A stretch of 64,000 nt of DNA from Cantharellus purpuraceus (Eukaryota > Basidiomycota > Agaricomycetes > Cantharellales > Hydnaceae): assembly GCA_025174535.1 (NCBI GenBank), contig JALBUN010000002.1:366605-430604 (forward strand), given 5' to 3'. The number at the start of each line of letters is the position of its first letter. Position 1 is the first letter of the stretch. This document shows, one piece after another, positions 1 through 64,000 of the stretch. Under the pieces are notes generated by a model, which saw only the letters and a list, made by a program, of their open reading frames with translations, had not been told where the DNA came from and ran no database searches. The translations under genes and the position numbers were made by a program.

Positions 1-1
1 G

Positions 2-385
2 GAAGCCGATACAGCCACTAATAATGGCCTAGGCAAGGAGTCGACTGGTTCCTCTACAACAGCTTCAACGACTTCCAGTACCCTTACTTCTCCCTTGCCT
101 TCTCCGTCGGATACCACCGCTATATCTCGTTCAGAAGCTCGTCCATTCTCTTCATTATCAAAACTTTCAGAACCACGATCCGATGAAGATGGTGACCACA
201 AAATGGATATCAATATGGATCACGACGTGAATATAACACGCCCTGCTACTTCTGTTGGGTTGAAAGCTCTTGCAAGGGCTGTTATGGAGTTCGCAAATTT
301 TGTAGATTGGAGGCTGAACCGGGATTACATCAGTACCGTTAGAAAGGGAGAGGATACAATTGCGACAAGCGAGTTTTATAACTAG
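2..385 (+). CDS. 3' end of an unrecognised gene (partial)
   Basis: One frame is open from the left edge of the window to a TAG at 383-385, so this is the C-terminal end of a gene that starts outside. The visible part begins with a Ser/Thr/Pro-rich low-complexity stretch, passes through an acidic, Asp/His-rich segment and ends in a more ordered basic/aromatic tail (KALARAVMEFANFVDWRLNR followed by about 20 residues). No catalytic motif or membrane segment is visible and I do not recognise the family. No intron is needed in the visible part. It could be the last exon of a host gene or of a transposon gene next to the repeat cluster that starts at 670. Confidence 0.45.
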   Translation, partial: EADTATNNGLGKESTGSSTTASTTSSTLTSPLPSPSDTTAISRSEARPFSSLSKLSEPRSDEDGDHKMDINMDHDVNITRPATSVGLKALARAVMEFANFVDWRLNRDYISTVRKGEDTIATSEFYN

Positions 386-669
386 GCCCAAGGTTATCTT
401 TATGCTACTTTGTAGATTTTTATGCAAAAAAACTAGTTAACTCATTTTCAATCCTTGCTATATCCAATCTGTTGGTCATATGTGAGAGGCTAGCAAAATT
501 CAATTGTGTTGCCACCGTTCTCTCGCGCGACCAGGGAATAAATGCTGGGCTGTGCTCAAGCCGGTGGAAGCTAAAAGTACAAGGAAGGGAAAGAAAAAAG
601 AAAAGTATGAGAATGTAAGGGCAACCTAAGCAGGTGGTCTACCCAAGATGGTGGACTAATTAAGGGAGA
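386..669. other. Spacer between partial gene and LTR family A
   Basis: No gene seen. The last bases before 670 are purine-rich (taattaagggaga) and resemble the polypurine tract that precedes a 3' LTR. A similar purine-rich stretch, including aaggggggatgaa, precedes the second copy at 15460. Confidence 0.4.
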
Positions 670-1562
670 TGTATGGGAACCACCTTTTCCCTATCAAATT
701 CTATTTATGCAACATCAATGTGCTCTATTTCACTTTTCTGTTCCTAAATATCAGCATATACATGGTGCTTGTACTTGGAATGGACTTATTCAAATATTCT
801 CTATTTTTCCATATTTTTTTTGGGAATATTCCATGCAGAACTCAGCCCAGAATGCTCTTATTCTGCTGTGCTACAGTTGTGGACCCATAGGCACCCACAA
901 ACCTTCACACAGTCAGCACTCTGCCTTTGGACCAGGCATTTGGCCTGAATTCAAGCTCAGATGTCTCTGATCAATAAATATTCTGTAACTTGACAACCAC
1001 AGCCTCTCAGGGCACTATTTTCTGTGGAGATCATCACCTGAGATGTGGCTATCCATGGCTGTGCAAACCAGTGCAGAAAACAGGGTGGACACCCTTCTTT
1101 TTGCCTGATCAGTGCCTAGTTCAGGGATCAGATCAGGTGATTGCCTTGGAATATTCTTTCCATAACATTCTAGCTGTTTCCTTCTATTATTAGATAGAAC
1201 ATTCCAGAACCTGTGATTGGCTTGGAATATTCTACCCCTTTCTTCCACCTTCCACAACCTTCCAGTAGTTTCCATCTATTAATAGGTAGAATATTCCAGA
1301 AGCATTAGTCAGCTCCTGTAAATACAATATATAAGGAGGTCATTCTGCCTCTGAAATAGGAACATATTCTACCACTTCTACCCATCTTCTGCACACCAGT
1401 GTGACTAGAGTGACATACAGTGTCATCCTCTATATCTCAGTAACTGTTATTGTTCAAGGGTCACTTACAGTTGTGTAACTGTATTCGATTGCACTTGAAG
1501 TAGTGATATTCCTGCTTTGGGCGTGAGTGTAGTATCTACCTCATGTGACTACAAATCTACAG
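670..1562 (+). mobile_element. LTR of retrotransposon family A
   Basis: The segment starts TGTATGGGAAC and ends CTACA, giving the TG...CA termini of an LTR, about 893 bp. A TATA-like box (atatataagg) lies near 1327-1336, two thirds of the way in, as expected for a U3/R boundary. A partial direct copy begins at 15460 and a partial inverted copy begins at 17406. The superfamily is undetermined because no intact family A coding region lies in the window. Confidence 0.6.
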
Positions 1563-2047
1563 GGTGAGATTGTCTGTCAATAGTCCTGCCATTAGTGCTC
1601 TTGTTTAAGTTACTAGTGTGTACTGCCTTAGCAGAGCATTAGGATCTTGAACTCGTGTGAAGCAGTTGCTAGACTACTTCACACATTGCTGTTACCCACT
1701 TCAGAGTGTCACTGGTTGGACAGTCAGATTCATCCACCTACTTCCTCTAGCCTCTAAGTGCATTCCCCTCTTTTTGGAATGTCTGGACCCCTAAGCATCT
1801 GTGAACTCTAGACTCTAGAAGTCTTATTCATTTCTTGCTGCTAAGAAATGTATTACCTTTCTGCGTATAGTCTGCATTGACCAATACAAAGGATTGTAAC
1901 CAAGTACAAACATTAAATCGTTTCTGGAGTTGTGCTGCAGCAGGGTTTGATATTCTTCTCAGCTGTTCATTCACAGAATTGCGGTGATTTAGAGTTTGCC
2001 CTAACACCATAATTTTGCAGGTTCCAAAACAGAACTTGTGGTGTACA
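1563..2047 (+). mobile_element. Leader (internal 5' part) of family A
   Basis: Non-coding sequence directly after the family A LTR. It is repeated inverted at 16939-17405 and as a partial direct copy at 39883-40264, so it belongs to the same element. It is cut at about 2047 by a family B gag fragment on the other strand. Confidence 0.55.
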
Positions 2048-2262
2048 GATGCTGCTGGCAAGCAGGGAGATGGCTTGCACTAGGTTTGGGGAGGGCGGAG
2101 TGTCATCCTCTTCATTGACGGCCTCTATGTGGTCCATTGGTTCTTCAATGACCTTGGGGATGGTGTCGATGCTGGGAGTGGGCACCTTGACGGTTCGTGT
2201 GCATTCAGAATTGGCGGTGGATTGTGGCATTGGTAGGAGTGAGTATGGTAGTTCAAATATAC
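2048..2262 (-). pseudogene. gag N-terminal fragment, family B gypsy element
   Basis: On the minus strand this encodes the start of a family B Gag, including TPSIDTIPKVIEEPMDHIEA and DDTPPSPNLVQAISLLASSI, closely matching the minus-strand copy near 14200-14400 and the plus-strand copy at 34740-34900. It lies directly after a family B LTR end (2263), in the position expected for the 5' end of an element. The rest of the element has been replaced by family A sequence at 2047. Confidence 0.7.
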
Positions 2263-2510
2263 TGTTATGCGCTAGGTCCAATTGGGGGTCAGAGATTGGG
2301 TCGGAGGTCGGGTTGGAGGTTTGGTCAGAGTCGGAGAGGGAGTTGGGGGACATTGTGGGGGTCAGAACAGACTTGGCTCTCTTATGTGCTGCACCCTCAC
2401 TGATACCGGTGTCCAAGATTTCAGAGATGGAGTACGACTTAGAGAGTTAGGATCGGACTTAGGAACTAGGTGTGATTCAAACTGGGGAATGAAGTCCCCA
2501 GTTGGGCAGC
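2263..2510 (-). mobile_element. Truncated family B LTR
   Basis: Minus-orientation LTR end (tgttatgcgctaggtcc at its left edge) matching the ends of the complete family B LTRs at 34676 and 40792. It is truncated at 2510 by a family C LTR. Confidence 0.75.
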
Positions 2511-2813
2511 TGTCAGGGTTCAAATAAGTCATATTCTATTTTTAGTATTTTCTCTTGACACCCCTATCAGCGCAGCCTGTCAGGGTGCATCTCCCCTATT
2601 TCATTGCCCCTATCACTTCCCCTATCCTTCCTCCCCTATCTTGGTTCTTCTATCCATCTCCATCATTTAGTATAAAGACTCGCCTTGGTGCAGTGTGATC
2701 CCCTCAGCTTGATCTCTGAGGATATCCGCTGTACCAGCTGGCATTATTTCTTATCAGCTCTCACTTATTGAGTATCTTGTTGTTGTGGCCTCGTCATCAG
2801 TGTCGCCCTCACA
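2511..2813 (+). mobile_element. Family C LTR, short form (303 bp)
   Basis: Starts TGTCAGGGTTCAAATAAG and ends CCCTCACA, like the LTRs of Element 1 (4951-5310 and 11012-11375) and the solo copy at 33791. It lacks a 59-bp block that the other three copies carry (34018-34076 in the copy at 33791). The missing block begins GTAAGT and ends CAG. No target duplication is visible: the left flank is family B LTR and the right flank is the accessory gene, so a recombination has happened here. Confidence 0.8.
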
Positions 2814-3095
2814 CTTATCTGGCTGGTTAACCTGCAGTTGGAGCACCTTCAGTGGACAGAGGGGTTGTTAGTGGAGTTAGTGAAGATGATGAAACAGAAG
2901 GAGGTTCTGGAGGGTTGGCGGACTGCTGAGTTGCGTCGGCTGTGGAAGTTCATGGCCCCCTTGGATGAGGATTCAGACATGGGGGATGAGAAGGATTGGG
3001 TGTTGGATGTAGAGAGTGATGATGAGTTGGAGACGGCATCAGAGATGGAGCCTGAGGTAGACAAGGGGAAGGGAAAAAGGAAACACAATGTATAA
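2814..3095 (+). pseudogene. C-terminal fragment of family B accessory gene
   Basis: Plus-strand frame encoding LVELVKMMKQKEVLEGW, FMAPLDEDSDMGDEKDW and the tail EVDKGKGKRKHNV, ending at 3093-3095. It matches the C terminus of the longer accessory gene on the minus strand at 30280-30600. It runs opposite to the adjacent pol fragment (minus strand) and ends facing it, the same tail-to-tail arrangement as in the element at 27577-33691. Everything upstream of 2814 has been lost to the family C LTR junction. Confidence 0.65.
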
Positions 3096-3299
3096 CTTGA
3101 AAAATGAAAGTGATTTTGATTGTAATATTTCAGAGTGGAGAAAAATGGGGCAGAGCGAGATTCCTTTGGAGTTTGGGGTAGACTTGTAATTTCCTTTGTG
3201 ACTTTGTAATGAAATGATCATGCGAAATAATATAATTAGCATCAGTAATGGAACTTAAAGATCCATAAGAGGGCCAGGTTTGTCTGGATAAGCAGAGTG

Positions 3300-4945
3300 A
3301 AAATCAGAGACAGATTCAGATGTGTGATCGAGTTTGGATGCAGAGATCCATGAGGACTCTTCATTGGTGCCTTCATATCCAGTCCATTTGACTAGGTACT
3401 GGAGCTTGCACTTGTATCAATGATCAATCTTCGAGTCCAGGATCTCAGATATCTCATATTCATTATCTCTTTCGATGAGGTGGAGGTTGCATGCGACCAG
3501 AGATCTCGTTTGTAGTAGCAGGTTCAAGCATTGATATATGGAAGACCGGGTGAACTGCTCAGAAGTGGTCAGGGAGGTGGAGGGTGAAGGACCTGCTGCC
3601 TGTGCGAGCAATGACCTCATAAGGACCTAAGTATTTCTTGGAGAGTTTCTTTGATGGACAGGTGGTCCAGAAGTGTTTGGCCTTAACAAATACTTTGTCT
3701 CTGAGTTGCAGGTCTGGAGCCGGAATGCAGCATTGGTCCACAGAGACTTGGTATTGTTTCTGAGCATTGGAGATGGTTTCTTGGAGATGTTGGTGTAGTT
3801 GATTGAGGTCAGTTATGAATTGGTGGGCTTTGGTGGAGGTGAGTTCCTTCTTGGGGTGGACAGAGATGTTCAGATGGTAGCCTTTATTAGCAAAGAACAG
3901 AGAGATGCCGGTAGTTGCATTTGGAGTGTTGTTGTAGGCAAACTCTGTGATTGGAAGTAGATCAGCCCAGTTGTCTTGTTGATAGTTACAATAGACTCAG
4001 AGATATTGTTCCAGGGACTGATTCATTCATTCTGTTTGTCTGTCTCCTTCAGGATGGTATCCAGAGGTGAAATGAAGCTTCATGTTGAGAGCCTTTCCTA
4101 ATGTGCAGAAGAAGGAGGACATGAACTCTGAGCCCCGATTGGACGTGACATGCAATGGGACTCCATGTTTAGAGAATACGTGGAGAACAAACAACTTAGC
4201 TAGTGAGGTGGAGGTGATGGTGTCATGTGTCAGAATGAATAGTGACTGTTTAGTGAACCTGTCAACAATCATGAGTATGGTGTCATATCTGAGCGATGGG
4301 GGGAGTTTCTCTATGAAATCCATGGAGATGGAGTTCCATGGTTGCTCTGGGACCAGAAGTTGTTTCAGTGTTCCATAGGGTTTGTGCCTTTGCGATTTTG
4401 AGCGCATACACATGGTGCAAGAGTTACAGTAGTGTTGAATGTATTCTCACATTTTTGGCCATATGTAGTCTTGTTGGATTAACCCTTGTGTGTGATTTTG
4501 CCCAAAATGGAGATCAGGTGATCATGGTAATACTGCAAAACTTGGAGTCAGAGTCCATTGGCATTGGGGACATATATCCGGTTGTTGTGTCAGAGGTGTC
4601 CTTTGGGGTCAAGTGACCATTTCAGATCGGAAGGGTTGTCCAAGTGTTTAACTGCAACAGGATCGGATCGGAGAGATGAGCAGATGTTGGAGCAGAGTTG
4701 GTTGATATCCATAATGGTAACAGCTTGAAGGGTGGGAGTCATGAGGGTGGATGCCTGTAGGGATGATGCCAGCTGCTTGTTAGTGAACACAGGACAAAAG
4801 TTGTGTGGGTTTACAGTGGCATAGTTGCTACTCCCCTCTTTAGGGTAGACGTCCCAGTGTCTAGTTAAAGCATCCGGCCTCCAAGTCGACCAGGACAGAA
4901 ATGGATAACAAGGTTGAACTGAGACAGGTATTCAGACCATCAGAC
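3300..4945 (-). pseudogene. pol 3' half (integrase and chromodomain), family B
   Basis: Minus-strand remains of a Ty3/gypsy pol. From high to low coordinates it holds the end of RNase H, the integrase zinc-binding region (degenerate), the DDE core (WNSISMDFIEKLPPSLRYDT near 4310-4350, then FVLHVFSKHGVPLHV and GYHPEGDRQTE near 4030-4200) and the start of a chromodomain (EISEILDSKIDH near 3420-3460). Several stop codons and frame changes break it. It continues across Element 1 at 11381: the family B plus-strand copies at 28400 and 37740 are continuous over this point. Confidence 0.85.
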
Positions 4946-4950
4946 TTGTC
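4946..4950. repeat. Left target-site duplication of Element 1 (ttgtc)
   Basis: The five bases ttgtc directly left of the LTR at 4951 are repeated directly right of the other LTR at 11376-11380. The uninterrupted site is visible in the homologous element near 28420 and 37765 (cccagagacaagtcc on the plus strand). Confidence 0.95.
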
Positions 4951-5310
4951 TGTGAGGGCAACGCTGATGACGAGGCCACAACGACAAGATACTCAATAAG
5001 TGAGAGCCGATAAGAAATAATGCCAGCTGGTACAGCGGATATCCTCAGTCTATACAGCTGTTTCTGATAAATACATGGGACTTACCTGGTACAGCGGATA
5101 TCCTCAGAGATCAAGCTGAGGGGATCACACTGCACCAAGGCGAGTCTTTATACTAAATGATGGAGACGGATAGGAGAACCAAGATAGGGGAGGAAAGATA
5201 GGGAAGTGATAGGGGCAATGAAATAGGGAGGCGCACCCTGACAGGCTGCGCTGATAGGGGTGTCAAGAGAAAATACTAAAAATAGAATATGACTTATTTG
5301 AACCCTGACA
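4951..5310 (-). repeat. 3' LTR of Element 1 (family C)
   Basis: Plus-strand sequence runs from TGTGAGGGCAACG to CCCTGACA. Read on the minus strand it begins TGTCAGGG and ends CCCTCACA. It contains the long form of the family C LTR, with the duplicated gatatccgctgtaccag block. Confidence 0.95.
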
Positions 5311-5324
5311 TCACCTCCCTCTTA
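5311..5324 (-). promoter_or_regulatory. Polypurine tract of Element 1
   Basis: Minus-strand AAGAGGGAGGTGA lies directly upstream of the 3' LTR, the position where plus-strand DNA synthesis is primed in LTR elements. Confidence 0.75.
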
Positions 5325-5363
5325 ATGCATGTCGTCTCGATATGCACTATCGTCCCATCCATC

Positions 5364-5801
5364 TCAAGAGAGACACACCCTGAAGCACTCTGCAAGGTCC
5401 CTTCTCACTCTCTGCCAAAGTAGAGCCCATGACGAGTGTTGATGGTGACTCTTCTCTGCCTTGGGGTAAAGTGGGATGGTGAACTCTCCAGGGGATATGG
5501 GATTGTTAGTGCTGAAAACTGCCCCAAGTATCATCTCCCCTCCCTCATAGGTGACTTTACCGGCGAGCCCTTGGAAGGCATATGGTATGTCATAGTTGCC
5601 GATGAATAGAGGGTCCCCGATGTAGTATGTCTGGCGTCTGGATGGATTACGATGCCAGAAGGGGAAATGAACTTGTGGAGGTGGAGATGGGAGGTTATAA
5701 TCCTCTACAGCACGTGCAGTATCCCTTGAGTCAACTGACCAAGTGATTGAGGGGTAGGAACGGAGTGGGCGTAGAGGGGTGGATTCAGACTGGTAAGGCA
5801 T
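5364..5801 (-). CDS. Third ORF of Element 1, unknown function (145 aa)
   Basis: Open frame on the minus strand between the pol stop (5908) and the 3' LTR (5310), starting at ATG 5801. I do not recognise a known family. It shares an ordered set of motifs with the small ORF of repeat D (24535-24969 and 31430-31858): W-S-V/L-D near the N terminus, PPP-Q/H-V in the middle, IG-D/N-P-L/I-F, PY-A/T-F, and a C-terminal W-x-R-(V/I)-x-(R/K) basic stretch ending in Cys residues. No signal peptide, membrane segment or zinc knuckle is visible, so it does not look like an envelope protein. Its intact frame in a young element, and a relative in another repeat, suggest that it is a real gene. Confidence 0.6.
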   Translation of the reverse strand: MPYQSESTPLRPLRSYPSITWSVDSRDTARAVEDYNLPSPPPQVHFPFWHRNPSRRQTYYIGDPLFIGNYDIPYAFQGLAGKVTYEGGEMILGAVFSTNNPISPGEFTIPLYPKAEKSHHQHSSWALLWQRVRRDLAECFRVCLS

Positions 5802-5907
5802 GGTGGGTTGGGTAGTGATCGATGATGGTTTTACTGAGGAAGGGGAAGTGGATTCACTGGCTTATATACAGTTAGTGGAATTTCGGCATGGATGAATTTG
5901 GTGAGCG

Positions 5908-8900
5908 CTAAGCTTCATTGTGCCTATTCTGCGGCTCTGAAATGTGTCCAGTACCACGTGTTGGGTTCCTGCCAGCTGTCCAATCAAAGAGGACCTGTTT
6001 GGGAGGTTCTGTGAAGTTCTCAAAGCGTCTGAAGGGAAGAGCCGCATAGGTGGCTGCCGAAATACGCCTTGGGGCTTCAGGATTTTCCTGATGGAAGTCT
6101 GCAATGCGCCTTCTAGCCCCACTGGCATCCTTAGCTGGGATCCAGAGGTCGTCAGCAGCTCCATAGCCCTTCCAACGCACCAGGTATTCCAGTCTTCCTC
6201 GGAAAACTCTGCTGTCAAGGATCTTCTCAACTTCGTATTCCTGTACTCCATCTCGAATGACTGGAGGTGGTGGAGGAGATGACTGGCGTTCAGGGATGGG
6301 ATCCTTTTCATAAGGGCGGAGTAAGACAACAGAGAACACTGGATGAGTGCGGCCAAAGATTTGGGGAAGTCGTAGGCCATAGGCATTTCGTGAGACCACC
6401 TTATTAATCACATACGGTCCTAACCATTTGTGATCAAGTTTCTTGGTTGGACGGGTGGTGGTGATATTTTGTGCATTGAGCCAGACCTTGTCACCAAGTT
6501 TGTATACTGGGGCTGCTTGCCGATGGGCATCATAGAATCGTGCCATATCATCTGCTGCCTTTTCCAGGGCAGAGCGAGCCTCAGTGGTGGCTGTCTCCAT
6601 ACGCTCAGTGAATTCTTCCAGTGCTTCAAGTCGTGTCTCTCGGATTGGCTCTAGCCCAAGCCTTGGGTGTTGGCCTGTATCAAGCATGAAGGGGGTTGAT
6701 TGCGTGGAGGAGTGGATGCGGTTGTTGTATGTGAATTCTGCAAGAGGAACCCACTCAATCCAGTCATCCTGGCGCTGATTGACTAAAAGCCTCAAGTATT
6801 GTTCAATTTCTTGATTTACCCTTTCCGTCTGACCATCGGTTTGTGGATGATATGCTGTGGATGCTGCAACCTTGATCCCCAAAAGCTTATTGAGCTCGCG
6901 CATAAATTGAGAGACAAACTGGGTGCCACGGTCACTGATGATCTCCTCAGGAAGGCCATGGTGTTTCCACACATGGTCTCGGAAAAGTCGTGCAACTCCT
7001 ATGGAGTTGATGTCAGAGGTGGTAGGGATAACATGTGCTCGTTTGGAAAGACGGTCCACAACAACAAGGAGTGCATCATAGCCATGGCTGATGGGTAGTT
7101 CTACAATAAGGTCAACAGATATCACTTGCCACCTCCGATCTGGGACACGATTAGGCAGGAGTTTACCCATAGGAGGAGCAGGGAAAGTTTTTGTCCGATT
7201 GCAGAGGTCACATCCCTTGACATATTTGGCAATGTATCGTCCAAATCCAGGCCACCAGTAGCTGCGGGATACAAGTTCTGTTGTTCTCCAGCGACCAGGG
7301 TGACCTGTAATGTGAGTATCGTGGTGTGCCCTTACAATGTCATGGCGCAATTTTGGGTCAAGAGGGACATATACCTTGCCACGATAGAGGACAAGTCCAT
7401 TCTCCTCGGTCCATTCCTGTCCTCGTAAATTCCGAGAGGGACCAAGTTCCTTAAGAGCCTTTACAACCTTTTCATCTCTGTTGGTGCAGTTCCGCACACG
7501 TTCCAGGAATATGTCTCCTTCTCCTGTGATCATTTGAGCTTCTGGCCCTGGATAGGTGAATGTCGCATCGATGTGGAACAGCTCAGGGCCAAGAAGAACC
7601 TGGTTCTGGTTATCTTCCTCCCCCCGCTTATGATCTACACGTCGTGAGAGGGCATCAGGTTTGGCTGAATGTCGTCCAGGACGGTGGATCAGTTCAAAGT
7701 CAAAACTAGAAAGGTATAGTGACCAGCGAGCTTGTCGTCGATTGAGATTCTGAGCTGTACGGAAATATGTGAGGTTTTGATGATCGTTAAGGATTTCAAT
7801 CTTGTATTTGGTCCCTTCCAAGATGTGGTGCCATTCTTCTAGTACACGGATGACTGAGAGCAATTCCTTATCATGGATGGCATAGTTGCGCTCTGCATCT
7901 GAAAGGCTCTTGGATACAAAACCTACCGGCCTCCATTTCTCATCGTCACAGAGTTGAGATAGAACAGCACCTGTTGCATATGCTGAAGCATCTGTCTCTA
8001 GTCGAAAATGCTTGGTTTGATCTGGGAGGACAAGGATTGGAGTTGTCGTGACAAGCTGCTTGAGTTTATCAAAGGCTTCTTGTTCTGGGCCATCAGGTAT
8101 CCAAGACCACTGTGTATCTGCCTTTGTTAACCGATTCAGAGGCTTTGCGATATGTGAGAAGTCCTCAATGAAGCGACGATAGAAATTGATGAAACCCAGG
8201 AAGGATTTGACTTCTGTCACATTGCGTGGTGTGGGCCAGTCCCTGACTCCGGCCACCTTAACTGGGTCCATAGCTACCTGTCCCTGTGAGAGAATCAATC
8301 CAAGATAATCTACCTTCTGTTGCGAGAAAAGGCATTTCTCTGGTTTGAGGTACAGGTGGTTGGACCGAAGAATTTCAAGGACAGATTGCACTATCGTGTG
8401 GTGTTGTTCTAGGGATTCAGTGAAAATGAGGATGTCGTCCATGAACACTACCATAGTGCCATCGTCAATGAGCTCCTTGAAAATGCCATTCATCATCGTC
8501 TGAAAGGTTGCTGGGCTGTTTGTGAGACCAAAGAACATGACCAGGGGTTCAAATAGACCACGATTGGTTCGAAAGGCTGCCTTCCACTCATCGCCCTCTT
8601 TAATGCGCACATTGTTATATCCCCATCGGATGTCAAGCTTGGTAAAGTACTTGGCATTGGCTGCGGCAATTTTATTCATGATGTCTGGTACCAGGGGTAG
8701 TGGGTAGGCGTTCTTGATTGTGATATCATTCAGCTTGCGGTAGTCTTGCACAAAACGAAGATTACCGTCCTTCTTCTTCACAAAAAGACAGGGGATGCCA
8801 TGGGTGACTTGGAAGGGCGTATCACGATGATTCCGTAGGTTCTCCTCAAGGAATGCGTCCAACTCCTTCTGCTCATTTGGGGACATTGGATAGACCTTTG

Positions 8901-9804
8901 TGCTAAAGGGTTGCGCTCCTGGAGTGAGTTCAATAGCGTGGTCCCACAGTTTTCGAGGTGGAAGTTGGTCAAAGGACTCCTTTGCAAAAACATCCTTAAA
9001 TCCCAAGTACGCCTTTGGGACAATCTCCTCAAAGGTTTTGACTGGAGTAGATTCTGCAGCCTTCTGTGCGAGCTGTTGAGAAACTGTTGAACCAGCATAG
9101 ATATTCTCCAAGTCTTCTACAAAGATAACAAATGTTCGGTCTCCCTCGTATTGGGGTTTCCCGTGTGAGTTCTTGCCATTTGAAGGAGTTGTACCAAGTG
9201 AATGCTCTTTGTGTTCTGGTACTTCTCCACATGAATCAGGGCAGCGAGTCATCTGTACCTTTCCTGTACGCCAGTCTACCTCTGGGTTGTGCCTCACAAG
9301 CCAGGTGTGCCCAACAATTATGCCAAAGGTTCCCAGGCTTGTGACTGAAAATGTGGCACGTTCGGTATGGGTCCCATATGTGCAGATGAGATCGACTTCT
9401 TCCTTGATTGAACCTGCTTCATTTGGGGTCCCATCAATGTTATAAACAGGTATGGCACGTGGTAGAGGGCGTGTTCGAAGTTTCTCTGCTTTGACATATT
9501 CTGCATCAATGAACATTCCTGTAGCACCACTATCGAGGAGTGCATCCACGGCTAGAGGGTATCCAGTGTCTACCGAATGGATTTTCATGGGAATTCTTGT
9601 ACATCGACGGATGTCTGCAGATCGAAGGTAGAGACGAGGAGGGTCATCATGTTTAGCTGGAAGTTGAGAAGGGGTTTCAGGCATGGCTGTTTTGGTTTCA
9701 GTCTGATGGACAAGGGAGTGTGCGTGTAACATATCGCTTGTTAGCCCTACAGTACATGATTCAAGAACTGAAAACCGGTTTGTCAGGCAGGGCATGCTCT
9801 TCAC
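5908..9804 (-). CDS. pol: Pol polyprotein of Element 1 (PR-RT-RH-IN-chromodomain)
   Basis: A 1298-codon intact frame. The aspartic protease motif DSGATG is at residues 91-96. RT has the first catalytic Asp in KLDIRWGYN (about 391) and the FMDD box at 454-457. RNase H begins with TDAS near 604. The integrase zinc-binding HHCC region (HHDTHITGHPG... CDLCNRTK) is followed by the DDE core with SVDLIVELP, IISDRGTQF and TAYHPQTDGQTERVNQEIE. A chromodomain (EYEVEKILDSRVF, LVRWKGYG, DLWIPA) lies near the C terminus, which in this class is thought to direct integration to chromatin marks. The frame is -1 relative to gag and overlaps its stop. The first codon of the open stretch is GTG and the first in-frame ATG lies just after the gag TGA, so either -1 frameshifting or reinitiation could express it. 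Confidence 0.93.
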   Translation of the reverse strand: MKSMPCLTNRFSVLESCTVGLTSDMLHAHSLVHQTETKTAMPETPSQLPAKHDDPPRLYLRSADIRRCTRIPMKIHSVDTGYPLAVDALLDSGATGMFIDAEYVKAEKLRTRPLPRAIPVYNIDGTPNEAGSIKEEVDLICTYGTHTERATFSVTSLGTFGIIVGHTWLVRHNPEVDWRTGKVQMTRCPDSCGEVPEHKEHSLGTTPSNGKNSHGKPQYEGDRTFVIFVEDLENIYAGSTVSQQLAQKAAESTPVKTFEEIVPKAYLGFKDVFAKESFDQLPPRKLWDHAIELTPGAQPFSTKVYPMSPNEQKELDAFLEENLRNHRDTPFQVTHGIPCLFVKKKDGNLRFVQDYRKLNDITIKNAYPLPLVPDIMNKIAAANAKYFTKLDIRWGYNNVRIKEGDEWKAAFRTNRGLFEPLVMFFGLTNSPATFQTMMNGIFKELIDDGTMVVFMDDILIFTESLEQHHTIVQSVLEILRSNHLYLKPEKCLFSQQKVDYLGLILSQGQVAMDPVKVAGVRDWPTPRNVTEVKSFLGFINFYRRFIEDFSHIAKPLNRLTKADTQWSWIPDGPEQEAFDKLKQLVTTTPILVLPDQTKHFRLETDASAYATGAVLSQLCDDEKWRPVGFVSKSLSDAERNYAIHDKELLSVIRVLEEWHHILEGTKYKIEILNDHQNLTYFRTAQNLNRRQARWSLYLSSFDFELIHRPGRHSAKPDALSRRVDHKRGEEDNQNQVLLGPELFHIDATFTYPGPEAQMITGEGDIFLERVRNCTNRDEKVVKALKELGPSRNLRGQEWTEENGLVLYRGKVYVPLDPKLRHDIVRAHHDTHITGHPGRWRTTELVSRSYWWPGFGRYIAKYVKGCDLCNRTKTFPAPPMGKLLPNRVPDRRWQVISVDLIVELPISHGYDALLVVVDRLSKRAHVIPTTSDINSIGVARLFRDHVWKHHGLPEEIISDRGTQFVSQFMRELNKLLGIKVAASTAYHPQTDGQTERVNQEIEQYLRLLVNQRQDDWIEWVPLAEFTYNNRIHSSTQSTPFMLDTGQHPRLGLEPIRETRLEALEEFTERMETATTEARSALEKAADDMARFYDAHRQAAPVYKLGDKVWLNAQNITTTRPTKKLDHKWLGPYVINKVVSRNAYGLRLPQIFGRTHPVFSVVLLRPYEKDPIPERQSSPPPPPVIRDGVQEYEVEKILDSRVFRGRLEYLVRWKGYGAADDLWIPAKDASGARRRIADFHQENPEAPRRISAATYAALPFRRFENFTEPPKQVLFDWTAGRNPTRGTGHISEPQNRHNEA

Positions 9805-10943
9805 TGCTGACTGGCCTGAAAATCCTGCTTCTCCTCTTGCTTTGGAATTACTGCCTTCTGCGCTTCTTCCTTGGCCTTCAGTGCAGCTGCTACTGACTCT
9901 GATATCATGCCTGCAATTGCTGTTTGTGTGAGATCAGCTCGGATACGTTCCTTGCGTGGTTCAGGGCATGCTGGGGATATATGGCCACGCTTTCCACAGT
10001 TGTAGCATGTCCGAGTCTCAATGCGATGGCGGTTGGAGTCAATATCCATAGGTGCAGCACCATTAGAGGTTGCCAAGGTAGTTGGTACAGAGATGACCGG
10101 AGTGCTGTGAGGGCGGGATGGGGTAGAGCGGGCAGGAGTGAGGGAAGTCTGAGCACGTCTCACTTCTAGAAGACGACGGTGGTTGCGGTCAATTTGACAG
10201 GCCGCTTCCTTCCATGCCTTGAGATCGGACGGGAGGGATGGCTGTGCATGGATCTTGTCAAGAATCATTGCAGGGAGCCCTCGGGCATAGGCATCTTCCA
10301 GTGCTGCATCATTAAACCCAGTCCTTCCTGCTAGTATCTCAAACTGTGCCGTGTATTCATCCGCTGACATGCCAGGTGTCATCCTAAGATCGTGTAGCTT
10401 TGTTCGTGCTGTTCGAGAGCGGTCAGGGTCCCCAAAAGCGTTCTCCACTTGCTTAATGAATTCCTCCAAGGTGGAGAGTGGTGAGGTCCTGTCAATGACT
10501 GCCTGTGTCTCATTGTGCGCCCATACTTCAGCAGAACCTCCTGTCATAAAAGAGAGGGCATAGAGGATCTTGGTCCGCTCATCTGGGAAAGATGTAGGCT
10601 GGACTGCAATGGCAAGCCTGATAGAGCGAATGAAACCTTCCGTCTCTGCACGATCTCCATTGAATTTGGCTGGTTCGGCTGCCCTTATTGGGCGAACGGA
10701 TGACGATGTAGGAGAAGGTGTGGGAAATGAGGTGGTCTGAGAGATGGTCTGTGCTGCAGCAATGGCGGCAGCAGTGGCAGCATCTGCTAGGTTGTTCTGG
10801 ACATTGGCGAACTGGCTTTGGAGGTGCTGGTTCTGGAGTTGCAGCTGCTGGAGCTGCTGCGCCTGGGTGTTGAACAACGCTCTCAGAAAGCCACCACTTT
10901 CACCTAGAGTGTCCCAATAGGCTTCAGGGAGCTGATCGGTCAT
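9801..10943 (-). CDS. gag: Gag polyprotein of Element 1
   Basis: A 380-aa intact frame from ATG 10943. The N terminus holds a Gln-rich coiled-coil-like stretch (residues about 25-50). The middle is a retrotransposon Gag/capsid domain (PIRAAEPAKFNGDRAETEGF, TGGSAEVWAHNET, YTAQFEILAGRTGF). One CCHC zinc knuckle, CYNCGKRGHISPAC, lies near residue 320. The product would assemble the virus-like particle and bind element RNA. The leader between the 5' LTR (11012) and the ATG is short. gag ends in TGA at 9801-9803, overlapping the pol frame. Confidence 0.93.
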   Translation of the reverse strand: MTDQLPEAYWDTLGESGGFLRALFNTQAQQLQQLQLQNQHLQSQFANVQNNLADAATAAAIAAAQTISQTTSFPTPSPTSSSVRPIRAAEPAKFNGDRAETEGFIRSIRLAIAVQPTSFPDERTKILYALSFMTGGSAEVWAHNETQAVIDRTSPLSTLEEFIKQVENAFGDPDRSRTARTKLHDLRMTPGMSADEYTAQFEILAGRTGFNDAALEDAYARGLPAMILDKIHAQPSLPSDLKAWKEAACQIDRNHRRLLEVRRAQTSLTPARSTPSRPHSTPVISVPTTLATSNGAAPMDIDSNRHRIETRTCYNCGKRGHISPACPEPRKERIRADLTQTAIAGMISESVAAALKAKEEAQKAVIPKQEEKQDFQASQQ

Positions 10944-11011
10944 GGTATCGGTGAAGTAGTTAATAGGGAAAGTGTTATGAGGTGTGGGGTCGTCTTATGA
11001 GCTTGATCTTC

Positions 11012-11375
11012 TGTGAGGGCAACGCTGATGACGAGGCCACAACGACAAGATACTCAATAAGTGAGAGCCGATAAGAAATAATGCCAGCTGGTACAGCGGA
11101 TATCCTCAGTCTATACAGCTGTTTCTGATAAATACATGGGACTTACCTGGTACAGCGGATATCCTCAGAGATCAAGCTGAGGGGATCACACTGCACCAAT
11201 GCGAGTCTTTATACTAAATGATGGAGGCGGATAGGAGAACCAAGATAGGGGGGGAGGAAAGATAGGGGAAGTGATAGGGGCAATGAAATAGGGAGGCGCA
11301 CCCTGACAGGCTGCGCTGATAGGGGTGTCCAGAGAAAATACTAAAAATAGAATATGACTTATTTGAACCCTGACA
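11012..11375 (-). repeat. 5' LTR of Element 1 (family C)
   Basis: A 364-bp LTR with the same termini as the 3' copy. A visible substitution is caccaatgcg here against caccaaggcg in the 3' LTR, and two G runs are longer here. The element promoter should lie in its first half as read on the minus strand (tagtataaagactcg on that strand). Confidence 0.95.
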
Positions 11376-11380
11376 TTGTC
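11376..11380. repeat. Right target-site duplication of Element 1 (ttgtc)
   Basis: Copy of 4946-4950. The sequence to its right (tctgggtgagtagtttc) continues the interrupted family B RNase H frame. Confidence 0.95.
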
Positions 11381-14300
11381 TCTGGGTGAGTAGTTTCATT
11401 GTTGAGAAGTATCCCAAGTTCTTGTGGTCCATTATGATGTCCACTGGATTGGAGGGGCCTTCGAGGTAGTGTCTCCATATCCGGGAGGCTTCATATATGG
11501 CAAGGAGCTCTTTGTCATGGATGTCATAATTCAGTTCAGGGGGTGTGAATGTACGCAAGTGAAAAGCAATCAGATGGACTTGTCCATCATCTGGAGAGAT
11601 GATGGACAGGATTGCGGCAAGTGCATAGTCAGAGGCATCGGTCTCTAATAGGATAGGAACATCTGGAACCCAATGAGTCAGTATCGGAGCAGAAGTAAAG
11701 GCCTTTTTCAAGGTCTCAAAGCTCTGTCTACATTCATCAGTGAAATTCCATTGGGTACCCTTCCTAGGAAGTCAGGTGAGCAGAACGGTGATATCAGAGT
11801 AGCCATAAATGAAGCGGGAGTAGAAGTTGGTGAACCCAAGGAAGGACTGTATGTCTTTGACTTTCCGTGGTTCTGGCCATTCTTGTATGGCTTTGATTTT
11901 GACATCGGACATTGTCAGTCCTGCAGGGGAGAGGATATAGCCTAGATACTCAACTGAGTCAGAGTGGAATTCACATTTGTCAGCATGGGCGAAGAGGCCA
12001 TGTTTTCAGAGATGTTGGAGTACCTCTCGGACATGTGTCTGATGCTCTTCTTCATTATCCAAATATACCAAAATGTCATCTAAGTAAATGAGGACGGTCA
12101 CATCAAGGAGGTCGGTGAAGGTATCATTCATGAACCTCTGGAACGTGGCTGGAGCATTGGTTAGTCCGAAGGGCATGACGCACCATTCAAAAGATCCATA
12201 TCAAGTGCAGAACATTGTTTTCCACTCATCGCCTTCTCAGATGCAGACTAGATGGTAGGCATGTCGGAGATCTATTTTGGAATAGATCTTAGCCTTTCAT
12301 GGGCTCTTGAGTAGGTCTGCAGTGTGGGGTATTGGGTATTGGTCTTTCTTGGTGATCTTGTTGAGTCCATGGAGGTCAACACATAGATGGAGTGATCCGT
12401 CCTTTTTACAGACAAATAGGACCGGAGCTCCATGGGGGGATAGGGGTGGGCAAATGAAGCCTGTGGCCAAGTTCTCATCTATGAATGTTTGGAGAGCCAG
12501 TAGCTCTTTTTGGGATAGTGAGTAGATAGGGCCAAGCAGAGGGGTGGAGTTGTCATTCAACTCAATCTTGAGATCATATGGTCAGTGTTCCGCTAGGGAG
12601 TTGGCTTTAGACTTGCTGAACATGTTGGTGAACTCATGATACTCCTTAGGAACCATAGATAGGTCTGGTGGAGTTGATCAGACAGAATGGACAGTGAGGA
12701 ACATCAGATCAGAGAGGTGAACCTGGAACGTGTGAGAGCCATCCAGTTTGCTTAGTCTGGCAAAGACCATAGCATCCACCATCAATATAGATGGAGGGGT
12801 AGGCAGAGTATCTATCGGAGCAGAGTCAGCAGAGGCAGAAGATAATTTCACACCTAAAGTTGCTGGTGACGTCAGGAATGACACAGCCTGTACTGGGGAA
12901 CAGAATGTGATATGGCCAAATGCCCAGTCAATCAATGGATTGTAGCGGGTGGGCCAATTATGTCCAAGAACCACAGAACAGCTGGAGTCAAGTGGAGTAA
13001 CATAGAATGTAAGGTTCTGGATTTCTCCAACAGAAAAACAGATAGACAGATCTATAGCTCGTGAAATAACAGCATTAGTAGTGCCATCAAATAATCAGAG
13101 CAATATCGGAGTTATGGTGTATGTATGGAGTTTATGTAAATCAGAAAAAGAGGAATCAAGGAAACAGTGAGTAGAACTGGAGTCAATTAATGCTTGGATA
13201 GTGGTATCGGGAATGGAGTCAGAGTGGGAAAGAGTGGATGTGTTCAGGTGGACCTTGTTTGTCATATGGGGAGTACCAACACAGCCCTCAGCCTGTACAG
13301 AGGCTAGAGGACTGCTTACTATTTTTTTGGGTCCATTGTGGCATTGGCAGCACAGCCCTTTGCCTTTGCTGCAGACAAGGTTGCCTTGTTGCAATCCTTG
13401 GCTTGGTGGCCAGGTTTTCCGCAGAACAGAGAGGTTGTTGTCCATGCGGTGCTGGTGTTCCTGCTGGGTAAGTTTTCCATCCTTCCCCAGCTTGGTGGAG
13501 AGGTCTGGAGTGCTCTTGTGAGCTCTGGAGTTATTGCTGGTTCCAGAGTTGTTCTGACTGGAACCAGAAGCAGCAGCGTTACCAGTGTTTGACTTCTGGC
13601 CTGAGTTGGTGGTGGTCTTCTTATTGGACCCCTTGTTGGACTTTAGGGTCTTGTCCAATGATTTGTCCAATTTGTTGTTAGCCAAATTTTTGTGGGAGAC
13701 CTCAGATTGATGTTCCCAATAATGGGCATCGATGGATTGGGCGAGCTTACAAAGGTTTACCAAAGTATCTGGCTTACCAACACATGATATCTCATCCTCA
13801 ATGCAGGATAGGAGACCAACATAAAATTGGCGTCAGAGTGCAGCGTTGCCCCATTGGACTTTTGGGGCTAGCTGCTGGAAACTCACAATGTATTTTGCAA
13901 TTTTGTGATTTTCCTTCATCCAAAGTTGATCGAGTTCATTCTTGGCATTGGCCTTGGGGTTGTAAGGACCAAAATTGGTCCAAAGTTCAGAGATGAAGTT
14001 GGAGTAGTCTTCTGACCATATTGGGTCATCACAGTTGTTCATGAGCGCTGGCTCAAAGTAGTCCAGTGTGGTGCCCTTGAGATAGGACATGGTGAAGGTG
14101 ACCTTTGCCTGATCAGATGTGAACACATCAGGGTGGTTGCGGAAATTCAACTGGCATTGCACCAAGAATGGCTGGAGCTTTCATGGATTGAGCCATCAAA
14201 TGGGTCGGGTTCCTGGACCTTGGTCTGGGACTTAGGGGCTTGTGGGGTACGGATGCTGCTGGCGAGCAGGGAGATGGCTTGCACCAGATTTGGGGAGGGC

Positions 14301-14466
14301 GGAGTATCGTCCTCTTCATTGATGGCTTCTATGTGGTCCGTTGGTTCTTCAACGACCTTGGGGATGGTGTCTATGCTGGGAGTGGGCACCTCGACGGTTC
14401 ATGTGTGTTTGGAATTGGCGGTGGATCATGGCATTGGTAGGAGTGAGTATAGCAGTTTGAATATAC
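11381..14466 (-). pseudogene. gag-pol 5' half of older family B element
   Basis: Minus-strand decayed gypsy sequence from gag to RNase H. Gag (about 14460-13330) includes PKVQWGNAAL and a Ser/Asn/Lys-rich tail. The protease region holds ALIDSSSTHCFLDSSFSDL near 13150-13220. RT fragments follow ([20 protein letters not shown] near 12510, [20 protein letters not shown] near 12440). RNase H includes ILLETDASDYALAAILSII near 11610. The frame is broken by several in-frame TGA codons and short shifts. Read together with 3300-4945 this is one element split by Element 1, so its 5' LTR is the copy at 14467-14981. Confidence 0.85.
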
Positions 14467-14981
14467 TGTTACGCACTAGGTCTGATTGGGGTCAGAGATT
14501 GGGTCGGAGTCGGAGCGGAAATCAGGGTGCGTCATGGGGGTTGGAGCGGACTTGGCTTCAGCTTATGTGCTGCGCCTTCACTAATACCAGTGTCCAAGAT
14601 TTCGGAGACAGAGTACAACTTAGATAGTTAGGATTGGACTTAGGAACTAGGCGTGATTCGATATTTGAACTGGGGATGAAGTCCCCAGTTGGGCAACTTA
14701 AATACATATTTGAAATCTAATAATAATTACTCTGGTGATGGGTCTCCAAGGCTGACAGCCTTACATGAGTATGTCTGAGTCTGACAGGGATGGATGTCCA
14801 GGTTCCTATGGTGATGCTGATGCATCAATCGCAACCGGACACGGATGGGTGAGATTTGGCGGTGACAATCAGACAGATAAATGGAGACGTGATGGTTTCC
14901 AAATGGAGTATAGATTTCATATGCATGGGGAACTGAGTGGATTGGACGGGGATCTGGGCATTAATGAATATAGTCATAACA
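14467..14981 (-). mobile_element. Family B LTR, 5' LTR of the decayed minus-strand element
   Basis: Plus-strand sequence starts tgttacgcactagg and ends gtcataaca, so the LTR read on the minus strand is TGTTATGAC...GTAACA (515 bp, TGTTA/TAACA termini). gag begins directly beyond its left edge. The strand opposite to LTR transcription carries an open frame (MSMSESDRDGCPGSYGDAD...) through most of its length, also present in several other copies. Confidence 0.88.
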
Positions 14982-15459
14982 ATATGGAGGATGACTCCAG
15001 GTCCTCTGAGCATTCCAGTACACTCCTCCCAACTGCTCAATCCTTCCAGACTCACTCTGATCCTGAGTCTGTCAAAAGACCTCGCTCTTCTCCCTGTGAA
15101 CCTGACTGAGATGGAGAAGAAGCTAACAAGAAGCAGCTTGTATTATGGAAACCTATGGTGAGGCAACTTCTTGAAAGGCACCAAGCGCTTGTCAGCGGTT
15201 ATGTTGACTCTTTCCACTCCAACTCGATTCACATCATCACTCCTCCTAACATGCCCTCTTCTCCTGTTTGTGCTGCCAACCCTGTCTCTACTGGTGACCC
15301 ATGTGTCAAAGGTCCTTCCCTTCCTTCCTTCCCACAACTCTCAACTCATGTGTATGAAGACCCATATGCAGCTAGCAACTCAGGTGATGCGGATGAGGTT
15401 GGAATAGTAGAGGGGGAGAGTGACTAGAAGTATCGGAGAATATTTGAAGGGGGGATGAA
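14982..15459 (+). pseudogene. 3' internal end of family A, with broken ORF
   Basis: A plus-strand frame runs from the edge of the family B LTR to 15427 with a single in-frame stop at 15107-15109. It encodes Ser/Pro-rich sequence, then WKPMVRQLLERHQALVSGYV and an acidic tail ending EGESD. It is followed by a purine-rich stretch and then the family A LTR start at 15460, so it looks like the last coding part of family A. I do not recognise the protein. Confidence 0.45.
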
Positions 15460-15900
15460 TGTATGGGAACTGGTTTTCCCTGAAAAGATCTTGTTTATGG
15501 TCCCAAAATTGTATATTTTCACTTTATGGCCTTAAAATATCAGCATATACATGCTGCATTCTCTTGATTCAGGGCCATTCAAATATTCTCTATTTTTTCA
15601 TATTTTTTTTCAGGAATTTTCCATGCAGAAATAGGTTCACAAATTTATTGTCCTGCTGGGCAAAGTTTTGGACCCACATGGACCCACAAAACTTCGCAGA
15701 TGTCAGCAGCTTCAAAGTCAGCAGAATCACCTGATCTACTGACTCATTTTCAATCACATGACTCATTTCAATCTCCGACCCAATCTGGTCACCACTGCCA
15801 ATACATGCTCAATATCTTGGCAACCACAGCTCCTCCTGACTCCATTTTTGGTGGAGAGTTCAATAGAAGCTGTACCTACCCAAAGCTGTGCCGATCAGCC
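15460..15900 (+). mobile_element. Family A LTR, 5' part
   Basis: Begins TGTATGGGAAC and follows the LTR at 670 base for base with many small differences (for example tcagcatatacatg, caaatattctctatttttcc). It is truncated at about 15900, where a gypsy integrase fragment begins. Confidence 0.6.
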
Positions 15901-16935
15901 TGGGAAATATGGAATTCCATATCCATGGACTTCATCAAGAAGTTCCCAGCATCCTCTGGTTATGACACTATGCTAGTTATTGTGGATCACCTCACCAAGC
16001 AGTCCATTTTCATTCCTACAGTTGACACCATCACAGCTCCTATGCTTGCAAAACTATTTGTGCTCTATGTCTTCTCCAAGCATGGAGTTCATGTCCTCTT
16101 TCTTCTGAACCCTTGGAAAAGCTTTGGACATTAAACTCCACTCCACCTCTGGCTACCATCTGGAAGCTGATGGGCAAACTGAACAAATGAACCAGACTCT
16201 GGAACAGTATCTCCAAGTCTATTGCAACTACCAACAGGACAACTGGTCCAACTTACTCCTACTCACAGAATTCATGTATAATAATGCTCCAAACACCACT
16301 ACTGGCTTATCTCCATTCTTTGCCACAAGGATTACCACCCAAACATTTCCATACATCCTGAACAAGACCTCACTTCTTCAAGAGCTCAAGATTTTGCTGT
16401 GGATCTCCACAAACTCCATCAGCATCTCCAAAGACCATCTCTGATGCCCAACTCCATTATTCCACCTCTGCTGACTGCCACCGATCCCTGGCTCCAGACT
16501 TCAAGGTTGGAGACAAGGTTTTCATCAAATCTGACAATATCCATACCATGAGACCTTCCAAGAAACTATCAGAGAAATACCTTGGTCCTTTCAAAATCAT
16601 CACTCAAGCAGGCTCTAACTCCTTTACCCTCCATCTCCAAGAAAGCATGTGCTCCATTCACCCCATCTTCCATGTTTCCATGCTTGAACCCTCAACTCCA
16701 GATCCATTTTCTGGTCAAGAACTAACTCCAGACCCTCCTGTTGTCATAGATGGAGAACTGGAGTACAAGATTTCAGAGATTCTGGACTCCAAGATTGACA
16801 AGAGATGAAAATGTAAACTGCAATACCTTGTCATATGGGCAGGATATGAAGGAACAGATGAAGAAACCTCCTGGCTACCAGCCTCAGAACTAGGACATGT
16901 GATGGAGATTATCTCCAATTTCCACACAACCTACT
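15901..16935 (+). pseudogene. Gypsy integrase-chromodomain fragment
   Basis: Plus-strand decayed pol end. It starts at WNSISMDFIKKFPASSGYDT of the DDE core, continues with FVLYVFSKHGVHV, a frame change, EQMNQTLEQYLQVYCNYQQD, MRPSKKLSEKYLGPFKIITQ, then the chromodomain (KISEILDSKIDKR, an in-frame stop, CKLQYLVIWAGYEGTDEE). It is similar to family B but clearly diverged, so it is a related family. It is sandwiched between plus-oriented and inverted family A sequence. Confidence 0.8.
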
Positions 16936-17405
16936 GTTTTGGAACCTACAAAATTATGGTGTTAGGGAAAACTCTAAATCACCACAATTCCATGAATGAA
17001 CAGCTGAGAAGAATATCAAATCCTACTGCAGCACAACTCCAGAAATGATTTTAACATTTGTACTTTGGTTACAATCCATTGTAATGGTCAATGCAGACTA
17101 TATGCAGAAAGGTAATACATTTCTTAGCAGTAGGGAATGAATAAGACTTCCAGATTCTAGAGTTCACAGATGCTTAGGGGTCCAGACATTCAAAAAAGGG
17201 GAATGCACTTAGAGGCTAGAGGAAGTAGGTGGATGAATCTGACTGTCCAACCAGTGACACTCTGAAGTGGGTAACAGCAATGTGTGAAGTAGTCTAGCAA
17301 CTGCTTCACACGAGTTCAAGATCCTAATGCTCTGCTAAGGCAGTACACACTAGTAACTTAAACAAGAGCACTAATGGCAGGACTATTGACAGACAATCTC
17401 ACCCT
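16936..17405 (-). mobile_element. Inverted family A leader
   Basis: Reverse complement of 1563-2035, with shared blocks such as taatggcaggactattgaca and ctgcttcacacgagttcaag. It directly abuts the end of the chromodomain fragment. Confidence 0.6.
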
Positions 17406-17700
17406 GTAGATTTGTAGTCACATGAGGTAGATACTACACTCATTCCCAAAGCAGGACAATCACTACTTCAAGTGCAATCGAATACAGTTACACAACTGTA
17501 AGTGACCCTTGAACAATCAACAGTTACTGAGATATAGAGGATGACACTGTATGTCACTCTAGTCACACTGATGTGCAAATGATGGAGTAGAAATGGTTAT
17601 TTATTCAGAGGCAAAATGGCCTCCTTATATACTGTATCTACAGGAGCTGACTAATCCTTCTACCTATTAATAGTTATGAGTCATGGCAGGAGTTAGAGCA
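17406..17700 (-). mobile_element. Inverted partial family A LTR
   Basis: Matches the end of the LTR at about 1270-1562 in inverse orientation, including the TATA region (ctccttatatactgtatc here). Similarity fades at about 17690. Confidence 0.55.
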
Positions 17701-17759
17701 TGAGTCACCATTACTCAAATAACTCAGGCAATACATGGACTCTCCAGAATGGGGAGTTG

Positions 17760-18126
17760 CTTGAGTAGTCCATAAGGACAATGTCTCTGTGACTTTGAGC
17801 GCATACAAATGGTACATGACTTGATATAGGACTTAATGGAACCACAGAGTTTGGACCAGACATAGTCTTGCCTGACTAGATCTATAGTTTGGTTTTGTCC
17901 AAAGTGACCAGAGATCAGATGATCATGCTTGTTCTGGAGTACATGGAGTCAGAGATTGTTCACATCAGGGATGTAGATGTGGTTGTCAAGACAGAGTAAG
18001 CCTTCCAGGTCAATGGACCAGTGATTGATTGGTTTATTGAGATGATCAGAGATGGCTGGATCTGATTGGAGTGCAGATTGGATATCGGAGTGGAGTGTAT
18101 CAACATCCATAGTGATAGCTGCTCGG
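17760..18126 (-). pseudogene. Gypsy pol fragment (integrase zinc-binding region)
   Basis: Minus-strand sequence encoding AITMDVDTLHSDIQSALQSD, INHWSIDLEGLLCLDNHIYI and PDVNNL, then HDHLISG-like remains. It aligns with family B sequence at 28660-28830 (IMDIDQLRSNIRSSL, WSLDPKGHL). It belongs to the same diverged family as 15901-16935 or a close one. Confidence 0.7.
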
Positions 18127-18819
18127 ATGTAAGTACCCAAGGTACTTACTTACTATAACATATAAGTACAATTAATATATGCAGTATTCCCTTAAGGAAT
18201 GCTGCCCTCTTGGTAGATATATGCACCCATAGTGCATATGTATAGTTATTATGTAAGCCAGTGGACCCAAGTACACGTGTGGGTCCACATATAGTAGACA
18301 GAACTTAGTAACAACCACACTGTACAACACATCGCCCAACCAATACACTTGGTTGAGTTCTGTGCAATGGTGTGAACTAAGACACCCATTAACACTTTTT
18401 TGAACTTCCAAAGGAAGAATCAATTGATTCTTCCTCATTATTAAAGTTTTCCAGTCAATACTAGAAAACCAGCTGTTGCTGGTGTACAGATGTATACCAA
18501 CCCCCCCAGTCGCTCATATAAGTGAGCAACTAGTAGACTAACTTAGTTAGCCTACAAAGATAGAAGAAAGAAAGGAGTCATCATAATGATGACTTGCAGT
18601 AGAGTGAGTCATGCTGGCAGTGCACAGGACATCATAAATGATGAATGGCAGCATGTAGCCAGCAGCAGAAGCTCCCAGGAAGGGGAGCTAGACCCTAGAG
18701 AAGTCACAGGGACTTCTCATAAGGAAGACTCTAGAAGAGAGTCACTGCAATCGTGAGACCACACAGATGATCACACAATAGATTGTCTGTCAAACAAGAA
18801 CCCTTCATCGAGTGGTTCT
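18127..18819 (+). other. Leader of the hairpin-rich element
   Basis: No coding frame is evident. It contains inverted repeats at 18131-18147, 18219-18239, 18261-18288 and 18413-18434, and more up to 18760 (for example gtcatca/tgatgac near 18577, gagaagtc/gacttctc near 18694). It may include an LTR, but without a second copy the boundaries cannot be fixed. Confidence 0.5.
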
Positions 18820-21480
18820 TTGATTAGAGAAGAAAGGAGGAGACAGTCATCCACTGTCTCCAATGTTCCTAAAGGAAAGGAACATGCTCAATATATGAGC
18901 ACAAGTAGAAGTAGCAATACTTCTACTAGGGAATTGTGCAGCATGGAGTGGCGTGAAACCCACAGGTCAATCGCAAGATTGACTGAACAACTCATGCATA
19001 ATCAACATGGGATGGAGAGCATTAGCGAAGCTAGTGCTCAGGCAGCTAAGATGGCTGCTGAAGCAGGGCATGCTGCCACTACTATGAGGCAGCAAATAGC
19101 AGAGCTAGGAATGATGTTAAAATCGCTCCAAGAGAACTCTGAGCGATGCAAGTCACATTGCTGAAGATCAGATTCTCGACAAGAATATGAATCCAGAGAG
19201 TCTGGACCTCCTCAGGGTGAGAGGGTCCAACCAAATGATCAGTTAGACAGAGGAAATGAAATTTTCCCAATGGAGGGAATTAGAGACCCAGTAATCCCAG
19301 TGAGGCAAGGATTACTGATCCAGATTGAAGAGGAAACTCCTCAATCTATGACAAAGGAGCTCAATCAAGAGATTGAGCTATGGAAACAACAAGAAGTTGA
19401 GGTTTCTCATAAACATAGATTAGCCCTCAAATGGAAGGCTAAACATGCAGAGTAGGAGCTTGGCCAGCTGTTTAGAGAGCAGCAGCCCCAGCAAGAGCTC
19501 AATGTGGCTGTTGATTTGAATCGACAGTTGCAACATGCGCTGAACAGTTATCAGCGCATACAAGCAGTGGGCCTCTCAGGAGACACCCACCATGAGCAAC
19601 GAGATACCCAATGGGTACCTCAAGAAGATGTTTCCCATAATAGGGAACAATCAGCACCATTGACCCTAGAAGGTCAAGGCATACTGCATCAATTGGACAC
19701 AATTGATCCTATTGATGGCATTACTCGCATGGTGCAAGTAGCCATAGTTGATTACAGAGACACAGACACAGAGAAGTCTGTACTTGCCAAGGCAGGCATT
19801 AAAGTATCACCTCCTGAGCAATACGCAGGAGGTGCAGATTTCAAAGAGTTTGAGATCTTTGTAGCAGGTATGCTACGATGGCTGAAGATGAATAATCTCC
19901 TAAGGCCATCAAGTACAAAGTTTCAGCTATTGTACTTAGGCACTCACCTTAAAGGTGAGGCCCAGGAATGGTTCTACAGGAATGTAGAACACTACAACAG
20001 GGCAGTCCAAGACTGGACCCTGGAAACTGCAATCCAAGGATTGCACTGTAGATTCCTACACACCCTGATGCATCACCATGTGTCAAATAAATTTGACTCT
20101 GTAATACAGGGTCAAAGGACCGTTCACAAATTAGTGAATGACCTAGATAAGTATGCAGGCCACATGATAATGCCACTGGACACATACACATACAGGAAGA
20201 GGTTTGTAACCGCAATGGGTGAACCTCTGAGACAAGAAGTCCTCAAAAAGGGCTTCAATGCTGAGTTTAGCAGTATCAAGCAGTTGTATGAAACTGCTCA
20301 AATGATAGAGGAAGCAACATGATACCACCATGGTATGCGATGCCCAGAGAATGCAACTAACATGTCCTCCTCAACCCATAGACCAGTAGTCAATAGAACT
20401 ACTGGTATGATGAATATGGGGAGTCAACCCACACCCCAAGGACATGTGTATACAGCTCCCAATACACACTCACAACAAATGAGTGTGTCAAGGTTGGAAC
20501 CCCATAATGGAAGCTCCAGGTCCAATTCCAATAATTACCTTTTCAAGGGTAATGTTACACACTGGTCCAATTGGGGGTCAGAGGTTCAGTTGGAGGTTTG
20601 ATCGGAGTCAGAGAAGGAATCAGGGTGCATTGTGGGGGTTGGAACGGACTTGGCTTCAGCTTATGTGCTGCACCCTCACTAATACCGGTGTCTGAGATTT
20701 TGGAGATGGAGTGCGACTTTGATAGTTAGGATCAGACTAAGAAACTAGGTGTGATTCGATATTTGAACTGGGAATGAAGTCCCCAGTTGGGCAACTTAAA
20801 TACATGTTTGAAATCTAATAATAATTACTCCAGTGATGGGTCTCCAAGGCCAATGGCCTTACATGAGTATGTCCGAGTCCAACAGGGACAGATGTCCGGG
20901 TTCCTATGGTGATGCTGATGCATCAATCGGAACCAGAGATGGATGGGTGAGGTTTGGCAGTGACAATTGGACAGATAAATGGAGATGTGATGGTTTCCAA
21001 ATGGAGTATAGATTTCATATGCATGGGGATCTGAGTGGATCAGACAGGGATCTGGGTGTTAATGAATATAGTTATAACAGGTAATTATCAATCAAAGCTA
21101 CCAGCACACATGAGTGGTGATCGATTGAACAACATTACTAGTAACGTTGTGTGCTACAAATGTGGCCAGACAGGTCACATGTGACCCAACTGCCCCAAAC
21201 TAAAGGGCAATGTAAGGTTGGCTGTGGTCCAAAAAGACATGTTCTCACACATAGTGGAGGACAATGTAGACAGATTCTCCCCAATAGAGGGAGAACATGA
21301 AGAAGCAATGGATGATCCCAAGGACCATCTAGATGGGAAAATACCAGCTATAGAAGTGGCTGATAAATGGGATGAAGAGGTTGCCCCATACAAATGGGAC
21401 GACCAAGATGATGCCCCTGAAAAGGAGGCTATGCCAATGTATCGCTCTAATGCAATATGAATTTGACCCAATGATCAAAT
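18820..21480 (+). pseudogene. gag: gag of the hairpin-rich element (broken)
   Basis: One reading frame can be followed from about 18820 with in-frame stops at 19162-19164 (TGA), 19453-19455 (TAG) and 20320-20322 (TGA), and past the inserted LTR (20553-21079) to about 21460. The first part is a charged, coiled-coil-like region (REERRRQSSTV..., QIAELGMMLKSLQENSE). The longest uninterrupted piece, 19504-20322, carries a retrotransposon capsid domain with FKEFEIFVAGMLRWLKMNNL, LKGEAQEWFYRNVEHY and YTYRKRFVTAMGEPLRQEVL. After the LTR, a CCHC knuckle follows (CYKCGQTGHM, stop, PNCPKL, near 21150). Most stops are TGA where relatives would plausibly have CGA, as expected from CpG decay. Confidence 0.75.
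20553..21079 (-). mobile_element. Solo family B LTR with target duplication ggtaa
   Basis: Complete 527-bp LTR (plus strand tgttacacactgg...gttataaca) flanked by the direct repeat ggtaa at 20548-20552 and 21080-21084. It interrupts the gag frame of the hairpin-rich element. A solo LTR with duplication is the product of LTR-LTR recombination after insertion, so this insertion is younger than the host element. Confidence 0.93.
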
Positions 21481-22200
21481 TCCACCAAAACACACCTATG
21501 CAGTGTGTTTCTGTAGTGCAACAAGATTCCCGAGAAGCAGGGAATCACAACAGCTGCATATAGCTGCTGTCAGTGTCGACAGATTGGCCAAACCTATGTA
21601 TAATCATAGGAGCCAACAGAAGTCAACAGCACAACCAGATAGACCATGCATAGACAATAAAACAATCTCTGGGTATTGGGAGATTGGTGGCTCACTGTCT
21701 ATTAGACAGTGGGAGTGAGGGGATAATGATATCCCCTGAATTTACACAAGTGACAGGTAGGAAAACCTTTGTGCTAGAGCAACCCATTGCACTGCAATTA
21801 GCGTGCATTGGGAGCAGGAGTACCAATTATGGTACTCACACTACCATAAAATTTGGTAGTCAGGACATTGAAGAATATTTCAATGTCACCAATGTTGAGT
21901 ATTACAATGTAATATTTGGTACCCCATTCCTATGAAAGCTAGGAATATGCCTGGACTTTAATGGCCCAGGCTGAATCATGATGGGAACTGAAGAAGTCCC
22001 CACCAATGAAGAGCATAATGCCAATACTCTTTGTACCCCATCATGGGGTATAAACTCAATGCGAAGAAGGAGTATTGGCATGAATAAATGACACCAAGGG
22101 GGTAACTCTAAACATGAGCTACCCACAACACAGTCCTTCCTAAAAGAAGGACTAGACTTGGTAAAGGACCCCCCAATGAAGGATTCAAATAAGAAATAGC
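21481..22200 (+). pseudogene. Protease region of the hairpin-rich element
   Basis: Plus-strand frame fragments encode an aspartic protease active site (HCLLDSGSEGIMISPEFTQV near 21690-21750) and its downstream strand (TIKFGSQDIEEYFNVTNVEY, FGTPFL near 21850-21935). Frames are broken at both ends. This stretch shows the densest inverted repeats, five consecutive stems between 21818 and 21946. Confidence 0.65.
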
Positions 22201-22984
22201 TTCATCTCATGAAGAATCAACCGATTACATGGCTGATCAGATCCCTCAGTTGAGGGACCAATGGAAAGAAAAGTATGCTGACCTATTTGGCAGCATACCC
22301 TTAGAACTTCCCCCATTTAGGGAAGTTAACCACAAGATTAATCTCATGGATCCTGACAAGTGAATATGAGAGTGGAGATGACCTAGGTTGTACCACGAAG
22401 TCCAACATTTTCTTGGACTAGTGCAGTATCTGGCTCACTATATGCCAGACATAACTGCATACACAACCCCTTTATTGGGTTGTGCTCATAATTATTGTCC
22501 ATTCTTATGGACACCACTGCTGGAGAAATGCTTTGAAAGCATCAAGCTCCTAGTGTGTAGGGCTCCAATATTGAAGCCCATCGATGCCCCAATACTATTT
22601 GGGTTATTACTGATGGCTCCAAAACTGGAGTTGGAGCCATCTATGGACAAGGAAAAGATTGGCAGACCTGTTGGCCTGCCAGATTCCTATCCAAGAAATT
22701 TAGTGCTGCACAACAGCACTATAAGACCCACAAGCACAAGACTATAGCTGTGCTCGAAGCCCTAATGAGATGGGAAGATAAGCTACTAGGATGAAAGTTT
22801 ATCCTAGTAACTGACCACAAGGGTCTTGAATACTTCAAGACCCAAAAGAACCTGTCTCCTAGACAGATTAGGTGGTGGGAGTTCTTATCTTGTTTCATCT
22901 GTATACCCTGCTCAGCATTCCTGAAGGGGAGGAGGCTGGTTGAAATAATAATCAACCATGCACACCAAGTAATTGGCCATTTTG
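22201..22984 (+). pseudogene. RT/RNase H remnant of the hairpin-rich element
   Basis: Most of the RT fingers and palm are missing. What remains starts near 22205 (ADQIPQLRDQWKEKYADLFG), jumps to a thumb/connection piece (FLGLVQYLAHYMPDITAYTT, LLEKCFESIKLLVCRAPILK) and RNase H-like sequence (TDHKGLEYFKTQKNLSPRQI near 22810-22870). No YxDD box is visible, so an internal deletion has removed the RT core. Stops and shifts are frequent. Confidence 0.6.
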
Positions 22985-23919
22985 GTTGACTAAAAACCAC
23001 AAATTACATTTGATGGCTGTACTGGTGGTCAAGCATGACCACTGATGTCGAATCATTCTGCACTTTGTGCGTGAAGTGCCAAATGAATAAAGACAGTATG
23101 AAGAAACCCACAGGGCTTCTTCATAGCTTGCCAGTACTGGAGTGGCCCTGGCAATTGATAGGTATGGACTTTATGGGTCCATTACCAAGATCAAATGACT
23201 ATGACTACCTACTGGTAGTCATAGATCGCTTCACATCGCAGGTACATATAATACCTACAAACATGCATGTAACAGCGAAAGGAGTAGCATGGCTATTCCT
23301 TAAAGAAGTTGTACACCTTCACGGTGTACCAGACTCGATCATGTCTGATTGAGATTTGAAATTCACATCTATCTTTTGGCATGAACTACAGTGGATGATG
23401 GGAGTGAAACTCCTCATGTCCACAGCACCCCATCCACAAATGAATGGAGTGACGGAACGAGCGAATCGTTCCATTGGCCAAATACTTTGTACTGTTATAC
23501 AAAGTGATCAGAAGGATTGGGCACCCAAGTGTCCAATGGTGGAGTTTGTGCTAAACTCCAACATAAGCTCAACAACGGGGTTTACTCCGTTTGAGCTTAA
23601 CCATGGGTATATGCCTAGAATAGGCATGCCCATTAACAATGACACCAAGTTCAAGGGTGTCAAACAATTTGCACAGCAGGCTCAAATGAACCTGCTAGCA
23701 GCACATGATGTGATTATAGAAAGTTGCATCATTCAGACATTTCATGCCAATAAGAAACATTGGGAAGGTCCAACCTTCCAGAAAGGTGACAAAGTCTATC
23801 TCTCAACAAAAAACTTGACTCTACCTAAGGGTAGAACCAGCAAACTAGTGCCCAGGTATATTGGGCCCTATAAAATAATCAAAGCCCATAATAAAGCTTT
23901 GATGGTGACACTGGAACTG
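22985..23919 (+). pseudogene. Integrase of the hairpin-rich element
   Basis: Plus-strand integrase with the zinc-binding Cys pair (CTLCVKCQMNKDS near 23060), the first catalytic Asp in GMDFMGPLPRSNDYDYLLVV, a stop codon in the second catalytic motif (IMSD, TGA, DLKFTS near 23345), and TAPHPQMNGVTERANRSIGQ carrying the Glu. The C-terminal domain ends in PRYIGPYKIIKA just before the family B LTR. It lacks a chromodomain in the preserved part. Confidence 0.75.
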
Positions 23920-24327
23920 TGTTATGACTATATTCATTAATGTCCAGATCCCTGTCCGATCCACTCAGATCCCCACACATATGAAATCTATACTCCATTT
24001 GGAAACCGCCATCTCCATCTACCTGTCCAATTGTCACCACCGATTCCACCCATCCATCTCCAGTTCCAATTGATGCATCAGCATCACCATAGGAACCCAG
24101 ACATCTGTCCCCATCGGACTTGGACATACTCATGTAAGGTTGTCGGCCTTGGAGACCCATCACCGGAGTCATTATTATTAGATTTCAAAATATGTATTTA
24201 AGTTGCCTGACTGGGGACTTCATTCCCCAGTGCAAATATCGAATCACGCCTAGTTCCTAAGTCCAATCCTAACTCTCTAAGTTGTACTCCATCTCCAAAA
24301 TCTCAGACACTGGTATTAGTGAGGGCA
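23920..24327 (+). mobile_element. Truncated family B LTR
   Basis: Starts TGTTATGACTATATTC directly after the integrase remnant and runs through the family B LTR until cactggtattagtgagggca, where repeat D takes over. About 130 bp of its 3' end are missing. Confidence 0.85.
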
Positions 24328-25747
24328 CTGACGAGCCAGGACGCATCGAGGACGCATATCGAACCACTCTGACAGTCCAACTCTGCCAGCATCTTTTCAT
24401 ATCAACTTTTAAATAGTGCCGCAACTCCCTCTCCACCTCAGTCTCTAATTCTAGCCATCGATCGTCACTCATGTTTCATCACCATCGATCATTATCAGCC
24501 TTCTATTCACACCAATCCTTTCATCATCATTCACATGGCTTCCCATTCTATTCCCCTCTCCAACATCGCTTCTAATAATACGTCACACTGGTCTCTGGAC
24601 ACAGAGGACTATCAAAAATATGCTGAGCTCCACGGGCATGTTAAGCCACCTCCACATGTCAAAATACTTCCAAAACTCTTTCAACATCCAAGATCCCCAC
24701 CATGTCTCTCTTATGCCATTGGCAATCCCATATTCTTTCACAATTCCGTTGAACCATATACATTCCTCGACATTTCACCTCTATATTGTAACACAGATGG
24801 AAGAGTCAAACGTGAGGTAGAATTTCAGTCACCATTGCCGACCTATCCTCCCACTTCAATCCGACTCAGGTTACATCGTGACAGGCAAAGGGACCGAATA
24901 CTCTTGGAACGGGATACCATATGGAGACGGATCACTAAGACAATAAGGAGTATTTGTTGTGGATGCTGACTGAAGTCCTCATGTGACTCAGGGTCAATTT
25001 ACCTTCGGAGCCGTAGGGAAGATGGTATTGGTGGACATTTTTATTGTTCTTTTATATGACTCACCCCTGTTTCATCTTTTAATTCATTCATACACGACTT
25101 ACTCATCCTTGTTCTATTTTTGGTTCTTTTATTACTCATCACCCCCTATTCTTACAAAGATTACCCCTATCTGTCGTTTCATTTCTCCATGATTACCCCC
25201 TTTAGTAGTTCAACTTCACACGCTTCGTCAGCTGGCTTGATCAGCATTTCTTGCATCATATTGCATCATTTGCTCCTCATATTGTGTTGTTGTGCCCTGG
25301 GGATTTGTATATAAAAGGGCGCTAGTTTTCACCTTTGGAATGAATCAACAAGTTTTCAGCCAATGCTCTAAAGTCAAAGTCCACGCTCTAAGTCTATGCT
25401 CTACGCTCTACATCACAATCCATCATCTCTACACTGAGGTAAAACACCTTGGTTCAATGATCAGATTTCCCTCCACCACCGAGAGGTTGCTTCTCTTGAA
25501 ACCAGCTTTTGTGTACCTCCCAACCGGGCTCCGCATTGTCATCCAGTCACAGAGCACGATCAGCCATCAGGACCGACCTTTAGCTCCCATCCCCATCCAA
25601 CCACAGAGCACTATCCCACTTCCCTGTTACTTATCCCTCACCCTGATTGATCTTTGGAGTGCTGAACAACTGCGTTACACACTGTCTGTTTGCTAGGACT
25701 GTTGCATGCAGGCTTATAGGATCTATTCCTTAAGCGAACCGACACCG
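24328..25747 (+). repeat. Repeat D, copy 1 (1.4 kb)
   Basis: Shares its full length with 31223-32635: both start CTGACGAGCCAGGACGC and end GCGAACCGACACCG. It contains a small ORF near the start, then T/C-rich sequence, a TATA-like box (TATATAAAAGG at 25308-25318) and a long 3' part. The layout resembles a long LTR, or the 3' end of an element comprising a last ORF plus LTR. Left flank is family B LTR and right flank is accessory gene, so this copy lies at a recombination junction. Confidence 0.75.
24535..24969 (+). CDS. Small ORF of repeat D, copy 1 (144 aa), unknown function
   Basis: Starts at ATG (MASHSIPLSNIASNNTSHW) and ends at TGA 24967-24969 with a Cys-containing tail (TIRSICCGC). Copy 2 at 31430-31858 is nearly identical, the main difference being a two-residue deletion (HNSVEPYTF against HNSPYTF). 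That length change is a multiple of three, so the frame has been kept. It shares the W-S-x-D, PPP-x-V, IG-x-P-x-F and PY-x-F motifs with the third ORF of Element 1. No known domain is recognised. Confidence 0.55.
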   Translation: MASHSIPLSNIASNNTSHWSLDTEDYQKYAELHGHVKPPPHVKILPKLFQHPRSPPCLSYAIGNPIFFHNSVEPYTFLDISPLYCNTDGRVKREVEFQSPLPTYPPTSIRLRLHRDRQRDRILLERDTIWRRITKTIRSICCGC

Positions 25748-27037
25748 CCCCTCCTTGTACCACTAGTCAGGGCTTGACGCTCCGACTCCAGGGATCGAAC
25801 TTCCCATTGACCCTACACCCTCCTTTCCGACCCCAACAATGATCACAGGACCAAAGGCGGCGAGTTGGGCCGGTAGGCCACACACACTCCACGCCTGCAT
25901 CACAACACAAGTCACAAATTACACCAGCCTGCCGAATGGCTCCGTTGGAGCCAGAGCCTTGGGTGGTCCACTCCTTCTCAACATGGCCTCCAAGTGTTCC
26001 CTCTCCTCCTCCTTGTCCTGCTGTTCAGCTGCCGCCTTCTCCATCTCATGCTTGCGAAGCTGGATTGCTGACATAGCGACATGCAGCTCCTTCTTACGGG
26101 TTGCCAACACGCAACTCTCTGCCTTGCACCATATGACCCTCTGATCCACCTCCCGCTTCTCCATATCAGCACTCAGGTGCGCCTTCAATGAAAAGATCGT
26201 GACCTTGAGGTTCTTCTTGGTGGTAGCAGCATAAAGCTCTGCTCAATTTTGAGCCTCGACCGCTACCCAAGCCATCTCCTCGTAACAATTCGAGGTTGGA
26301 TCCAGCTCTGCATCCGTCCCCACATCCACGCCTGCCTTGGGCTCTGCATTGGCTTTGAGCTCCATATTGGCATTGGGATCTGCCTCCACCTCCACCCTCT
26401 CCACCTCGCCGCTTCATCTTCCTCAGCCACCCCCAACCCAAATAATGGCCGTGACCGCGGACGTAACAACAAGTCCACCATAGGGACAGTTGTCGGACGA
26501 GTTGTCTCCATCCATGTAATGGAGATGGTGGCGACCTCAGGGGTCCCTGCCCGTATTGGCACACTTGGACTTCCTGGGTGGCTCACTTGGCTTTCGCTTC
26601 CTCCTCTTTCCATCTCCATTCCATCTCTGCCTCCTCCTTCTGTCTTCCTCCTTCCGTCTCCGTTCCACCTCCTCTTCCTCCTTCTGTCTCTGTTCCGCCT
26701 CCTCCTCCTCCTTCCGTCTCCATTCCACCTCCTCCTCCTCCTTCCATCTCCATTCCGCCTCCTCCTCCTCCTTCCATCTCCGTTCCTCCTCCTCCTCCTC
26801 CTTCCGTCTCCATTCCACCTCCTCCTCCTCTTTCTGTCGGGCCAAGAGCAACTGCTCAAGCTCAGCCACGCTCATGCTTGCCAAAGGGTTTGACATTGCT
26901 GAGGATAACACCTCAATCATGCCCCTCCTTTTATATGTCTCCAGATCCCCAGTATAACTCCGACTGCACCCAACCGTCTCACCTACTCAATCCACGGACA
27001 TGAGGCCTCAAAGGCTCAGCCTTAAATGGAGAGATAC
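25748..27037 (-). pseudogene. Accessory gene of family B, copy truncated at its 3' end
   Basis: Minus-strand gene remnant. The N terminus (from about 26920) reads MIEVLSSAMSNPLASMSVAE and continues into a long Glu/Arg/Lys/Trp-rich coiled-coil repeat. Towards 25900 it carries EKREVDQRVIWCKAE, MEKAAAEQQDKEEEREHLEA and the six-cysteine cluster CDLCCDAGVEC...CDHCWG..GGC (spacing C-x2-C-x6-C-x12-C-x2-C-x6-C, 25806-25918). The C-terminal part is lost where repeat D begins. The reading frame shifts more than once, so this copy is decayed. The family B LTR starts at 27038, just upstream of the gene, so the gene points away from the LTR into the element. Confidence 0.6.
26600..26850. repeat. Degenerate CCTCC/TTCC repeat in the accessory gene
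   Basis: Imperfect 18-30 bp units of the type cctcctcctcctccttcc(a/g)tctcc. On the minus strand they encode EEEE-x-E-W/R-R-x-K units of the coiled coil. All six frames stay open here because of the low complexity. Confidence 0.7.
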
Positions 27038-27576
27038 TGTTATGACTATATTCATTAACGCCCAGATCCCCATCCAATCCACTCAGATCCCCATGCATAT
27101 GAAATCTATACTCCATTTGGAAACCATCATGTCTCCCTCTACCTGTCCGATTGTCACTGCTGATTCCGCCCATCCGTCTCTGGTTCCAATTGATGCATCA
27201 GCATCACCATAGGAACCTGGACATCCATCCCCGTCAGACTTGGACATATTCATGTAAGGCTGTTGGCCTCAGAGACCCATCACTGGAGTAATTATTATTA
27301 GATTTCAAATATGTATTTAAGTTGCCCAACTGGGGACTTCATTCCCCAGTTCAAATATTGAATCACGCCTAGTTCCTAAGTCCAATCCTAACTCTCTAAG
27401 TCATACTCTGTCTCTGAAATCTCAGACACCGGTATTAGTGAGGGTGCAGCACATAAGCTGAAGCCAAGTCCGTTCTGACCCCCATGACGTAGTCGACTCC
27501 TTCTCCAACTCCAACCAAACCTCCAACCAAACCTCTGACCCAATCTCCAACCCCCAATCGGACCTAGTGCATAACA
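27038..27576 (+). mobile_element. Family B LTR (539 bp)
   Basis: Complete LTR from tgttatgactatattc to gtgcataaca. It lies between the accessory gene copy on its left and a family B pol on its right. It is therefore both the 3' LTR of the left element and the 5' LTR of the right one, as in a tandem array. Confidence 0.9.
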
Positions 27577-30120
27577 CAAATGGAAAACGACTTTCTGCAC
27601 TCAATATGGATCTTTCGAATGGTGTGTCATGCCCTTCAGACTAACCAATGCTCTGGCCGCATTCCAGAGGTTCATGAATGATACCTTCGCCGACCTCCTC
27701 GATGTGACCGTCCTTGTGTACTTAGATGACATTTTGGTATATTCGGACAATGAAGAAGAGCATAGGACACATGTCCAAGAGGTACTCCAACATCTCTGAA
27801 AACATGGCCTCTTTGCCTGCGCTGACAAATGCAAATTCCACTCTGACTCAGTCAAGTATCTAGGCTATATCCTCTCCCTGGCAGGACTGACAATGTCCGA
27901 TGACAAAATCAAAGCCATACAGGAATGGCCAGGACTGCAGAAAGTCAAAGACATACAGTCCTTCCTGGGGTTCGCCAACTTCTACCGCCGCTTCATTTAC
28001 GGCTACTCCAATATCACTGTTCCACTCACCCAACTTACTAGGAAGGGTGCCCAATGGAATTTCACTGACAAATGTAGACAGAGCTTTGAGACCTTGAAAA
28101 AGGCCTTTACTTCCACTCCGATACTGACTCATTGGGTTCCAGACATTCCTATCCTATTAGAAACCAATGCCTCCAACTATGCACTTGCCGTGATCCTGTC
28201 CATCATCTCTCTGGACAATGGACAAGTCCATCCAATCACTTTTCACTCACGTACATTTACGCCCCCCGAACTGAACTATGACATCCATGACAAAGAGCTC
28301 CTTGCCATATATGAAGCCTTCTGGATATGGAGACACTACCTCGAAGGCCCCTCCGGTCCAGTGGACGTCATAACAGACCACAAGAACTTGGAATACTTCT
28401 CCACAATGAAACTGCTCACCCAGAGACAAGTCCAATGGTCCGAATACCTATCTCAGTTCAATCTCATTATCCATTTCCATCCTGGTCGACTTGGAGCAAA
28501 GCCTGACACATTAACTAGACGCTGGGACATCTACCCTAAAGAGGGGAGTAGCAACTATGCCACTGTAAACCCACACAACTTTCATCCTGTGTTTACTAAT
28601 GAGCAGCTGGCATCGTCCCTACAGGCATCCACCCTCATGACTCCCACCCTCCGAGCTGTCACCATTATGGACATTGACCAACTCCGCTCCAACATCCGCT
28701 CATCACTCTGATCCGATCCTGTTGCAGTTAAACACTTGGACAACACTTCCAATTTGAAGTGGTCACTTGACCCCAAAGGACACCTCCGACACAATGACTG
28801 GATATACATCCCTGATGCCAATGGTCTCTGACTCCAAGTTTTGCAGTATTATCATGATCACCCAATCTCTGGCCATTTTAAGCAAAATTGCACACAAGGG
28901 TTAATCCGATGAGACTACATATGGCCAAAAATGCAAGAATACATTCAACACTACTGTAACTCCTGTACCATGTGTATGCGCTCAAAATTGCAAAGGCACA
29001 AACCCTATGGAACACTTAAGCAACTTCCAGTCCTGGAGCAACCATGGAACTCCATCTCCATGGATTTCATAGAGAAGCTCCCCCCATCACTCAGATTTGA
29101 CACCATACTTGTGATTGTCAACAGGTTCACTAAACAGCCACTATTCATTCCGACGCATGACACCATCACCTCCACCTCACTAGCTAAATTGTTCATTCTC
29201 CACGTATTCTCTAAACATGGAGTCCCATCGCATGTCATGTCTGCTCGGAGTTCGCACCCCCCTTCTCCCGCACATAAGGGAAGGCTCTTGACATGAAGCT
29301 TCATTTCACCTCCAGATACCATCCTGAGGGAGACAGACAAACAGAACAAATGAATCAGTCCCTGGAGCAATATCTCCAAGTCTATTGTAACTATCAACAA
29401 GACAACTGGGCTGATCTACTTCCGATTGCAGAGTTTGCCTACAACAACGCTCCAAACACAACTACCAGCGTCTCTCCATTCTTTGCTAATAAAGGCTATC
29501 ATCTGAACATCTCCGTCCACCCTGAGAAGGAACTTGCCTCCACCAAAGCCCGCCAATTTGTAACCGACCTCAATCAACTACACCAACATCTCTGAGAAAC
29601 CATCTCTGATGCTCAGAAACAATACCAGGTCTCTGCAGACCAATGCTCCAGACCTGCAACTCAGAGACAAAGTATTCGTTAAGGCCAAACACTTCTGGAC
29701 CACCCATCCGTCAAAGAAACTCTCCAAGAAATACTTAGGTCCTTATGAGGTCATTGCTCACGCAGGCAGCAGATCCTTCACCCTCTGCCTCCCTGACCAC
29801 TTCCAAGCAGTTCATCTGGTCTTCCATATATCAATGCTCAAACCTGCTACTACAAACAAGATCTCTGGTTGCACACAACCTCCACCTCCTCCGATCATCA
29901 TCGAAGGAGATAATGAATATGAGATATCTGAGATCCTGGACTCAAAGATTGATCGTTGATACAAGTGCAAGCTCCAGTACTTAGTCAAATGGACTGGATA
30001 CGAAGGCACCGATGAAGAGTCCTCATGGATCTCTGTGTCCAAACTTGATCACACATCTGAATCTGTCTCTGATTTTCACTCCGCTTATCCAGACAAACCT
30101 GGCCCTCTTATGAATCTTTA
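27577..30120 (+). pseudogene. pol of family B (RT to chromodomain), element with 5' deletion
   Basis: The LTR is fused directly to the middle of RT, so gag, protease and the RT N terminus are missing. RT palm follows ([20 protein letters not shown], catalytic YLDD near 27718), then KVKDIQSFLGFANFYRRFIY, RNase H (PILLETNASNYALAVILSII, with Asn in place of the usual Asp after Thr-rich ETD), integrase (WNSISMDFIEKLPPSLRFDT, FSKHGVPSHVM, KLHFTSRYHPEGDRQTE) and a chromodomain (EYEISEILDSKIDR, stop, YKCKLQYLVKWTGYEGTDEE). Frame 27893-28711 is open for 272 codons, but stops and a shift near 29250 break the rest. Confidence 0.88.
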
Positions 30121-31222
30121 AGTTTGATTACTAATGCTAATTCTATTATTTCGCATCATCATTTTATTACAAGTCACAAAAGAAAATTACAAGTCTGCAC
30201 CAAACTCTGAAGGAATCTCACTCTGCCCATTTTCTCTGCTCCAAAATATTAAAATCATTTTCATTTTCATTTTGTTATGTTATACATTGTGATTCCTTTT
30301 TCCCTTCCCCTTGTCTACCTCAGGCTCCATCTCTGATGCCACCTCCAACTCATCATCACTCTCTACATCTGACACCCAATCTTTCTCATCCCCCATATCT
30401 GAATCCTCATCCAAAGGGGCCATGAACTTCCACAGCCGACACAACTCAGCAGTCTGCTGACCCTCCAGAACCTCCTTCCGTTTGATCATCTTCACCAACT
30501 CCACTAACAACCCCTCCGTCCACCAGAGGTGCTCCGACTGAAGGTTAACCAGCCGGATAAGCTGGCCCACAGTACTGTTGGGCACAGAGATGCACCCTGT
30601 ACCTGCACCAGTCATTGCCCCTTCCGATCTGACACCGCTACCCCCAGCTGCCACAGCACCCGCCTCTGTCCACCACTTTTTGGTCGGACGACCTTCCAAT
30701 TCTTTCTCCACCCCTCCTTGTACCACTAGTCGGGGCTTGATGCTCCAACTCCAGGGATTGAACTTGCCATCAATCCTACACCCTCCTTTCCAACCCCAAC
30801 AACGATCGCAGGACTGAAGGCAGCGAGTTGGGCCAGTAGGCCACACACACTCCATGCCCACATCACAACACAAGTCGCAAATTACACCAGGCCTGCCGAA
30901 TGGCTCCATCGGAGCCAGAGCCTTGGGTGGTCCGCCCCTTCTCAATGTGGCCTCCAAGTGCTCCCTCACCTCCTCCTTGTCCTGCTGTTCAGCCGCTGCC
31001 TTCTCCATCTTGTGCTTGCAAAGCTGGATCGCTGACCTAGCGACACATAGCTCCTTATGGGTCACCAATACACGATTCTCCGCTTTGCACCATATGACCC
31101 TCTGATCCGCCTCCCGCTTCTCTGTATCAGCACTCGGGTGCACCTTCAATGAAAAAACTGCAACCTCAAGGTTCTTCTTGGTGGTAGCAGCATAGAGCTC
31201 TGCCCTTTTGTGAGCTTCACCG

Positions 31223-32630
31223 CTGACGAGCCAGGACGCATCGAGGACGTATATCGAACCACTCTGACAGTCCAACTCCGCCAGCGTCTTTTTGTATCAA
31301 CTTTTAAATAGCGCCGCAACTCCCTATCCACCTCAGTCTCTAATTCAAGCCATCGATCGTCACTCATGTTTCATCACCATCGATCATTATCAGCCTTCTA
31401 TTCACACCAATCCTTTCATCATCATTCACATGGCTTCCCATTCTATTCCCCTCTCCAACATCACTTCTAATAATACATCACACTGGTCTCTGGACACAGA
31501 GGACTATCAAAAATACGCCGAGCTCCACGGGCATGTTAAGCCACCTCCACGTGTCAAAATACTTCCAAAACTCTTTCAACGTCCAAGATCCCCACCATGT
31601 CTCTCTTATGCCATTGGCAATCCCATATTCTTTCACAATTCCCCATATACATTCCTCGACATTTCACCTCTATATCGTAACACGGATAGAAGAGTCGAAC
31701 GTGAGGTAGAATTTCAGTCGCCATCGCTGACCTATCCTCCCACTTCAATCCGACTCAGGTTACATCGTGTCAGGCAAAGGGACCGAATACTCTTGGAACG
31801 GGATACCATATGGAGACGGATCACTAAGACAATAAGGAGTATTTGTTGTGGATGCTGACGGAAGTCCTCATGTGACTCAGGGTCAATTAACCTTTGGAGC
31901 CGTAGGGAATATGGTATTGGTGGACATTTCTATTGTTCCTTTATATGACTCACCCCTGTTTCATCTTTTAATTCATTCATACACGACTTACTCATCCTTG
32001 TTCTATTTTTGGTTCTTTTATTACTCATCACCCCCTATTCTTACAAAGATTACCCCCTATCTGTCGTTTCATTTCTCCATGATTACCCCCTTTAGTAGTT
32101 CAACTTCACACGCTTCGTCAGCTGGCTTGATCAGCATTTCTTGCATCATATTGCATCATTTGCTCCTCATATTGTGTCGTTGTGCCCTGGGGATTTGTAT
32201 ATAAAAGGGCGCTAGTCTTCGCCTTTGGAATCAATCAACAAGTTTTCAGCCAATGCTCTAAAGTCAAAGTCCACGCTCTAAGTCTACGCTCTACGCTCTA
32301 CATCACAATCCATCATCTCTACACCGAGGTAAACACCTTGGTTCAACGATCAGATTTCCCTCCGCCACCGAGAGGTTGATTCTCCTGAAACCAGCTTTCA
32401 TGTACCTCCCAACCAGGCTCCCTATTGTCATCCAGTCACAGAGCACGATCAGCCATCGGGACCGACCTTTGCTCCCATCCTCATCCAACCACAGAGCACT
32501 ATCCCACTTCCCTGTTACGTACTCCTCGCCCTGATTGATCTTTTGAGTGCTGAACAACTGCGTTACACACCGCCTGCTTGCTAGGACCGTTGCGCGCAGG
32601 CTTATAGGATCTATTCCTTAAGCGAACCGA
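31223..32630 (+). repeat. Repeat D, copy 2, flanked by caccg
   Basis: Second copy of the 1.4-kb repeat, inserted in the accessory gene. The five bases caccg occur directly left (31218-31222) and right (32631-32635), consistent with a target duplication, and the other accessory gene copy (near 26250) is uninterrupted at this place. In copy 1, caccg also follows the repeat, so it could instead be part of the unit. TATA-like box at 32198-32208. Confidence 0.75.
31430..31858 (+). CDS. Small ORF of repeat D, copy 2 (142 aa), unknown function
   Basis: Starts MASHSIPLSNITSNNTSHWS and ends TIRSICCGC at TGA 31856-31858. Nearly identical to the ORF at 24535, with most differences silent or conservative. 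The region lies 340 bp upstream of the TATA-like box, so it would be transcribed from sequence further left (a TTTAAATA motif near 31302) or from an outside promoter. No known domain is recognised. Confidence 0.55.
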   Translation: MASHSIPLSNITSNNTSHWSLDTEDYQKYAELHGHVKPPPRVKILPKLFQRPRSPPCLSYAIGNPIFFHNSPYTFLDISPLYRNTDRRVEREVEFQSPSLTYPPTSIRLRLHRVRQRDRILLERDTIWRRITKTIRSICCGC

Positions 32631-33127
32631 CACCGTGGCTACCCAAGCCATCTCCTTGTAACAATTTGAGGTCAGATCCAGCTCTGCATCCATCCCAACA
32701 TCCATGCCCTTGGGCTCTGCATTTGCGTTGAGCTCCATATTGGCATCAGGAACCGCCTCCACTTCCACCCTCTCCACCTCCGCCGCACCCACCGCAAATA
32801 ACAGCCGTGACTGCAGGCATAACGGCGAGTCCACCATAGGGCAGTCGTTGGACAGATTGATTCTGTCTGTGTAATCGAGATGATGGCAACCTCAGGGGTC
32901 CATGCCCGTACTGGCACACTCGGACTCCCCAAGTGACTGGTTGCCCCTGCCCCGGTCACCTCCTCCTCTACCTCCATGGCGGCTGCTAGCTCGTGCACCT
33001 GCTCTTCCACTTCCTTCAGTCTTGCAGCCTCCATTGCAGCCGCAAGTTCCTTGACTATGCAGGCTCGCTCTGCTTTCGCTTCCTCCTCCTTCCATCTCCA
33101 CTCCTCCTCCTCCTTCCATCTCCGCTC

Positions 33128-33370
33128 TGCCTCCTCCTTCCATCTCCGCTCTGCCTCCTCCTTCCATCTCCGCTCTGCCTCCTCCTTCCATCTCCGCTCT
33201 GCCTCCTCCTTCCATCTCCGTTCTGCCTCCTCCTTCCATCTCCGTTCTGCCTCCTCCTTCCATCTCCGTTCTGCCTCCTCCTTCCATCTCCGCTCTGCCT
33301 CCTCCTTCCATCTCCGCTCTGCCTCCTCCTTCCATCTCCGCTCTGCCTCCTCCTTCCATCTCTGTTCTGC
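33128..33370. repeat. 21-bp tandem repeat in the accessory gene
   Basis: About ten to eleven units of cctccttccatctccgctctg with C/T variants at two positions. On the minus strand each unit encodes one heptad-like block (EEAERRW-K), so the repeat lengthens the coiled coil in steps of seven residues without shifting the frame. Confidence 0.9.
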
Positions 33371-33790
33371 CTCCTCCTCTTCCTTCCATCTCCATTCCGC
33401 CTCCTCCTCCTCCTCCACCACCTTCCATCTCCATTCCGCCTCCTCCTCCTCCTCCTTCCATCTCCATTCCGCCTCCTCCTCCTCCTTCCATCTCCATTCC
33501 ACCTCCTCCTCCTCCTTCCGCCTCCGCTCTGCCTCCTCCTCCTCCTTCCGCCTCCATTCTGCCTCCTCCTCCTCTTTCCATCTCTGCTCCTCTTCCTCTT
33601 CCTTCTGTCGGGCCAAGAGCAACTGCTCAAGTTTGGCCACGCTCATGCTTGCCAAAGGGTTTGACATCATTGGGGATAACACCTCAATCATGCCCCTCCT
33701 TTTATATGTCTCCAGACCCCCAGTATAACTCCGACTGCGCCCAACTGTCTCACCTATTCAATCCATGGACATGAGGCCTCAGGGGCTCAG

Positions 33791-34152
33791 TGTCAGGGTT
33801 CAAATAAGTCATATTCTATTTTTAGTATTTTCTCTTGATACCCCTATCAGCGCAGCCTGTCAGGGTGCGTCTCCCCTATTTCATTGCCCCTATCACTTCC
33901 CCTATCCTTCCTCCCCTATCTTGGTTCTCCTATCCGTCTCCATCATTTAGTATAAAGACTCGCCTTTGTGCAGTGTGATCCCCTCAGCTTGATCTCTGAG
34001 GATATCCGCTGTACCAGGTAAGTCCCATGTATTTATCAGAAACAGCTGTATAGACTGAGGATATCCACTGTACCAGCTGGCATTATTTCTTATTGGCTCT
34101 CACTTATTGAGTATCTTGTTGTTGTGGCCTCGTCATCAGCGTCGCCCTCACA
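33791..34152 (+). mobile_element. Solo family C LTR with target duplication ctcag
   Basis: Complete long-form LTR (TGTCAGGG...CCCTCACA) flanked by ctcag at 33786-33790 and 34153-34157. The unoccupied site is visible near 27013-27020 in the other accessory gene copy (aaggctcagccttaaatgg). Same family as Element 1. Confidence 0.95.
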
Positions 34153-34173
34153 CTCAGCCTTAAATGGAGAGAT

Positions 34174-34676
34174 TGTTATGATTATATTCATTAACACCCA
34201 GATCCCCTGCATATGAAATCTATACTCCATTTAGAAACCGCCACATCTCCATTTACCTGTCCGATTGTCACCACTGATTTCACCCATCCATCTCTGGTTC
34301 CAATTGATGCATCAGCATTGCCATAGGAACCTGGACATCCATCCCTGTCAGACTCGGACATACTCATGTAAGGCCATCAGCCTCAGAGACCCATCACCAG
34401 AGTAATTATTATTAGATTTCAAATATGTATTTAAGTTGTCCAACTGGGGACTTCATTCCCAGTTTGAATATCGAATCATGCCTAGTTCCTAAGTCCGATC
34501 CTAATTCTCTCAGTCATACTCCATCTCTGAAATCTCGGACACCAGTATTAGTGAGAGCACAGAACATAAGCTGAAGCCAAGTCCGCTCCGACCCCCACAA
34601 CATACCCGACTCCTTCTCCGACTCCAACCAAGACTCCGACCAAACCCCCAACCTCAATCGTACCTAGTGCGTAACA
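34174..34676 (+). mobile_element. Family B LTR (503 bp)
   Basis: From tgttatgattatattc to gtgcgtaaca. It is followed directly by gag of the next element and preceded by the accessory gene start of the previous one, so it joins two tandem elements. Confidence 0.9.
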
Positions 34677-35846
34677 GTATATTCGAACGACCATACTCAC
34701 TTCTACCAATGCCACGATCCACCGCCAATTCTGAACATGCACGAATCGTCGAGGTGCCCGCTCCCAGCATTGACACCATCCCCAAGGTCGTCAAAGAACC
34801 GACAGACCACATAGAGGCCGCCAATGAAGAAGAGGACACCCCGCCCTCTCCAAATCTGGCACAAGCCATCTCCCTGCTCACCAGCAGCATCCATAACCCA
34901 CAAGCCCCTAAGTCCCAGACCTTGGTCCAGGAACCCAACCCATTCGATGGCTCCACTCTGCAAAAGCTCCAGCCATTCTTGGTGCAATGCCGGCTGAATT
35001 TCTGCAACCACTCCAACACATTCACATCCAATCGGGCAAAGGTCACCTTCGCCATGTCCTATCTCAAAGGCACCGCACTGGACTACTTTGGTGCTCATGG
35101 ATGATTCCAATGAGCCAATATGGTCAGATGACTACTCCAACTTCATTTCCAAACTTCAGACCAATTTTGGTCCTTACAACCCTGAGGCCGATGCCAAGAA
35201 TGAACTTGATTGACTTTGGATGAAGGAAAATCACAAAATTGCAAAATACATTGTGAGTTTCCAGCAGCTAGCCCCAAATGTCCAATGGGGCGACGCCACA
35301 CTCCGATGCCAATTTTACATTGGACTCCCATCCCACATCAAGGACAAGATATCACATGTCGGTAAGCTGGATACTTTGGTTAACCTTCGCAAGCTCACCC
35401 AATCCATTGATGCCCATTATTGGGAATGTCAATCTGAGGTCTCCCGTGAAAATTCGGCCAACAACAAATTGGACAAATCATCAGACAAGACCCCAAAGTC
35501 CAACAAGGGGTCCAATAAGAGGACCACTGCCAACTCAGGCCAGAAGTCAAACACGGGTAACGCTGCTGCTTCCAGTTCTGGTCAGAACAACTCCGGCACC
35601 AGCAATAACTCCAGAGCTCACAAGAGTACTCCAGACCTCTCCACCAAGCTGGGGAAGGATGGAAAACTTACCCAGCAGGAACACCAGTGCTGCATGGACA
35701 ACAACCTCTGTCTGTTCTGCGGAAAGCCTGGCCACCAAGCCAAGGATTGCAACAAGGCAACCTCATCCGCAGCAAAGGCAAAGGGCTGTGCTGCCAATGC
35801 CATGACGGACAAGTCCGACGCTAAAGCAACAGACCAAAAAAAATAG
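34677..35846 (+). pseudogene. gag: gag of family B, plus-strand element
   Basis: Begins right after the LTR with SIFERPYSLLPMPRSTANSE and PSIDTIPKVVKEPTDHIEAA. The capsid region includes NPFDGSTLQKLQPFLVQCRL and AMSYLKGTALDYF, a frame change near 35095, an in-frame TGA near 35212, then WMKENHKIAKYIVSFQQLAP and HIKDKISHVGKLDTLVNLRK. A Ser/Asn/Lys-rich tail carries one CCHC knuckle (CLFCGKPGHQAKDC near 35710-35752). It is the best preserved gag of this family in the window, with only two evident lesions. Confidence 0.85.
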
Positions 35847-38800
35847 TAAGCAGCCCTATAGCCTCCATATGGGCTGAGGGCTGCGTTGGTACTCCCCATA
35901 TGACAAACGAGGTCCACCTGAACACAACCACTCTTTCCCACTCCAACTCCCTTACCCTCCTCATCTACTCCAACTCCATTCCCAATACCACTATCCAATC
36001 ATTAATTGACTCTGGTTCTACTCATTATTTCCTCAATTCCTCTTTTTCCAATTTACATAAACTCCATACATACACCATAATCCGATATCGCTCCAATTAT
36101 TTGATGGCACTACTAATGCTGTTATTTCACAAGCTATAGATCTGTCTATCCAATTCTGTTGGAGAAATCCAGAACCTTACATTCTATGTTACTCCACTTG
36201 ACTCCAGCTGTTCTGTGGTTCTCAGACATAATTGGCTCACCCGCTACAATCCATTGATTGACTGGGCATTGGGCCATATCACATTCTGTTCCCCAGTACA
36301 GGCTGTGTCTTTCCTGACATCACCAGCAACTTTAGGTGTGAAACTATCTTCCGCCTCCACTGACTCCACTCCAATAGATACTCCATCTACCCCTCCGTTT
36401 ATATCAATGGTGGATGCTATGGTCTTTGCCAGACTAAGCAAACTGGATGGTTCTCACACATTCCAGGTCCACCTCTCCGATCCGATATTCCTCACTGCTT
36501 GTTCCGCCCGATCAACTCCACCGGACCTATCTATGGTTCCTAAGGAGTATCATGAGTTCGCCAACGTGTTCAGCAAGTCTAAAGCCGACTCCCTAGCAGA
36601 ACACCAACCATTCAATCTCAAGATTGAACTGGATGACAACTCCACCCCTCCACTTGGCCCTATCTACTCGCTATCCCAAAAAGAGCTACTGGCTCTCCAA
36701 ACATTCATAGACGAGAACTTGGCCACAGGCTTCATCTGCCCATCCCTATCTCCCCATGGAGCTCCGGTCCTATTTGTCCACAAAAAGGACAGATCACTCC
36801 GTCTATGTGTTGACTTCTGTGGACTCAACAAGATCACCAAGAAAGACCAATACCCAATACCCAATACCCTGCACCACAGACCTACTCGAGAGTCCTCAAA
36901 AGGCTAAGATCTATTCCAAAATAGATCTCTGACATGCCTACCATCTAGTCCACATCCGAGAAGGCGACAAATGGAAAATGACTTTCTGCACACGATATGG
37001 ATCTTTCGAATGGTGTGTCATGCCCTTCGGACTAACCAATGCTCTGGCCACCTTCCAGAGGTTCATGAATGATACCTTCGCCGACCTCCTTGATGTGATC
37101 ATCCTTGTTTACTTAGACGACATTTTGGTATATTCAGATAACGAAGAAGAACATTGGACACATCACTGACAAATGCAAATTCCACTCCGACTCAGTCAAG
37201 TATCTAGGCTATATCCTCTCCTGGCAGGACTGACAATGTCCAATGACAAAATCAAAGCCATACAGGAATGGCTGGAACTCCGGAAAGTCAAAGACGTACA
37301 GTCCTTCCTGGGGTTCGCCAACTTCTACCGCCGCTTCATTTACGGCTACTCCAATATCACTGTTCCGCTCACCTGACTTACTAGGAAGGGTATCCAATGG
37401 AATTTCACTGATGAATGTAGACAGAGCTTTGAGACCTTGAAAAAGGCCTTTACTTCTGCTCCGATACTGACTCATTGGGTTCCAGATGTTCCTATCCTAT
37501 TAGAGACCGATGTCTCCAACTATGCACTTGCTGCAATCCTGTCCATCATCTCTCCAGACGACGGACAAGTCCATCCAATCGCTTTTCACTCGCATACATT
37601 TACACCCCCTGAACTGAACTATGATGTCCATGACAAAGAGCTCCTTGCCATATATGAAGCCTTCTGGATATGGAGACACTACCTTGAAGGCCCCTCCGAT
37701 CTGGTGGATATCATAACTGACCACAAAAACTTGGAATACTTCTCCACAACGAAACTACTCACCCAGAGACAAGTCCAATGGTCCGAATACCTATCTCAGT
37801 TCAATCTCGTTATCCGTTTTCATCCTGGTCAACTTGGAGCAAAGCCCAACGCATTAACTAGACACTGGGACATCTACCCTAAAGAGGGGAGTAGCAACTA
37901 TGCCACTGTAAACCCACACAACTTTTGTCCTGTGTTTACTAATGAGCAGCTGACATTGTCCCTATGAGCATCCACCCTCATGACTGCCACCCTCCGAGCT
38001 GTCACCATTATGGACATTGACCAACTCCGCTCCAACATCTGCTCATCACTCTGATCCAATCCTGTTGCAGTTAAACACTTGGACAACCCTTCCGATCTGA
38101 AATGGTCACTTGACCCTGAAGGACACCTCCGACACAACGACCAGATATACATCCCCAATGCCAATGGTCTCTGACTCCAAGTTTTGCAGTATTACCATGA
38201 TCACCTGATCTCAGGCCACTTCAGGCAAAATTGCACACAAGGATTAATCCAACGGGACTACTACGTATGGCCTAAAATGCGAGAATACATTCAACACTAC
38301 TGTAACTCCTGCACGTGTATGCGCTCAAAATTGCAAAGGCACAAACCCTACGGAACACTTAAGCAACTTCCAGTCCTGGAGCAACCATGGAACTCCATCT
38401 CCATGGATTTCATAGAGAAGCTCCCCCCATTGCTCGGATACGACACTATACTCGTGATTGTCGACAGGTTCACTAAACAGCCACTATTCATTCTGACGCA
38501 TGACACCATCACCTCCACCTCACTAGCTAAATTGTTTGTTCTCCACGTATTCTCTAAACATGGAGTCCCATCGCATGTCACATCCAATCAGGGCTCGGAG
38601 TTCGTGTCCTCCTTCTTCCGCACACTAGGAAAGGCTCTCGACATGAAACTTCACTTCACCTCTGGATACCATCCGGAAGGAGATGGACAAACGGAACGAA
38701 TGAATCAGTCCCTGGAACAATATCTCTGAGTCTATTGTAACTATCAACAAGACAACTGGGCTGATCTACTTCTGATAGCAGAGTTTGCCTACAACAACGC

Positions 38801-39198
38801 TCCGAATGCGACTACTGGCGTCTCTCCATTCTTTGCTAACAAAGGCTATCATCCAAATATCTCCATCCACCCTGAAAAAGAACTTGCCTCCACCAAAGCC
38901 CGCCAATTTGTAACCGACCTCAATCAACTACACCAACATCTCCAAGAAACCATCTCCAATGCCCAGAAACAATATCAAGTCTCCGCAGACCGATGCCGCA
39001 TTCCGGCTCCAGACCTGCAAATCGGAGACAAAGTATTCATTAAGGCCAAACACTTCCGGACCACCCACCCATCAAAGAAACTCTCTGAGAAATACTTAGG
39101 TCCTTATGAGGTCATTGCTCACGCAGGCAGCAAGTCCTTCACCCTCTGCCTCCTGGACCACTTCCAAGCAGTTCATCTGGTCTTCCATATATCAATGC
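35847..39198 (+). pseudogene. pol: pol of family B, plus-strand element, truncated by LTR E
   Basis: Protease (IQSLIDSGSTHYFLNSSFSN near 35990-36050), RT ([36 protein letters not shown] near 37110-37160, with a deletion of about 60 bp after it), RNase H (ILLETDVSNYALAAILSIIS), integrase (SCTCMRSKLQRHKPYG, WNSISMDFIEKLPPLLGYDT, SNQGSEFVSSFFRTLG, GYHPEGDGQTERMNQSLEQY) and the start of the C-terminal domain. It ends at 39198, where LTR E begins, and the chromodomain is gone. Stops (mostly TGA) and the RT deletion make it non-functional. Confidence 0.88.
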
Positions 39199-39882
39199 TG
39201 TTACATCCTGTAACACCGAGTTCCGATCTCCAGATTCCATCTCCACCTCCGTCAACTCCACCTCCATCAACTCCACCTCCATCAACTCCACCTCCATCAA
39301 CTCCACCTCCATCAACTCCACCTCCATCAACTCCACCTCCATCAACTCCACCTCCATCAACTCCAGACCCCGCTATTGTTCTCCTCATTAGTAGTCTCCT
39401 TCTTATGGGTTACAACAACTGTTATACTTTCTAATTGTTTAGTATTAGTTCAGACATGAGTCCAAACTCCAAACTCCTTTCCATGTTGTATTCCATATTA
39501 GTCTTATTGTCTTATCGCTTTTAGTTTTACCATTCAATTCTCTACATACTTATACAGGCTACTTCTTGTATGTTACAGTAGTTCGTATATCAACTAAGAT
39601 TCCCCATCAGCTTCTTGGTTACTAGCTTCTTGACAAGTATCTTCTTGACAAGTCGAACTCCAGATCTTTGATCCAACTCCGTACTCCAAACTCCAAAATA
39701 TTGGACCGACAATTCAAGGGGGCGCAACACATAAGTTGAAGCCAAGTCCACTCGATCCGACTCAATAGTTATTTGTCCCCATCTGTCTCCGGTTGAACTG
39801 GAACAGTAAAGTCCCATCCCCTTCCTCACTAGTATCCGAACACCAGCTACTCCTTTAAACTCCAAGTTTTCAGCACTTAACA
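39199..39882 (+). mobile_element. LTR E (684 bp)
   Basis: Starts TGTTACATCCTGTAACACC and ends CAGCACTTAACA, with TGTTA/TAACA termini like family B. Part of it resembles family B LTRs (gcgcaacacataagttgaag near 39722). It carries a 15-bp minisatellite. The flanks (aatgc left, caggg right) do not form a target duplication, so one side has recombined. Confidence 0.65.
39241..39360 (+). repeat. 15-bp minisatellite, eight units
   Basis: Eight exact-length units of ctccacctccatcaa (first unit with cgtcaa). Because the unit is a multiple of three it stays open in frame and extends the truncated pol frame with PSTPP repeats. Confidence 0.95.
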
Positions 39883-40264
39883 CAGGGTGAGATTGTCTGT
39901 CAATAGTCCTGCCATTAGTGCTCTTGTTTAAGTTACTAGTGTGTACTGCCTTTGCATAGCATTAGGATCTTGAACTCATGTGAAGCAGTTGCTAGACTAC
40001 TTCACACATCACTGTTACCTGCTTCAGAGTGTCACTGGTTGGATGGTTTGATTCATCCACCTACTTCCTTTAGCCTCTAAGTGCATTCCCCTATTTTCAG
40101 AATATCTGGACCCCTAAGCATCTATGAACTCTAGACTCTGGAAGTCTTATTCATTTCTTGCTGCTAAGAAATGTATTACTTTTCTGCATACAGTTTGCAT
40201 TGACCAATACAAAGGATTGTAACCAAAGTACAAACATTAAATTGTTTCTGGAGTTGTGCTGCAG
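39883..40264 (+). mobile_element. Family A leader fragment
   Basis: Direct copy of about 1562-1945 (gggtgagattgtctgtcaat, ggagttgtgctgcag), cut by LTR E on the left and a family B LTR on the right. Confidence 0.75.
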
Positions 40265-40792
40265 TATTATGACTACATTCATTAATGCCCAGATCCCCAT
40301 CTGATCCACTCAGATCCCCATGCACATGAAACCTATACTCCATTTGGAAGCCATCACGTCTCCAATTATCTGTCTAATTGTCACCACCGATCTTGCCCAT
40401 CTGTCTCCAGTTCCAATTGATGCATCAGCATCACCATAGGAACCTGGACATCTGTCCCCGTCGGAATCAGACATACTCATGTAAGGCCGTCAGCCTCGGA
40501 GACCCATCACTGGAGTAATTATTATTAGATTTCAAATATGTATTTAAGTTGTCCAACTGGGGACTTCATTCCCCAGTTTGAATATCGAATCATGCCTAGT
40601 TCCTAAGTCTGATCCAAACTATCTAAGTCATACTCTGTCTCTGAAATCTCGGACACTGGTATTAGTGAGGGTGCAGCACATAAGCTGAAGCCAAGTCTGT
40701 TCTGACCCCCACAACATACCCCGACTCCTTCTCCGACTCCAACCCAACCTCTGACCCAATCTCCAACCCCCAATTGGACCTAGTGCGTAACA
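40265..40792 (+). mobile_element. Family B LTR (about 528 bp)
   Basis: Starts tattatgactacattc (first bases diverged) and ends gtgcgtaaca. It is the rightmost family B LTR and has no target duplication. Confidence 0.85.
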
Positions 40793-41105
40793 TACACATG
40801 TAGAACTTAACTTAGAAAGAAACCACACTGTATATCACATTGCCCAACAAATACATCTGAAGGAATGGTTATACACACAGTGACAAAGTGTACCTGCATC
40901 CAAAGACTCACATATGCAACCCAGACAAGTTATTTAGTCACCATGGGCCAGACTGGCCACATAGGGGTCCTGGTCACAGTCCACATCTTGACAAATTATG
41001 GCAACAAGTTCATCCTGAGTCACTATACGTTCGACACACTTGCCCAACCTCTGGGCAATCTGTACCGCAAGTACGTGCTTGCACTTACCAAGCCATGGGC
41101 TTAGT
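40793..41105 (+). mobile_element. Probable fragment of the hairpin-rich element
   Basis: Bases 40800-40860 resemble 18290-18350 of the leader (aaccacactgta, acacat/cgcccaac..aatacac). The following 250 bases show the same short inverted repeats, for example TTGCCCA/TGGGCAA at 41040-41058. No protein family is recognised. Confidence 0.4.
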
Positions 41106-41741
41106 CCACAAATTTATTGGCGTGTCTTTATGAGCTCACCATTGCCTGGTTATTCGAAAGCAGTACGCTATAAGCAAATGCCGGACAGCCGCAAAATGTG
41201 GACACCGGAGCAGGTAAATCCACAGAAACTGGGTAGCGTCCTTTGGAGCCAAAAACCTCGAAAAAGGCACGACCCCACGGCGTCTCGTATTTAAACACTG
41301 TCTGATTTGTGAGGCTTACGAGCGAGAGTAGCAAGGTCCACCTCGCACAAACCTCTACCTCGGTCTATAAGATCAAAGGCAGCAAGAATAAGGCTCTCGG
41401 GAAAGAGGAACTGCAAAGCTTGGAGCGTCTCGTCTGAAGCTGTGGCGGGGCATTAGTGCTTTCGTTAGCAAGGATGATGTGCTTTAATTGACGCACGCTG
41501 ACCACTGCCGCCATTCATGGAGGTGACAGTTGATTCAATGAGTTGCTGTAAATCTGGGTGGGGCATAATGTCATCTCTCGATAAAGCGAGGCTTTAAGCT
41601 TTAAGCTTTGAGGGTAGAATTTATAATGCAGAGCTAGACAGAACTCGCCACATAGTTTTGCTTGAGAGATCACTTTCAAGTCCGATGTGACTTGCGACTG
41701 GTGTCTATCGACTAAACAAGCATCCCAAATAAGCATCCCAA
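41106..41741. other. Spacer between repeats and TRM11
   Basis: I see no gene or recognisable repeat. CpG content and base use look like the gene-rich part to the right. It should contain the TRM11 promoter. Confidence 0.5.
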
Positions 41742-43525
41742 ATGCCTCGCAGATTACTGATTCAATTTGCGCAAGCGCATCCAGATTTCCGTATCTCTGA
41801 GTTGCTCTCTGTTGCGCAAACCTATGGTTTTGACGTTGTCTTACCACCCAATCCCGACGTCACGCGCCCTTTCATGATTATAGAAGTTCTGCGAGAGGAG
41901 CATGGGCATCTTCTTGCTCAACGATGTATCCTCATCAAGTCCGTGGTTTTATATTCCTAAGATTATCAACACCCTTTGACATTGATTGTTCACAGATCTG
42001 TACATGAATTCTACGCATCAGGCTCATCATATCCCGATCTTCACGCACTCAACCAGACCCGGCCGCACCTATGGGCGCCGTATAAAAGCAGTTCGTGGAA
42101 GTTTATGGTGACTGGGTACAACCAGAGCGTCCCAAAGGCGCGCCAGCGGGAGGTCGTAGAGGGCTTCTCATATATGGCTTTGGAAGGTCCCATAAGCCTC
42201 GCACGACCGGACCTCGAGCTGTGGTGCTTCGAGGAGTGTGCGCCCCCGTTTTCGATCCCATAAACTTTCAGGCTCAAGAGTGATCATATTAGATAGCTCG
42301 AAGGGCAAATCCTCCTTACGACCCAAGTACGACGGTGACGGTGACGGTGACTTCATATGCGTATGGTTCGGGAGGTTGGTATGTCTCTACGCCGCTTTAT
42401 CACTTTATTAGCACATTGTTGTCGATTCACGCTTGATAGATAGCCAAAGGAACGGCAAGGTCTCTCATCAAAAAATACGACGTGAAAAAGCGGGCGTACT
42501 ACGGAAACACATCTATGGATGCTGAGATGTCCCTCTTGATGGCGAACCAGACCTTAGTAAGTGTGGTGTGGTATAGTCAGTTTCATTGTTGATCATGGAT
42601 AAGTCTGCTCCTGGAAAACTTGTATATGACCCTTTCGCAGGGACTGGCAGCATGCTCCATGTACGAATAATTCCGTGGGCTATATGCTTCTGCAGCTGAC
42701 AGTATATTAGTAGACTGTAGCCGAATTTGGTGCCTGTGTCGTTGGCTCAGATATTGATGGGCGTCAAATGCGCGGAAAAGGTCAGGGCAGATATTCGTTT
42801 ATCATGGCAATGTAAACTTGGTCTTCAGAACATTCCCCGGGCATCCTTCGGTCAGCTGCACAATACGGATTCGCCCAGCGAATATTTGATTTGTTTACCT
42901 TCGATATTACTCGGAACCCATGGCGGTGCGGTGAAATTTTTGATGCTATCGTTACAGATCCGCCATACGGGGTCCGGGCAGGTGCAAAACGTCTTGGAAG
43001 AAAACAAGGAGTTCCAATGCGAGATTATGTCACAGCGATGAAAGAGTAGGCGGCTATGTCTACCGCCTCTGGCGTTGCGTGATCTACTTACTGTACATTT
43101 GTAGCCCATCGACTTATGTTCCGCCAACACATCCATACGAGCTTTCTACGCTGGCATTTGATTTATTACTACTAGCGCGATACCTACTTAAGCCTCAAGG
43201 ACGATTGGTTTTCTTCTTGCCTACGGTCAACGAAGAGTATGCTGAGGTAGACATTCCGCAACTGGAAGGTATGGTGGTAATATCAAATTCGTTGGAAAAC
43301 TTTGGCGCTTGGGGGAGACGGGTGGGTGAGTTTATTAACGTGCGCGTTTGTGTACTAAGCTCCTTGCAGCTTATCACCATAGTGAAGACGGAACAGCTAG
43401 ACAGGGGTCCACCAGACTTGCGCGTTCGAAACGAGGAAGTTGAACCTGAACATGTGCCTGCACACAAGGATTTTCGAGAAAAGTATTTTTCCGGGTTCAA
43501 CAAATCCGCTGATACGCATCCATAG
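41742..43525 (+). CDS. TRM11: tRNA (guanine(10)-N2)-methyltransferase, catalytic subunit
   Basis: Transfers methyl from S-adenosylmethionine to N2 of G10 in tRNA, working with Trm112 in the cytoplasm (family knowledge). The N terminus (LLIQFAQAHPDFRISELLSV) is the THUMP-like region. KKYDVKKRAYYGNTSMDAEM and LVYDPFAGTGSML form the SAM-binding start of the methyltransferase. The catalytic motif is TDPPYGVRAG near 42950-42975, followed by GRLVFFLPTVNEEY. Exon 1 is 41742-41938, with the first intron 41939-41995. Further introns lie after FGRL (about 42375), after ANQTL (about 42556), after the SAM motif (42662), near 43050 and near 43320. Ends at TAG 43523-43525, only 29 bp from the stop of the convergent complex I gene. 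Confidence 0.9.
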
Positions 43526-43554
43526 CCCCCATCCAGTCATATACATGATACTGT

Positions 43555-43746
43555 TCACATTGAATGATGCTTGTCGGGGTTGTGTGTACGACGATAAAGG
43601 TTGTCGTACAAGACGTACGCGGTAAATGCGACGACAGCTGTGCCAAAGCCGGGAAAAAGGTTCCGGAACATGGCGCGGTTTGAGAAGACAGGGTGTTTGC
43701 GCCAGGCCTCGCGTTTGGCCCACGGGTCGCGATAAAGTGATGGCAT
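43555..43746 (-). CDS. NADH:ubiquinone oxidoreductase subunit B3-like (NDUFB3)
   Basis: Minus-strand exon encoding MPSLYRDPWAKREAWRKHPV, then NRAMFRNLFPGFGTAVV, a membrane segment (VVAFTAYVLYDNLY) and a short His-rich tail. The RDPW-x-x-x-EAWR signature and single membrane helix are those of the small complex I subunit B3 (B12), which sits in the inner mitochondrial membrane arm. At 63 aa it is short, as is usual for this subunit. A splice acceptor (accttcag) lies just before the ATG on this strand, so a 5' UTR intron or an upstream coding exon is possible. The nearest upstream ATG (43975) overlaps the TOP1 start codon and is less likely. Confidence 0.7.
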   Translation of the reverse strand: MPSLYRDPWAKREAWRKHPVFSNRAMFRNLFPGFGTAVVAFTAYVLYDNLYRRTHNPDKHHSM

Positions 43747-43973
43747 TTTCTGAAGGTTGTGAGCGATATGATAGGAAGGAAAGGGGAGTATACTCACGAG
43801 AGTGCGACGAGGTGACAAGGACAATGAAAAGAAGGTCACGTGTTGATTTAGGGTAGGCTTGAGTTACCTTGTACGTGGCGTGGAGAACACGCCGCTGGCA
43901 TTCTTCATCAGATATAAAATCCAAGCGACTTCCTCTTTGCATCTCTTGATCCTCTCTCTTGTACTTCCGTGCC

Positions 43974-46900
43974 ATGTCTACCTCTGGCTCTGAGGATGAT
44001 AGACCACTTGGCCACTCTGTGGCAGCCGATTCACACGCCGCAGCGATGAGCGTCGACGAAGACGAGGCACCTCTAGTGCGTTAGTCTCTTCTCTCACGCA
44101 TCCTCTTGTTCACATTCTCTGCTCGTTGATGCTACATTCCTTCCTCCACATCAAAATCTCCATTTATCTATCGTGGCCAAATTCTCCTTTTCGATTGCCA
44201 TCGCACTATATCTCTCGCTTTGCCCGTCAATTTCAGTCGCGGGCAAAGAGGGTCTCTTCAGCTCAGTCCTCTCTTAAGCGCAAGGCAGCCTTTACTTCAT
44301 CTGAGTCGGAGGATGATATCCCTCTCGCGTCGCCCCCAAAGCAAAGCAAGGGCACGGCCGTTCCCATGTCTGGCATACACGCTGCCAAGGAGTCCATGGC
44401 CTCTGTCAATGGAAACCGACGCAGGGCGAATGGTCGTGCTAGCAATGCCATACTTGACGACGATAGCGAACCTTCTGACAGCTCCTTTGGCGAGAAGAAC
44501 TCCAAACGCAAGCCCAAGCGAAAAAAACCTGTCAAGAAGAAGGCAAAAATTGAGAAGAAAGATGACGATAATGCCTTCAGCGAAGACGACACGCCATTAG
44601 CTACTCCAAAGAAGGTCAATCCCAAGGTTGTCAATGGAAAAGGAAAGGTGAAGCCCAAGATCAAGTCAAAAAGTGACCTGGACATCGAGATGGTGGAGGA
44701 TAGTACGTCTGAAAAACAGGCTGAAGGAAAAGGCAAAGGTAGAGGCAAAGGATCCCTGAAGAAGACTAAAGATGAAGATGGTGTTGGAAATGCGACCAGG
44801 AAGAAGACAGAAGAAGAGGAAGAGATTTTCCGCTGGTGGGATGCCCCACCAGACGTTGAGGGTGATGGTTCTGTCAAATGGAAGACACTGGAGCACAATG
44901 GCGTGTTATTCCCTCCACCATACCAACCATTACCCAAGGATGTTAAACTGTTTTATGAAGGTGCGTATTATCTACTTACTGAGGGCGCAATCTCATTATC
45001 CCCTTCAGGTAAACCTGTAGATTTAGCTCCCGAGTCAGAGGAAGTGGCAGGATTTTATGGCGCCATGTTAGGCACTGAACACGCCGAAAACGCGACTTTT
45101 AGAAAGAACTTTTTTGACGATTTCAAACTTGTTCTTAAGGATTACCCACCGGTGAGGGCAATATGCTATGCCGCTCACGCCACCGACCAACTTTGCCACT
45201 TTTTCAGAGAGACGGCACAATGATTACTCGCTTTGAGGATTGCGACTTCACACCCATGTTTAACTATTTCGAGGCTGAGAAGACAAAGCGAAAAGCGATG
45301 ACCGCAGCAGAAAAGAAAGCAGTCAAGGCTGAGAAAGAGGCCTTGGAGGGGCCATTCAAGACATGTTTACTTGATGGCCGCAAAGAGAAAATTGGTAATT
45401 TCAGGATTGAACCACCTGGGCTATTCCGGGGGCGGGGGGACCATCCGAAGAAGGGTGCATTGAAGGTGTTCACTATCACTTACTACTTAGTGCAAGTCGA
45501 TGCTGATGGCAGTGGCAGCTACGCGTCACACCCGAGGATATCACGATCAATATTGGCAAAGGTATTCCTATTCCCCAACCAAACGTGCCTGGCAAGTGGA
45601 AGGCAATTGTTCACGATGACACTGTCACGTGGCTCGCGAACTGGAAAGAAAACGTCAATGGTCAATTCAAGTATGTTTTCCTCGCTGCGGGGAGCTCGCT
45701 CAAGGGACAGAGCGACATGCAGAAGTTTGAGAAGGCGCGTGAGCTCAAGGTAGTATCTTTCCTGACGATGTAACGTATTTCATTGAAGCGCCTACCACAT
45801 TAGAAACACGTCGATGAAATTCGGGCGGACTACAGTGCAGATCTTAAGTCGAAGCTTTCGGCCGACAGGCAACGTGCAACGGCGATGTACTTTATAGACA
45901 GACTTGCTTTGCGTGCAGGAAACGAAAAAGGCGAGGATGAGGCGGATACGGTCGGCTGTTGCTCGTTACGATGCGAGCACGTCACACTGCAACCGCCAAA
46001 CAAGCTCGTTTTCGATTTTCTGGGCAAGGATTCGATTAGGTATTATAACACGGTCGAGGTTGAAGACCAAATCTTCAAAAACATCCGCATCTTCAAGGGC
46101 GACGGCAAGACTGACGAGGACGCATTGTTTGACCGTGTTACTGTGAGACCACTACTTTCACTCTACGATACCTGCTGAGATGTGCTTCAGACCGGAGGTC
46201 TCAACAAACACCTGGCATCTTACATGAAGGGCCTGACCGCCAAGGTGTTTCGTACATACAATGCGTCAATCACGTTCCAAGACCAGCTGGATAACAACAT
46301 GCCGAATACATCAAACCAGCAGGAACTATTGAATGCATACAACAAGGCGAACCGCATGGTGGCAATCCTTTGTAACCATCAGCGTGCCGTCCCCAAGGGT
46401 CACGCGGGATCTATGGAAAAAATGAACGATAAGGCTTGTGCTTCTCATGTGTTTCGAACGAGGAGGCTGAGCTTTGAACAGTTACGGACACTGAAATACC
46501 AACGAAGAAAGCTCCGACATGAAATGTTCTCGCTAGACAAGAAGCTGAAAAAGAAGGCAGCCTGGGCAAACGAGTCGGATATAGATGACGAGTGGATAGA
46601 AAAGTATGAGGAAGAGTGTCAGAAAAAGGAGATGGAGAAGGCAGAGAAGAAATTTGCCAAAGAGAATGAGAAACTCGAGGCGGACGGTAAGAAGGCGCAA
46701 GGGGACAAGGTACTGCAGGAGCGCATCAAGGAGATCAAAGCCGAATACAAGAGGCTAGAGCAGGAAAGGGAACTAGATGAGATAACGCCGAAGAAAGGGA
46801 GAACAGTAGAGAAGGTGCAGGAAATGATCCAAAAATTAGACGACAGGATCAAGAACTTCAGGCTGCAGATGGTGGATCGCGAAGAGGGGAAGGAGGTGAG

Positions 46901-47226
46901 CTTGGGCACGAGGTGCGTATGGTTGTTTGAATACCTGTTGCGGCGGTGACGCTTATGATGATATTCAGTAAAATCAATTATTTAGATCCTAGGTTTGTGG
47001 AAAGCTTATTTGTGTATATGGTACCCCAAGCTGATATGGTTGCGGAGCGCAGAATCACAGCTGCGTGGTGCAAGACACACAATGTGCCGATCGAGAAGAT
47101 CTTTAGCAAGACGCTGCTTGCCAAATGTACGTGTGGCTCTCGCGATGCACTCGCAGATGAAACTGACCGGTGAATGGTTTGGCAGTCCCGTGGGCTATGG
47201 AAGTGGAGGATGACTGGAAGTTCTAG
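43974..47226 (+). CDS. TOP1: DNA topoisomerase I (type IB)
   Basis: Relaxes supercoils by nicking one strand through a tyrosine-DNA intermediate in the nucleus. Exon 1 starts [13 protein letters not shown] and is followed by an intron (gtgcgttag... to 44237). A long Lys/Ser/Asp-rich N-terminal domain has nuclear-localisation-like [15 protein letters not shown]. The core starts [20 protein letters not shown], with [50 protein letters not shown] and [16 protein letters not shown] coiled linker (46550-46880) precedes the C-terminal domain with the active-site Tyr in SKINYLDPR (46969-46990, spliced) and PIEKIFSKT. The last exon ends [12 protein letters not shown] at TAG 47224-47226. Every domain of the eukaryotic enzyme is present and the splice sites join in frame. 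Confidence 0.93.
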
Positions 47227-47648
47227 GGATGCCATTTTAGGAAAGGGTGTTCTGCCTGGATAGAGGATGCGCGGGGTGGGCTGAAGAGGGTTAGTATGTG
47301 TGCCTGTGCCGAGGAGGGTCCTTTCACACCGGCAAACTGATAGGCTAAGCCGTATTGGGCAAGTTCTCTAATTGGAAGGCTCGCCAAGGGAGAGACTTCT
47401 GATAAAGAGCTGTTTGTTTGCCTTGTATTATGTACTTGGTTTCTAGCCTAGCTCTGTGCCGAATAGCGGAATGACCCCTTTGTTCCTTTGACAATCGCCT
47501 GACGTGAATATCTATCGAAGCTTCGCCCGTCGGACTCTTGAGTCCCTGCTCGCCTCTTTTGGCGAACCCTCTCTCAGACTATTTATCTGCCCCTCCTTCC
47601 CATGCTTCCTGGAAGCTCTCTCCCTCCCTCTCCCCCCCGCTCCATACC
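47227..47648. other. Intergenic region TOP1 to acyl-CoA synthetase
   Basis: No coding or repeat signal seen. Pyrimidine-rich stretches just before 47649 (ctccctccctctcccccccg) are typical of fungal promoters near transcription starts. Confidence 0.5.
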
Positions 47649-49736
47649 ATGATCTTCAAAGCAGAGTACTCCATTCCCATCCCAAACGTCGACCTTCTTT
47701 CCTGGCTCTTTGGCATGTCCTTGTCCAATCTCTTCCCTCGCTCTATTCTCATCGTCCGCCCTTTCTAGACAAGCCAACCTATGATCTTCGCAAACCCGTC
47801 TTTGTTGACGCAGCGGATCCCTCCCGGTTCCTCACGGGCTTGCAGCTTCGATCGATTGCCAAACGCCTTGCCAGGGGTCTCCGAGACCGTGCTGGCATCT
47901 GTGAAGGCGATGTCGTCTTGATTAGTTCTTCCAACTCGGTTCGTCGTCTGTTGTATGCTGGCATCGCAGCTGCCGACGTCATCTGCAGATCCACTACCCC
48001 GCCTTCTACCTCGGCGCCACCTGTGCAGGCGCGATCTTCACTGGTGCTAACCCGGCGTACGGGGAATTTGGTAGGCCCGCACCCCTGATCAAGATGTTTC
48101 CAGGTTGACCATTTATATGCAGAGCTTATGCATCAGTTGTCCAATTCAGGGGCCAAAGCCGCCTTCGCATCTCAGGACACCTATCCCCTCGTTCGCTCCT
48201 GCGCCCTCAAGGCTGGGATCCCCTCCGAGAACATTTTTCTTTTCGAGAACCGCAGCGTTCCAGGCTTCTCTACTTTCCACGATCTACTGAACTACGGAGA
48301 ACTGCAATGGAAGCGTATGACCACCCTGGAACAGGTCTCTCAGACGTGATTCTTTCTATTCAATTTGTGACGTAACAGACATCTAACATTGCACCCCGGC
48401 TATTTATAGCATTGTCACCCTTAATTACAGCAGTGGAACCACCGGCCTCCCTAAAGGATGTATGATCTCTCATCGGAATATCGTTTCACACACCGAGCAG
48501 ATGCTAGCTCTGCGAGATGTGGGGAGCCGCCGAATAGAGGCGAATGGCGGGCGCGTCTGGCCAGAAACATTCATTTGCTTCCTTCCATTTTATCATGGCT
48601 GTCAGTGATTTATTCGGTTCAATTTTCGGCGCTGACATATTCACGTCTCAGTCGGCCAACAGCACCATCTGATTCGTTCTGTCAAGACGGGTGACACATG
48701 CTATGTCATGCCAAAATTCGATTTGGAAAAGTACCTTACAACCATCCAAAAATACGGCGTATCCTCACTTTCCTTTGTTCCACCTATTGCTGTGCTGCTT
48801 GCTAAGTCGCCGGTGGTCAAGAAGTACGATCTTTCCTCTGTAAAATATGTTCTCGCAGGGGGGGCGCCGCTAGGGGAGAAGTTAGCTGCTGAGGCTGAGT
48901 TGGCCATCAACCCGTCCGGTGCCGTCAAGATTCGACAGGCATGGGGTAAGCCATATTGATACCCTCTGACACTTCTGCAACTCATAGCCCCACTTAGGCC
49001 AAAGCGAAGCTACCATGGCTGCCACATGGTGGACAATGGATGACCCATGCTCCACTGGCGTTGGGAAATTGTGCCCCAACGTCGAAGCCAAAGTCGTCAA
49101 GAGCGACGGCCGCGAAGTCGGCTTTGGCGAGCGTGGTGAATTCCTTGTCCGAGGCCCAAATGTCTTCAGCGGCTACTGGCGCAACCCGAAAGCGACACGA
49201 AACACTATCACGCCAGATGGATGGTTGCACACAGGTGATGTAGGCTACATTGAGTCGAATGGCGTGTTCTACATTGTGGATCGAGAGAAGGTGCGCCTGT
49301 ATCGCACTTGCTTATCTCCTCCGCTATGATTAATTCTGGTAATAGGAGTTGATAAAAGTGAATGGCTTCCAGGTGGCGCCTGCGGAGCTCGAAGACCTTC
49401 TTCTCAAGTCCGAGGACGTGGCTGACGCCGCTGTGATCGGTATTTCTGTGTACGTTCTAGCCTTTCCTTCTACACGTCATCTCGGCTTACGTCCCGCACA
49501 GAAACGCCCAAGAATATCCTCGTGCATACGTTGTGCCCTCCCGCACAGGTGTCAAAGACACCGATATTAAGAACTTCGTCAGTAGGCGCATGGCACCTTA
49601 CAAACGGCTGACGGGGGGTGTGATCTTCTGTGACTCGATCCCCAAAAGTCCCTCGGGAAAGATCCTGCGCCGCGAACTTCGTGAGCGCGCGAAGTTAGAG
49701 TTCCAGGACCTTGCCGTAGAGCGGGCGAGGCTCTGA
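47649..49736 (+). CDS. 4-coumarate-CoA ligase-like acyl-CoA synthetase
   Basis: Activates a carboxylic acid to an acyl-AMP and then a CoA thioester (ANL superfamily); the substrate cannot be told from sequence. Starts [20 protein letters not shown]. The AMP-binding loop [16 protein letters not shown] is near 48425-48470, [14 protein letters not shown] near 48845, the A5 motif [12 protein letters not shown] after an intron at 48946, [20 protein letters not shown] with the adenine-ribose Asp near 49225-49280, [15 protein letters not shown], and the catalytic Lys in [11 protein letters not shown]. Introns are short, and the first (47713-47768) uses GC-AG borders (TTTG/GCATGT...CTAG/AC). The C terminus RARL-stop fits a peroxisomal targeting signal (A-R-L). 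Length is typical for the family. Confidence 0.88.
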
Positions 49737-50228
49737 TGGCGTTCGTTTAATATTATTCAAGGTTACCTATTTTTTTCGAATCTTCTTGTTTGAATCATGT
49801 TGGGGACGTAACCATTGTTGTTCTACTATGTAGATAATGTGCTTAATAGTGTTGAATATATTGTAGCTTTGATATGCGGCGTTATTGATTTTGACAGAAG
49901 CCGTATTTTGAATGCGATTACATTTTGATTTTCAATCTCTTCTAGATTGCCAGCAGTAAGACGGAGTATGCTCGAACGGAAGACTGAACGTCATTACATA
50001 TCATTGAAACTATTTGCAAAACTGACGCCAACCTTATACACCCTCCCCTAAGAGCGCTTCTTCAAGCACGCTTTCTATTTCGAGACTTCCGATGTCTCGC
50101 GGGGTCTGCAATAAGTAAATTACGGGAGACATAACACGAGAGATACTGGTCCATGCAGGATAGGAATACACGCCAAACAATGCGAATGAATGCGTCATGT
50201 GTCTATGAAAATATTACACCAGTATATG
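49737..50228. other. Intergenic, possible last exon of the neighbouring minus-strand gene
   Basis: AT-rich 3' region of the synthetase gene up to about 50030. At 50036-50108 the minus strand has a splice acceptor (ttacttattgcag) followed by short open frames. These could be the last exon of the gene at 50229-50990, whose frame contains a good donor (GTAAGC) near 50252. Confidence 0.4.
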
Positions 50229-50990
50229 TCACCGGCGGGGCTGCTTACCACCAGGTCGCAACGGTACAGAAGATGACGCCGACATACTAGACGGCATCTC
50301 TTCGGAAAGCGTCGTTGAAAGCGCAGTATCAAACTGCGCGACATGATGACTCAGGGCACCGCCTACTGTGCTTGCCAGTGGGCTAGGCTCCATGGGTTCG
50401 ACCTGTGGTTCAGGTGTCGGGGCCCCTGACTCGCGGCTCATGAAGGACTCGTAGACTGTACTAGGTTGTACTGAGGCGACACGCTCGTCCCGCTGCTGAC
50501 TAGTCTGGGTATATGGGTGGGGCATGATTAGCGGAGGAAGTCGCGGGGGCTGCGCTAGTAAATCTGTAACGTGCTCTGGTGGAGGAGTAGGGGGAATAGA
50601 ATGGCGAGTGTAAGATTTGGCATAGGGGTGGTCGGGGATATAGGCTCGTTCCGGAGAGTTCGACGTCTCAGGCGCAGGAATGAATACCGCAGAATTTTGG
50701 ATCGGCGCGGAGAACGCAGCATTCTGTAAACAGGATATGGAAGTGAGCGAACAATTAGGGATGATCGGTCAAAATTGACAACTACAGACTTGATAGATGG
50801 ACGAGACTTGTGAATCTTGTAAAGTGTGTGTGGGCCGTTCAAGTATCATGTCTTCAGAAGTGTCTCTACGATCCTTCCAATACCAAACCAGCAGGCATAC
50901 CAAAACAACTAGTGCGACAAATCCAACAGAGCCGAACACGCTGGCCAATACAAGAGTTCTACACGTCGTCGACATCAGTAATTGTGGCAT
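50229..50990 (-). CDS. Predicted single-pass membrane protein, unknown function
   Basis: Minus-strand gene of two or three exons. Exon 1 begins at ATG 50990 (MPQLLMSTTCRTLVLASVFG) and holds one strong membrane segment (GSVGFVALVVLVCLLVWYW) followed directly by basic KDRR, so the rest is predicted cytoplasmic. After an intron ending near 50725 (acceptor tttacag) comes a Pro/Ser-rich tail: NAAFSAPIQNSAVFIPAPET, HSIPPTPPPEHVTDLLAQPP, SSVPLRPGGK. The extracellular part is at most a few residues unless further exons lie upstream near 51050-51140. A possible last exon is at 50062-50108. The layout resembles the common fungal mid-protein-helix receptors and sensors without a recognisable domain. Function unknown. 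Confidence 0.5.
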
Positions 50991-52194
50991 CAGCTTCTTC
51001 AACACAATTGCGTACCTATGGCTCACAGATACAGAAGAGCGGGAGGCAAGGTGAACATGCCGAAGAGCTGTACTATCCACGACGTCGCCTCGAGACGACG
51101 CGGCGATCCGCACGCTGTAAAGTGAAGGGGGTGGGGTCAAATTGATCCACAGGGGTAACCTTTGGCATCAACTTACGCAAAGCCAACGGCTCTCGTGTGT
51201 TCCTGCACGGTGCTACGCGACCTCATTGAAGGGACGAGCGTCATACGAGAGCCAGAGCTGGGCCAGAGCTAGCGATAGTGGGAGCAAAACCGATGAGCGC
51301 TGGGAAATACTAGCGCTCTAAGGCTGCTCATCAACTGAACGATTCATCCATTTGGTTGGTGATTGGCATATAGAAGGGCAACGGCAGAGATGCCCCCGGA
51401 ATCCGTTGTGAGTCACGTGACGAGACGCGTTCGCTTTGACAGTCGACAGCTATCTCATACAGAACCTAACACACATGGTTTACACTTCTGCCAAGCAGCA
51501 TGTCAGCAAACAGTTAGCTACCGGAAGTTGATGTGACACATACTTGGAGCTAGAATGGCCCAGGGGAGGATACACGAGCTATGTGCATCAGACGTCTGAA
51601 AATATAAAGCACTGCACAACAAATGCGCGAGAAGCAGCGTCGGAGAGGGCTGTGAGTTAGACACGAGTCAACAGTTGATACAAATATAGTCGGTGAATAA
51701 TCTAAAAGCGACCTGGAGGCGACGGGACCGGCCAATCCCAGCCGTGGGCATTGGGCAGCAACAAGACAAGCCTATATATAATTGGAACTGTTGCAAACGT
51801 CGACCTCCTCTAAAAGAAATTATTCGGATAGCATCAGGCACTACTCACCATATGCCGCAGGGCGGGCGGGTCTGCTTCTTTTTCTCCCTGAATCCACTTC
51901 CAGCTTGTGTGATAACAACACAGCCATTGATAGCCCATGATGAAAATCACTGGCAAGAGCACATGTCAGACCATCCCCGCTTCTATTCCTGGTCACATCA
52001 GCAGCAGAGGAAATGGGTGACTGGAACCGCACCATAAGGAGCATCTACAGTGGCCAGAAGATCTTGACCTGAGAGCCTTAAGGCTCTCACGATAAGGAGC
52101 AACCGAGAAGCCTCCATGATCAACCTCACAACCTACTAGTATAACTTCCATTGCAAACTCTGATAACCACTAGCTACTCCATACTTGGAACGAC
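50991..52194. other. 1.2-kb stretch without a confident gene
   Basis: Upstream exons of the minus-strand membrane protein could reach to about 51140. Beyond that I see no supported coding frame. A perfect 20-bp palindrome (tgagagccttaaggctctca) lies at 52070-52089. Confidence 0.45.
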
Positions 52195-52592
52195 ATGGCT
52201 ACTAGTGGCAGCAGTTCAGGGTCAACTGCCTTCAGTGTTCTAACTTCTACTGCGATAGAAGACGTTAAAATTGTACCCAAGTCAGCGCTGAGAGACATGA
52301 ACGTGACGCACGAACCCACTTCTAATAGGTTGCTGCCAAAATTCTCACTTCGAAGTTTGTTGGGGCTGTAAGCAGATCTAACATACCATGTGTAATCCAG
52401 GGCGAAGTTCTTTCGTCATCGACTGGAGCTATATCAGCGCTTGTGCATCGTTCCTATGTGCTTACGATGCCCGTACTATGGAAAGAGGAACTTGTTATTG
52501 CCCCATCAGGAGAAGATTGCTCAGCAGCTTGCATCTCTTTCTTACAAAGCCACAAGTTCCAAGTGTTTTTAACAGGGACCCGATCGGCCGAT
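52195..52592 (+). CDS. Small hypothetical protein, two exons
   Basis: ATG at 52195 opens MATSGSSSGSTAFSVLTSTA and IEDVKIVPKSALRDMNVTHE. With an intron ending at ccag 52401 the frame continues EVLSSSTGAISALVHRSYVL, TMPVLWKEELVIAPSGEDCS and stops at TAG 52590-52592, 24 bp before the GCS1 ATG. The donor is uncertain: gtaagc at 52371 gives a 33-bp intron, and a donor at 52330 a longer one. I do not recognise the protein. It could also be transcribed leader of the glutamate-cysteine ligase gene. Confidence 0.3.
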
Positions 52593-52616
52593 TAGTCCCG
52601 CTGACGCCATCTTGCC

Positions 52617-55526
52617 ATGGGATTACTTTCGCTGGGGACCCCTCTCGCTTGGAACGAGGGAAAGAAGTATGCAGACCATGTTAGGGACCATGGCATTACC
52701 CAATTCCTACATATATGGGACAGGCTGAAGGACAGGCAGGGCGACGAATTGCTCTGGGGAGATGAGGTGCATCCTTTTTAACTCTCAGCATATGGTCTCG
52801 TCACTGATTCTTCGTCAGGTTGAATACATGGTTGTGTCTTTCAATGATCAGGAGAAGAGCGCACGTCTATCATTACGACAGGCCGAAATATTGCAAAAAT
52901 TGGCCAACGTAGTAGCAGATCTTCAGAACTTTTCGCAAGATCCCGATGGAATGTGAGTTCTGGTGCGTTTGGGTCGTGCTATTGGACGCTTAACATCGTC
53001 ATCAGCGGCGCTGTCCCCGTTTTCCATCCGGAGTATGGTCGTTATATGCTGGAAGCTACACCCGGAGCTCCATACACAGGATCATTGCCAGACCTCCTTT
53101 CTGTTGAGAGGGACATGCGTTATCGGTAATTAATTCATATTTTACCTTTCCTGCCTTTGCTGAACATAGACCTGCTTGTAAAAACACTATCGTGCCTCCT
53201 GTAGACGGAAGTTAGCACGACGATACCTCAATGCTAATGAAGTCCCTCTGACGATCACCTCATTCCCGCGCCTTGGTGCGCCTGGTATTTTTACCGATCC
53301 CTATTTCAACCCCGTGGACGCAGTTGCAAGTCATAGCTTGTTTCTTCCCCAGGAAATTACCAATCCGCATGCACGTTTTCCGTATGTAAATATACTTCTT
53401 CTCAACCCAGTTAATAATGATCTACCAGCACCCTGACGGCAAACATTCGGATGAGGCGGGGTTCAAAGGTGGCTATCAACTTACCCATATTCTTTGATGA
53501 GAGGACATTACGCCCATTTGTGGATCCAACGACTCCCTGGGACCGTGATGTGTATGCAGAAGATCCAGGTTAGCGCGACGATTTACACATGTGTGATCGA
53601 TCGTGTTCAAGGATTGGCTTTACACAGAGGCAAAGAATGGCGCTGCGCTCCAAGATCACATTTATTTGGATGCCATGGGGTTCGGCATGGGCTGTTGTTG
53701 TTTACAGCTGACGTTCCAAGCCTGCAATGTCTCTGAAGCAAGAAGGCTCTACGACGCGTTTGTCCCTATCGGCCCAATAATGGTAAAAATTAGTGCCTTT
53801 ATTCACCATGTACTGCCTTCTTACCAAAGTTGTCTTTTAGCTGGCCTTGACAGCTGCCAGCCCGGCCTGGCGTGGCTACCTCTCTGACGTCGACTGTCGC
53901 TGGAACGTCATAGCGGGTAGCGTTGACGACCGCACCGAAGAGGAAAGAGGCCTAAAGGTAATTGATTGTCCTCCCTCTGAATTCTGTAATTTCAGACATG
54001 ATAATCTCGATCAATTGAGCAGCCGCTCAAAGAAAGCAGGTTCCGTATCCCAAAATCTCGTTATGATAGTGTTGATTCGTACCTATCACAAGACTGGAGG
54101 AACAGGCCTGAGTACAATGATAACCCATTCCCTTACGATGAAGCAATTTACGACAGACTGCGTAAGCATGGTATGCATTAGCTGTTAGTTGGATTTTGTT
54201 CAAAGTGTCCTGACCCCGGAGTTCCCTACAGGCATAGACGATTTGTTGGCCAAGCACATCGCACATTTATTTATAAGAGATCCTCTTGTTGTGTTTAGTG
54301 AGATGATTGACCAAGACGATAGTGTTAGCTCAGACCATTTCGAAGTCAGTTCCTCGAACGTTGTGATTGACCCCTGGAATTATTGATCCTCGTTTTATTT
54401 ACCTTGCAGAACATACAGTCCACAAATTGGCAAACGCTACGCTTTAAACCACCACCGCCAAATTCATCTATTGGATGGCGCGTCGAGTTCCGAAGCATGG
54501 AGGTGCAAATCACCGATTTTGAAAACGCCGCGTTTTCTGTATTCATCGTGTTGTTGTCGCGAGCCATCTTGCGCTTGGGGTTGAATTTCTACATCCCAAT
54601 ATCAAAGGTTTGTGGTGTTATTCACTGTTAGGTTACGTATGTTTAAGATCGAATCTAAGGTCGATGAGAATATGAATCGAGCTCAGAAAAGAGACGCCGT
54701 ACACCAGCAGAAATTTTATTTCCGAAGAGACGTGTTTCCAGCTGGACACAGAGAAGATTTTCCTTGCACAGAGCCGACTTTTGCTCCCTCCGGTGACAGG
54801 CATGACGGTCCTCACACTGAGGCGGACGCAACCCTGCAACCAACACCGTGCAAGGAGGCGCAAGCAGCTGCATCGCCCAGTCCTTGTGGCGAAGCCAAGG
54901 TTAATGGTGCATCCTTCCCACTCGCGGGTCCGTTGGGGAAAGAGAATGCACTCAGGAACTGTTATCCCGATGTCGAGCCGCCCATAACCTTGGAGAGAAT
55001 GCCAGTCGAAGAAGAGTACGAAGAAATGACAATCAATGAGATTATCAATGGCAAGGTACTTCTCAGTTTGAAACATCGAATCAAACGCTTTTTCACCCTT
55101 AATCCACTAGGGTGCGGACTTTCCAGGTCTCATGGGTGTTATCAACGCCTACTTGAACTCACTCAACGTTGAATTCGCTACGAAAGAAAGGCTTCGGAAG
55201 TACCTAAACCTGATCAAGCGTAGAGCTGACGGTGAGGCGTGTCTTTCGCTAAGCGTGGATCTTCCATTGATATCCCTGATATCAGGCTCACTGATCACCA
55301 CTGCGACCTGGATGCGGATGTTCATCCGCTCTCACCCTGACTACAAATTCGATTCGGTTGTTAGTGACAAGATAAATTATGACTTGCTCAAAGCGGTTGA
55401 TGAAATGTACGTCAACTCAGCTTGTGTATCTAACACTATTCAGAATCTTTTATTAGAGAACGTGGAGTCCTGACTGTCCCAGACCTGCTTCCACACGATG
55501 AGCCTGAACTTCCGAATGGACTGTAA
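52617..55526 (+). CDS. GCS1: Glutamate-cysteine ligase catalytic subunit
   Basis: First and rate-limiting enzyme of glutathione synthesis: ATP-dependent joining of glutamate and cysteine in the cytosol (family knowledge). Starts [20 protein letters not shown], then DELLWGDE, an intron, and [19 protein letters not shown]. Conserved blocks follow: [20 protein letters not shown] (53023-53080), [96 protein letters not shown] and [18 protein letters not shown] poorly conserved Pro/Ala/Gly-rich insert (about 54740-55000) sits after KFYFRRDVF. The C-terminal part includes [20 protein letters not shown] and ends [22 protein letters not shown] at TAA 55524-55526. At least nine short introns, all joining in frame. 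Confidence 0.93.
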
Positions 55527-55655
55527 TCTCCAACAAAGCTGTAGGATCCCACCATAGATGTCCGAATAGTTGTAACCTTGATGGCTTCTGATCTATTGCT
55601 CTGTTGGCCATTTATTAGAAATAAAGAATATCTCCGCGTGCTTCAACATGAATTT

Positions 55656-57353
55656 TTATCCAGGATTCGAGTTGGTGACCGACTTCAGAAGTAGCTTCAG
55701 AGCAAGTAAGACATGGCGCAATGCTCTAGTCCAGCTCTCTTCTTGGCTGAACTGTAGCTTAATTGAGACGTCGCCAATTTTGTCCTTAACAATGCTAATG
55801 CCCCCACATGAACACAGACTCGATGAGATGTGTTTTGCACTCACGGATGTGGGAAGTCAGCACTTGGATAATGTATCTTGGCATGTTCAATAAGTTGCCG
55901 CAGGCAATCCAGATAGGCAACCATGCCAAAGTCAAACCGACGATTGTGCAAGATTCGACCGATGTGGAGATCACCAGAGCCATATAACTCATACATGGCC
56001 TTGTCACTACCAGATATCTTCTCCATGCGTGAAAAAGACCCCATCGGAACAGGCCGGTAACTATAATGATGTTAGATCGTAAATAGCAGAAGGGAACTGT
56101 ATCTCACTTTTCAAACGCCACATCCAGCTTCCTAGCGAGCGTATATAAGAGTAAGGTACATTGACCCCATGCAGCATTTATCTCTGACCATTCGACCTAC
56201 TCAAAGCATACATTAGAAGTGATAGAAAATTGAGAAATTGATTGCCAAACCGCAACACCACCAGCTCTCCCGAGACGAAGACCATTAATAGTTCCGAAAA
56301 CGCCAACGTTCCCTATGCAGAATGCGTCATAATAGACGTTCGTCCGCTCCAGCTTCTCTAAAGTCTGCGAATCCGCTGCGTAGGCAGCTCTGAGAGAACG
56401 CAATTGCGAAGTTTGTTCTGCAGAGGACAAAAGGTTTCCATTGTGCATTCGCCAGAATCTGGATATTTCAATAAGTGCCCATTCGAATACATACACCACA
56501 AACACACTAACCCTGCCTCCTCCTCTTCCAGTTCTGTTTCTTCGCGTTCCAAGACCTGCAACTCACTGTTCAACCTCTCTCGCTCCGATTCAGCAGCCTT
56601 CAGCTCTTCGACAGCGGTCCTTTCATCTTCTTTTAATCTTTGGATCTTCCTTTCAATAGCCTCCGGGGTAGCACCATCTCGTTCTCTTTCCTTCTCTTTT
56701 CTAATCTCTTTCTCGAATGCAATGTATCCATCACGCTCCTTCTTCGTCTCCTCGAGCTGTTTGCTAAGAGTAGCAATCAAAAGATGTGTACACTCAGCAC
56801 AGAGAGGGTGATCAAGATCAGTGCGACTCGATAGTAATTTGAAGAGGCGTGCGGTTGACTCTAGATGGTGTGATAAAGGTGAAGGGCTAGGTGGCGCTGG
56901 AGTAGGAGTCGATGGCTGGTGTTGTTGGTTCAAAGATGTGCTGCTGCGTTTATTCGAGGTGCTAAGCATTGGTGTGATGCGATTTCGAGAAGAGAATGAC
57001 GACTTTTGCTGCCTCGACGGTGATATATTAGGCGGTGAAGGTATGTTGTGAACGACGCTATCCTGCAGCAATACAAAAGACTCTCCGGGGACCTGAATCC
57101 CTGGAACACGTGGTGCAGCTTGAGTACGCGAAGAGGGGGTATCGGAGGTGGACTGAGAAGAACTCTGCCACACCGTTTTAACAGAACTGGGGGCTGGAAG
57201 TTGGGCCAACTTCTCAGCCTCAGTGGGACTCATTTGGTGATGGGAAGGAGGTAGAGATCCTGCAATCATATCATAGGCAGATGGCGCAAGATCAACTAAG
57301 GATGAATCCAAAAACAATGGCTGTTTGCATTGGGTACAAACGGTTGAGTTCAT
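55656..57353 (-). CDS. ATG6: Autophagy protein Atg6 / Beclin 1
   Basis: Subunit of the class III PI3-kinase (Vps34) complexes in autophagy and vacuolar sorting. Begins at ATG 57353 with [20 protein letters not shown], the paired Cys motif typical of Beclin N termini. A Ser/Pro-rich linker follows, then a long coiled coil ([20 protein letters not shown] to [19 protein letters not shown] sequence, 56500-56780), then the evolutionarily conserved domain: [94 protein letters not shown] and [20 protein letters not shown], ending at 55656. Four introns are visible. Convergent with GCS1 (129 bp apart) and divergent from the ATP synthase gene. Confidence 0.93.
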
Positions 57354-57425
57354 GGTGAGGAGGCCGTCTAGCAGCAGATGTTTGTACTTGTGGGCGCCGC
57401 CATCAAGCTACTGTTTCCATATACC
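57354..57425. promoter_or_regulatory. 72-bp divergent promoter between ATG6 and ATP16
   Basis: The start codons of the two genes are separated by only 72 bases, so the two transcription starts and 5' leaders must overlap or lie within the opposite gene. No TATA box is visible. Confidence 0.6.
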
Positions 57426-58095
57426 ATGGCTGCGTTGCGACTTGTAAGCTCTGCGTCTCGACGTGCAGCAGCAAAACTTACTCTGGGTCGACGGGGATAT
57501 GCTGAAGCCACTGATAAGATCAAGTTCTCTATGGTAATTCCTCACCAAGTAATGGCGCGAATAGTTTCCACCGCAAACCCACTGGACTGACCTCACGCAT
57601 CTAGTCACTCTTCGACTCCACGGATGTAGTTCAAGTAAACATTGCGGCGCAAACGGGAGATATGGGTATTCTTGCCAACCACGTACCTTCTATTGAGCCC
57701 CTTCGACCGGGTGTAATAGAAGTCATAGAGTCGGGCAGCGGCTCGAAGAAGTGGTTTGGTGTGCATGAAGATGATGTACTATCTAGATGATTATATTGAC
57801 ACTGTTTTTCCCTTGACAGCTAGTGGAGGGTTTGCAACTGTCCACCCGAACAACAAGCTGACGATTAATGTGGTTGAAGCGGCTCCCTTGGAAGAGTTTT
57901 CTCCGGAGGTCACTCACTGTTCATTCGTACATTCTAGACACCTTTACAGAATTGCTCTTTTTTTAGGCGATCCGTACGAACCTAGCGGAGGCGCAAAAGG
58001 TTGCCGCTGGAAACGGCTCGGAAGTGGACAAGGTTGAGGCGCGTATCGAGGCGGAAGTTTACGAGGCATTGCAGCATGCTGTTGCGAGCAAGTAG
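57426..58095 (+). CDS. ATP16: F1F0 ATP synthase delta subunit, mitochondrial
   Basis: Part of the central stalk of mitochondrial ATP synthase (homologue of bacterial epsilon). Exon 1 encodes a mitochondrial targeting peptide rich in Arg/Ser/Ala (MAALRLVSSASRRAAAKLTL) and the start of the mature protein (YAEATDKIKFSM). After an intron: SLFDSTDVVQVNIAAQTGDM, GILANHVPSIEPLRPGVIEV, then SGGFATVHPNNKLTINVVEA and, after a third intron, AIRTNLAEAQKVAAGNGSEV with the C-terminal helices, ending HAVASK at TAG 58093-58095. Three introns join in frame. Confidence 0.93.
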
Positions 58096-58431
58096 CGAAG
58101 TCTTATGATAAAGGATCATAGACGCATGTGTAATATTTACCCACAGCTCAAGTCTGAGTGCCAGATATTACCGTTCTAACCATATCTCGCTATAACTGGC
58201 TTGCTTTTTGCACGGGATTTATGCATGTTTTTTTTGTGGTACTGCATTTCTCGCAACATTGAGAGGTTCTAGGTCTTGCGGGTTTCAATTAATTACGGTC
58301 GGTCGAAGTACCTAGACGCGCATCTATTTTGTAAGCACTCACGAGCTAAAAATTTTAAATCATCTGCGATCTAAAGACCTGTTGTGAGCTACTGTGAACT
58401 TGGTGCATAACCTGCAGTGCAGGGAGGTGTG
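58096..58431. other. Intergenic region
   Basis: No gene or repeat seen. Contains the 3' end of ATP16 and the promoter of the following gene. Confidence 0.5.
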
Positions 58432-61400
58432 ATGGTTGCGTCGCCTCCAGAGCAGTGGTATGATGTGCGTCAATTCTTGGTGCAAGGAGGCTACCATCCT
58501 CTTCTTGACCAGAGGCATCTGAGGAACCAACCATGGCTGCCAATAGCCGCTGAAATGATGCAGTCGATGCAAAGTCATGTGTGTTCTTCTTTGTCTATGA
58601 ACTTCCAGCTCATCCGTCAAATTGTCGCTAGTTGGATTGGCTTAGACAATGGCGTTTTGTCGCATTAAACGAAAAAGAACAGGGATACTCCTCCGATCCA
58701 CTGAGCGAGTCGAAGGTCATTCACATGTTCTTCGAAACTGCACAATATGCGTACCATGGCAATTTCAGAGATGCATTACAAGTAGTGAATGCATTCAGGA
58801 GAGCCTATAACTTTACTACCTTCTTGGGAATGCCTCCCCGAAGCTTTCAAGTTAACAGCTCTCAATATCTTGAGTCGATTGCTTTGGAACCCGCCTTGGA
58901 GCTTCAGCAACCCGCCTTTCCATTGTTTTGGTCACCGTCTCCATCAGAGCGCATAGACTCAGACAACACCCTTGTGTCCGAAGACCTGGATCTCAGTGAC
59001 TCGATCCATGCTGATGACGGCTTCAATGAGCCATGGCTGGGACCTGCAGACTTCGAGTATGATACCCCGTGGCTTGCATTGCTTGAACCGCCTACTCCAC
59101 CGAATGATGTGAGACCACCCAGCATCGAGGACACGCAATTTTGGTCACTTCCATCGCGCTTTCCGATGGAGCCTGAGTTCATTCCCTTAATATTACCTGA
59201 TTTTCCCCCACGACCTCCACATACCCCTGTCGCGTACAGTACAGGGCATAAGCCCCGTTTGCCAATGGTACCGCCAGTATGGGCACAGGTGATTGTGAAC
59301 TCCCCGTCGCAAGCTATTCATCTGACGAGATATGCAGTCTCGACAGGAATTGTGTGAGTCATTGAGCTATTTTCGTTCATATCAAGGAGGTGTGTATTCT
59401 CAAAAGAGAAGAGCTCGTGGTTATCTGCTCGATGGGCACCCTGCAGTGTATGTTCTTAGTTCTGCGTGGAGGTGATGTGTGAAGTTCAACTTGAATGTGT
59501 GTTGTAGCCAAGACCTGTGGCACGCAGAGGGGACATGCATCATTTCGCATGCGTGAGCCTTTCCCCTGTTGTTCATTCTCTTTTTCTCATCGTACACGTT
59601 AGAGGGGGTAACTCTGCGATAGATAGAGTAACAGGACAGACTGTCCTCGTTGACGATCAAACAGTCCGGAGCGCATCATGTAATGCTCTGCTCAGTTCAT
59701 GGAAATTCAAACAATCGGTTGTCCTGATAGCAGGAAATGGATACAATCTGTTCCCTTATGACCTCGGAAACCGTGGCTACGTGGTACTTGGATACTATTG
59801 GATTACCCATGCTTGGGGTACGTACGTCGTAAGTTGCTCAAACCTTCGGGTTTAATTGTTTGTACAGAGGAACCAGAGCCTTCAGCGGCGAGCCCACGCG
59901 GTTACTTTGTAAGGTGGAAGTTTATGTTTCAATGGATCCAGTCTCAGGGTAGGCCTTGGTGGATCCCGTGGGACGCGTATGTTTATCTGATCATTTACAC
60001 TCTAAAACGCTAATAATCGTTTTACAGTAAGACAGACCGATTATCAGATACAGAGGCAAACGTTTCACTTCCCAGAATTTGCCAGAAGTGCTTTAAGCAC
60101 AGCCGTAATATATATAATTTTGGTTGGGTCTGTACCAATTCAGACTGCAGTCTGTTTTTCCGCCGGGTCGATGCTACTGCACTGCCTCTGGACGCCAGCG
60201 GATTCCATCCTAAATTTCTCACTTATAAGGGTGATCCATCCGAATTCCAGGGCTTGACCTTCCAGATCCGCCCAAAGCCACCAGTGCAACGAAAGGAGTC
60301 TAGGGGCAAAGAGCATCGGCAGGTTACAACGTCTCGTCACTTTTGGAAAGGTTGGTGCTGCGATAAGTGCGGCAGGCTGTCATGCAGGTAGCTATGCAAA
60401 TCATATCGACTGTGCGATCATCTGATGTGCACTTTAGAGAATACTGGACTCACTGGGAATGCCACAACTGCCATGTGGGTATACTATATCCTCCAGTCTT
60501 CAAGTTCTTTAGTTAATTGTCTGGCGCAGCACATGCTTCAGATTAAATCGAGAATACAGCCGCCTCCAGCTGTTGTTGGAAAGACTTTGATCCATCCATC
60601 TAAAGCTTCAGGTATTTATTTAGAAGTACGCACGCTTCGTGACGGTCCCGCCGGTGAGGTCTTGAAATGCCAGTCTTTTCGACTACCTTGGGATCGGTTC
60701 GTGCAATCCAAATTCCTCCTCTCCCATATTATGCTCAACTTACATCAAGGGGTGTGATTCATCTTCTTCAAGCAGAGAAGAGCGCGCAGACTCTTGTTGA
60801 TGGTATTTGGCACCAATATCAACAGGATGCAAAACAACCTGGTTTCTTCCGAAGATATAGTATGAAAAATGTACGTTTCTGTCTTCGGGTGACAGAAAGG
60901 ATTACTTACGGTATATAACAGCATAAACGTATGCGTCCAATTCTCCTGATGATTGACGCCAAGAACTTACGATCATTCGTGATCTACAGTGAAGGGAAGG
61001 ATGCTTTCGCACTATTTCTCCCAAAACTGTGAGGAGAACTCGGCTACGTCTATGCGAGACTGACTGGTTTTTAGCTGGTGAACCCTATGAGGTACGAGGA
61101 TTTTGCCCACGATAACTTTGGTCGAACATGTCAGTTTTCCACTTCTGCAGTATGTCGGAGGGACAGATAACACTGGTATGTATATTGGAACGGTCTGACA
61201 GTAACTACGTATTCAGCTGCACATTCAGTTCCGCTCGAGAAATACTCATCCGTGAGCCAGGCTATGGCCCTGATCCGTAGACAGGTGTCACTGGTCATGG
61301 GGAATGCTCCAGCGTTCAATGAGATTCTCTCGGCGGCATATATGGCAGAGCAGAAGATGGAGTGTAGGTCAGAAAGCTTAGCCATACGTTTTACTGAATA

Positions 61401-61784
61401 CATGGCGCAGTTCACAGCGACGGCGAGAAGGACTTGGGACCTGTAATTGCCTCGCTCAGTCTCGGATCACCAGCTACGATGCGGTTCCGTCCGATTCCGA
61501 GTAGGTGGTATTCTGAAGAATCCGTAGAGGGTATTGTGCGCAAGTCCCCACCGATCGTACTTACTTTGACCTTGCGACATGGGGATGTACTCATAATGGA
61601 AGGGCCGGAGATCCAAGAGTACTATCAAGTAGGTAACATCAATCGCTCCTGTCACACAGACTGACCGGGATATTAGCATGCTGTACATCCGTGGGGCTTT
61701 CGTATTGCTGCGACTGCACGGTACATCAAAAGTAAGAGAGGGCAAGACGGTGCCGGTGAAGGAGTGGGGGGAAAATGTACTTAG
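58432..61784 (+). CDS. Large AlkB-like 2-oxoglutarate/Fe(II) oxygenase with zinc-binding cysteines
   Basis: Multi-exon gene starting MVASPPEQWYDVRQFLVQGG. The first 250 residues are Pro-rich and unrecognised. SRQELCESLSYFRSYQGGVY, KRRARGYLLDGHPA and WHAEGTCIISHAGG follow, then a domain with SVVLIAGNGYNLFPYDLGNR and YFVRWKFMFQWIQSQGRPWW. Cys-rich segments (CQKCFKHS...CTNSDC near 60080-60140, and CCDKCGRLSCREYW..WECHNCH across the intron at 60390) look like zinc binding sites. The C-terminal oxygenase has FSQNCGEPYEYVGGTDNT, the HxD pair in FHSDGEKDLG (across the intron at 61365), LRHGDVLIMEGPEIQEYYQH with the distal His, and RIAATARYI, the R-x5-R of AlkB enzymes. Such enzymes demethylate or hydroxylate nucleic acids or proteins; the substrate is unknown. 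Ends TAG 61782-61784. Confidence 0.75.
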
Positions 61785-61843
61785 CTACTGTCACGTGACT
61801 GAATTTGAGGACTCCGCTGTCCGTGTGATCTGAACCACGTCTT

Positions 61844-62946
61844 ATGGACAACTCTCTCGATCGAAACCAATTGTGGTCCCCGCCCTTATCCCGGCAGTAC
61901 CAGATTCAGGGTCAGCCCAACTTTCTCCTCACAGGCAAGTCACCTTCTTTCCTCTTCCTCTCTCGCCCCTCAAATTTGAGTCCAGGTCAATCTCCCTCAC
62001 CCAGCTCACTCACACGCAGCCAGCCAGGAGCCCCGCCATCATCTCAGATCCAACTGGAGGATCATCACTCATACCGGCGCACACACCTCCCATTTCCTCA
62101 ACATCAGCCCCAGCGTTTCCTTCCCGACGCCCACGTGCATCCCCATACTCACTTGCCGCGTCGACCCTTCCCTGTACCCCAGTCAATAGCAGATCCACGT
62201 GACAGTACTCCCGGTCCCTCCCATTCGTCTGCTGAAGACGATGGAGACGAATACGCTAACGGCGCAGCCGCCGACGCCGATAGTTCACTTTCCGAGTCTC
62301 ATGATCGTGAAGGTCCCAATACACTTCATGGTGAGGATGATGCGCCAATCGATGAGGAGCCTTTGTATGTCAATGCGAAGCAGTATAATCGCATCCTTAA
62401 AAGACGAGTGGCGAGGGCGAGACTGGAGGAGCTGCATCGCTTGTCCCGGCAACGTAAGGTAGGCTATCTCGTCACGCCGTGCAGTCACAGTACTTACTCG
62501 CTCATCAGCCTTATCTACATGAGTCTCGACACAAGCATGCTATGCGTCGTCCACGCGGTCCAGGCGGGCGATTTCTCACAGCAGAAGAAATTGCAGCCCA
62601 GCAAAAGGCCGCAGAGTCCTCTGACCCCTCGTCTTTCCATCCTAATCCAAACCCTTCTGCCGAGGAGCGAAAGGCGTTAAAGGCCTCAGAGTCAGCAGCA
62701 GGGTTGACCAACCGCAGACACGAGGCGTCATTTGGTGATATGCTAGCTGGCAATGGTGAGGTCAATACAGGTCCGGGACCTGAGTTCCGTCCATTTACGG
62801 ATGCACCGAGAAGCTCTGTGCCTGGTAGCGGACGCGATGTTTCGGGAGGCTATCCTACGAGTGCTCCCTCGCAGTCACCTGGTGCACATGTGCAATACTC
62901 GGATCTAAACGCAGTCCCATCACTCTCCGGACCAGGACTGCAGTAG
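61844..62946 (+). CDS. HAP2: CCAAT-binding factor subunit HAP2 / NF-YA
   Basis: DNA-contacting subunit of the heterotrimeric CCAAT-binding complex in the nucleus. Starts MDNSLDRNQLWSPPLSRQYQ and has a long Pro/Ser/Gln-rich N terminus. The conserved core is EEPLYVNAKQYNRILKRRVA followed by RARLEELHRLSRQRK (subunit association), an intron at 62459-62508, and PYLHESRHKHAMRRPRGPGG then RFLTAEE (DNA-binding subdomain). The tail is Ser/Gly/Pro-rich and ends at TAG 62944-62946. The intron lies between the two halves of the core, and both halves match the family closely. Confidence 0.93.
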
Positions 62947-63301
62947 CCGTTCTCGTGGGAATATTTTCTTATGCTTTATTTGCATTTTGCTCCGTTTTCC
63001 TGGAGTAAGGCATCTATCACTATTACTGGTTGTGCTGCTTGTATGTCGTTTTCGTAGCTGTCGCTTCTCGGTTGTTCCCGTTCTCGTTTCGCTCTTCGGA
63101 AAGGTATATCCCGAAACCCACGGAATATCGTAGCAATAGATTATTGTGTACTAGTGCCATGTAAGCGAAGGTCATTTGGCCTCATCAGCGTTAGTGATAT
63201 ACGCCTCCGACTGACAGACCACAAATGGTTAAATTTAAGCAGGAAGCAATATGAGGCGATAATACAACATTCTCCAGCAGCAATTGGGAGACAAGTCGCA
63301 A
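62947..63301. other. Convergent intergenic region
   Basis: No coding signal seen between HAP2 and the minus-strand gene. Contains both 3' regions. Confidence 0.5.
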
Positions 63302-63976
63302 CTACTCGATTTCCATCGCATCAGTGTTTGGTTCCTCTATCTTGGGAACAGTCCGATCGGTATGACGGTTTTCCTCGTCACGGGCACGGTAGATTCCTTC
63401 TAGCTCACGAGGATCTTTTGCGGACCAAGGGGAGGGCTTGAATAGGACTAGAGCTTGAGAAGGATCTGATTCGATACGTGAAAGTAAGGCGTGTGAGACT
63501 GAGTATTTGTTGTCACTAGAACTCTCTGAGGGTGTCTCCGCCTCATCTTCGGAACTATCGAGGTCCGTGACGATAATGCCTGGTGGTGCGTATTCGATCA
63601 GGTTTTTGTACACATGCGGAGTGAGATACGGGATGGATGGAAACTTACGGTCCTTCTCTGGCTCATATGATGAGGAATGGCGCATGCGAATTTCGGGCAT
63701 GGTGTCAAGGACTTGAGGTGGAGGACACCCTTGGAAAGCAGTCTTCTCTTCAATGATTGGGGCCTGAACTGGAGGCTGAGCCTGCTCAAAAAGAGACAAC
63801 CGTGAGAGGTTGCGAGCCAGGTCAAAACGACGTCTTTTTGGTTGAGGAAGAATGCGAGAAGCATAGGGCTGAGCAGGAGCGCAGTCATGGTCCGAGTCGT
63901 CAGGGGAGTCTGAGAGCTTACGCTTGCGAGCGGACATCCAAGGGTGGGAGAATGGATAGTGGTGCCAGGTGGTCAT
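63302..63976 (-). CDS. Hypothetical nuclear-looking protein (224 aa)
   Basis: Uninterrupted minus-strand frame from ATG 63976 to 63302. Two basic clusters look like nuclear localisation signals (SARKRKLSDSPDD and PKRRRFDLARNL). The middle has LEYAPPG-type sequence (KNLIEYAPPGIIVTDLDSSE) within an acidic Ser/Glu-rich stretch, and the C terminus is charged (ELEGIYRARDEENRHTDRTV). No known domain is recognised. Another ATG (MSARKRK) follows closely, and the gene could have an upstream exon beyond the window edge. Confidence 0.6.
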   Translation of the reverse strand: MTTWHHYPFSHPWMSARKRKLSDSPDDSDHDCAPAQPYASRILPQPKRRRFDLARNLSRLSLFEQAQPPVQAPIIEEKTAFQGCPPPQVLDTMPEIRMRHSSSYEPEKDRKFPSIPYLTPHVYKNLIEYAPPGIIVTDLDSSEDEAETPSESSSDNKYSVSHALLSRIESDPSQALVLFKPSPWSAKDPRELEGIYRARDEENRHTDRTVPKIEEPNTDAMEIE

Positions 63977-64000
63977 TAGTCGACCTGCAGCAAGTGGTGA

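Follow-up and report, generated by a model that had tools for sequence, protein, structure and literature searches.

Organization of the element

The window analyzed here is a 64,000-nucleotide stretch of a contig of Cantharellus purpuraceus, and the segment first delimited in it as 18127–23919 is, judged from its sequence, a Ty3/gypsy-type LTR retrotransposon, decayed in this copy. Homology between copies begins sharply at 18128 (most of 20 copies), which places the element start there instead of at 18127; position 23919 is a truncation, where another copy of a foreign repeat cuts the element, and not its 3′ end. The foreign repeat also interrupts the element at 20554–21079 and has inverse copies at 23920–24325 and 27038–27484. 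The parts of the window copy are as follows.

18128–18394, plus strand: 5′ LTR (TG...CA, about 267 bp), set by the shared edge at 18128 and by LTR-only copies that end at about 267
18395–18573, plus strand: leader, holding a 12-bp loopless palindrome at 18412–18435
18574–20553, plus strand: gag coding region, with 4 in-frame stops, the hairpin chain and 91 metagenome relatives
20554–21079, no strand assigned: inserted foreign repeat, not element sequence, with near-chance hairpin density
21080–22366, plus strand: zinc knuckle (by eye), protease region, then the first part of the reverse transcriptase (RT), frame-shifted and stopped here, with the hairpin chain
22367–22900, plus strand: RNase H region (PF17917 RT_RNaseH, 47.9 bits, above cut-off)
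22901–23919, plus strand: integrase region, with the hairpin chain, ended at 23919 by the foreign repeat

The LTR starts with a TG common to the copies, its CA end being assigned by eye, and carries five hairpins in 267 nt (stem of at least 6, loop 3–12). A purine-rich tract, GGGGAGGG or GGGAGGG, lies directly 5′ of the LTR in copies L032, L031 (second LTR), and L025. An open gag stretch of 288 aa (19456–20319) matches PF19259 Ty3_capsid with 25.6 bits, below the cut-off of 29.1, and several of the metagenome gag relatives carry PF19259 or PF03732. The PF17917 match (22594–22791) lies 5′ of the integrase region at 23062–23916, so that RNase H precedes integrase. The best solved-structure match of the integrase piece is Ty3 Gag-Pol (7q5b, E 3.1e-13), and the region scores 18.9 bits with the rve model (below cut-off) and 31.8 bits with SH3_Tf2-1 (above cut-off), while the tail that follows it matches PF00385 Chromo weakly (14.2 bits, cut-off 25.1, E 0.041).

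Most of RT is gone from the window copy, with the RT core absent immediately 5′ of the RNase H region, and 16 in-frame stops lie across the six coding segments. Extra sequence at the RT-core gap is present in L010, L014, and L024, the last showing RT-like residues by eye; the sole RT piece scanned, L021:1176–1400, matched no RT model. An orphan reading frame after pol, ORF3, gave 0 hits among 1696 candidates at E 0.001 in the protein collection and Pfam matches at chance level only, and an Rfam scan of 18100–23950 returned no match at gathering score. With the chromodomain branch of Ty3/gypsy elements (Metaviridae), the element has in common the TG...CA LTR, RNase H before integrase, an integrase closest to that of Ty3 among solved structures and, by weak matches below cut-off, a capsid-like gag stretch and a chromodomain-like tail; what sets it apart is its high content of short hairpins and an ORF3 with no relatives in the protein collection.

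Density of perfect inverted repeats

The excess of perfect inverted repeats reported for the element is confirmed and is stronger than first claimed. Non-overlapping perfect inverted repeats with loops of at most 12 were counted over 18127–23919 and compared with 30 dinucleotide shuffles: the element holds 96 with stems of at least 6 (shuffle mean 18.2, sd 3.9, maximum 26), 69 with stems of at least 7 (mean 4.9, maximum 11) and 40 with stems of at least 8 (mean 1.2, maximum 3). Against 100 codon-preserving shuffles of the 4740 coding nt in six segments, the coding stems number 85 versus 16.9 at a length of at least 6, 61 versus 5.9 at 7, 36 versus 1.95 at 8, and 16 versus 0.56 at 9. The excess is limited to loops of at most about 12 nt, as expected of local fold-back: 92 hairpins have loops of 0–12 nt (13.3 in shuffles) and 12 have loops of 13–30 nt (17.7 in shuffles). 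With isolated mismatches allowed, 130 helices are found in 5266 nt, about one hairpin per 40 bases rather than the one every 20–35 bases first given, and short hairpins cover 57% of the sequenced element, whose base composition is A-rich (33% A). The 20 stems enumerated in the preliminary description are all perfect at the places given for them, and six of them are in fact one or two pairs longer. The chain is also found in other copies of the element, where it extends into the 3′ tail and ORF3.

The other gypsy elements of the window, at 5908–10943 and 34677–39198, each have 12 stems of at least 6, versus 13.5 and 10.6 in shuffles, in agreement with the claim that they lack the chain. The region 43000–64000 has 57 such stems versus 53.4, and in 1-kb steps along the window at least four stems of at least 7 occur solely within 18001–24000. 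A density no higher than in codon-preserving shuffles, or equal in the neighbors, had been named beforehand as refuting the excess; the counts beat those shuffles and the neighbors lie at chance. The foreign repeat (20554–21079; two stems of at least 7 versus 0.54 in shuffles) and both flanks of the element are near chance density, which rules out host replication of the locus as the source of the chain.

That codon choice has been bent to match the arms, as was proposed, is supported in three ways: codon shuffles are exceeded, the least frequent codon phase is the one that sets third positions opposite one another (18/85, one-sided p 0.0099), and gag stem codons show no excess of amino-acid departures (12/59 versus 19/81), so no amino-acid cost of the hairpins was found in gag. 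These data support hairpins carried by silent codon choice, with the proteins preserved.

Folding of the two strands

The sense strand folds beyond shuffles throughout its length, with a mean z of -6.60 over 17 stretches of 300 nt, though the antisense strand does likewise (-6.84). For MS2, 11 stretches gave -5.24 on the RNA strand and -3.84 on the antisense strand. Conserved imperfect pairs within the 130 helices comprise 15 A·C, 5 G·T and 12 others, and the next pair outward is A·C in 23 cases and G·T in 11; as base composition predicts 57% A·C, the surplus of A·C falls short of significance (p 0.12 and 0.055), and there is no excess of G·T (G·U) over A·C among the conserved imperfect pairs. 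The marks of RNA-strand-specific structure, favored wobble pairs and a weaker antisense strand, are absent from the element; the MS2 ratio of G·T to A·C, 16:10 with three classes summed, is too small for a strong contrast. Pairs are oriented preferentially with A or C on the 5′ side (544 versus 450, p 0.003). Stable-type tetraloops make up 5/30 four-base loops on the sense strand and 1/30 on the antisense strand, a faint hint of RNA selection. Strand symmetry and the lack of a G·U excess weaken selection on the sense RNA only, and favor fold-back template switching during cDNA synthesis.

Variation among copies

Copies were compared at 33 loci, leaving out matches below 84% identity or 80 bases, L009 (which matches the window at 99.9%, flanks included), L023 (a near-copy of L021) and those whose cut points coincide with those of other loci (L001–L008, L029, L030, L035, L037, L038, L045, and L046); L049 and L050, which belong to another family, were analyzed apart. 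A lower divergence of stems (6.2% versus 8.9% and 10.2%) was set aside as biased, because those stems had been picked as perfect in the window copy, and the later counts use helices defined over the copies.

Differences between copies are mainly transitions (4455/4916). Shared transversions occur in 5/2234 stem columns versus 32/3007 other columns (p 1.8e-4); since the columns at 18386–18391 (LTR end) may reflect alignment into flanks, the coding-only test is safer (4/2034 versus 21/2761, p 0.007). Private transversions are equal, at 3.18 per 1000 cells in stems and 3.24 between hairpins. A deficit of shared but not of private transversions suggests that the stems were maintained during the active life of the element. 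Stems show no lack of shared transitions (15.2 per 100 columns versus 13.4 between hairpins and 13.1 in loops), stem variation at non-CpG sites is like the rest (21.0%, 21.4%, 21.6%), and one-sided non-CpG shared transitions in stems lead to G·T in 32 cases and to A·C in 33.

Covariation of the arms, proposed as a test among copies of the same genome, was not found. The 63 stem cells with double changes were rejected as compensatory, the listed pair types being CG/TA or GC/AT, typical of CpG decay in two arms. Compensatory two-arm change is not demonstrated among copies in the genome, a test that fails because the copies are too alike and the double changes are CpG decay.

Sister family and metagenome relatives

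Stretches of a sister family, L049 and L050, have 43–46% integrase identity to the element. Elsewhere in the genome, outside the window, L049 shows a weak hairpin excess, with 15 stems of at least 6 versus 7.13 in 100 codon shuffles (maximum 14); L050 has 7 versus 3.84, and one stem of at least 7 versus 1.30.

In 7 hand-picked relatives from the 91 metagenome gag sequences, realized stems stay encodable in 36/43 cases versus 13.7 expected (0/2000 resamplings as high), and the signal is weaker in the other 84 (50/2000). Explicit inspection of the 7 gave 36 encodable stems, 13 that are not, and no reciprocal case needing a joint change of two arms. The signal of protein-level encodability is suggestive, in relatives that are not independent. 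A first protein-level null, with 301/981 fully pairable versus 159.7, was superseded by the stricter one; the sister integrase, taken as a control, gave no signal under the first null (4/24 versus 2.8) and 0/8 versus 0.0 under the stricter one, too few to inform. No relatives were confirmed in collections of viral contigs and genome contigs.

Origin of the hairpin chain

We infer that the agent was reverse transcriptase and the events fold-back template switches. The account that we tentatively favor, at a little less than an even chance, is that such switching converted a replicating lineage, in its LTR as in its coding sequence, to a chain of short perfect hairpins. During copying of single-stranded cDNA (or its template), the extending 3′ end would fold back over about 15–30 nt, pair with an imperfect nearby complement, copy that arm and go back to the template, each event making a quasi-palindrome perfect. 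Over many cycles, with selection purging the events that damage proteins, nearly all silently convertible sites would become hairpins; after integration the process would halt and the copy would decay via CpG transitions. Somewhat less probable in our view is its fullest form, a self-palindromizing retroelement, in which fold-back during reverse transcription has been frequent enough for silent changes to recast the whole genome, protein genes included, as perfect hairpins. Perfect Watson–Crick arms, short loops and strand symmetry, traits of template-switch hairpin correction, are all present. Other Ty3/gypsy elements reverse transcribe yet are free of the chain, which calls for some peculiarity of this lineage. 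Between the copies compared, no change of several bases within a single arm was noticed. The undiminished shared transitions in stems and the equal non-CpG variation run against fold-back, as does the pair orientation: PMC8794818 derives a G-C/U-A skew for fold-back correction via G-U intermediates, and the skew to 5′ A or C is opposite to it.

Chance, base composition or codon usage is scarcely credible as a source, the A-rich composition being all that speaks for it, as both kinds of shuffle refute it and the neighbors are at chance. Selection for a sense RNA structured along the genome, whose local hairpins would resist small-RNA pairing or aid packaging, seems unlikely; it agrees with a sense strand that folds very strongly, the rarity of shared transversions in stems, the silent codon choice, the tetraloops and a stem length short enough to avoid long double strand, but meets an equally strong antisense strand, no G·U excess in imperfect pairs or shared variants, and the case of MS2, which is structured yet in 3569 nt has just three perfect stems of 8 or more. 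A still more doubtful reading has selection keep hairpins on both strands, for instance in transcripts of either strand or in single-stranded cDNA, with Watson–Crick pairs alone counting: strand symmetry, absent wobble, stems maintained against transversions and the non-significant lean to A·C, which is G·T on the minus strand, are in its favor, whereas the spread of stems over nearly all parts (LTR, gag, pol, tail, ORF3) looks sequence-agnostic, and shared transitions are undepleted in stems. We know of no function that demands hairpins on both strands.

Rather improbable, though less so than either form of selection, is a gradual trait that a broader clade of elements would share, mildly in sister families and in extreme form here, whatever its cause. 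L049 and L050 exceed codon shuffles at stems of at least 6 and the stems stay encodable in the 7 gag relatives, but L050 is at chance for stems of at least 7, and the relatives give no reciprocal case, are not independent and lose signal beyond the seven. Of the two causes offered in the preliminary description, template-switch correction fits the measurements better, given strand-symmetric folding, no G·U excess, loops of up to about 12 nt and restriction to the element, and structured-RNA selection fits less well. Template switching is not proven as the cause, and selection on both strands or for strictly Watson–Crick RNA is also compatible with the data.

Comparison with known systems and implications

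A literature search returned no described element built of such a hairpin chain, as had been surmised. Some viruses have RNA genomes with ordered structure along their length, for which resistance to small-RNA pairing or help in packaging has likewise been proposed. With these and with MS2 the element shares a coding sequence folded all along, far beyond shuffles, but perfect stems of 8 or more occur at 0.8 per kb in MS2 versus 6.9 here, and MS2 folds better on its RNA strand, whereas the element folds alike on both. Template switching that makes and mends perfect hairpins is described for DNA replication (PMC8794818); such quasi-palindrome correction likewise yields perfect short-loop hairpins, one arm serving as the template for its partner, but its events there are sporadic, in RNA genes and host DNA, whereas here they would pervade one mobile element, in the suspected setting of reverse transcription. 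Maize transposable elements (PMC10760457) have miRNA-like secondary structures and thus share local structure in LTR elements, in scattered pre-miRNA-like regions as opposed to an unbroken chain of perfect 6–12-bp stems.

Whichever cause applies, the element warns against taking strong folding scores or inverted repeats alone as evidence for a functional RNA. It also makes a testable system, as its genome has many copies of it, insertion sets a sharp on/off limit and relatives occur in metagenomes. If selection made the chain, its product, by the present counts far denser in perfect stems than MS2 and strand-symmetric, is explained by no function known to us. If fold-back copying is the cause, the element would preserve, in nature, the trace of template switching across an entire coding genome, its sequence would record the copying mechanism of its polymerase, and a mutation process alone could impose pervasive structure, the proteins surviving through silent codons.

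Organization of the element and its copies

The window contains a decayed LTR retrotransposon copy, of the Ty3/gypsy type, with the following parts:

18128–23919, decayed LTR retrotransposon copy
18128 to about 18394, 5′ LTR
3′ of the LTR, coding regions for gag, zinc knuckle, protease, RNase H and integrase
20554–21079, foreign repeat (the insert) inside the element

Copies were sought in 40.15 Mb of the genome (50 contigs) with the query 18300–18900; 40 of 384 candidate places were scored, each of which gave long matches (91–100% identity) in addition to short palindromic self-hits. Of the 20 copies retrieved, most begin to be homologous at 18128 or within 1 base of it. The reverse transcriptase (RT) is missing from the window copy; L024, a copy elsewhere in the genome, and others similar to it have further sequence at that point and carry, 3′ of integrase, a weak match to a chromodomain as well as a tail rich in hairpins and a third ORF (ORF3). 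The insert belongs to an LTR-like repeat with three copies in both orientations (20554–21079, 23920–24325 and 27038–27484), the second of which cuts the element at 23919 and so truncates its 3′ end.

A second copy of the locus, L009 (G000:C12:935200–944200), is 99.9% identical to 17000–25000 over 8 kb, flanks included, and probably represents either the second haplotype or a segmental duplication that arose recently. Elsewhere in the window, tandem repeats at 33007–33492 and 26575–26889 (units of 24 and 30 bases) have several frames open and would, on the minus strand, encode charged repeats of the EERRWK type; 14016–14627, another repeat common to loci, has an open stretch of 203 aa and resembles the far 3′ end of L024. 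The host is probably a fungus, as suggested by gene-like ORFs of the window that appear to resemble topoisomerase I, NF-YA and Beclin/Atg6.

A chain of short perfect hairpins

The preliminary description had reported a chain of perfect inverted repeats in the element, and all 20 stems that it listed are present (20/20). Perfect inverted repeats with a stem of at least 6 and a loop of at most 12 number 96 versus 18.2 in dinucleotide shuffles (n = 30), and those with stems of at least 8 number 40 versus 1.2. The excess persists against codon shuffles of the 4740 nt of coding sequence (n = 100): for stem lengths of at least 6, 7, 8 and 9 the counts are 85, 61, 36 and 16, versus 16.9, 5.9, 1.95 and 0.56. 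Enrichment is about sevenfold for loops of up to 12 nt, and longer loops are not enriched. When helices are defined over all aligned copies, with isolated mismatches permitted, 130 of them occupy 3024 of 5266 nt.

The other copies share this property: among the 29 loci that have aligned pieces of 400 nt or longer, the density of stems of 7 or more ranges from 5.9 to 16.8 per kb in 28 and is 2.8 in the other, a short piece (L047, 716 nt), as compared with about 0.8 in the shuffled window element. ORF3, which follows pol and is open over 276 aa in L048 (L048:2736–3563), is also composed of hairpins and is present in L043, L047 and L021 as well; within the 2.9 kb of L021 that span its tail and ORF3, 37 stems have a length of 7 or more. 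No relative of ORF3 was found among 1696 candidates from the protein collection. Hairpin-dense stretches that do not align to the window element include L010:1–600, L012:5001–5400, L025:6201–6600 and L026:2401–3000; some of these correspond to the RT, the tail or ORF3 of the element.

The chain is a property of the element and not of the locus. The neighbouring gypsy elements, as the preliminary description noted, have a hairpin density at or near chance, as do the 43–64 kb part and both flanks, and the insert lies slightly above it (2 stems versus 0.54). The host replicated the insert along with the element, yet the insert is not a chain, which argues that the chain-forming process acted before integration.

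The claim that codon choice is bent to match the arms is borne out by the codon-shuffle excess and by gag, where stem codons are not enriched in residues that depart from the majority among relatives (12/59 versus 19/81, p 0.69). Moreover, the codon phase in which third positions face each other, so that the protein fixes most pairs, occurs least often (18 of 85 versus 35 and 32; chi-square p 0.055, one-sided p 0.0099). The stems are thus made mostly by silent choice.

Decay and maintenance of the stems

Transitions make up 4455 of 4916 substitutions between the copies and the window, and variation affects 93–97% of the columns where at least one copy has CpG. In all copies CpG has been almost wholly replaced by TpG/CpA, as is typical of methylated repeats, and in-frame stops are mostly TGA. 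Private transversions, which reflect post-insertion decay, are as frequent in stems as between hairpins (3.18 versus 3.24 per 1000 cells). Transversions common to at least two copies are rarer in stems (5/2234 columns versus 32/3007 others, p 1.8e-4; in coding sequence only, 4/2034 versus 21/2761, p 0.007), and so are shared indels (2/2234 columns versus 11/2233 between hairpins and 3/774 in loops). Shared transitions are equally common in stems and elsewhere, which runs against stem maintenance; we think that recurrent decay masks any deficit.

Covariation of the arms among same-genome copies, proposed as a check, did not emerge: where stems carry double changes, these are due to CpG decay of the two arms and provide no evidence for it. 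Paralogous hairpins in the noncoding tail of L024 offer one small example of a change in both arms: adjacent hairpins at 8585, 8661, 8705 and 8742 have related arms and differ by A-T versus G-C at one stem position, both arms matching.

Relatives of the element

A sister family is represented by two stretches with 43–46% integrase identity: L049 has a weak stem excess (15 versus 7.13) and L050 nearly none (7 versus 3.84; stems of at least 7, 1 versus 1.30). The two families have in common a small hairpin that covers the integrase motif VHxxP and is formed by different bases in each (L049:1340–1354, L050:784–798 and about 23240–23256 in the window).

Gag relatives were found in metagenomes (91 proteins). 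Compared by protein residues, and with unrealised potential stems as baseline, stems stay encodable in 196/588 versus 101.4 over all 91 (14 of 2000 resamplings as high) and in 36/43 versus 13.7 over the seven closest (0 of 2000). Inspection of these relatives revealed no case of both arms forced to change together. This residue comparison faintly suggests that the chain might predate this genome.

Strand symmetry and possible origin

A full-text search of the open part of PubMed Central found no such element; subscription papers and preprints lie outside that scope, and absence is unproven. Selection on the sense RNA predicts that G·U is tolerated and A·C is not, and that the antisense strand folds less well. 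Folding of the element is stronger than that of shuffles, with z-scores of −6.60 (sense) and −6.84 (antisense); of 17 stretches, 5 fold more stably in the sense strand. In contrast, the structured RNA phage MS2 gives −5.24 and −3.84, the sense strand folding better in 9 of its 11 stretches, and its G·T versus A·C counts (interior 6/3, next outward 7/5, next inward 3/2), though few, go in the expected direction. Conserved imperfect pairs in the element's helices comprise 15 A·C, 5 G·T and 12 others, a lean to A·C that is not significant given base composition (p 0.12), with no G·T excess; shared non-CpG transitions in stems yield 32 G·T and 33 A·C.

Template switching by local fold-back while cDNA is made, presumably by the reverse transcriptase, could form the hairpins and would account for their perfect arms, short loops and strand symmetry, for the indifference to sequence type and for the halt at integration. 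Template switching in DNA replication creates and repairs perfect hairpins, according to PMC8794818, where a surplus of G-C and U-A pairs is connected with fold-back correction. The pair orientation of the element is skewed to A-T and C-G (544 versus 450, p 0.003), which does not fit the simplest form of that correction as described there. Selection may instead have favoured structure on both strands, or in an RNA with strict pairing, and template switching and selection may act together.
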